This document shows positions 1 to 26,672 of a stretch of 26,672 nucleotides of DNA, one piece after another. The stretch's first letter is position 1. Each line of letters opens with the position of its first letter. Position numbers and translations under genes: made by a program. The notes under the pieces were generated by a model. It was given only the letters and a program-made list of their open reading frames with translations, was not told the DNA's origin and did no database searches. The DNA is taken from IMG/VR virus record IMGVR_UViG_3300030331_002606, positions 1 to 26,672 of that record; one strand, written 5' to 3'. The stretch is from a virus.

Positions 1-26
1 TTAAAAATCTTCTATATAATTTAGCT

Positions 27-197
27 ATGGAAATCTTCACCGTGCAAGAGTTTCAAGAAAACTGGGATGAACTGATCAAGAGAGTAGAGAAAGGAGAGCA
101 TATAGGGATCGTGAACGAGAGTGGAGCGGCATGTGTGATGATGTCAAGTGATGATGACCTATACAAGATGTATTACGAACATGAAGAGGGAAGCTAA
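27..197 (+). CDS. Phd/YefM antitoxin-like small protein
   Basis: This 56-residue protein is read from the ATG at 27 to the TAA at 195-197. Its pattern (a start like MEIFTVQEF, then a W-x-x-L helix, then a short strand around GIVNESGAACVMM) resembles the N-terminal DNA-binding and dimerisation part of Phd/YefM ('prevent-host-death') antitoxins. It lacks a long C-terminal toxin-binding tail, and no toxin gene lies next to it. It ends six bases before a tRNA. In phages such orphan antitoxin-like proteins may act as transcriptional repressors or as antidotes to host toxins; that is inference. A TATAAT-like sequence at 15-20 could be part of a promoter but has no clear -35 box. Confidence 0.6.
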   Translation: MEIFTVQEFQENWDELIKRVEKGEHIGIVNESGAACVMMSSDDDLYKMYYEHEEGS

Positions 198-203
198 CCC
201 TTA

Positions 204-276
204 GGGGGTCTAGCAATCTGGTGAATGCACCGAACTCATAATTCGGCGGAGGTGGGTTCGATCCCCACGATCCCCA
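204..276 (+). tRNA. tRNA with anticodon CAU (Met or Ile2)
   Basis: A full cloverleaf folds by hand. The acceptor stem pairs 204-210 with 269-275 (7 bp, one G-U). The short D stem pairs 213-215 with 226-228, with GG in the loop. The anticodon stem pairs 230-234 with 242-246 and its loop carries CAT at 237-239. The T stem pairs 252-256 with 264-268 around a TTCGATC loop. Base 276 (A) is the discriminator, and CCA is not encoded. The CAU anticodon fits elongator Met, or Ile2 if the wobble C is modified to lysidine. It lacks the C1:A72 mismatch and three G-C pairs of an initiator. Phage tRNAs often compensate for codon-usage differences from the host. Confidence 0.9.
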
Positions 277-278
277 TG

Positions 279-317
279 GGACGGTAACTTTACTGTCCAC
301 TTGACTATACCAGTCAA
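279..317 (+). other. Two tandem hairpins downstream of the tRNA
   Basis: Two perfect or near-perfect inverted repeats follow the tRNA. The first, 279-298, pairs GGACGGTAA with TTACTGTCC (one G-U). The second, 301-317, pairs TTGACT with AGTCAA around a five-base loop. Neither has a T-tract, so they look less like a classical terminator than like RNA processing or stabilising structures between the tRNA and the next gene. Confidence 0.5.
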
Positions 318-351
318 ATCCCTTATACTACTAAGGTCAATAAGAAAGACA

Positions 352-567
352 ATGACTATCACTTCAAAGTTCAAAAAGGACATTACAACTCTCCGTTCAG
401 CAGTGAAAGGAGACTTCTTCCTTGACGTAAAGAATCCGAAGCTTTTCAAAAAGGTTCGTAAGTTTTATGAGAACGACGGTGTGACCTTTTCAGGTGACCC
501 TTTGGACGATTATGATATCCTTATCGATTGTCTGGCAGAAGATCTTGAAGAACAGGAGGTAGCATGA
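352..567 (+). CDS. Conserved-looking small phage protein, unknown function
   Basis: This 71-residue acidic/basic mixed protein starts at the ATG at 352. A TTG at 301 in the same frame was passed over because the bases before 352 form hairpins. It begins MTITSKFKKD and ends in an acidic tail (AEDLEEQEVA). No known domain, signal peptide or membrane segment is visible. Its stop overlaps the next start (ATGA at 564-567), so the two are probably translated as a coupled pair. I do not recognise a function. Confidence 0.65.
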   Translation: MTITSKFKKDITTLRSAVKGDFFLDVKNPKLFKKVRKFYENDGVTFSGDPLDDYDILIDCLAEDLEEQEVA

Positions 568-800
568 ATATTCTACTTGAGAGACATCCTTATCGATATG
601 TCGAGAATGGTAACCTAGAGAATGGTAAGCCTGATTGTAGGATTCAGAAGTTTGATGACACAACTCGTAGATACAAAGACATGTATCTTTGTGATAACTC
701 AATGCAGCTGATGACAGCAATGGCTGACTTCAACTACACCAAATGGCTTGACCCTGATGGTGTCCCTTCTTATGTAAGAGATGTCATTAGTAAAGCTTAG
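564..800 (+). CDS. Small phage protein, unknown function
   Basis: This 78-residue soluble protein is coupled by an ATGA overlap to the gene before it and overlaps the following oxygenase gene by 20 bases. A GGAGGT ribosome-binding sequence lies just upstream (555-560). It is rich in charged and aromatic residues (starts MNILLERHPYRY), with no membrane segment or recognisable motif. The tight packing and good ribosome-binding site support a real gene. Function unknown. Confidence 0.7.
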   Translation: MNILLERHPYRYVENGNLENGKPDCRIQKFDDTTRRYKDMYLCDNSMQLMTAMADFNYTKWLDPDGVPSYVRDVISKA

Positions 801-1353
801 GGCACCATTTATATTTTATTGTGATCTTCCAAATCACACAGAAATAAAAGAGATTTACTATCCAGAACTTTTAAACATCTTTGATCAAGACAGAGATGAT
901 TTATATAAAAAGAGTTGGAATTGTAAAGTCTTGACAACTCATAGTTTTGAAATAGAAATTTTGAGGGAGAAATTATTTCTGGATAGTGTGGTTTGGAAGC
1001 CTTTAGATCAGATGTTGACTGAGGTAGATCTTAATATCTACCCAACCAACAGTCGGATACAAGGTATATGGGCTAACTTTTATGAAAAAGATTTCTTTCA
1101 AGAAGTCCATGATCATGTCGGTGTAAATGGATGTCATTTCTCCGGTATCTATATCATTGATCAGAACGGTGATAACAAAACATCTTTTATACATAACAAC
1201 TTTGGTATACTTGATAATCAAATTCATACCAAAAACATGGATGACATTAAAGAAGGAACAGTATTAATATTTCCCTCTAACCTTCTTCATTATGTTAATC
1301 CAACTGACAGTAAAAGGTGCACAATATCATTCAATATTAAATGTGAGTTCTAA
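781..1353 (+). CDS. 2OG-Fe(II) oxygenase family protein
   Basis: This 190-residue protein matches the layout of the putative 2-oxoglutarate/Fe(II) oxygenases common in cyanophages (the TIGR02466-like group). Candidate iron ligands are His110 and His112 in VHDHVG and the distal His170 in LLHYVNP, and Arg179 is the likely 2OG-binding residue. The SGIYII stretch after the first histidines is the typical cupin beta-strand. Length is normal for the family. Substrate is unknown; relatives are annotated as prolyl-hydroxylase-like. It overlaps the preceding gene by 20 bases and is the last gene before a late-promoter element, so it probably ends a small upstream transcription unit. Confidence 0.8.
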   Translation: MSLVKLRAPFIFYCDLPNHTEIKEIYYPELLNIFDQDRDDLYKKSWNCKVLTTHSFEIEILREKLFLDSVVWKPLDQMLTEVDLNIYPTNSRIQGIWANFYEKDFFQEVHDHVGVNGCHFSGIYIIDQNGDNKTSFIHNNFGILDNQIHTKNMDDIKEGTVLIFPSNLLHYVNPTDSKRCTISFNIKCEF

Positions 1354-1356
1354 ATA
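1350..1356 (+). promoter_or_regulatory. T4-late-like promoter element CTAAATA
   Basis: CTAAATA lies 28 bases upstream of the ATG of the coiled-coil gene at 1378. The same heptamer occurs before the genes at 21492 (+) and 25640 (-) at similar distance. This matches the late promoter element (TATAAATA in T4) recognised by gp55-type phage sigma factors. No -35 box is needed or seen. Confidence 0.6.
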
Positions 1357-1377
1357 AAGTAGATTTACTTTAAAACT

Positions 1378-1608
1378 ATGGCAACGAGAAAGACATCTGC
1401 ATCTGGTGCATATATGTCCCAGTATGATAATGAGGTTGAAGCAAGACTCAAGGCAATTGAGACTGAGCTGAAAGCACTCAGAGCTCAGTGTGATGCACAT
1501 ACCCATGCTGCTGCAGGTGGTGATGATGCCAGACTTAATGAACTTATTAGAATTCTTAAGTTGAATCCTGAACTCAATATCGAAAAGCTATCTAAAGGTC
1601 TTCTCTAA
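1378..1608 (+). CDS. Small coiled-coil protein, monocistronic
   Basis: This 76-residue protein begins MATRKTSASGAYMSQYD, followed by a likely coiled coil (about residues 18-40, EVEARLKAIETELKALRAQ), a His/Ala/Gly spacer (HTHAAAGG) and a second short helix. No signal peptide or membrane segment is visible. It is flanked by a late-type element on one side and a noncoding region ending in a strong terminator on the other, so it is probably expressed alone and late in infection. That fits a minor virion or assembly protein, which is inference. Similar small proteins recur in cyanophages without known function, as far as I recall. Confidence 0.75.
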   Translation: MATRKTSASGAYMSQYDNEVEARLKAIETELKALRAQCDAHTHAAAGGDDARLNELIRILKLNPELNIEKLSKGLL

Positions 1609-1696
1609 GAGTCACGGATGGACTGTAACAGCACTGGTCGGGATAACCCCTTGAGTTTCTTGCTTCTCTAAAGAGCAAGTGGCGTGCATGGAGCTC
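1609..1696 (+). other. Noncoding 3' region with a hairpin
   Basis: No credible ORF is seen between the coiled-coil gene and the terminator. An inverted repeat (CTTGCT ... AGCAAG, about 1659-1679) forms a hairpin just before the terminator. The stretch could be a long structured 3' UTR or a small RNA released by processing. Confidence 0.4.
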
Positions 1697-1725
1697 GGGA
1701 GGTCTTGACAAAGGCCTCCCTTTTT
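1697..1725 (+). terminator. Rho-independent terminator
   Basis: GGGAGGTC (1697-1704) pairs with GGCCTCCC (1713-1720), 8 bp with one G-U, loop TTGACAAA, followed directly by TTTTT. It separates the coiled-coil gene from the glycan operon. Confidence 0.85.
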
Positions 1726-1759
1726 AATACAATACATACTATGTGGTAGATCTTTTATA

Positions 1760-2263
1760 ATGAAGATTGGATTTAATTGTAGTTCCTTTGATTTGTTTCA
1801 TGCTGGACATGTGACAATGTTGAAGATGGAAAAAGATTTGTGTGATTACTTGATAGTTGCCTTACAAGTGGACCCTACGATTGACAGACCGGGTATCAAG
1901 AACAAACCCATACAGAGTGTGTATGAGAGGTATGTTCAGGTGCAAGGATGTAAATACGTAGATGAGATATTGGTCTATGAAACAGAAGAAGATCTATTGA
2001 ATATGATCAAGACACAGAGAATGGATATTCGTTTCTTAAGTGAGGAGTATGAGAACCGAGACTTTACAGGAAAGCAATATTGTATCGACAATGGTATTGA
2101 AATCCACTATCATAAGAGACAACATAAGTATTCCTCTACAGAGTTGAGAAACAGAGTTCATGATCTTGAAGAACTTAGGAGGACCGAGACATTGATACAG
2201 ACATCAGCTGATCAATACTCACCTGATTTACTACACAAATACGAGGAAACATGTCCATTCTAG
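1760..2263 (+). CDS. TagD/GCT-like cytidylyltransferase
   Basis: This 167-residue nucleotidyltransferase is the first gene of the glycan operon. The N-terminal strand leads into HAGH (His14-His17), the HxGH nucleotide-binding signature of the cytidylyltransferase superfamily. YSSTELR (124-130) matches the ISTT-x-[IL]-x-x-R signature. The body is about 135 residues, as in glycerol-3-phosphate cytidylyltransferase, plus a 35-residue C-terminal extension. It would activate a small phosphorylated compound as its CDP (or ADP) derivative. Glycerol-3-phosphate is the family's best-known substrate, but phosphoethanolamine or other polyol phosphates are possible. It overlaps the next gene by 13 bases. 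Confidence 0.8.
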   Translation: MKIGFNCSSFDLFHAGHVTMLKMEKDLCDYLIVALQVDPTIDRPGIKNKPIQSVYERYVQVQGCKYVDEILVYETEEDLLNMIKTQRMDIRFLSEEYENRDFTGKQYCIDNGIEIHYHKRQHKYSSTELRNRVHDLEELRRTETLIQTSADQYSPDLLHKYEETCPF

Positions 2264-3174
2264 TCACAGGGGGAGCTGGGTTTATTGGAAGTCAATTACT
2301 CAGATCTCTGAACAAGTTTGGTGAGAGATTGGTGGTTGCCGATAAGATATCTTATGCAGGTAAGAAATCAAATCTACCTGAAAATATTGAATTTTACAAA
2401 ATAGATATCGCAAGTGATGATGCAGTCAGGTATTTGTTTGAACAAGAGACATTTGATACTGTCTTTCATCTGGCAGCAGAGAGTCATGTAGATAATTCAA
2501 TCAAAAATCCTAAACCATTTATTGATACTAATGTTATTGGTACGGTCAATCTTCTACAAGCATCATTAGAACATGAAGTAGATCGTTTTATGCATATCTC
2601 TACAGATGAGGTATTTGGATCTATTGACTTTAAAGATGGATCATTTAATGAAGAGTCAAGGTATCAACCTAGAAATCCCTACTCTGCATCCAAGGCAGCC
2701 AGTGATCATTTTGTAAACTCATATAATATCACCTACGGTCTTCCTACTACCATCACGAACTGTTCAAACAACTATGGACCCCGACAGGATGATGAAAAGA
2801 TGATTCCTACAATCATCAGGAATATTAAGAATGGCACACCTATCCCTGTTTATGGTGATGGACAACAGGTGAGAGATTGGATCTATGTTGAAGATCATTG
2901 TGACGCTTTGATTGAGCTATGGATTAATGGTAAGGTTGGAGAGAGGTATAATATTGGTGGAGAATGTGAACTAAAGAACATCGATCTTGTCAAGATGATT
3001 TGTAAATTGATGAGTAGGGAGGATCATCATATAGAACATGTTACTGATAGACCCGGACACGATCTAAGATACTCTACCTCCAATAAAAAAATAACCACAG
3101 AAACAAAGTGGTCTGTTTCTACTGACATCACAACAGGACTCCTTAACACAATTCTCTACTATGAAGATAATTAA
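2251..3174 (+). CDS. rmlB: dTDP-glucose 4,6-dehydratase (RmlB-like)
   Basis: This 307-residue extended SDR dehydrates an NDP-glucose to NDP-4-keto-6-deoxyglucose. Visible features are the NAD-binding GGAGFIG (7-13), the catalytic triad block STDEVFG with Thr118-Asp119-Glu120, and Tyr144/Lys148 in YSASK. The Asp-Glu pair after Thr is diagnostic of 4,6-dehydratases rather than epimerases. It is about 40 residues shorter than bacterial RmlB. An AGGAAA ribosome-binding site lies within the preceding gene. RmlC follows with an overlap of 14 bases, supporting a dTDP-6-deoxyhexose role. RmlA and a classical RmlD are absent from the window, so the precursor nucleotide sugar must come from the host or elsewhere. 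Confidence 0.88.
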   Translation: MSILVTGGAGFIGSQLLRSLNKFGERLVVADKISYAGKKSNLPENIEFYKIDIASDDAVRYLFEQETFDTVFHLAAESHVDNSIKNPKPFIDTNVIGTVNLLQASLEHEVDRFMHISTDEVFGSIDFKDGSFNEESRYQPRNPYSASKAASDHFVNSYNITYGLPTTITNCSNNYGPRQDDEKMIPTIIRNIKNGTPIPVYGDGQQVRDWIYVEDHCDALIELWINGKVGERYNIGGECELKNIDLVKMICKLMSREDHHIEHVTDRPGHDLRYSTSNKKITTETKWSVSTDITTGLLNTILYYEDN

Positions 3175-3697
3175 TACACCCCTCTTAGACGCCTTTCTGA
3201 TTGAAGAAAATAGACATGAAGATGATAGGGGTTACTTCATTGAAACCTATAATAAAAAAGAATTCTCCAGTATAGGTCTGAACATGGACTTTGTTCAGGA
3301 TAATCACTCTATGTCATCACCACACGTACTTAGAGGACTTCATTATCAAGTTGAGAAACCACAGGGTAAACTGGTCAGATGTATGAAAGGTTCTATCCTG
3401 GATGTGATTGTTGACCTTAGACAATCATCCCCTACTTTTGGCCAACACCATGCTGTTCATCTCTATCGTCCTGAGGTGATGTTGTGGGTGCCGGAGGGAT
3501 TCGCACATGGATTCTATGTGTATAGTTTACATGCACATGTATCTTACAAGACAACAGAATTTTACTATAAAGAGTATGATAGATCACTCCTATGGAATGA
3601 CCCTGATCTTGGTATTGACTGGGGTATAGAAAGTCCATTCTTATCAGCCAAGGACAAATACGCTAAAACATTTAAAGAGTGTGAAAAGTATGAGTAA
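3161..3697 (+). CDS. rmlC: dTDP-4-keto-6-deoxyglucose 3,5-epimerase (RmlC-like)
   Basis: This 178-residue cupin-fold epimerase has the standard family length. It carries LRGLHYQ with catalytic His61, the DLRQSSPTFGQ strand, WVPEGFAHGF with His116, and the aromatic SYKTTEFYY region that supplies the active-site tyrosine. It converts dTDP-4-keto-6-deoxy-D-glucose to the L-lyxo form, feeding a reductase that finishes L-rhamnose or a relative. It overlaps RmlB by 14 bases and the next SDR by 8. The SDR directly downstream is the natural candidate for the final reductase. Confidence 0.9.
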   Translation: MKIINTPLLDAFLIEENRHEDDRGYFIETYNKKEFSSIGLNMDFVQDNHSMSSPHVLRGLHYQVEKPQGKLVRCMKGSILDVIVDLRQSSPTFGQHHAVHLYRPEVMLWVPEGFAHGFYVYSLHAHVSYKTTEFYYKEYDRSLLWNDPDLGIDWGIESPFLSAKDKYAKTFKECEKYE

Positions 3698-4511
3698 TAT
3701 TTCAGTATTCGGAGCCACTGGTTACATTGGTAGCACATTTATGCGAATGTATCCTAACAATATTCTTGTTCCTAGAGGTGATAGACAACCACAGTCTAAG
3801 GATGTTCTTTACCTGATCAGTACAACTACCAATCAGAATGTCTTCCAAGATTTACAGATTGATATTGACACTAACCTCAAGATCCTAACAGAGGTGTTGT
3901 CACATTGTAAGAGAACAGACACGGTGTTTAACTTTGTCAGTTCAGGTTTTGTATATGGAAATGATTTCTTGGACGCTGAGGAATCTGATAGTTGTAATCC
4001 TACCGGGTTCTACTCTGTTACTAAGAGATGTGCAGAGCAGTTATTAATCTCATACTGTGAGACCTTTGGTATCAAGTATCGTATCTTCCGAGTCAGTAAT
4101 GTATTCGGTATCGACCCGACAGTATCAAAAGGTAAGAATGTGTTGGGGTATATGATCCGTCGTCTGAAGAACAATGAGACCATCTATCTGTATGATGGTG
4201 GTGATTTCGTCAAGGACTACATGTGGGTTGATGATGTCTGTAGGGCAATGAAACTTCTGATGGATGAGTCAGACACTAACCAGATTTATAATGTTGGTAC
4301 AGGTTACTCACGGTCCTTTAGAGAGATCATTGAGTATGCAAAGAAGAAGGTGAAGAGTGACAGCAAGATTGAGTCAGTTCCTATGCCATGGGATCAGAAA
4401 TATCTACAGATCAAAAACTTCACGATGAATGTGGATAAACTTATGTCGTTCGGGTTCGTTCCAGAACTTGACATAGACGCTGGTCTTGATATGATGTGTA
4501 AAGTATATTGA
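3690..4511 (+). CDS. Extended SDR sugar-nucleotide reductase/epimerase
   Basis: This 273-residue NAD(P)-dependent SDR starts at the ATG at 3690, which overlaps the RmlC stop; a GTG at 3681 is possible but less likely. It shows the GATGYIG nucleotide-binding loop (8-14), a serine pair (84-85) and Tyr108/Lys112 in YSVTK. The fingerprint fits NDP-4-keto-sugar reductases or epimerases. Its position right after RmlC suggests it reduces the RmlC product at C4, as RmlD or 6-deoxytalose dehydrogenases do. It is not a close textbook RmlD by eye, so the exact product is open. Confidence 0.75.
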   Translation: MSNISVFGATGYIGSTFMRMYPNNILVPRGDRQPQSKDVLYLISTTTNQNVFQDLQIDIDTNLKILTEVLSHCKRTDTVFNFVSSGFVYGNDFLDAEESDSCNPTGFYSVTKRCAEQLLISYCETFGIKYRIFRVSNVFGIDPTVSKGKNVLGYMIRRLKNNETIYLYDGGDFVKDYMWVDDVCRAMKLLMDESDTNQIYNVGTGYSRSFREIIEYAKKKVKSDSKIESVPMPWDQKYLQIKNFTMNVDKLMSFGFVPELDIDAGLDMMCKVY

Positions 4512-4539
4512 TTCAGCACGGATACATAGTAAGTAATTC

Positions 4540-5616
4540 ATGGATGTTATGACTGAGTATAGTAAGACTGCACTAGTTCTTGGTGCAGGTGGATTCATTG
4601 GTAGTCACATGGTAAAAAGACTACGATCAGAGGGATACTGGGTTCGTGGTGTTGACCTGAAGAGACCTGAGTTCTCTGAAACAGAAGCTAATGAGTTCAT
4701 TCAGGGTGACCTGACTGATCCTTCATTCGTTCGTCGTGTCATTAGATTCAAGGGATATAATGGTAACTTCTTTGCTAGTGTCCCGGATAGATATCATGAA
4801 TCGTTTGATGAGATCTATCAGTTTGCTGCTGACATGGGTGGTGCGGGATTCGTATTCACTGGTGAGAACGATGCAGACATCATGCATAACTCAGTCACTA
4901 TCAATCTAAATGTCCTAGAAGAACAGCGTAAGTTCAACGATGCCAAAGAGGACAACAAGACAAAGATCTTCTACTCTGGTTCGGCATGTATGTATCCCGA
5001 ACACAACCAACTAGACCCTGACAACCCTGACTGCCGTGAAGAATCAGCATATCCCGCAGCCCCAGACTCAGAATATGGATGGGAAAAACTATTCAGTGAG
5101 AGACTATACCGGGCGTACAATCGTAATTATGGGATTCCTGTTCGCATTGCTAGGTATCATAACATATTCGGACCCGAAGGAACCTGGGACGGTGGAAGAG
5201 AAAAGGCTCCGGCTGCAATCTGCCGTAAGGTGGCTAGACTCCCGGAGGTCGGTGGAGGTATCGAAGTGTGGGGAGACGGCTTACAGACTCGTTCCTTCCT
5301 GTTCATTGATGAATGCATTGAAGCAACTAGAAGACTGATGGACTCAGACTTCATGGGACCGGTCAATATTGGTTCTGAGGAGATGGTATCTATCAATCAA
5401 CTGGTAGAGACTGCAGGTAAGGTATCAGGTAAGGTGGTCAGGAAGCTTTACAAACTTGACGCACCTACGGGTGTTCGTGGTCGTAACTCTAATAATGATC
5501 TCATTCGTGAGAAACTTGGTTGGGATTACTCTCAAAGTCTTGAAGAGGGTATCCTTAAAACATACGAATGGATCTGTACACAAATCGCACAGGAAAACAA
5601 TGGGAATCTCGATTGA
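4540..5616 (+). CDS. gme: GDP-mannose 3,5-epimerase
   Basis: This 358-residue SDR closely matches plant and bacterial GDP-mannose 3,5-epimerase. It has GAGGFIG (15-21), AADMGG, the active-site Cys150 in SACMYPE, Tyr179/Lys183 in YGWEK, RYHNIFGPEGTW and REKAPAA with Lys222. The Cys150-Lys222 spacing of 72 equals that of the Arabidopsis catalytic pair as I recall it (Cys145/Lys217). The enzyme converts GDP-D-mannose to GDP-L-galactose and GDP-L-gulose. An alternative start at 4549 is possible. It overlaps the next gene by 17 bases. No fucose-synthesis genes are visible nearby, so L-galactose or L-gulose may be the sugar used by the operon's fucosyltransferase-like enzymes. Confidence 0.9.
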   Translation: MDVMTEYSKTALVLGAGGFIGSHMVKRLRSEGYWVRGVDLKRPEFSETEANEFIQGDLTDPSFVRRVIRFKGYNGNFFASVPDRYHESFDEIYQFAADMGGAGFVFTGENDADIMHNSVTINLNVLEEQRKFNDAKEDNKTKIFYSGSACMYPEHNQLDPDNPDCREESAYPAAPDSEYGWEKLFSERLYRAYNRNYGIPVRIARYHNIFGPEGTWDGGREKAPAAICRKVARLPEVGGGIEVWGDGLQTRSFLFIDECIEATRRLMDSDFMGPVNIGSEEMVSINQLVETAGKVSGKVVRKLYKLDAPTGVRGRNSNNDLIREKLGWDYSQSLEEGILKTYEWICTQIAQENNGNLD

Positions 5617-6313
5617 AGGAATCAAAGAACTGGTAGGTAACCGTGACCAGATCGTTATTTTTGAAGTTGGTTGTGCTGACGGAACTGATACAAAGCAATT
5701 CCTCAGTCAGTTTGGTGACAATCTAAAACTGTATACATTTGATCCTGACCCTACCAACATCAAAGCGATGTCGGCTGAGGGTGGTAAGGATGTAAAGGGT
5801 GTATCTAATCAGGGATTGAGAACTGATAGTCGTCACACATTTACCCCTGCTGCCATGGCTGCACAGGATGGTAAGACCACCTTCACTCGTTCCCGTAACA
5901 CTAACGCACCTGATGGTGGGGTTGACTTCGGTAGATACTCTGGTTCTATCTACGAACCAAAGACGATTATTGATGGTGGACCCCGTGGTAATAGGTGGCC
6001 ATTTATCAAATACGATGAGAAGATTGAGGTTCAAACCAGAAGTCTTGATTCATTCTGTCAGGAGAATGGTATCGATCACATTGACTTCATGTGGATGGAT
6101 GTACAGGGAGCAGAGAAAGAAGTGTTCCTTGGTGCTAAGAACATGATTGGTAAGATTGATTATGTCTATACCGAGTATCATGAAGAGGAGATGTATGAAG
6201 GTGCTACTAACCTTCAGACTGTCACGGATCTTCTACCCGGATATGATATGGCACAGAACTGGCCATACCCTGATGTCATGGGTGGTGACGCATTGTTTAA
6301 ACTGAGAGGTTGA
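5600..6313 (+). CDS. FkbM-type SAM methyltransferase
   Basis: This 237-residue class I methyltransferase starts at the ATG at 5600, preceded by AGGAAA. The longer in-frame extension back to 5456 lies entirely inside the epimerase gene and is rejected. Motif I is FEVGCADGTDT (about 20-30), followed by the acidic strand end FDPDP. HIDFMWMDVQGAE is the FkbM-family motif in which the final Asp and Glu line the active site. FkbM enzymes O-methylate sugar or polyketide hydroxyls, so a sugar O-methylation during glycan assembly is likely. It overlaps the epimerase gene by 17 bases and is followed one base later by a glycosyltransferase. Confidence 0.8.
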   Translation: MGISIEGIKELVGNRDQIVIFEVGCADGTDTKQFLSQFGDNLKLYTFDPDPTNIKAMSAEGGKDVKGVSNQGLRTDSRHTFTPAAMAAQDGKTTFTRSRNTNAPDGGVDFGRYSGSIYEPKTIIDGGPRGNRWPFIKYDEKIEVQTRSLDSFCQENGIDHIDFMWMDVQGAEKEVFLGAKNMIGKIDYVYTEYHEEEMYEGATNLQTVTDLLPGYDMAQNWPYPDVMGGDALFKLRG

Positions 6314-6314
6314 T

Positions 6315-7199
6315 ATGAAGGTATTTGATGTATTCCTGTTTGGTTATGAGTTGGATCTTCTAGAGATTCGTATGAACATCCTTGATCCTTATGTGGACTA
6401 CTTTGTATTCAGTGAAGGTTGTAAAACATTCTCTGGTGAAGATAAGGGTTTTGTATTCAAGAAGACTGACAAGAGGTTCAAGAAGTTTAAAGATAAGATT
6501 ATCTACACCAAGATTGAAGAACCTACTCAGGAAGAACTTCAAGCCAAAGGTATTCAGTATAATGTGAAGAGAGAATCCTTCATGAGAGATACTTTCTACA
6601 AGGACAGTATCATGGAAGTTCTTAAAGAACATTGTGCTGATGATGATGTAATCGTCTGGTCTGATCTGGATGAGGTTCCTAATCCTGAGGTGCTTGAAAA
6701 TCTGAGTGACTTCTACAAACCTGGCACAGTGTATAACTTTGCACAGGATAACTACCAGGCTGCACTCAACTGGTTTGAAACCACCGGTACAATTACATCA
6801 CAGACACTTGACTTCTCTTATGAAGAAGAAGGTCCAAGATGGATTGGCACAAAGATGTGTGACTTTGCTACAATTAAGAAGTACACACTGACTCAAATGA
6901 GACAGGAACTTCCCAGAGAAAACAATCTCAGGATTCATCCTGGCGGTTGGCACTGGAGCACGGTCGGTAGTGACGAAGAGTGCACGATGTATGATCGGGT
7001 GATGAAGAAGATCAAGTCATCGGCTCACACTGAACTCAATAATGATAGACTGATTGGTGAGTTGGAACAACGACTTAAGGATGGTAGGTCACCACTGGGT
7101 CAAGACAATGCTGCTTATTGTATCACTCACTTTGATGAAGATAGGTTCCCTCAATATCTTCTAGATAACAAGGAGAAGTATTCCTATCTGATCAAATGA
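6315..7199 (+). CDS. GT17-family glycosyltransferase
   Basis: This 294-residue protein resembles family GT17 (animal beta-1,4-GlcNAc transferase III relatives, also found in phages and bacteria). It opens with VFDVFLFGYELDLLEIR, then YFVFSEG and KTFSGEDKG, and has a DxD-type metal site in WSDLDEVPNP near residue 117. A GG-WHWS strand follows. It would transfer a sugar, possibly GlcNAc, onto an acceptor glycan; donor and acceptor cannot be read from sequence. There is no membrane anchor, unlike the animal enzymes. The stop overlaps the start of the next small ORF (ATGA). Confidence 0.8.
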   Translation: MKVFDVFLFGYELDLLEIRMNILDPYVDYFVFSEGCKTFSGEDKGFVFKKTDKRFKKFKDKIIYTKIEEPTQEELQAKGIQYNVKRESFMRDTFYKDSIMEVLKEHCADDDVIVWSDLDEVPNPEVLENLSDFYKPGTVYNFAQDNYQAALNWFETTGTITSQTLDFSYEEEGPRWIGTKMCDFATIKKYTLTQMRQELPRENNLRIHPGGWHWSTVGSDEECTMYDRVMKKIKSSAHTELNNDRLIGELEQRLKDGRSPLGQDNAAYCITHFDEDRFPQYLLDNKEKYSYLIK

Positions 7200-7333
7200 T
7201 TGATGAAAGTGGTTGGACACAAAGAGATCCCATTAGTGATGAGGAGTGTATCTTGATCTGTTTAAGAAACGCTCCTTGTGGAACTGACAGAAAGCAAGTT
7301 ACTAGATTAATTCAAGAGTATGAGAACAAATGA
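7196..7333 (+). CDS. 45-residue ORF between two glycosyltransferases
   Basis: This very small ORF begins MIDESGWTQRD and ends LIQEYENK. Its ATG overlaps the stop of the GT17 gene and its stop overlaps the ATG of the next glycosyltransferase, ATGA at both ends, as elsewhere in the operon. That double coupling fills an otherwise unexplained 130-base gap and supports a real gene. It is hydrophilic, with two cysteines spaced 9 apart (ECILICLRNAPCG), and no known motif. Function unknown. Confidence 0.6.
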   Translation: MIDESGWTQRDPISDEECILICLRNAPCGTDRKQVTRLIQEYENK

Positions 7334-8298
7334 TTGTTACTGAAATCTATCGTGGTTCTGGACTGGGTAATCAGATCTGGAATCTTGTCGTATCTAGAAT
7401 CCTTGCTCATAGACATGGATACAAGTGGGGTGTGATGAAGACCACACCATTCAAGGCAAAGAACTTCATGCCTAACTTCTACTTTGGTGAAGAAGTTATT
7501 GGTGGATCTACACCTAGAGAAGGACAACAACCCGCAGTTTTACCACAAGGGATCAAACATTACATCAGAGAGAATGCAGTTCCTCTTCCTATCTGTGGTG
7601 GACATGATGCTCAGTTCTTTGATCCTGCACTCTGGTATAATCTCCCAGATAATTCAAAGATCGATGGTTTATTTCAGAACCTTCAGTATCTTGACGGACA
7701 AAAAGATAGTGTAAGAAAGTGGTTGAAGACTAATCTTGATGTCAGAGATTATTGTGATGATGATATCTGTGTCATTCACTTTAGAGGTGGTGAGTATCTT
7801 ATCACTACAGCTTGGTTAGAACCAAAGTTTTATGAGAACGCAAGAGATAGAATGTTGGAATACAATCCAAACATGAAGTTTGTGGTTGTCACTGATGACC
7901 CTGCTAACGCAAACAAGTTTATCCCTTGGGCAAAAGTGGTTGGTGCAACCACACTCAAGGAACAGGAAGACATTGAACAGGGAACAGGATTCTTTAAGTA
8001 TAAGGGTGGTAATATCGGGGTCGATTGGTCCATCCTATATAATGCAAGGAATGTAATCATGTCCGCCTCAACATTCTCCTTCTGGCCTGTATGGACTAGT
8101 GAAGAAGTAAAGAAAGTTATTGCACCAAAATACTGGTTCGATCATAAGACTTCTACCGGATGGTGGAGAGGTGATGATATTATTGTAAGGGAATGGGACT
8201 ACATCGATACTCAAGGTAACATTATGTCAGGCCCTGAGTGTCAGAAGGAATATGACCTTTACAGACTGAACAATCCATATTATACTTTAGAGAGATAG
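7330..8298 (+). CDS. Fucosyltransferase-like (GT11-related) glycosyltransferase
   Basis: This 322-residue GT-B-type protein has the GT11-like hallmarks in diverged form. GSGLGNQIWN near the N-terminus corresponds to GxxGNQMF, IHFRGGEY corresponds to the H-x-R-R-G-D-Y donor-binding motif, and SASTFSFW corresponds to SSFSWWGA. These enzymes typically transfer L-fucose from GDP-fucose in alpha-1,2 linkage. The modified motif suggests a related GDP-sugar donor or a different linkage. It is ATGA-coupled to the tiny ORF upstream and lies 9 bases before the dehydrase gene. Confidence 0.75.
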   Translation: MIVTEIYRGSGLGNQIWNLVVSRILAHRHGYKWGVMKTTPFKAKNFMPNFYFGEEVIGGSTPREGQQPAVLPQGIKHYIRENAVPLPICGGHDAQFFDPALWYNLPDNSKIDGLFQNLQYLDGQKDSVRKWLKTNLDVRDYCDDDICVIHFRGGEYLITTAWLEPKFYENARDRMLEYNPNMKFVVVTDDPANANKFIPWAKVVGATTLKEQEDIEQGTGFFKYKGGNIGVDWSILYNARNVIMSASTFSFWPVWTSEEVKKVIAPKYWFDHKTSTGWWRGDDIIVREWDYIDTQGNIMSGPECQKEYDLYRLNNPYYTLER

Positions 8299-8307
8299 AA
8301 CGACAGG

Positions 8308-9603
8308 ATGTATCAACTCATTGAGAAGTTCATCAGTGATGCTAAAGAGATGGATGACAATGTGTTTCCGTTCTTGGCCAATAAAGATTGGAGGCCTGGT
8401 AAGAATGTCTACTACTCTGGTCCATATTGGGATGATCTAGAGGCACAAGAACTTATCTACGGTGTCATGAAGGGTAAGTGGTTATCCTCTGGTGAGAAAG
8501 TTAATAAATTTGAGAAAGAATTTTCTAAGAGATTCTTGTTTGAACACTCGGTCATGGTGAACTCAGGTTCATCTGCTAATCTGGTGATGATTGCCGCACT
8601 CAAGAAATATTTTCAATGGCAAGACGGTGACGAGATCATCGTTTGTTCTTGTGGATTTGCAACCACCATTGCACCGGTGGTTCAGGCTAACTTGAAACCA
8701 GTATTTGTTGACATCAACTGGCACGACCTGAACTGGGATATGGAACAGGTATTCAAGAAGGTGACACCTAGGACTCGTGCAGTGTTCTCCTCACCTGTCC
8801 TGGGTAATGCATACGACATGGACAGACTGGTAAAGTTCTGTAAGGCAAAGAATATTCACCTTATCTCTGACAACTGTGACAGTCTGGGTAGTAAGTATAA
8901 GGGTGAGTATCTTACCAAACATGCTGTGGCTGCATCATGTTCTTTCTATCCTGCTCACCATATCTGCACTATCGAAGGTGGTATGGTGTCATCTAATGTC
9001 AAGGCAATCGTAGACTTGGCTCGGAGTTTTGCGTGGTGGGGTCGTGGTTGTTACTGTGTAGGACAACAGAACCTATTGACTAATGGTGTCTGTGGTCGTC
9101 GTTTTGACAAGTGGTTGGACGGATATGATGACATTGTGGATCATAAGTATGTGTTCGGTCAGATGGGATACAATCTCAAACCACTAGACATGCAGGGTGC
9201 AGTTGGTTCAGTTCAACTCCTGAAGTTTGATGAGATCCACAGACTGAGAAGAAAGAATAAGGAAAGTATTCAGAATATCATTGAGACAATCCCTGGTTGT
9301 AGAGTTGTTAGAGAAAGAGAAGACAGTGAGACTAGTTGGTTTGGTGTCCCGATTGTGTGTGAAGAGTCCAAAACCAAACATGCTTTGGTTGCACACTTAG
9401 AGAAGAACAAGATTCAAACTAGAAACTACTTTGCTGGTAACATTCTTCTACACCCTGGTTACTGTCATCTTGACGATGCCAAGAAGTATCCTGAAGCCAA
9501 TAAGGTTCTTAACAATGTGTTCTTCCTGGGTTGTTCTCCTGTCATTACTGATGATATGATTGGATATATTGGAGAGGTAGTGGAGGAATTTAGAAATGCT
9601 TGA
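8308..9603 (+). CDS. E1-type [2Fe-2S] PMP-dependent sugar 3-dehydrase (RfbH/DdhC-like)
   Basis: This 431-residue DegT/DnrJ-fold enzyme is not an aminotransferase. The Schiff-base lysine of the family is replaced by His217 in SFYPAHH. Cys190, Cys248, Cys250 and Cys262 form C-X57-C-X1-C-X11-C, matching the iron-sulfur motif of Yersinia E1 (C-X57-C-X1-C-X7-C as I recall) except for a four-residue longer last gap. His217 lies 27 residues after Cys190, as His220 does after Cys193 in E1. Such enzymes remove the C3 hydroxyl of a 4-keto-6-deoxyhexose using PMP and electrons from a reductase or ferredoxin, giving 3,6-dideoxyhexoses. No dedicated reductase gene is visible here. Confidence 0.9.
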   Translation: MYQLIEKFISDAKEMDDNVFPFLANKDWRPGKNVYYSGPYWDDLEAQELIYGVMKGKWLSSGEKVNKFEKEFSKRFLFEHSVMVNSGSSANLVMIAALKKYFQWQDGDEIIVCSCGFATTIAPVVQANLKPVFVDINWHDLNWDMEQVFKKVTPRTRAVFSSPVLGNAYDMDRLVKFCKAKNIHLISDNCDSLGSKYKGEYLTKHAVAASCSFYPAHHICTIEGGMVSSNVKAIVDLARSFAWWGRGCYCVGQQNLLTNGVCGRRFDKWLDGYDDIVDHKYVFGQMGYNLKPLDMQGAVGSVQLLKFDEIHRLRRKNKESIQNIIETIPGCRVVREREDSETSWFGVPIVCEESKTKHALVAHLEKNKIQTRNYFAGNILLHPGYCHLDDAKKYPEANKVLNNVFFLGCSPVITDDMIGYIGEVVEEFRNA

Positions 9604-10300
9604 TCTGAATAGGGTCACATGTTTTGCTATCGACAATACAAAAACTATTGACGATACTATCAGAGCCTTGTATACATGTATGGATGTTGCCAATTTCCAT
9701 CAGGTAAAACTGGTAACATCATCAGAGTTTGTTGAGAAGTATTCTGATGAACTCAAAGAAGATGGTATCATCGTAGAAGAGAGTTGTGTCCCTGTCACGA
9801 CAAGAGAGGAGTATGGTAAGTTTCTACTTCAAGAACAGTATAGGCATATCGAATCAGAATTCTGTTTGTCAATTCAGAGTCACGCATTCATTATAAATCC
9901 TAGTGCATGGATGGATGAATACTACGAATACGATTATATTGGTGCCCCTTGGCCAATCCGAGATAGGGGTTACATCTCACCATACGGAGAACACATTAGA
10001 GTTGGTAATGGTGGGTTCTCACTTAAGTCAAAGAAACTTATGGAACTACCGAGTAAGGTAGATATTCCTTTCCCTATCACTGATGATAGTGGGTTCTATA
10101 AAACATTTGGCTTCTACGATACACATGAAGATGGTAATATCTGTGTTCATAATCGTCACATCTATGAAGAACATGGATGTAAAATCGCTCCCATTGAAAT
10201 TGCAAAATATTTTTCATATGAGGCACCAGTTCCAGAAAACGATGGTATAATCCCATTCGGATATCATTATCATCTACCACCTGGTATATCCATCGAATAA
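9596..10300 (+). CDS. DUF5672-type putative glycosyltransferase
   Basis: This 234-residue protein matches the DUF5672 pattern. It has a region ending in SHAFIINPSAW, then YEYDYIGAPWP and the glycine-rich VGNGGFSLKSKKLM, which is the family's most conserved block, and then a His-containing segment (THEDGNICVHN). The family is associated with glycosylation loci and is thought to be GT-A-like, but its reaction is not established. It overlaps the dehydrase gene by 8 bases, with GGAGGAA as ribosome-binding site. Its stop is followed by a short 17-base gap. Confidence 0.75.
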   Translation: MLDLNRVTCFAIDNTKTIDDTIRALYTCMDVANFHQVKLVTSSEFVEKYSDELKEDGIIVEESCVPVTTREEYGKFLLQEQYRHIESEFCLSIQSHAFIINPSAWMDEYYEYDYIGAPWPIRDRGYISPYGEHIRVGNGGFSLKSKKLMELPSKVDIPFPITDDSGFYKTFGFYDTHEDGNICVHNRHIYEEHGCKIAPIEIAKYFSYEAPVPENDGIIPFGYHYHLPPGISIE

Positions 10301-10317
10301 ATTTTATCAATTAAACT

Positions 10318-10998
10318 ATGTCTTATACTGCTCCAACTTTTTCTGAACTTGACAATATGTTCCCTGAGGCAACGAAGAGAACTAATCCCACGACTACAGA
10401 CTACACACTTCATCATGTAACATTCGCAGAGAAGATTTCTGAACTTGCAGGTGATGGTGACATCCTTGAGTTCGGTGTCTGTAGTGGTGGCACAATCCTC
10501 CCTATCGGACAAAAGAATCCTTCCCGTTTGGTTTATGGTTTCGATCACTTCAAGGGTCTGGAGGTCACTAAGCAACCAACTCCTGACTACGCAGGATGGA
10601 CTGAAGGTGCATTTCGTATTGGTGATCCTCAGTATGTTTGGATCCCACAGACTGTTGACGATGTAAAGAAGAAGTGTTCTGTCTCACCTAACATCAAGAT
10701 CTTCGTGGAAGATGTTCACGATATGGTAAATAAGGAACCATCTGACTTTGGTATTGGTAAGGTTGGTGCTATTCATATTGACCTAGATATCTACGAACCT
10801 ACAGTATCGGCATTCAAGTTTATTGATAAATGTGAGTGGGATGAATTGTATTTCCGATTTGATGATTGGCATGGTCATGAACCTGACTATGATCATCATG
10901 AGAGAAAGGCATTCCGTGAGTGGTTGGATAAACATGGATATCGTTTTGAGATTCATGAAGATGGTTTGAACGGTGGAGCAAAAGTATGGAAAGAATGA
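10318..10998 (+). CDS. TylF-like class I SAM methyltransferase
   Basis: This 226-residue methyltransferase has motif I ILEFGVCSGGTI (about 49-60), the second strand VYGFDHFKGLE, and GAIHIDLDIYEPT (about 150-162), typical of the TylF/MycF group. That group O-methylates sugar hydroxyls with metal help; Asp residues in HIDLDIY and FRFDDWHG are candidate metal ligands. There is no clear ribosome-binding site, but an AATAAATTT stretch at 10296-10304 lies upstream and could be a weak late-type element. It is coupled to the following oxygenase by ATGA. Confidence 0.7.
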   Translation: MSYTAPTFSELDNMFPEATKRTNPTTTDYTLHHVTFAEKISELAGDGDILEFGVCSGGTILPIGQKNPSRLVYGFDHFKGLEVTKQPTPDYAGWTEGAFRIGDPQYVWIPQTVDDVKKKCSVSPNIKIFVEDVHDMVNKEPSDFGIGKVGAIHIDLDIYEPTVSAFKFIDKCEWDELYFRFDDWHGHEPDYDHHERKAFREWLDKHGYRFEIHEDGLNGGAKVWKE

Positions 10999-11672
10999 AC
11001 TTCAACTGGGAAGTCACGGAGCATGGTAATGATCCATTTGATTATTGGATTATTGATGACTTCTTGGACCTTCCTGTAGCAAAAGACATTAGCCAACAAT
11101 TCCTTAACTATGAGGAAGATGAATGGGTTGGTTATGATGGTTGGATTGCCAAAAAGAAAATCTGTAACAAGTGGGATAGGTTTCCACCCCTGACATACAA
11201 AACTTTCTGGAATCTTCTGTCACTTGAATTTACAGAGAAGATTATGAAGTTGACAGGATGTTCTCCTCTTTATCCTGACATCGGACTTCATGGTGGTGGC
11301 TGGCATATGCATACTGAGGGTGGTAATCTATCTGTCCATCTTGATTATTCAACACATCCTAAGATGAATCTTCAGAGAAAGATCAATCTGATCATTTACT
11401 TGGAGGAGGGTTATGACTCATCCTGGGGTGGTGACCTTGAACTATGGTCTCACAATCCAGATACAAAGAAACCTGGTCATTGTGTCAGATCAGTAGAGGC
11501 TAAGTTCAATAGAGCAATCATCTTTGACACCACACAGAACTCGTGGCATGGTGTTCCAAGTAAACTTAAGTGTCCTCCTGGTAAGGCTAGGAAGAGTTTT
11601 GCTGTATACTATCTGACTGAGTTATCCAATACCGCTGTGGATAGGTTTAGAGCCCACTACGAACAGACTTGA
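10995..11672 (+). CDS. 2OG-Fe(II) oxygenase
   Basis: This 225-residue oxygenase starts at the ATG at 10995, which forms the ATGA overlap usual in this operon and has GGAAAG before it; an ATG at 10986 is in frame but less attractive. The iron-binding HxD is in VHLDYS, the distal histidine in NSWHGVP and the 2OG-binding arginine in KSRKSF-like RKSFAVYY. The strand INLIIYLEEGY and the GGDLELW segment match prolyl-4-hydroxylase-like enzymes. In this operon it could hydroxylate a sugar or a glycan-bearing protein residue before glycosylation; hydroxylated proline or lysine as glycan acceptors is a speculative link. Confidence 0.82.
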   Translation: MNFNWEVTEHGNDPFDYWIIDDFLDLPVAKDISQQFLNYEEDEWVGYDGWIAKKKICNKWDRFPPLTYKTFWNLLSLEFTEKIMKLTGCSPLYPDIGLHGGGWHMHTEGGNLSVHLDYSTHPKMNLQRKINLIIYLEEGYDSSWGGDLELWSHNPDTKKPGHCVRSVEAKFNRAIIFDTTQNSWHGVPSKLKCPPGKARKSFAVYYLTELSNTAVDRFRAHYEQT

Positions 11673-11673
11673 T

Positions 11674-12384
11674 ATGAAAATGTCTATTGCCATCCCTGCC
11701 TACGAGTACAACGGTAGGGGTGTCCTTTATCTAAGTGATCTGTTTAGATCAATCAAGTCTCAGACTCTCAAGGATGTTGAGGTGATTGTATCTGATCATA
11801 GTAAGGATCATAAGATAGAACAATTCTGTGATGACAATATCTTTGATCTTGATATTTGTCATATCAGAACAGAGCAAGGTAGAGGTAATGCAGCTATCAA
11901 TACCAATGTGGCAATGGACTTCTCTACAGGTGAGGTGGTCAAACTCATCTACATGGATGACTTCTTCTATACAGACAATGCATTAGAGTTGATCTATAAT
12001 TCTTTGATGAACTCCGACAAGATGTGGTTGGTCTGTGGTACAAATCATACAAGAGATGATGGTCAGTCTTTTGACTCACCGATTATTCCTAGATGGAATG
12101 AGAGAATGTTGAAGGCTAGAGGTAACAATACCATGAGTGGTACTTCTGTTATCTCCTATCGAAATAAAGATATGGATGTTAGGTGGGATCCAAAGACATT
12201 TGGATTACTTGACATCGATTTTTATTATAGTATGAGAGAGAAATATGGTGGCTGTGTATATCTGGATCAGATCCTGGTATCTCAAAGAGTAAACAATGTA
12301 GATAATATTATCAATACCAGATCATCAGATGAAATCGAAAAAGAATTTGAATATTGTAGACAGAAACACGGTATCATACTATGA
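11674..12384 (+). CDS. GT2-family glycosyltransferase
   Basis: This 236-residue GT-A enzyme begins MSIAIPAYEYNGRG, the family-2 first strand, continues with DLFRSIKSQTLKDVEVIVSD, and has a metal-binding IYMDDFF (D-D) near residue 92. The acceptor half ends with WDPKTFGLLDIDFY. It is soluble, with no membrane segment, so it probably elongates a cytoplasmic glycan. It starts one base after the oxygenase stop and is ATGA-coupled to the GT92-like gene after it. The second Met at 11680 is an alternative start. Confidence 0.82.
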   Translation: MKMSIAIPAYEYNGRGVLYLSDLFRSIKSQTLKDVEVIVSDHSKDHKIEQFCDDNIFDLDICHIRTEQGRGNAAINTNVAMDFSTGEVVKLIYMDDFFYTDNALELIYNSLMNSDKMWLVCGTNHTRDDGQSFDSPIIPRWNERMLKARGNNTMSGTSVISYRNKDMDVRWDPKTFGLLDIDFYYSMREKYGGCVYLDQILVSQRVNNVDNIINTRSSDEIEKEFEYCRQKHGIIL

Positions 12385-13208
12385 AATATTATCTATCAGT
12401 CGCATCAGTATTCAAGAATGAGAGTTGGAATCTAAAGGAATGGATTCTACATTACAAACACCATGGGGTAGATCATATCTACCTGGTAAATGATGGTAGC
12501 ACTGATAATTTTGAGCCGATTCTTGAACCTTTTATACATGAAGGGTTTGTCACACTCTTTCACAATAGTATAAAAGAAAAGTATACCGGGAGACAAACGG
12601 ATGTCAATAACAAATACTTCTTACCAATCTGTAACGAATCTCAATGGATTGCACAAATTGACCTCGATGAGTTCTTATATAGTCCTGTAAAAGTAAATCT
12701 TAAGGAAATCTTAAAAGACTATGAGAACTATGGGACCGTCGAAACGAATTGGGTATGGTTTAATTCTAACGACCATCTTTACCACCCTGCTGCTGGCTTG
12801 GTCCAGGGTTTTACTTCTCGTGCCCCATACAAAGATAGGGTATGGATGACTCACAGATCAAGGTGTGCTGGAGCAGGACAGGAGGAACCAGAATGGTTTA
12901 ATCTCTGGGCACCAAAACAGATTGCAAACACCAAGTTCGGTGTTCAGAATTTCAACATCCATAAGATTTTTACAGGTGGTCCTAATATCAACTTGTCTTT
13001 TGTTGGTAGACCTGATGACCCCCTACTATTGAACGCACACTATCAGATCCAATCCCGTGAGTTCTGGGAGAAAGTCAAGATGACTCGGGGTGCTTTAAAT
13101 AACTGGTATGCTGATCACGCTAGGGGTTGGCATACTTTCTACTCACTAGATGTAGGTGACATCACCGACACAACATTGGCTGAACAAAACAAGGAGATTG
13201 AATTATGA
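12381..13208 (+). CDS. GT92/DUF23-like glycosyltransferase
   Basis: This 275-residue protein has the pattern of glycosyltransferase family 92 and its bacterial relatives. VFKNES-x-x-LKEWILHYKHHGVDHIYLVNDGSTD forms the first lobe (motifs around residues 10-42), and the DxD metal site is IDLDEF (about 92-97). Later come W-V-W-F and a basic KIFTGGP stretch. Eukaryotic GT92 enzymes add beta-1,4-galactose to core fucose, which is interesting beside several fucosyltransferase-like genes, but the bacterial and phage branch is uncharacterised. It is soluble and ATGA-coupled on both sides. Confidence 0.8.
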   Translation: MKYYLSVASVFKNESWNLKEWILHYKHHGVDHIYLVNDGSTDNFEPILEPFIHEGFVTLFHNSIKEKYTGRQTDVNNKYFLPICNESQWIAQIDLDEFLYSPVKVNLKEILKDYENYGTVETNWVWFNSNDHLYHPAAGLVQGFTSRAPYKDRVWMTHRSRCAGAGQEEPEWFNLWAPKQIANTKFGVQNFNIHKIFTGGPNINLSFVGRPDDPLLLNAHYQIQSREFWEKVKMTRGALNNWYADHARGWHTFYSLDVGDITDTTLAEQNKEIEL

Positions 13209-14011
13209 CTATTGGTATGAACAACCTTGGACGGAACGGAAGGATTGGTAATCAGATGTTCCAGTATGCATCACTGGTTGGTATTGCAAAGAAGAATGGA
13301 TATGATTTTAAGATCCCTCCAGACACAGAACTAAGTAAATGTTTTGAGATGCTCCACTGTGGTGGTAGGTTTGGATATATTGATGGAGATGAAGTAGAGA
13401 TCCATGATTGTCATGAGTTCTGTGAGGAACTGTTCACCGAATGTCCTAATCATGTTCACCTTAATGGGTATCTACAGACAGAAAAATATTTCAGTCATGC
13501 ATGGAGACAATTGAAGTGGGACTTTAGATTCAAAGATGAGATTATCGATGCTGTAGACTACGCATGGGGAACTATCCTGTCAAAAGAACCAGTGTCTATT
13601 TGTGTCAGAGAGTTCAATGATCACTTTGACTATCCTGGGTCTGACAGAAACCATCGTAACTTGCCATGGACATACTTTGAGAAAGCCATTAAAATGATGG
13701 GTGAGGATAGGCAGTACATCATCTGTTCAAACAACCTTAAGTTGTGTGAGCAACAGGAAGTATTCAAGGGTAAGAACTTCCACTTCAATGATATGAACAC
13801 GAAGGTAGATAAATCACACTTTGATTTCTGTCTTCTGTCCAAGTGTTCAGACCACATTATCTCTAACAGTACATTTAGTTGGTGGGGTGCATATCTCTCA
13901 CCTAATCCTGAGAAGAGAGTGATTGCACCTACCCCCTGGTATGGTCCTGGTCAAGCACATATTGACACAACAGATTTATTTCCTGAGTCATGGGAGGTTA
14001 TTGAAGCATGA
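13205..14011 (+). CDS. GT11-like fucosyltransferase with altered donor motif
   Basis: This 268-residue GT11-family protein has GRIGNQMFQYAS (about 12-23), GYLQTEKYF (88-96) and SNSTFSWWGAYL. The family's donor-binding H-x-R-R-G-D is replaced by V134-R-E-F-N-D-H140, keeping only one of the two arginines. It is clearly paralogous to the gene at 17995, which keeps the canonical motif. The change may alter the nucleotide-sugar used or mark a weakened enzyme, though the frame is intact and otherwise well conserved. It is ATGA-coupled on both sides. Confidence 0.82.
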   Translation: MTIGMNNLGRNGRIGNQMFQYASLVGIAKKNGYDFKIPPDTELSKCFEMLHCGGRFGYIDGDEVEIHDCHEFCEELFTECPNHVHLNGYLQTEKYFSHAWRQLKWDFRFKDEIIDAVDYAWGTILSKEPVSICVREFNDHFDYPGSDRNHRNLPWTYFEKAIKMMGEDRQYIICSNNLKLCEQQEVFKGKNFHFNDMNTKVDKSHFDFCLLSKCSDHIISNSTFSWWGAYLSPNPEKRVIAPTPWYGPGQAHIDTTDLFPESWEVIEA

Positions 14012-14793
14012 GTATCATGGATATTGCAATCCACGATGGATCACCTGGTTTAGCAAATAGAATTAAAAACTATGCTGGTATCTATAGAACATTCAGACAA
14101 GCTCTGACTGTCAATGAAGCTGATGCTTATATCTTTGATGACTTAAGACTTGCCACACAACAAGAACTTGATACCTTTCCTACCTTCGACCACTGGAGGT
14201 TCCCTATTATCCCTGGTGAGGATAGGAAGACTGGGGAGTATAAGTATATCGATCTCTTGTATGAAAATACACCAAAGTATTTCATCGATGTCTATAGAGA
14301 AGCATTTAGTCATCTACATGTTAACTCTGATATCGTAGACTATTGTGTTGGGTTTACTAGTGACTGGGATAAGGTAGTTGGTCTCCACATTAGATCGTGG
14401 TATTGTGACCGGATGAAGTATCATAATAATGAACTGTTTGAGAGTGTTATAGATACCTTTGACAAGGATAGAAAGATCTTTCTTTGTGGTGACAACAGTG
14501 ATGTATTAAATCACTTCAAGGATAAGTATGGTGACCGTATCATCACTCATCCACAGAAGAAATACAATCACCCACATATGGCTGAGTCAGGACACAACAA
14601 GTCCGTACAAGATACTGTAGATGCTTTCATCGACTTGTATCTTCTGTCCATGTGTGATATTATCGTGGGTACATATGCCTCAACTTTTGCTGAGGTGGCG
14701 TGGTGGTTAGGTGGTAACAATCCCAAGGTTATCATACCTGAACCCTACAACTTAGAGGAATCATTTAGGAATAGGATTTTTGAAAAACTATGA
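14008..14793 (+). CDS. FUT-like glycosyltransferase (NodZ/FUT8-type motif)
   Basis: This 261-residue protein has a glycine-rich N-terminal loop (GSPGLANRIKNYAG), then VVGLHIRSWYCDR, which resembles the H-x-R-x-x-D peptide of alpha-1,6-fucosyltransferases and O-fucosyltransferases, and near the C-terminus GTYASTFAEVAWWLGG, resembling the conserved SxFS/A region. The two-domain pattern suggests a GT-B fold using a GDP-sugar. It is distinct from the GT11 pair in the same operon. It is ATGA-coupled to its neighbours. Donor and acceptor are not determined. Confidence 0.7.
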   Translation: MSIMDIAIHDGSPGLANRIKNYAGIYRTFRQALTVNEADAYIFDDLRLATQQELDTFPTFDHWRFPIIPGEDRKTGEYKYIDLLYENTPKYFIDVYREAFSHLHVNSDIVDYCVGFTSDWDKVVGLHIRSWYCDRMKYHNNELFESVIDTFDKDRKIFLCGDNSDVLNHFKDKYGDRIITHPQKKYNHPHMAESGHNKSVQDTVDAFIDLYLLSMCDIIVGTYASTFAEVAWWLGGNNPKVIIPEPYNLEESFRNRIFEKL

Positions 14794-15686
14794 AAACATC
14801 CCTCGTAACGGGTGGTGCCGGGTTCATCGGTAGTCACCTGGTGGATAAACTCCTGGCCATGGGTCACAAGGTTATTGTCCTTGACAATGAGACTTCAGAT
14901 GGTCATGACAAATACTATTGGAATGACTATGCCACTAACTACCCAGTGGATATCAGAACCTTCTGGCACATTGCTGACAAGTTTCGTGGTGTTGATTATG
15001 TCTTCCATCTTGCAGCCAAGGCAAGTGTCCAGGCGTCTATTGACAAACCCCTTGACACTATGGAAACACAGGTCATGGGAACAGCTAATGTTCTTGAGGC
15101 AGCAAGAGCTGCTAACGTAGAGAAGTTTATTTACTCCTCTACCTCTGCATGTTATGGAAATAATAATCCTATTCCTAACACAGAGATCATGCGTGAAGAT
15201 CCTCTAAACGCATATGCCATTGGTAAATTGTGTGGAGAGCAATTGGTCAAAGCATATTATCATCTTTATGGTATGAAAACTGTGGCTTTCAGATACACCA
15301 ATGTGTATGGTGAGAGAGCAAGACACGTAGGATCATACGCTCCTTGTGTAAGTAAGTTTATTAAGATGAAGAAAGAAGGTCAGCCATTGACTATTTTTGG
15401 TGATGGTGAACAGAGACGTGACTTTATCCATGTGTCTGATGTAGTCAACGCTAATGCAGTTGTAACTTTTGAGGAACTTGACAACTGGGGTGAGGTCTAT
15501 AACATTGGGTATGGTGAGAACTGGAGTGTCAATGAGATTGCGAATGCTATCTCTGATGATCAGGTTCACCTGTCCGCCAAACCTGGTGAGATGAAAGAGA
15601 CCTTGGCAGATATTCGTAAGGCCAAGGCTGAACTCACTTGGAAACCGAAAGTAAACATTCTTGATTGGATCAAAACACAAGTATGA
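14790..15686 (+). CDS. NAD-dependent UDP-hexose epimerase-like SDR
   Basis: This 298-residue extended SDR resembles UDP-glucose/UDP-GlcNAc 4-epimerases. It has TGGAGFIG at the N-terminus, VFHLAAKASV, the catalytic serine in SSTSACYG, Tyr and Lys in YAIGK, and FRYTNVYGER followed by GDGEQRRDFIHVSDV. It lacks the Asp-Glu of 4,6-dehydratases. It would interconvert gluco and galacto forms of a UDP-sugar, or the uronic acid versions. Coupling by ATGA to a galactosyltransferase-like gene downstream fits a role in making UDP-galactose or UDP-GalNAc. Confidence 0.8.
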   Translation: MKTSLVTGGAGFIGSHLVDKLLAMGHKVIVLDNETSDGHDKYYWNDYATNYPVDIRTFWHIADKFRGVDYVFHLAAKASVQASIDKPLDTMETQVMGTANVLEAARAANVEKFIYSSTSACYGNNNPIPNTEIMREDPLNAYAIGKLCGEQLVKAYYHLYGMKTVAFRYTNVYGERARHVGSYAPCVSKFIKMKKEGQPLTIFGDGEQRRDFIHVSDVVNANAVVTFEELDNWGEVYNIGYGENWSVNEIANAISDDQVHLSAKPGEMKETLADIRKAKAELTWKPKVNILDWIKTQV

Positions 15687-16489
15687 TCGACCTTAGTAAT
15701 GCGACATTCATCATTCCGATCAGGATTGAATCGGATGATAGATTGAGGAATGTAATTACAACTACATCTTATCTCCTTGAAAACTTTGATACTAATATTA
15801 TTATCAAGGAAGTGGATAAGACATCTAGATTTGTTAGTGACGCACTTCCGGTATTGAAGAACATTCTTTCAGTTCCAGTCAAAGTCAAACATATCTTTGA
15901 AGAAAGTAATGCTCCTCTGTTTCATAGACAGAGAGTATTGAATGAAATGATCCATGAGGCAGACACTGATATTGTTGTCAACTATGATTGTGATGCGATA
16001 CTTCCTATTGATTCGATGAAGGAAGCATATGACATGATCATGGATGGTCGTTACGATGTTGTCTACCCCTATGGATGGGGTAACTATCAGTATCAAGTTA
16101 AACCATCTGATGATGTAGTCTCTGACTTTCTTGAGAACTATGACTATGCCATCCTCAAATCAAACTCCAAAATCTATGACGCACAGTCGGGGTGGGTGCA
16201 GTTCTTCAAACGATCCGTCTACATTGAAGGTGGTATGGAGAATGAAAACTTCAAGGCATATGCACCTGAGGATAAGGAAAGACTATACAGATATCAAAAG
16301 TTAGGATATAATGTCGGACGAATATCTAATTTCATCTATCATCTTGAACATGCTCGTGGTGAGAACTCATGGTTCACCAATCCACATATGCAATCTAATA
16401 ATGATCTATGGGAGGAGATACAGAGAATGACAAAAGAACAACTTATTGAATATTACTCTAATCAAAGTTACTTACAGAAATACCTATGA
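15683..16489 (+). CDS. GT-A glycosyltransferase, galactosyltransferase-like
   Basis: This 268-residue protein starts at the ATG at 15683 in an ATGA overlap; a TTG 18 bases upstream is not needed. It begins with a GT-A strand (ATFIIPIRI) and has a DxD-type VNYDCDAI near residue 107. The acceptor region FKAYAPEDKERLYRYQKLGY resembles the galactosyltransferase C-terminal domain (the G-x-x-D/E-D segment). It likely transfers galactose or GalNAc from UDP. The UDP-hexose epimerase directly upstream supports this. It is followed by talC, again coupled by ATGA. Confidence 0.75.
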   Translation: MIDLSNATFIIPIRIESDDRLRNVITTTSYLLENFDTNIIIKEVDKTSRFVSDALPVLKNILSVPVKVKHIFEESNAPLFHRQRVLNEMIHEADTDIVVNYDCDAILPIDSMKEAYDMIMDGRYDVVYPYGWGNYQYQVKPSDDVVSDFLENYDYAILKSNSKIYDAQSGWVQFFKRSVYIEGGMENENFKAYAPEDKERLYRYQKLGYNVGRISNFIYHLEHARGENSWFTNPHMQSNNDLWEEIQRMTKEQLIEYYSNQSYLQKYL

Positions 16490-17163
16490 AACTTTTTCTA
16501 GACACAGCTGATAATGCTGAGGTAGCACGTCACTTCGGTACAGGTCTGATTGACGGTGTGACAACTAATCCTACTCTTATCATGAAGAGTGGTCGTAAAC
16601 CACAGGATGTATATCGTGAACTGATGTTGATGGGTGTCAAAGATATCTCCATGGAGATTGTGGGAGAAGCACCCTACATCGTAGCTGAGGCACATAACCT
16701 GGTAGAAGAGTTTGGAGAAGTATGTACTATTAAAGTACCTTGTACTCGCGAAGGTTTACTTGCATGTCGTGAACTTTCAAAAGAGAATATCCGTGTCAAC
16801 GTGACTCTTATCTTTAGTGCCGCACAAGCAATTCTTGCTGCCAAGTCTGGAGCTTACTATGTTTCGCCGTTCGTTGGAAGATTGGATGATCAAAGTGTCG
16901 CGGGTCTTGAAGTGGTACGTTCTATCGTGGAGCTGTATCGTATTCATGGCATTCGTACTAGAGTACTCTCTGCCTCAATAAGATCTGTACAAAGAGTCGT
17001 AAGATCATTCTATAATGGTGCTGACATTGTGACCATGCCTCCTTCTATCTTTGAGAAGATGTATGATCATGTTCTTACCCGTGAAGGTATCAAACAATTT
17101 GATACTGACTGGGCAACGTTTAACGAAGAGATTCCCGTAGTTCCCTCAGTTCCTGCCGTATGA
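16486..17163 (+). CDS. talC: Transaldolase, TalC/FSA type
   Basis: This 225-residue enzyme belongs to the short TalC/fructose-6-phosphate-aldolase type carried by many cyanophages. Visible features are MKLFLDTAD at the N-terminus, TTNPTLI and the Schiff-base Lys83 in CTIKVP, then NVTLIFSAAQA and YVSPFVGRLDD. It interconverts sedoheptulose-7-P plus glyceraldehyde-3-P with erythrose-4-P plus fructose-6-P in the pentose phosphate pathway. In cyanophages it is regarded as an auxiliary metabolic gene that redirects carbon to NADPH and ribose. Here it is ATGA-coupled inside the glycan operon, so it may also raise fructose-6-P for GDP-mannose. Confidence 0.95.
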   Translation: MKLFLDTADNAEVARHFGTGLIDGVTTNPTLIMKSGRKPQDVYRELMLMGVKDISMEIVGEAPYIVAEAHNLVEEFGEVCTIKVPCTREGLLACRELSKENIRVNVTLIFSAAQAILAAKSGAYYVSPFVGRLDDQSVAGLEVVRSIVELYRIHGIRTRVLSASIRSVQRVVRSFYNGADIVTMPPSIFEKMYDHVLTREGIKQFDTDWATFNEEIPVVPSVPAV

Positions 17164-18008
17164 AAGTTTTAAACCTAGGATCAAGTGGTCAGATCGGTGC
17201 ATACCTCACCGATTATCTTCGTGAGAGGGGTCATGAGGTCACTGAGTATGATAAAAATCTCGGACCACAGTATAACCTTACAGCTATTCCAAGTACATGG
17301 TTAGAACATTGTGTTAAGGAAGCAGACTTTGTATTCTTCCTTGCATTTGATGTTGGTGGTTCTAGATACCTCAAGAAGTATCAACACACATTCAAGTTTA
17401 TTGATAACAATACACGAATGATGGCCAATGTGTTTGGTCTTCTGCAGAAACACAAGAAGAGATTTGTGTTTGCATCTTCTCAGATGAGTAACATGTCTCA
17501 CTCTCCATATGGTGTGATGAAGAGGGTCGGTGAGATGTATACCTCTACACTTGGTGGTCTGACTGTCAAATTCTGGAATGTATACGGTATCGAGAAAGAC
17601 CACGAAAAGTCACATGTTATTACAGATTTTATTCGTAAAGGGTTTGAGTTTGGTGACTTTGATATGATGACGGATGGTACAGAAGAACGACAGTTCCTGT
17701 ATGCTGAGGATTGTTGTGAAGCTCTTGAGACTATCATGGAGCACTATACAGACTTCAAATCTGAAGACCCATTACATATCACATCATTTAATTCCTCTAG
17801 TATCAAAGAAGTTGCCGCTATCATCATGGGTCAGTTCAACCTGATCGGTAGACCTATCAAGATTACACCTGGTCTTGCTAAGGATAGTGTTCAACTTGAC
17901 AAAAGAAATGATGCCAATATGTTTATTAAAGACTGGTGGCTACCTACAACCAACCTTCAGGACGGTATCGGTAAAGTATTCAACGCAATGAAAGATGATT
18001 GGATTTAA
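17160..18008 (+). CDS. Extended SDR sugar-nucleotide epimerase
   Basis: This 282-residue SDR has an atypical but readable nucleotide-binding loop (NLGSSGQIGAYL), FVFASSQMSN for the catalytic serine region, and Tyr/Lys in PYGVMK. It then has WNVYGIEKD and DGTEERQFLYAEDC, typical of the substrate-binding half. Order and length fit NDP-sugar epimerases or reductases. The glutamine-rich start and GGSRYLKKYQ segment are not specific enough to assign a product. It sits between talC and a GT11 gene with overlaps on both sides. Confidence 0.75.
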   Translation: MKVLNLGSSGQIGAYLTDYLRERGHEVTEYDKNLGPQYNLTAIPSTWLEHCVKEADFVFFLAFDVGGSRYLKKYQHTFKFIDNNTRMMANVFGLLQKHKKRFVFASSQMSNMSHSPYGVMKRVGEMYTSTLGGLTVKFWNVYGIEKDHEKSHVITDFIRKGFEFGDFDMMTDGTEERQFLYAEDCCEALETIMEHYTDFKSEDPLHITSFNSSSIKEVAAIIMGQFNLIGRPIKITPGLAKDSVQLDKRNDANMFIKDWWLPTTNLQDGIGKVFNAMKDDWI

Positions 18009-18786
18009 TTATCTCGGTAAGTTAGGACAACTGGGAAACCAGATGTTTCAATATGCTTCGACAAAAGGTATTGCCGCACATCATGGATACGATTTCTGTA
18101 TCCCGGATCACAATGAGATATTTGATGATGGTATTGGTAACAAACTCCACATTGAATTGGATGTCCCCTTTACACTTGACTGTAAAAGAGGTATGATTAA
18201 TTCAATGGACATCCGAGAGTGTGGTTTTGAATTTGACAAGGCTCTATTCGATAAATGTCCAGACAACTGTAACCTATTTGGATTCTTTCAGACAGAGAAA
18301 TACTTCAAACATATCTCTGATGAGATCCGAAAGGACTTTACATTCAAGAAACCATTTGTGGATGAGTGTAAAGAGATTGTAGAAAGTGTATTCGACGATC
18401 CTATCGCTCTACACATACGTCGTGGGGATTTCCTCATCAATAGTGGTAATCACCACAATCTCCCCCTAGAATGGTACGAGAAGGCGTTAAGTAAGTTTGA
18501 GGTAAGGAGAGACGTAATCATCTTCACAGACGATCCTGAGTGGGCTACAGAACAGGAACTATTCAAACCAGATAGATTCATTATCTCTAGAGGAAATAGT
18601 CCCTACATTGATCTCTATCTTATGACACAATGTAGTGACTTCATCATTGCCAACTCATCATTCTCATGGTGGGGTGCATGGTTGGCAAACACTGGTAAAG
18701 TCATTGCTCCTAAGATCTGGTTTGGACCTAACAACTCTCACTTAAATACCAAAGATTTATACCCCCGACACTGGGAGACTATTTGA
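17995..18786 (+). CDS. GT11 alpha-1,2-fucosyltransferase-like
   Basis: This 263-residue protein has all GT11 landmarks: GQLGNQMFQYAS near residue 11-22, FFQTEKYF (98-105), the canonical donor motif HIRRGDF (140-146), FTDDPEW, and NSSFSWWGAWL near the C-terminus. The family transfers L-fucose (or the similar L-galactose) from the GDP-sugar to a terminal galactose. It overlaps the preceding SDR gene by 14 bases. It is a paralogue of the gene at 13205. The sugar it actually uses may be the GDP-L-galactose made by the operon's GDP-mannose epimerase. Confidence 0.88.
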   Translation: MIGFNYLGKLGQLGNQMFQYASTKGIAAHHGYDFCIPDHNEIFDDGIGNKLHIELDVPFTLDCKRGMINSMDIRECGFEFDKALFDKCPDNCNLFGFFQTEKYFKHISDEIRKDFTFKKPFVDECKEIVESVFDDPIALHIRRGDFLINSGNHHNLPLEWYEKALSKFEVRRDVIIFTDDPEWATEQELFKPDRFIISRGNSPYIDLYLMTQCSDFIIANSSFSWWGAWLANTGKVIAPKIWFGPNNSHLNTKDLYPRHWETI

Positions 18787-19592
18787 TGGACAGAAACAAA
18801 GCTGCTTATAAACTTCAAGGTCTTCCCAAGATCTATTGCATCAACCTTGATGATCAACCAGAACGTTGGGAGTATATGACTAACCAATTTAAGTATTGGG
18901 AGATTGATAACTATACCCGTGTGTCTGCTTACGATGGTCGTGAAGACGATCTAGGAGACATTCTGAAGGGTAGGTATCCTGATATGTGTCAGTCAGGAGA
19001 GATTGGTTGTGTGACATCACATCTTAAGGCTATCAAGGAGTTCTATGAGAGTGGTGAACCAGTCGCAATCATGATGGAGGATGATTGTGAGTTAGATCTT
19101 GTAAAATTTTGGGACTTTACATGGAGAGATTTCTATGGTAAGATTCCTTATGACTGGGATGTTTGTCAGATTTCTATTATCTGTACAGGTGATGTCCACG
19201 TCAAAATCCACAAGAGATTCGTCAATGAATTCTCTACGGCATGTTACTTAATTACGAGGCACCATGCAGAGAAGTTAATACGTCTTCACTGTAGGGGTAA
19301 TAAGTACAAACTTGATAATGATGTAAGACCAAGACCAGTTGCTGATGATCTCATCTACAACTCTGGTAATACTTACGCCATTCCCCTTTTGTTATACAAG
19401 ACGGAACTGGGTTCCAGTATACACCAGGACCATGTGGAGGTATTCCACAAGAGCAACTATCAAGCTCAGTTTCACTTCTGGTCACAGGCTGGAGCCCAGA
19501 TGCCTATTGATGAACTGATGAATTTTGATCCCTACCTTGGTAGAGTATCAGAGCCGTCAGAGAATCAACAAAATACTCCTCCAAGTTCTTGA
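18786..19592 (+). CDS. GT25-family glycosyltransferase
   Basis: This 268-residue protein starts at the ATG at 18786, overlapping the previous stop by one base. It has IYCINLDDQPERW (GT25 opening), SGEIGCVTSHLKAI and IMMEDDCEL with the metal-binding acidic cluster. The family includes LPS beta-1,4-galactosyltransferases and collagen galactosyltransferases. It is the last gene of the operon. Its C-terminal tail is Ser/Pro/Gln-rich, and its last codons lie in an inverted repeat (19573-19599) with no clear T-tract. Confidence 0.82.
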   Translation: MDRNKAAYKLQGLPKIYCINLDDQPERWEYMTNQFKYWEIDNYTRVSAYDGREDDLGDILKGRYPDMCQSGEIGCVTSHLKAIKEFYESGEPVAIMMEDDCELDLVKFWDFTWRDFYGKIPYDWDVCQISIICTGDVHVKIHKRFVNEFSTACYLITRHHAEKLIRLHCRGNKYKLDNDVRPRPVADDLIYNSGNTYAIPLLLYKTELGSSIHQDHVEVFHKSNYQAQFHFWSQAGAQMPIDELMNFDPYLGRVSEPSENQQNTPPSS

Positions 19593-19699
19593 GGAGTATA
19601 TATACTTAACCTTTTGTCAAAAAAGGTATACAGGGATACGTCGAATCCCTTTCCATCTGTGGGTAACCATTCCACAAGTAAAAAACGAGGTAAAAACTA
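19593..19699 (+). other. Gap before the beta-barrel gene, small hairpin
   Basis: This 107-base intergenic stretch separates the glycan operon from the next unit. It contains the inverted repeat AGGGAT / ATCCCT (19632-19650). GAGG at 19686-19689 serves as ribosome-binding site for the gene at 19700. A TTGTCA at 19614 has no well-spaced -10 box, so I do not call a promoter. Confidence 0.35.
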
Positions 19700-20071
19700 A
19701 TGTTCAAATCTGTATTCGCAGCTCTGTCTGCTTCCGCACTTTCCGCAGGCGCTGCCCTTGCAGGTCCCTACGTCAATGTCGAAACCAACGCTGGTTGGGT
19801 CGGTGATGACTACAGTGGTGCTGTAACCGATCTGCATGTCGGCTATGAGGGTGACCTGGGTGACTCCGCTGCTTGGTATGTCCAAGGCGGTCCTGCTCTG
19901 GTATCTGTTGATGGTGAAGAGACCGAAACCGAAATCTCCGGTAAGGTTGGTGCTTCCGTTGCTATCACCGAAAGACTCGGTGCCTATGGCGAACTCTCCA
20001 TGCTGACTGTTGACCAGGACTTCGATGACCTGAACGTAGGTGGTAAGCTGGGTGTTAAGTTCAGCTTCTGA
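19700..20071 (+). CDS. Exported beta-barrel-like protein
   Basis: This 123-residue protein has a clear Sec signal peptide (MFKSVFAALSASALSAGAALA, cut near Ala21-Gly22). The mature part has alternating hydrophobic/polar strands (YVNVETNAGW, DLHVGYEG, AWYVQGG, GKVGASVAI, RLGAYGELSML) and ends KLGVKFSF with a terminal Phe, the outer-membrane-barrel signature. It is much shorter than a full porin and may be a small barrel or a single sheet. Its codons are visibly richer in G and C (TCC, GCT, GTC, GGT) than the glycan genes, suggesting high expression or recent host origin. It stands alone, with its own strong terminator. Confidence 0.75.
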   Translation: MFKSVFAALSASALSAGAALAGPYVNVETNAGWVGDDYSGAVTDLHVGYEGDLGDSAAWYVQGGPALVSVDGEETETEISGKVGASVAITERLGAYGELSMLTVDQDFDDLNVGGKLGVKFSF

Positions 20072-20096
20072 TTCACGGATTCCGTGTTATAATACA

Positions 20097-20118
20097 GGGA
20101 GCTTCGGCTCCCTTTTTT
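20097..20118 (+). terminator. Rho-independent terminator (TTCG tetraloop)
   Basis: GGGAGC, loop TTCG, GCTCCC, then TTTTTT: a compact, stable terminator just after the beta-barrel gene. A second small palindrome (CACGG / CCGTG, about 20074-20087) precedes it. Confidence 0.93.
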
Positions 20119-20136
20119 ATTGTCTATTAAATTTCT

Positions 20137-20346
20137 ATGGACTATGATTTACCTACACTCTGTGTAAGGAGTGTCACACCGTCTCAGACAGACGGTAAAG
20201 TATTTTTGGATATGCCCTCACTATGGGTCGATGAAGGACCTGTAGAGGTGTCTCAGAGCGTTGTTGATTTTGTAATGGTTGATCCCTATCAAGTTCCTAT
20301 GTGTCCTCCCGGTTATCCCAACTCTCCTTATGAAGAAAACAACTAA
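20137..20346 (+). CDS. Small acidic protein, unknown function
   Basis: This 69-residue protein (MDYDLPTLCVRS start) is acidic and proline-containing, with no signal peptide or membrane segment. It begins shortly after the terminator and overlaps the next small membrane protein gene by 17 bases. I recognise no domain. The ATTAAATTT sequence before the start is only weakly promoter-like. Confidence 0.6.
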   Translation: MDYDLPTLCVRSVTPSQTDGKVFLDMPSLWVDEGPVEVSQSVVDFVMVDPYQVPMCPPGYPNSPYEENN

Positions 20347-20512
20347 TATTCTTTTTCACCCATTCTCCCTTTTTATCCTGGGTAGTGCGGGTATTTTAGC
20401 TTTTATAGAACTCATGCATATCTCCTACCACCACAGGATAGAGCATGATGTTCATGGTTATGTCAGGGAATATTGCAGAAACAACCCTAATGTGTGCCAG
20501 TTTCAAGACTGA
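20330..20512 (+). CDS. Small single-pass membrane protein
   Basis: This 60-residue protein starts at the ATG at 20330; an upstream TTG at 20279 in the same frame is inside the previous gene and unnecessary. It has one hydrophobic helix (FHPFSLFILGSAGILAFIELM, about 9-29), followed by a polar, His- and Cys-containing tail (HISYHHRIEHD, EYCRNNPNVCQ). It may sit in the thylakoid or cytoplasmic membrane. Function unknown. It ends six bases before the promoter of the first hli gene. Confidence 0.6.
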   Translation: MKKTTNILFHPFSLFILGSAGILAFIELMHISYHHRIEHDVHGYVREYCRNNPNVCQFQD

Positions 20513-20517
20513 CGGTG

Positions 20518-20546
20518 TTGACAAATGTAAAGAAATTATATATAAT
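20518..20546 (+). promoter_or_regulatory. Consensus sigma70 promoter for hli
   Basis: TTGACA (20518-20523), 17-base spacer, TATAAT (20541-20546): a perfect consensus for the host housekeeping sigma factor. AGGAG (20562-20566) and a GTG start at 20575 follow. It suggests early expression of the hli cluster by unmodified host RNA polymerase. Confidence 0.85.
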
Positions 20547-20574
20547 GTAACAATACTTCACAGGAGTTAGTAAA

Positions 20575-20793
20575 GTGACTGTTAGTTCTAATGATCAAGG
20601 GCAACAAAACATGTGGGCAAAAGAGCCCAGAATGTATATTGATCCCGTTGCTGCCCAACGTTATGGTTACGAAACACATAACGAAAAAGCTGAGAAACTG
20701 AATGGCCGTGTAGCCATGTTGGGTTTCGTCGCTGGACTCCTTTCTTACGTAACTTCTGGAAGTTTGTTCTTCTTTGGTTTGTTTGGGATCTGA
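20575..20793 (+). CDS. hli: High-light-inducible protein (Hli)
   Basis: This 72-residue protein starts at GTG 20575 with AGGAG eight bases upstream. The signature E-K-L-N-G-R-V-A-M-L-G-F (about 40-51) is the chlorophyll-binding half-motif of the LHC/Hlip family, inside the single transmembrane helix. It would bind pigment in the thylakoid and protect photosystem II during infection. The N-terminal 35 residues include a PRMYIDPVAA stretch seen in cyanobacterial and phage Hlips. It is the first and longest of three Hlips here. Confidence 0.95.
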   Translation: MTVSSNDQGQQNMWAKEPRMYIDPVAAQRYGYETHNEKAEKLNGRVAMLGFVAGLLSYVTSGSLFFFGLFGI

Positions 20794-20799
20794 AACAAC

Positions 20800-20827
20800 T
20801 TGACAATCCTAGGTAAAAATATACAAT
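20800..20827 (+). promoter_or_regulatory. Sigma70-type promoter
   Basis: TTGACA (20800-20805), 16-base spacer, TACAAT (20822-20827). It precedes the small gene at 20866 and the two short hli genes. GGGAGAGAG (about 20848-20856) may act as ribosome-binding site. Confidence 0.7.
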
Positions 20828-20865
20828 ATAGAGGTGTATTTTTCCAAGGGAGAGAGTTTGTATAA

Positions 20866-21036
20866 ATGCCAAACCCAAACCAACTCTATGAAGACATGGA
20901 GAGACTGAATGCCCTGTATCAAGAACTCTGTTGGGGGCACGATGATGAATTAGTATTCACTCACGAAAATGGCAGAGTAGTAATTTACAACAACACTTTG
21001 GAGAAAAACAATGAACGAAAGAGCAGAACGCATTAA
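20866..21036 (+). CDS. Small soluble protein between hli genes
   Basis: This 56-residue protein starts MPNPNQLYEDMERL and contains an aromatic/acidic core (ELCWGHDDELVFTHENGRVVIYNN). It overlaps the next hli gene (21011) by 26 bases. It is hydrophilic with no membrane segment. I recall similar short proteins in cyanobacteria and cyanophages, but no function is established. Its own sigma70-type promoter and purine-rich ribosome-binding site support expression. Confidence 0.7.
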   Translation: MPNPNQLYEDMERLNALYQELCWGHDDELVFTHENGRVVIYNNTLEKNNERKSRTH

Positions 21037-21118
21037 CGGTTGGGCAGCCATGTTGGGTGTCATCGCAGCCATCGGTGCATACAGCACCACCGGACAGATC
21101 ATCCCCGGAGTATTCTGA
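21011..21118 (+). CDS. hli: Short high-light-inducible protein (Hli)
   Basis: This 35-residue minimal Hlip is essentially only the pigment-binding helix: E-R-I-N-G-W-A-A-M-L-G (about 6-16), then the helix and the tail TGQIIPGVF. Among the smallest Hlips, it is followed two bases later by a paralogue with nearly the same tail. It is predicted to insert in thylakoids, possibly pairing as homo- or hetero-dimers with the others. Confidence 0.9.
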   Translation: MNERAERINGWAAMLGVIAAIGAYSTTGQIIPGVF

Positions 21119-21120
21119 TA

Positions 21121-21243
21121 ATGGAAAACGCAAGTAACGCCGACATCTTTTTTAGAGCTAATGGCCGTGCAGCAATGATGGGCTTCATCAGCATCTGCTT
21201 GGTCTATGCATTTACCGGACAAATCATTCCCGGTGTAGTGTGA
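21121..21243 (+). CDS. hli: Short high-light-inducible protein (Hli)
   Basis: This 40-residue Hlip has the helix signature R-A-N-G-R-A-A-M-M-G-F and a tail TGQIIPGVV, closely matching the preceding hli, so a tandem duplication is likely. A short N-terminal extension (MENASNADIFF) differs. Its stop overlaps the start of the next tiny ORF. Confidence 0.9.
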   Translation: MENASNADIFFRANGRAAMMGFISICLVYAFTGQIIPGVV

Positions 21244-21314
21244 TGGGATTTGTTGGAGCAGCACTACTCATGTTGATTCCCATCATTGCAGTAGTGAAGG
21301 GGACCGATAAATGA
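21243..21314 (+). CDS. 23-residue hydrophobic membrane peptide
   Basis: This tiny ORF is a single hydrophobic helix (GFVGAALLMLIPIIAVV) followed by KGTDK. It is chained to the preceding hli (TGATG overlap) and the next ORF (ATGA). Its size and layout resemble the minor one-helix subunits of photosystems or cytochrome b6f, but I see no specific match. Chaining at both ends is the main evidence that it is real. Confidence 0.5.
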   Translation: MGFVGAALLMLIPIIAVVKGTDK

Positions 21315-21457
21315 CATACGATTGGACACTTTTTCAAACACTAGTGTTCATCATTACTCCATACTTCCTTATGTTGGCTCTTGCCAGTAGAGATGAAGAT
21401 GATGGACCACCTGACGGTGGTATGATGACACCAGCATACGAAGGTGCAAGGGGCTAA
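21311..21457 (+). CDS. 48-residue membrane protein with acidic, glycine-rich tail
   Basis: A short N-terminus (MTYDWTLFQ) leads to one membrane helix (TLVFIITPYFLMLALA), then an acidic linker (SRDEDDGPP) and DGGMMTPAYEGARG. It is ATGA-coupled to the 23-residue ORF and is the last gene before a terminator, so the hli cluster forms one unit of photosynthesis-associated small membrane proteins. Similar proteins appear beside hli in other cyanophages as far as I recall. Function unknown. Confidence 0.65.
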   Translation: MTYDWTLFQTLVFIITPYFLMLALASRDEDDGPPDGGMMTPAYEGARG

Positions 21458-21472
21458 ATGGCCCCTTTTTTT
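21448..21472 (+). terminator. Rho-independent terminator of the hli cluster
   Basis: AAGGGGC (21448-21454) pairs with GCCCCTT, loop TAAATG, and is followed by a T-tract to 21472. The stop codon of the 48-residue gene lies in the loop. Confidence 0.85.
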
Positions 21473-21479
21473 CTAAATA
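21473..21479 (+). promoter_or_regulatory. T4-late-like promoter element CTAAATA
   Basis: CTAAATA directly follows the T-tract of the hli terminator and lies 19 bases before the ATG at 21492. It is the same heptamer as at 1350-1356. Confidence 0.6.
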
Positions 21480-21491
21480 TTATTGCCTTGT

Positions 21492-21926
21492 ATGGATACC
21501 ATGTCAGAGGAAGTTAAGAAGGAAGAACCCAAAAAGAAGAAGGGTTTTTTTGGTAAGATCAAGGAGGCGACCGATGACAAGGAAGAACAACTGGCAATTC
21601 TATCTACTTTTGTCCGTCTTGGTATCCTTGTATGGAGCGGTGGAATCCTCACGTTGGCGTACATTAAATTACCACCTGCTTTTGGAATCCCAGAACAGAA
21701 ATTCGACAATACTTTCATCGCCTCAGTCTTCACTGGAGTTCTAGCAACATTTGGTGTTCAAGCTGGTAAGAAAGCTGGAGCAAATGGTGGTGGTGTGACT
21801 AGAGCAGATATGGAATATCTAATCAAGAAAGCATCTGAGACCGCACCTGGTCAGACCATCAGAGTAGAACCAGGAACATTTACTATTGTTCCAACACAAA
21901 AGTCTGACGATTCATATAAGATGTGA
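21492..21926 (+). CDS. Two-helix membrane protein, unknown function
   Basis: This 144-residue protein (ATG at 21492; an ATG at 21501 is an alternative) has a Lys/Glu-rich N-terminus (EEVKKEEPKKKKGFFGKIKEA), a first membrane helix (about 38-60, FVRLGILVWSGGILTLAYI) and a second (about 74-92, NTFIASVFTGVLATFGVQAG). A Gly-rich linker and a soluble C-terminal domain (TRADMEYLIKKASETA) follow. The late promoter element and two-helix topology could fit a holin-like or infection-membrane protein, but no specific holin family is recognised. Confidence 0.65.
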   Translation: MDTMSEEVKKEEPKKKKGFFGKIKEATDDKEEQLAILSTFVRLGILVWSGGILTLAYIKLPPAFGIPEQKFDNTFIASVFTGVLATFGVQAGKKAGANGGGVTRADMEYLIKKASETAPGQTIRVEPGTFTIVPTQKSDDSYKM

Positions 21927-21954
21927 TAGATAGTGTAGTCAAGTAATTTTACCT

Positions 21955-22278
21955 ATGAGATTTCTTTTTGCGATCCTGGCTACACTCTTCTTTGCCTTTC
22001 CTGCTTGGGCTGTAGATGTTAAGATGGGTTCAAACGGTAACCTAGTTTTTGATCCATCTGACATCACTATTGAAGTGGGTGAAACACTTCACTTTGTGAA
22101 CGGTATGCTTCCACCTCACAATATTATTGTTGAGGGAAGAGCTGATCTGTCAAGAGAATCCCTTATGTTCAATCCTGGTGAGGTTCAAGATATCAAATTT
22201 TCAGACGCAGGAGATTATGATTTCTTCTGTGGTCCTCATCAAGGTGCAGGAATGATTGGACGAATTCACGTCAAGTGA
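21955..22278 (+). CDS. petE: Plastocyanin
   Basis: This 107-residue blue-copper protein has a signal peptide (MRFLFAILATLFFAFPAWA, cut near residue 19) for export to the thylakoid lumen. Type 1 copper ligands are His55 (PPHN), Cys92, His95 and Met100 in CGPHQGAGM. It carries electrons from cytochrome b6f to photosystem I. Phage petE is known in cyanophages and is thought to support electron flow, including cyclic flow, during infection. The mature protein is somewhat short, about 88 residues, compared with about 98 in hosts. Confidence 0.95.
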   Translation: MRFLFAILATLFFAFPAWAVDVKMGSNGNLVFDPSDITIEVGETLHFVNGMLPPHNIIVEGRADLSRESLMFNPGEVQDIKFSDAGDYDFFCGPHQGAGMIGRIHVK

Positions 22279-22281
22279 TAT

Positions 22282-22452
22282 ATGGGAATTGATAATACAC
22301 AATTTGTTCCTGTGGTAAATGCAATGGTAGGTATATGCTTCTTCATGGCTCTGGGGTATATCTACTACATACTAAAGATGGCTCATGAGGAGATGATAGA
22401 TGAAACCACCGAGCAGGAAGTCATGTTACAACTTTCGTTGTTTGAAGATTAA
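22282..22452 (+). CDS. Small single-pass membrane protein
   Basis: This 56-residue protein has a single hydrophobic helix (VVNAMVGICFFMALGYIYYIL, about 11-31) and an acidic C-terminus (EEMIDETTEQE). It starts three bases after plastocyanin and overlaps the nuclease-like gene by 53 bases in another frame. That position suggests co-expression with petE. Function unknown. Confidence 0.6.
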   Translation: MGIDNTQFVPVVNAMVGICFFMALGYIYYILKMAHEEMIDETTEQEVMLQLSLFED

Positions 22453-22849
22453 TCGTGTTGTTGACGGGGATACTATTGATGTCACCATTGATCTTGGGTT
22501 TGATCTATACAAGAAAGAAAGAGTTAGAGTTGCAGGAGTTGATACGCCAGAGAAGAGAACACGAAATTTAGAGGAGAAGGCTCTTGGAATCGACGCAACA
22601 AACTGGCTCAAGGAGAAACTGGAGAGTGCTGTGGCTGGTGACGATGATCTCATTATTAGGACTGAACTTGACGGTGGCGTTGGGAAATATGGCCGTCTTC
22701 TGGGCTGGTTATACGTTGGGGACTCAGACGTGTCCCTCAATGAACAAATGATCACGGAGGGATATGCACACAGTTACGACGGCGGAACAAAAAACATGGA
22801 CCTCGAAGCCCTCAGAGAAATTAGAAGGATTCACGGAACGCTCGTGTAG
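22400..22849 (+). CDS. Staphylococcal-nuclease-like (SNase) protein
   Basis: This 149-residue protein has the SNase fold motifs VVDGDT (Asp22, Asp24), RVAGVDTPE (Arg43, Asp48, Glu51) and KYGRLLGWL (Arg99), matching the active-site Asp21/Arg35/Asp40/Glu43/Arg87 set of the Staphylococcus enzyme. All key catalytic residues are present, so a calcium-dependent nuclease that cleaves DNA or RNA is expected. It has no signal peptide, so it should act inside the cell, perhaps in host DNA degradation or nucleotide recycling. It overlaps the small membrane protein gene by 53 bases. Confidence 0.88.
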   Translation: MKPPSRKSCYNFRCLKINRVVDGDTIDVTIDLGFDLYKKERVRVAGVDTPEKRTRNLEEKALGIDATNWLKEKLESAVAGDDDLIIRTELDGGVGKYGRLLGWLYVGDSDVSLNEQMITEGYAHSYDGGTKNMDLEALREIRRIHGTLV

Positions 22850-22940
22850 AAGTGCTGTGTGTGGTGGGGATGTTTTTATTCCTAACTCTGAATACGATGG
22901 AGCATCATTAGACTTTTCATGTGATGTAAATCATACATAG
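22764..22940 (+). CDS. Possible small gene overlapping the nuclease gene
   Basis: This 58-residue ORF starts at the ATG at 22764 with GGAGGG directly upstream, overlaps the nuclease gene by 86 bases in the +1 frame, and runs through the otherwise empty stretch after it. It contains four cysteines in the second half (SCRSAVCGGD, FSCDV). The ribosome-binding site and coverage of the gap are its only support; there is no recognised domain. Confidence 0.35.
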   Translation: MHTVTTAEQKTWTSKPSEKLEGFTERSCRSAVCGGDVFIPNSEYDGASLDFSCDVNHT

Positions 22941-22958
22941 TCTAGCTGATATAGTCTC

Positions 22959-23195
22959 ATGCAAAAGATTATCAATGGTGTTGCCTTGTTCTCGGGTGTT
23001 GTATCCCTTGGCTTGGTTGTAGGTGGTGCCACCTTGTATTTTCAGAAAGATAATATTGTCAATAATATCAAGGTTCAACTGATCAACGGTGTATCAGAGT
23101 CGGTAAAGGGTATGCTTCCTGGTATGGTCGATGGTGCAATGCCTGAACTCCCTGGTAAAACAGGTGGAGCGATTCCTTCTGGTCTTCCATTCTGA
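22959..23195 (+). CDS. Small membrane-anchored protein
   Basis: This 78-residue protein has one N-terminal hydrophobic helix (ALFSGVVSLGLVVGGATLYF, about 9-28), then a polar region (KDNIVNNIKVQLING) and a Pro/Gly/Met-rich tail (MLPGMVDGAMPELPG). It is the first gene of a block of membrane and exported proteins. Six bases separate it from the next. Function unknown. Confidence 0.65.
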   Translation: MQKIINGVALFSGVVSLGLVVGGATLYFQKDNIVNNIKVQLINGVSESVKGMLPGMVDGAMPELPGKTGGAIPSGLPF

Positions 23196-23201
23196 TGAAC
23201 C

Positions 23202-23396
23202 ATGTGGTTTTTACTATTACTCGCCTCACCATCCTACGCACATGTAGCGGGTGAGCCATGTCCTACTACGCTACAATCAAAGGCGTCGGTTATTGTAGGT
23301 GACTTAGATGGATATCAAACCGATACAGATAAGACAGTTACGGATACCGGAGATCGAGTCACAGACTTTACCACCTCCGATAGTATCTTCCCTTGA
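23202..23396 (+). CDS. Small exported protein with Cys and Asp/Thr-rich tail
   Basis: This 64-residue ORF encodes a short but good signal peptide (MWFLLLLASPSYA, cut before HVAGEPC) and a mature part rich in Thr and Asp (TDTDKTVTDTGDRVTD). It overlaps the next gene by 89 bases in a different frame. The overlap is long for two independent genes, so the 3' part may be constrained mainly by the other frame. The signal peptide argues that the 5' part is real. Confidence 0.5.
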   Translation: MWFLLLLASPSYAHVAGEPCPTTLQSKASVIVGDLDGYQTDTDKTVTDTGDRVTDFTTSDSIFP

Positions 23397-24072
23397 CCCT
23401 CCAATCACCACCAACATTGGATTACCCATTGTTGATATGCCTGGTTGTGTCGAAGCACGGAATGTAACTAATGAAACAAACACAACGATATTTGGGGATG
23501 ACCCCAAAGGGGTGGTTACGCTTTGCGGTCCTGGGGTTCCCAGTTATGACCCTATTAATTATGAACCTGAACAGATGATTCTGACTGGTCCTGCAGAACC
23601 ACCAAAATTAGAACCCCCACCTGAAACTCCCCCGATAAAAACACCCGAAGTTCCACCACCTCCTCCTCCACCACCAGCACAATGCCCTACTCCTGCACAA
23701 GAGGCTAAGGAACCAGTTGGCACTCTAGTCAATGGTTTCCGTGAGAGAGTAGTGGGATATAGATTACTTGGTAAAGAATGTATTCAGGATACAGAGCCTG
23801 TTTCTATTCCAGATCAAATTATTGGAGGACTACCTAGTGGTGGTCAGGTAGTGCAGGTAGGTGGTGTGGCTGTCATCGCAACTACATCTGCACTATTAGC
23901 AAAACCGTTGGCTGACCTGTTACTTAAGGTGGTCAAACCAACGGTGAAGAAAGTTATTAAAAAGATTGCTGCTATTCGTGGTAAGAAAACTATTGTCGAA
24001 TCTGTAAAGGACCGCCGAGATCAACAGCGGATCCGGTCGCACGCGATTCGGAAACTGAAGGGGAAGGAATAG
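23308..24072 (+). CDS. Proline-rich protein with C-terminal hydrophobic segment
   Basis: This 254-residue protein has three parts. The N-terminal domain has Cys residues; a polyproline linker follows (about 108-128, with eight consecutive prolines); and a C-terminal region has a hydrophobic stretch (VAVIATTSALLAKPLADLLLKVV), then a strongly basic tail (VKKVIKKIAAIRGKK). An in-frame stop immediately precedes its ATG, so it has no signal peptide of its own. Its 3' end overlaps the convergent minus-strand gene by 83 bases. A membrane-linked structural role is a guess. Confidence 0.65.
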   Translation: MDIKPIQIRQLRIPEIESQTLPPPIVSSLDPPITTNIGLPIVDMPGCVEARNVTNETNTTIFGDDPKGVVTLCGPGVPSYDPINYEPEQMILTGPAEPPKLEPPPETPPIKTPEVPPPPPPPPAQCPTPAQEAKEPVGTLVNGFRERVVGYRLLGKECIQDTEPVSIPDQIIGGLPSGGQVVQVGGVAVIATTSALLAKPLADLLLKVVKPTVKKVIKKIAAIRGKKTIVESVKDRRDQQRIRSHAIRKLKGKE

Positions 24073-24850
24073 AATGAACGTGTTGTGGAATGACACCACC
24101 AGGATTAGTTACCATTACGTCCTGACAGATTGCAGCATACTGTGTTCCTGGTCTGAACATAATACCAGCCTTGATTAACTCACCGCAATTCTTCAGTCTT
24201 GCAATCTCAAAGTCCAATCTCTTATTGGCTGTGAGTTGTTGTTGCATTGCAATCTGTGTGGTTGCTGCATTCTTACACAGTTCCTGTAGTTCCTTATCCA
24301 TAGGATTAGACCATGTGGCTGACACACCTAGGGATAAGTTGTAACTATCTTTCTGTCCTGTTCTGGTAGGAACAAAGTATAGAATATCTCCAGGATTGTC
24401 TAGAGAACCATCTTCATCTAGGTCTCTCATATCATAAACAGGATCATTATAATATGGTTCGTAAGGTGCCTGAAAAGATCCAGATCCTGTTACGAAAGGC
24501 GTAATGTTAAGGGTGGGACCTTGGCACTGGATACCTCCACCGTAGGTATTTGTAATGTATGGTCCCTGAAGAACTTGTATTGCTTGGTTTGTAACGCTGC
24601 CGCTGGAATTAGCAACAGGAGAAGCAGTAGCAGAGACTCCGCCAACAGTTTCAGCATAAGAAGGACAAGCAAAGAATAATGATACTATTGCTGGAAGATA
24701 CTTGTAGTATCTGTAACGCTTTGTATTGTTGTTTCTCTTTGGATAATTGTGTGATTGCTTAAACCCGGACCCTTGTATGTCTCCGTGAATTGAAACGGTG
24801 TTCCCGGATTTGTTTGAACATACGTGGGTTTGGAACTTACTCCTGTCCAT
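23990..24850 (-). CDS. Exported protein with unusual start region
   Basis: This 286-residue ORF contains a convincing signal peptide core (KYLPAIVSLFFACPSYA, residues 50-66), but 49 residues upstream of it translate the overlapping 3' part of the preceding gene in another frame. No ATG, GTG or TTG lies between the first codon and the signal peptide. The mature region has a Ser/Gly-rich N-terminus, a tract resembling QVLQGPYITNTYGGG, an Asp-rich DLDEDGS, and a helical C-terminal part (ELCKNAATTQIAMQQQL). It probably belongs with the two upstream minus-strand secreted genes. The true start is uncertain. Confidence 0.6.
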   Translation of the reverse strand: MDRSKFQTHVCSNKSGNTVSIHGDIQGSGFKQSHNYPKRNNNTKRYRYYKYLPAIVSLFFACPSYAETVGGVSATASPVANSSGSVTNQAIQVLQGPYITNTYGGGIQCQGPTLNITPFVTGSGSFQAPYEPYYNDPVYDMRDLDEDGSLDNPGDILYFVPTRTGQKDSYNLSLGVSATWSNPMDKELQELCKNAATTQIAMQQQLTANKRLDFEIARLKNCGELIKAGIMFRPGTQYAAICQDVMVTNPGGVIPQHVHSIPSPSVSESRATGSAVDLGGPLQIRQ

Positions 24851-25131
24851 TGTGAAGTCACTCCATTAATACTTACGGAATTTGCTCCTGTTCCAGGAGA
24901 TAGATTACCGTTGACAGTGACACCACTACCCGTTGCCGTGTATTGATATCCTGTATTATAATCCATTGAATTAATTGTCTCGACCACTGTTGAGGTCGTC
25001 TCCGTGTGACTCGTCATTGATCCCTGAGTGAAGTTCGGGACTACGGGGACCGCCAATGCAGTGGCACCTGATGTAAAGGTTGCCACCGCAAATGTCACAA
25101 TAGACCGCATCATCTTTCCAGAATGGGTCAT
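24685..25131 (-). CDS. Exported Ser/Thr-rich protein
   Basis: This 148-residue protein has a signal peptide (MMRSIVTFAVATFTSGATALA within the first 28 residues) and a mature chain of Thr/Ser/Asn/Gly-rich strands. YQYTATGSGVTVNGN resembles YSVSGSGVNTTDG of the neighbouring gene, so the two look paralogous. It starts at 25131, with GAGG overlapping the previous stop; ATGs at 25113 and 25110 are alternatives. A secreted structural role (fibre, surface layer or virion decoration) is inferred from composition only. Confidence 0.7.
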   Translation of the reverse strand: MTHSGKMMRSIVTFAVATFTSGATALAVPVVPNFTQGSMTSHTETTSTVVETINSMDYNTGYQYTATGSGVTVNGNLSPGTGANSVSINGVTSQWTGVSSKPTYVQTNPGTPFQFTETYKGPGLSNHTIIQRETTIQSVTDTTSIFQQ

Positions 25132-25142
25132 CGCGAGGATCC

Positions 25143-25640
25143 TCAGTCAATGACAGTAATTTCTGAAACGAACTGACCAGTAGCACTGGTTCCAGCACCA
25201 CCTGCAGTCAGACCGATAGAACCAGCAGTACTCAGAGTACCTGCCAGGTCACCAGCTGAGCCAGCAGCGGTAGAAGTTATACTACTGAAGTTAGGAACAG
25301 CTCCTGTAGAAGGTGCAGAGGTTGGAACAGCGTCACCTTGAATATAAGAAGATGAATAAGAGAATGCGTTTCCGTTTGAGGCTTGAGTGGCAGAGATGGT
25401 TCCGGGAGCCATAACACCACTTGTGATTGTACCAGCAGAGATAGTTCCGGCAGTAGTACCATCGGTGGTATTTACACCACTACCTGAGACGGAATACTGA
25501 GAACCAATTCTCGTCGATGTAGTTCTTGCAGCATCAACGGTAAGTTGAACTGACGAAGACATACTATGAACAAGTCCGCCTGCGTGTGCAGATCCGGCGG
25601 TCAACAATAACATTCCAAAAGCAATAAATGCTTTTCTCAT
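25143..25640 (-). CDS. Exported Ser/Ala/Gly-rich protein
   Basis: This 165-residue protein starts at the ATG at 25640; the longer frame back to 25700 crosses the promoter element. It has a clean signal peptide (MRKAFIAFGMLLLTAGSAHA, cut before GGLVHSM) and a low-complexity mature chain (GTTAGTISAGTITSGVMAPGTI) with short repeated valine/threonine/glycine units. It is the first gene of the minus-strand block, driven by a CTAAATA element. Related proteins may exist in marine picocyanobacteria, from memory only. Function unknown. Confidence 0.72.
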   Translation of the reverse strand: MRKAFIAFGMLLLTAGSAHAGGLVHSMSSSVQLTVDAARTTSTRIGSQYSVSGSGVNTTDGTTAGTISAGTITSGVMAPGTISATQASNGNAFSYSSSYIQGDAVPTSAPSTGAVPNFSSITSTAAGSAGDLAGTLSTAGSIGLTAGGAGTSATGQFVSEITVID

Positions 25641-25663
25641 ACAACTCTCATAGAGACTATGTA

Positions 25664-25670
25664 TATTTAG
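25664..25670 (-). promoter_or_regulatory. T4-late-like promoter element (minus strand)
   Basis: CTAAATA on the minus strand, 23 bases upstream of the ATG at 25640. Its presence on this strand at the same spacing as the + strand copies supports both the motif and the start choice. Confidence 0.65.
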
Positions 25671-25725
25671 AAACTCAAATGTGTGTGATCCAGTATACAA
25701 TTTATCTTAAGAGATAGTAAAACCC

Positions 25726-25732
25726 GTAAATA
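25726..25732 (+). promoter_or_regulatory. Late-like element GTAAATA
   Basis: GTAAATA lies 26 bases upstream of the ATG at 25759, the spacing seen for the CTAAATA copies, with one base different. The 118-base region between the divergent genes thus probably drives transcription in both directions. Confidence 0.4.
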
Positions 25733-25758
25733 ATTATTGTATCCCTAAGTTACAACTA

Positions 25759-26046
25759 ATGGACCCTGAGGAAACTACTGGTCTAGTATTGGAGAGTAAA
25801 GCTTGTACTAAATGCGGAGCTAAGTGGTTAAATGGACAGCACTACTGGAGCACTGGTATCATTGGAGATACTAAAACCCTATCTAACCTCGTTTGTGGCC
25901 TTGTGGAGTCTCCTGATTGTATAAATCCGGATCATAAAAGAGGTCACATCTACGGAGAGAAAGATACCTGGGAGAAGAGGAAACAGTTCATTGACAGACA
26001 TTATAAAGGAAGTAGCAATGCCCCGTGGAAAGATTATGAAATATGA
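25759..26046 (+). CDS. Cys-rich small protein, zinc-finger-like
   Basis: This 95-residue protein has a CxxC pair (Cys16, Cys19 in ACTKCGAKW) and later Cys46 and Cys54 with His59 nearby (PDCINPDH), a pattern that could bind one zinc ion. It resembles small HNH-like or zinc-ribbon phage proteins, but the H-N-H catalytic set is not clear. It overlaps the next gene by 29 bases. Confidence 0.65.
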   Translation: MDPEETTGLVLESKACTKCGAKWLNGQHYWSTGIIGDTKTLSNLVCGLVESPDCINPDHKRGHIYGEKDTWEKRKQFIDRHYKGSSNAPWKDYEI

Positions 26047-26176
26047 GGTTCTATCTAGAATCTACAGACTTAAAGAAGAACTTTATACAAGAGATGAACT
26101 GCCCTGGAAGGATAGAAAGGTAGCGGACGAGTATCTGAGTAAACTTTTAGAGTATGTTTCGTCGTTCAGTTATTGA
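26018..26176 (+). CDS. Small helical basic/acidic protein
   Basis: This 52-residue protein starts at the ATG at 26018 with GGAAG upstream; a TTG at 25991 is an unneeded extension. It is almost entirely helical and charged (YEVLSRIYRLKEELYTRDE, LSKLLEYVSS). Similar proteins recur next to psbA in cyanophages as far as I recall, but function is unknown. Confidence 0.65.
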   Translation: MPRGKIMKYEVLSRIYRLKEELYTRDELPWKDRKVADEYLSKLLEYVSSFSY

Positions 26177-26191
26177 AGTGGCACACGGGTG

Positions 26192-26225
26192 TTGACAGAT
26201 GGGAAGAAGCCCCTTAATATAAATA
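26192..26225 (+). promoter_or_regulatory. psbA promoter, sigma70-like overlapping a late element
   Basis: TTGACA (26192-26197), 17-base spacer, TAATAT (26215-26220) forms a host-type promoter. TATAAATA (26218-26225), the exact T4 late consensus, overlaps its -10 box. The overlap suggests expression both early, by host polymerase, and late, by phage-modified polymerase. Confidence 0.75.
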
Positions 26226-26381
26226 CATGGACGAGGTGGGGATTTCCTCACCATCCATCACGCCTTACCAGGACTAAACAGCGTGACTAAACAACAGTCC
26301 TTCATACCCACTCTGGAGGGTAGAGTGGGAATACTATACTCAGTACCACCCCGTACTACTACATAACCCTTTTTCAAATCA
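26226..26381 (+). other. Structured 5' leader of psbA
   Basis: This roughly 155-base untranslated leader has no ORF. It contains an 8-bp hairpin, CCCACTCT (26307-26314) with AGAGTGGG (26322-26329), whose loop GGAGGGT holds a ribosome-binding-like GGAGG. It also has a possible CACGC/GCGTG pairing and a repeated GACTAAACA. It may control stability or translation of psbA mRNA. No obvious strong ribosome-binding site lies directly before the ATG. Confidence 0.5.
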
Positions 26382-26672
26382 ATGGCTACTTCAACTCTTA
26401 CAAGGTCCCGCCAATCGGGCTGGGATAACTTTACAGAGTGGGTAACATCAACCAACAACCGTCTCTATGTCGGTTGGTTCGGTACCCTGATGATCCCTAC
26501 TCTTCTGGCTGCAACCACCTGTTTCATTGTTGCCTTCATCGCTGCTCCCCCTGTGGACATCGACGGCATCCGTGAGCCTGTCGCTGGTTCGCTCCTGTAT
26601 GGCAACAACATCATTTCTGGTGCTGTTGTTCCTAGCTCCAATGCAATCGGACTTCACTTCTATCCCATCTGG
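26382..26672 (+). CDS. psbA: Photosystem II D1 protein (5' part, cut by window edge)
   Basis: The first 97 codons of psbA are visible ([20 protein letters not shown] start). The first transmembrane helix includes [20 protein letters not shown], followed by the lumenal [20 protein letters not shown]1 is the fast-turnover reaction-centre protein of photosystem II; phage copies replace photodamaged host D1 during infection. The codon choice is visibly GC-richer than in the glycan operon. No intron is seen in the part shown. Confidence 0.98.

Follow-up and report, generated by a model that had tools for sequence, protein, structure and literature searches.

This locus raises the question of whether a viral glycan operon encodes an iron-sulfur sugar 3-dehydrase and, if it does, which nucleotide sugar and which source of electrons such an enzyme would use. 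The gene concerned (positions 8308-9603, plus strand; a single ORF with an ATG start, encoding 431 aa) is located within a 26,672-nucleotide stretch of viral DNA, referred to below as the window. Since the genes for plastocyanin (21955-22278) and the start of psbA/D1 (26382-26672) lie downstream of the glycan operon, the window is confirmed to be of cyanophage origin. The operon also contains a transaldolase gene, talC (16486-17163), placed between genes for a glycosyltransferase and an epimerase, and this order is the same in the Synechococcus phages S-H68, S-B43, S-B05, RB11-B and RN05-S. These five phages encode a protein 86% identical to the 8308-9603 product within a similar operon but, unlike the window at the matching site, they also carry petF.

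Family assignment and active-site residues

The 8308-9603 product has the DegT/DnrJ/EryC1/StrS fold. Its nearest PDB sequence is the Yersinia E1 enzyme (3bcx; 33% identity over the full length, phmmer 4.8e-63), with ColD ranking second. The AlphaFold2 model of the product (mean pLDDT of 92.5) also had 3bcx as its top Foldseek match (TM of 0.85); the least confident part of this model is the loop comprising residues 250-265, with a pLDDT of about 62-69. Among the protein family models, the best was NCBIfam RfbH (NF011936), with a score of 350.3 bits, which is below the 423-bit equivalog cut-off.

The preliminary description had reported a histidine in place of the PLP lysine of aminotransferases and a C-X57-C-X1-C-X11-C arrangement of cysteines, and both are present as stated. 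The histidine is His217 (codon 8956-8958, plus strand). The cysteines, which are putative ligands 1 to 4 of an iron-sulfur cluster, are Cys190 (8875-8877, plus strand), Cys248 and Cys250 (the Cys-Tyr-Cys codons 9049-9057, plus strand) and Cys262 (9091-9093, plus strand), the last of which follows an 11-residue loop within the low-confidence part of the model. When aligned with the E1 enzyme of Y. pseudotuberculosis (3bcx), the product has His217 opposite the active-site histidine and its four cysteines opposite the four of E1. The X57 and X1 spacings and the position of the histidine, 27 residues past the first cysteine, agree with those of E1, as had been proposed, and the final gap, X7 in E1, is X11 in the phage protein and so four residues longer.

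One scan of viral contigs revealed 193 related stretches. All five residues (C190, H217, C248, C250 and C262) are retained without exception by the 77 other full-length relatives from phages and by 79 of 79 relatives from bacteria. Some of the patterns used in the scans for relatives contained these motifs (WWGRGCYC, one of six; SFYPAHH and WGRxCxC), and the constancy of H217, C248 and C250 therefore reflects in part how the relatives were selected; C190 and C262 formed part of no search pattern. The dN/dS ratio of the gene was 0.06-0.09 in comparison with three phage relatives, at dS values close to saturation. This ratio and the invariance across both sets of relatives argue that the five-residue signature did not arise by chance.

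Two of the five residues do not discriminate between enzyme classes. C190 and the histidine also occur in ColD (GDP-4-keto-6-deoxymannose 3-dehydratase, 2gms) and in ColD-like proteins of the cyanophages S-CAM7 and ACG-2014f, which have a related fold, and the diagnostic residues are therefore C248, C250 and C262. These three are missing, as is the cluster, from ColD and its cyanophage relatives, and all three are present in the 8308-9603 product. A ColD-like reaction would hydrolyse the intermediate, regenerate PMP with glutamate and require no electrons, with the cysteines being structural or binding a non-redox metal. The shared C190 and histidine and the lack of a reductase in the operon are compatible with such an enzyme, but the invariance of the three diagnostic cysteines and the phylogenetic tree, which places the product with E1, make it improbable.

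The proteins of S-CAM7 (L085:7953-9086) and ACG-2014f (L086:5917-7110) are annotated as CDP-4-keto-6-deoxy-D-glucose-3-dehydrase or aminotransferase. The S-CAM7 gene follows genes for a GDP-mannose 4,6-dehydratase and a GDP-fucose-synthase-like protein. This context and the missing cysteines suggest that both proteins are ColD-like, of a colitose-type pathway, and that the CDP-based name is probably wrong.

The view that the 8308-9603 product is a sugar aminotransferase despite its motif has in its favour the overall fold and the finding that SpnQ, a 3-dehydratase of the spinosyn pathway, transaminates when reductase is absent (PMC8987622). Close homologues with a lysine at position 217, which would have spoken for this activity, were found in none of the 156 relatives (77 phage and 79 bacterial), and we regard an aminotransferase as very improbable. 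The assignment of the product as an E1-type (RfbH/AscC) 3-dehydrase, as first proposed, is supported by the top sequence and fold matches and the signature residues, and the ORF lies, as also proposed, inside a cyanophage glycan operon.

Four further cysteines of the product (C113, C115, C351 and C409) are also invariant in the phage clade (79 of 79 rows) and are mostly not retained in the bacterial relatives with the X7 gap. C113 and C115 lie in the strand preceding the GFATT motif.

The X11 clade

The four-residue extension of the last cysteine gap had been described as unusual. It is indeed rare among the bacterial relatives, where X11 was found in 8 of 79 and X7 in the other 71, but it is present in all 77 full-length phage relatives and is a trait of their clade. 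In the tree, the E1-like proteins form two groups: (i) the canonical X7 enzymes of bacteria, including Yersinia E1, and (ii) a clade (support 100/96) comprising all of the phage proteins and eight bacterial ones, in which X11 is universal wherever the loop could be aligned. The bacterial members originate from a member of the Nitrosomonadaceae, two Prochlorococcus single cells, two Bacteriovoracales, and one representative each of the Rhodospirillales, Polyangiaceae and Nitrospirales. About 36 positions set this group apart from the X7 enzymes, e.g. DWGRDC is replaced by WWGRGC and AHTLGN by SPVLGN. The difference is also visible in the NF011936 scores, which were 354-373 bits for four bacterial X11 members, 443 bits for the basal member L094 and 679-765 bits for X7 members; most X11 members are below the RfbH equivalog cut-off, which counts against the reading favoured here.

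The view that X11 is a peculiarity of phages was rejected, as bacteria also carry it, including the RfbH of Rhizobacter (L105:9947-11296). This protein has an X11 loop (LLENG), yet it scores above the RfbH cut-off and groups with the X7 enzymes, branching basally on their side of the tree on a long branch. Its loop suggests that X11 may be the older state; the gap is a normal, and possibly ancestral, condition of its clade.

Among 300 Prochlorococcus-family genomes, four carry the X11 type, at 62-66% identity. In the tree, sequences from hosts and from phages are intermingled, a pattern suggestive of exchange between them. Besides its X11 gene, the huge uncultured phage LR756502 (L084) carries a second E1-like copy (about 4458-5700; 28% identical), which lies some 7.5 kb further upstream.

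The kind of enzyme is already known in viruses. The homologs in the five Synechococcus phages bear the name CDP-4-dehydro-6-deoxy-D-glucose 3-dehydratase (that of S-H68), aminotransferase or hypothetical protein, and published lists of marine and Sargassum viral genes include rfbH/ascC (PMC10653327, PMC11295528). What is new, judging from the sequence comparisons, is the separate X11 clade with its SDR partner and dTDP context, for which we found no paper in searches of an open-access subset of the literature.

Nucleotide sugar and the SDR partner

Most knowledge of 3,6-dideoxyhexoses comes from the O-antigens of enterobacteria. The gene 8308-9603 had been linked to this family of sugars with either a dTDP- or a CDP-sugar as the substrate; the E1 type is compatible with the first part of this proposal, and the gene context makes the CDP alternative less likely. 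Two genes on the plus strand encode enzymes of dTDP-sugar synthesis: (i) RmlB, a dTDP-glucose 4,6-dehydratase (2251-3174; TIGR01181, 388.6 bits, cut-off 365.1), the predicted maker of the presumed substrate, which scores only 82.5 bits with the CDP-glucose 4,6-dehydratase model, and (ii) RmlC, a dTDP-4-dehydrorhamnose 3,5-epimerase (3161-3697; TIGR01221, 224 bits, cut-off 155.75), which may set the L configuration. Genes for glucose-1-phosphate cytidylyltransferase (RfbF) and/or CDP-glucose 4,6-dehydratase (RfbG), which belong to the CDP-3,6-dideoxyhexose route to ascarylose, paratose or abequose, accompany the E1 gene in 59 of 72 canonical X7 loci, with examples confirmed by curated models, and in none of 82 phage loci. 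RmlB (>40% identity) is encoded in 30 of the 51 phage loci with sufficient flanking sequence, versus 0 of 42 X7 loci, and RmlA and RmlB genes adjoin the E1/SDR module in L091, L093 and L095. All seven X11-bearing genomes tested contain RmlB, and three of them also have a CDP-glucose 4,6-dehydratase above the cut-off, which counts against a dTDP substrate. The lack of CDP-sugar genes in the phage loci and the frequency of RmlB nevertheless point to dTDP-4-keto-6-deoxyglucose as the likely substrate, and we favour it over a CDP sugar.

An enzyme of the canonical type would be a CDP-4-keto-6-deoxyglucose 3-dehydrase (AscC/DdhC-like), fed by CDP-sugar enzymes and a reductase of the host. Its fold and residues would be the same as those observed, the name under which the S-H68 protein was deposited implies it, and the three X11 genomes mentioned above encode a CDP-glucose 4,6-dehydratase. 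The missing RfbF and RfbG, the RmlB gene of the operon and the well-supported separation from the X7 enzymes argue against it, and we consider this reading unlikely.

The preliminary description of the enzyme context can be extended by a conserved partner that it had not singled out. This is a short-chain dehydrogenase (SDR) of about 272 aa (3681-4511, plus strand), putatively an NAD(P)H-dependent 4-ketoreductase or an epimerase of a 3,6-dideoxy-4-keto sugar. Among the 75 phage E1 loci whose upstream sequence exceeds 1 kb, 72 encode a homolog, and the three exceptions (L002, L003 and L007) are contigs that start about 2-3 kb upstream of the E1 gene. The SDR was also found in 8 of 8 bacterial X11 loci (the match in L094 being weak, 31%), versus 2 of 67 X7 loci (Fisher p of about 5e-34, uncorrected for relatedness). 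Two of the four picocyanobacterial X11 loci have no adjacent SDR gene, which weighs against the favoured reading.

In 55 loci, the SDR gene immediately precedes the E1 gene, in most cases with an overlap of a few bases between the two ORFs. In another 29, arranged as in the window, it usually follows RmlC (directly so in most), and the E1 gene lies 3.7-8.5 kb downstream. The loci L088-L090 of Prochlorococcus and Nitrosomonadaceae contain the SDR/E1 pair without the remainder of the phage operon. The correlation of E1 and SDR tree distances was rejected as proof of linkage, since it is unspecific and is also observed with other genes of the operon.

The SDR motifs (GxxGxxG, Ser and Tyr-x3-Lys) are invariant in 81 of 81 sequences. 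Sequence profiles and a fold search pointed to no specific SDR family or reaction; an NADPH-dependent 4-ketoreductase (RMD) was among many SDRs matched. Reduction of the 4-ketone is the most likely role of this protein. Directly 3′ of the E1 gene in 56 phage loci is a gene for a DUF5672 protein (PF18922), glycosyltransferase-like and a possible acceptor-side partner, which in the window (9596-10300, plus strand) overlaps the E1 stop codon. The E1/SDR pair probably produces an uncommon deoxy-sugar that would go into a surface glycan.

The phage enzyme may thus be compared with two known systems. It shares with E1 (AscC/DdhC/RfbH; CDP-6-deoxy-L-threo-D-glycero-4-hexulose-3-dehydrase, 3bcx/3bb8) the fold, the PMP-enzyme histidine and the four cysteines in order, with X57 and X1, and differs in the X11 gap, in WWGR and SPVLGN in place of DWGR and AHTLGN, in its dTDP rather than CDP gene context, in its SDR partner and in the lack of E3. 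SpnQ (dTDP-4-keto-2,6-dideoxyglucose 3-dehydratase), which we compared by its description, would be similar in its dTDP substrate class and [2Fe-2S] cluster, but it belongs to an antibiotic pathway, where its substrate is a 2,6-dideoxy sugar. The wide occurrence of this E1 branch in marine cyanophages, in a dTDP context and with a fixed partner, suggests that the public CDP-based names are wrong.

Electron donor

By analogy with E1 and SpnQ, a PMP Schiff base would form with the 4-keto-6-deoxyhexose, His217 would abstract the C4′ proton of PMP with departure of the C3 hydroxyl, and a [2Fe-2S] cluster held by Cys190, Cys248, Cys250 and Cys262 would feed single electrons into the glucoseen-PMP adduct, reducing it. 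The substrate would most likely be dTDP-4-keto-6-deoxyglucose, the RmlB product, perhaps after epimerisation by RmlC. The SDR would most likely then reduce the 4-ketone to give a dTDP-3,6-dideoxyhexose, which may be used by the glycosyltransferases of the same operon. The donor would be reduced ferredoxin, that of the host or, in relatives carrying petF, PetF. We consider this reading as a whole, i.e. an E1-type [2Fe-2S] 3-dehydratase using the dTDP sugar, with 4-ketone reduction by the SDR and ferredoxin as the donor, to be somewhat more probable than not.

A domain search agreed with the earlier statement that the window encodes no E3-type reductase. No FNR/E3-type domain (NAD_binding_1) above the cut-off was found in 40 phage records either, including four near-complete E1-bearing genomes of >200 kb (S-B43, S-B05, RB11-B and RN05-S). 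An E3-like gene is nearby in only about 5 of 72 canonical bacterial loci, so its absence is not telling by itself, and we rejected it as proof of a ferredoxin donor.

Each of the five named phages encodes one short plant-type [2Fe-2S] ferredoxin, whose gene is located, in four of them, about 12 kb downstream of the E1 gene on the same strand. However, petF is widespread among cyanophages as a whole (44 of 153 genomes in one survey, PMC10452541; 279 phage records in this analysis), which makes its co-occurrence with the E1 gene weak evidence. It is also missing at the matching site of the window, and phage petF was therefore rejected as proof of the donor.

SpnQ, a dTDP-sugar 3-dehydratase with a cluster, has been reported to run on ferredoxin or flavodoxin with their reductases instead of E3 (PMC8987622), and reduced ferredoxin would be a plausible donor for the phage enzyme and the simplest one. 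The same enzyme could also be served by another host donor, either a flavodoxin or a reductase that uses NAD(P)H. The use of flavodoxin by SpnQ, the Fer2-FNR protein encoded in the Nitrosomonadaceae genome that carries the E1/SDR module and the missing petF of the window phage are all consistent with such a donor. Against it, a screen for Fer2 in two Prochlorococcus genomes revealed only short ferredoxins and no Fer2-FNR fusion. Three of the four Prochlorococcus-family X11 genomes encode a single ferredoxin:NADP reductase (FNR) without a ferredoxin domain, and none was found in the fourth, a partial genome. A donor other than ferredoxin seems to us rather unlikely.

Should ferredoxin prove to be the donor, glycan synthesis in infected cells would be tied to photosynthetic electron flow, which would suggest one use for phage petF. 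As a tentative and somewhat doubtful extension, the X11 enzymes may constitute a dTDP-specific E1 subfamily that, with its dedicated SDR, moves between Prochlorococcus and phages and takes electrons directly from ferredoxin reduced by photosystem I, so that infected cells would make a 3,6-dideoxy sugar with light-derived electrons.

The petF gene is absent from the interval 20793-20866 of the window, between two conserved collinear blocks. The absence is clean in comparison with L082:26945-27547, where S-H68 and its relatives carry petF between collinear flanks. The window and L082 thus form a natural comparison of the presence and absence of petF beside the same glycan operon.

Follow-up and report, generated by a model that had tools for sequence, protein, structure and literature searches.

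An E1-type iron-sulfur sugar 3-dehydrase and its SDR partner in a cyanophage glycan operon

A comparison of cyanophage genomes published in 2010 left undecided whether their LPS gene clusters are functional or serve as filler for headful packaging (PMC3037559). The 26.7-kb IMG/VR virus record analysed here, taken in full and called the window below (26,672 nucleotides), belongs to a virus of marine cyanobacteria and contains a glycan operon with a gene at 8308-9603 that PHROGs labels as an aminotransferase and nothing finer. Viral genes of the rfbH/ddhC/ascC type appear in automated lists of marine auxiliary genes, the accessible part of which describes neither the mechanism nor a partner (PMC10653327). 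We asked which reaction this protein catalyzes, on which sugar, and with electrons from where.

The protein belongs to the Pfam DegT/DnrJ/EryC1/StrS family (241.7 bits). Its gene and diagnostic codons are:

8308-9603, plus strand: E1-type [2Fe-2S], PMP-dependent NDP-4-keto-6-deoxysugar 3-dehydrase; ATG start, 431 amino acids
8875-8877, plus strand: codon of Cys190, predicted cluster ligand 1; aligned to the first cluster Cys of Yersinia E1, invariant
8956-8958, plus strand: codon of His217, predicted catalytic His replacing the PLP lysine; aligned to E1 position 220, invariant
9049-9057, plus strand: codons of Cys248-Tyr-Cys250, predicted cluster ligands 2 and 3 by alignment and invariance
9091-9093, plus strand: codon of Cys262, predicted cluster ligand 4 by alignment and invariance, 11 residues past Cys250

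A first-pass annotation had placed these residues from the DNA letters, and the translated reading frame bore it out: Cys residues occur at 190, 248, 250 and 262 and His at 217 and 218, the motif is C-X57-C-X1-C-X11-C as had been proposed, and His217 does lie 27 residues beyond the first Cys. The best match in the PDB by phmmer was Yersinia E1 (3bcx, E 4.8e-63). In that alignment the four Cys pair with the cluster Cys of E1, where the last gap is X7, and His217 pairs with E1 residue 220, which is the Lys of the H220K mutant entry 3bb8. The catalytic Lys of the sugar aminotransferases PseC, ArnB and perosamine synthase was found in none of the homologues aligned; all have His. The top NCBIfam model was RfbH (NF011936) at 350.3 bits against a curated cut-off of 423, which leaves the protein outside the RfbH/DdhC/AscC equivalog as that model draws it.

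Structure prediction pointed the same way. The AlphaFold2 model has a mean pLDDT of 90.1, with the cluster loop (residues 251-280) poorly modelled at 56-66. Foldseek returned E1 as the best match (3bcx/3bb8, TM 0.86), and VIA-align did as well (Z 50.3 over 404 residues at 2.4 A), the next family scoring 46.6, 3.7 Z units lower. The alignment with E1 predicts that the four Cys would converge on a single cluster. Motif, closest structure and tree all uphold the original reading of the protein as an Fe-S, PMP-dependent 3-dehydrase, and we consider the E1-type assignment well supported.

At least 193 IMG/VR stretches encode a relative of this protein. We aligned 83 phage sequences, comprising the window and 82 others drawn from 80 IMG/VR contigs, the record itself and Synechococcus phage S-B43. 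In all 83 the four Cys, His217 and the 57/11 spacing are kept, and the four Cys and His217 are also invariant in a mixed alignment of 83 sequences, 80 of them cellular homologues. A lysine at position 217, named at the outset as the finding in close homologues that would speak against the E1 reading, was looked for in both sets and occurs in neither. A protein 86% identical to that of the window is found in five named Synechococcus phages (S-H68, S-B43, S-B05, RB11-B and RN05-S); its annotation in S-H68 reads CDP-4-dehydro-6-deoxy-D-glucose 3-dehydratase. Six further Cys (113, 115, 211, 220, 351 and 409) are invariant in the phages as well; we dropped them as candidate cluster ligands since they mostly vary in cellular relatives and are traits of the phage clade.

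The first-pass annotation had called the longer last Cys gap unusual, a description that did not survive the comparison. Among 80 bacterial and archaeal homologues the gap is mostly 7, and gaps of 9, 10, 11 and 12 are found too. Alignment and tree identify the gap of 11 as a clade trait, and we rejected it as an oddity: it marks one clade with support of 98/97. Viral members of this clade are cyanophages, a huge phage and the single-cell virus AG-345-D19; cellular members are a Prochlorococcus single-cell genome, two more picocyanobacterial genomes, and one genome each of Nitrosomonadaceae, Bacteriovoracaceae and Nitrospirales. The phage sequences sit beside the Prochlorococcus sequence in the tree, and few genomes of the host order have the gene (3 of 299). 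The Prochlorococcus genome carries an SDR-E1 pair close to a GT41/TPR gene (L088:3635-5748), and this pair is a possible cellular source of the phage genes.

The surroundings of the gene supported the suggestion of a cyanophage glycan operon, both by gene content and by the named Synechococcus phages that share it. The other operon genes are:

1760-2263, plus strand: cytidylyltransferase-like protein of the HldE C-domain/glycerol-3-phosphate cytidylyltransferase type, first gene of the operon
2251-3174, plus strand: dTDP-glucose 4,6-dehydratase RmlB (TIGR01181, 388.6 bits, cut-off 365.1)
3161-3697, plus strand: dTDP-4-dehydrorhamnose 3,5-epimerase RmlC (TIGR01221, 224.3 bits, cut-off 155.75)
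3681-4511, plus strand: short SDR of 276 amino acids, conserved E1 partner, putative NDP-4-keto-3,6-dideoxyhexose 4-reductase
4540-5616, plus strand: NDP-sugar SDR of the epimerase/dehydratase family, widespread in cyanophages
5606-8298, plus strand: three genes running up to E1, encoding an FkbM methyltransferase, a GT17-like transferase and a weakly GT11-like transferase
9596-19592, plus strand: remaining glycan operon, with a DUF5672 protein, GT2, GT92-like, GT11 and GT25 transferases, SDRs and a TalC-type transaldolase

The first gene of the last group overlaps the E1 stop codon. The window operon matches that of S-H68 gene for gene, save one extra 2OG-Fe(II) oxygenase gene (10986-11672), an insertion without counterpart in the otherwise collinear S-H68 operon. 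The transaldolase gene (16486-17163) lies within the glycan operon in the same position as in S-H68 and RB11-B. After the operon come a high-light-inducible gene (20575-20793) and a plastocyanin gene (21955-22278); the pstS and ferredoxin genes that S-H68 and RB11-B carry at this site are absent from the window.

The most constant neighbor of E1 is the short SDR. Of 80 viral E1 loci, 74 have a homologue of about 275 amino acids, which in 46 of them immediately precedes E1, and it adjoins E1 in most cellular members of the clade too. In this SDR the GxxGxxG and YxxxK motifs are kept, and the Asp-Glu pair of 4,6-dehydratases, present in the RmlB of the operon, is missing. Its fold is that of an extended NDP-sugar SDR. 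Epimerases, reductases and dehydratases were nearly tied in Z and no unique functional match emerged, so the fold does not single out its exact reaction. Established pathways have an SDR that reduces the 4-keto group once E1 has acted, and by this analogy the protein at 3681-4511 is probably a 4-ketoreductase.

We then considered the electrons. As the first-pass annotation had stated, the window encodes no E3-type reductase: searches of it with both NAD_binding_1 and Fer2 were negative, the latter also meaning that it holds no ferredoxin. No NAD_binding_1 domain scored over the cut-off in 27 E1-bearing records, which include the complete genomes of S-B43 and RB11-B. An E3-like gene was found nearby at just 2 of the 35 bacterial E1 loci whose 8-kb flanks are complete, so that a missing E3 is no special feature of phages.

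What takes the place of E3 may be a plant-type ferredoxin. The complete genomes S-B43 and RB11-B each contain Fer2, and a ferredoxin is encoded by every one of the five named E1 phages. Among the 11 metagenomic contigs that extend 13 kb or more past E1, 7 have a gene for a plant-type ferredoxin 8-14 kb downstream of it. Ferredoxin is also abundant in the host. SpnQ works with ferredoxin or flavodoxin, together with their reductases, rather than with E3, according to a review (PMC8987622). Given the lack of an encoded E3, this precedent and the ferredoxins of many relatives, the simplest reading is that a plant-type ferredoxin, the host's or the phage's own where present, is the most likely donor. 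A ferredoxin specific to E1 was rejected: ferredoxins are common in cyanophages without E1, and the E1 phages are closely related to one another, so that we attach no significance to their sharing one. We counted 279 phage records with ferredoxin and 401 with plastocyanin, and a published survey found ferredoxin in 44 of 153 cyanophages (PMC10452541). A link between E1 and the photosynthesis genes of the phage, as first proposed, is speculation, and the data give no grounds for the original emphasis on photosynthesis or on the gap as an oddity. A broader version, in which the viral E1 clade makes dTDP-3,6-dideoxyhexoses with ferredoxin reduced by photosystem I, in some phages their own, and thereby ties glycan remodelling to light, is a tentative idea that we think will more probably fail than hold.

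Putting these elements together, we propose the following pathway. PMP in the DegT-fold active site would form a Schiff base with a nucleotide-linked 4-keto-6-deoxyhexose, His217 would take a proton, and the C3 hydroxyl would depart. The [2Fe-2S] cluster on Cys190, 248, 250 and 262 would then hand over two electrons singly, yielding the 4-keto-3,6-dideoxy sugar. As substrate we consider dTDP-4-keto-6-deoxy-D-glucose likely, with the RmlB of the operon producing it from host dTDP-glucose. The SDR at 3681-4511 would probably reduce C4, and a glycosyltransferase of the operon would attach the dideoxyhexose to a glycan; the presumed target is the polysaccharide on the surface of the infected cell. 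Electrons would come from host ferredoxin, or from a phage-encoded one where present. As a whole, an E1-type dehydrase fed by RmlB and ferredoxin, followed by SDR reduction and transfer to a glycan, is the account we favor, with moderate confidence.

The choice of sugar nucleotide rests on genomic context, which makes a dTDP-linked substrate more likely than a CDP-linked one. RmlB and RmlC of the window both exceed their NCBIfam cut-offs, and the window RmlB scores far under the cut-off of the CDP-glucose 4,6-dehydratase model. RmlB is above the cut-off in both complete sister phages, S-B43 and RB11-B, and these genomes contain no NTP_transferase protein (the nucleotidyltransferase fold of RmlA/DdhA). 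In nine phage records with E1, of which two are complete genomes, no CDP-glucose 4,6-dehydratase scored over the cut-off. Relatives in the clade join E1 to the same genes: the order is rmlA-rmlB-SDR-E1 in the Bacteriovoracaceae genome and rmlB-like gene-SDR-E1 in AG-345-D19, where the rmlB-like product falls just short of the RmlB cut-off (361.9 versus 365.1 bits). Two of the three picocyanobacterial genomes with E1 have RmlB and no CDP-glucose 4,6-dehydratase above the cut-off, although single-cell genomes are perhaps incomplete. Taken together, this gene context favors dTDP-4-keto-6-deoxyglucose. The phages might instead use CDP-4-keto-6-deoxyglucose from the host, as DdhC and AscC do, with RmlB and RmlC serving a separate deoxysugar branch. 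We think this unlikely but worth keeping in mind: the closest characterized enzymes act on CDP sugars, and CDP-glucose 4,6-dehydratase is encoded somewhere in three of six cellular clade genomes, including the Bacteriovoracaceae genome with rmlA-rmlB beside E1. An RmlB ortholog, moreover, lies in the fetched flanks of 38 of 80 viral loci and is missing from those of the other 42, and E1-bearing contigs of 78-107 kb (L061 and L051) lack it; because of this, the substrate may vary among viruses or come from host enzymes. In a motif scan, DdhA/DdhB-type signatures turned up in 19 of 53 long loci with other gaps versus 0 of 5 long X11 loci, a difference to which, with such small numbers and crude motifs, we give no weight by itself.

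That the enzyme works with no reductase at all, mainly as a C4 aminotransferase like SpnQ with PLP and glutamate or as a hydrolytic dehydrase like ColD, seems improbable to us. No E3 is encoded, which would suit it, but such an enzyme would not need the four cluster Cys, which are invariant in all phage sequences, and host ferredoxin is at hand. SpnQ does transaminate in the absence of a reductase, yet E1 is reported not to do so under the same conditions (PMC8987622, review). Least probable of all, to the point that we would be surprised by it, is that the glycan cluster is packaging filler with no function in infection. The function of such clusters was stated as unknown in 2010 (PMC3037559), and their gene content differs between phages. 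Against this, the active-site and cluster residues are intact in 83 sequences, and dN/dS for E1 is 0.06-0.07, which is purifying selection. Purifying selection extends to every operon gene whose ratio could be measured, with omega of 0.03-0.19 versus S-H68, approximate values for which dS is in some cases saturated. Purifying selection and intact catalytic residues thus argue for function over filler. The phage enzyme is real, conserved and under selection, and represents a lineage variant of the E1 type.

These results define a coherent variant of the system, in which an E1 clade is paired with an SDR of its own, probably follows a dTDP route and lacks a dedicated reductase. They also make it testable whether large cyanophage glycan clusters are functional or filler, and whether any enzyme of glycan synthesis is served by a cyanophage ferredoxin.

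Compared with Yersinia E1 (AscC-DdhC-RfbH, CDP-4-keto-6-deoxyglucose 3-dehydrase, 3bcx), the phage enzyme shares the DegT fold with its N-terminal extension, His in place of Lys, and the same four Cys, with equal spacing to the His and among the first three. It differs in sequence (~31% identity in the structural alignment), in the last gap (11 rather than 7), in the lack of E3, in having dTDP rather than CDP genes nearby, and in forming a separate clade below the RfbH cut-off. SpnQ, the dTDP-4-keto-2,6-dideoxyglucose 3-dehydrase of spinosyn synthesis, is alike in its described biochemistry, being an Fe-S/PMP enzyme that works with ferredoxin or flavodoxin and the matching reductases rather than E3 (PMC8987622), whereas its substrate is a 2,6-dideoxy sugar and its pathway makes an antibiotic. 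The closest systems are those of S-H68, S-B43, S-B05, RB11-B and RN05-S, which have the same operon. Downstream of it, S-H68 and RB11-B carry pstS and ferredoxin genes that are missing there from the window; S-B43, S-B05 and RN05-S, too, differ from the window in encoding a ferredoxin.

ColD (GDP-4-keto-6-deoxymannose 3-dehydratase, 2gms) shares the fold and the His for Lys with the phage E1 but has no Fe-S Cys and needs no electrons. Proteins of this kind occur in cyanophages as well. In S-CAM7 and ACG-2014f (L170:2953-4083 and L171:1417-2607), proteins that resemble distant relatives, with the His and without cluster Cys, are encoded inside glycan clusters, next to GDP-mannose 4,6-dehydratase and a fucose-synthase-like SDR. 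From these residues and neighbors we take them to be of the ColD type, and the gene set resembles a colitose-type pathway. The ACG-2014f protein is annotated as hypothetical and the S-CAM7 protein as CDP-4-keto-6-deoxyglucose 3-dehydrase, an annotation that is probably wrong on the substrate. Cyanophages thus hold two 3-deoxygenation chemistries, an Fe-S one of the E1 type and an Fe-S-free one of the ColD type with GDP-mannose 4,6-dehydratase, and this suggests some benefit in possessing a 3-deoxy sugar.
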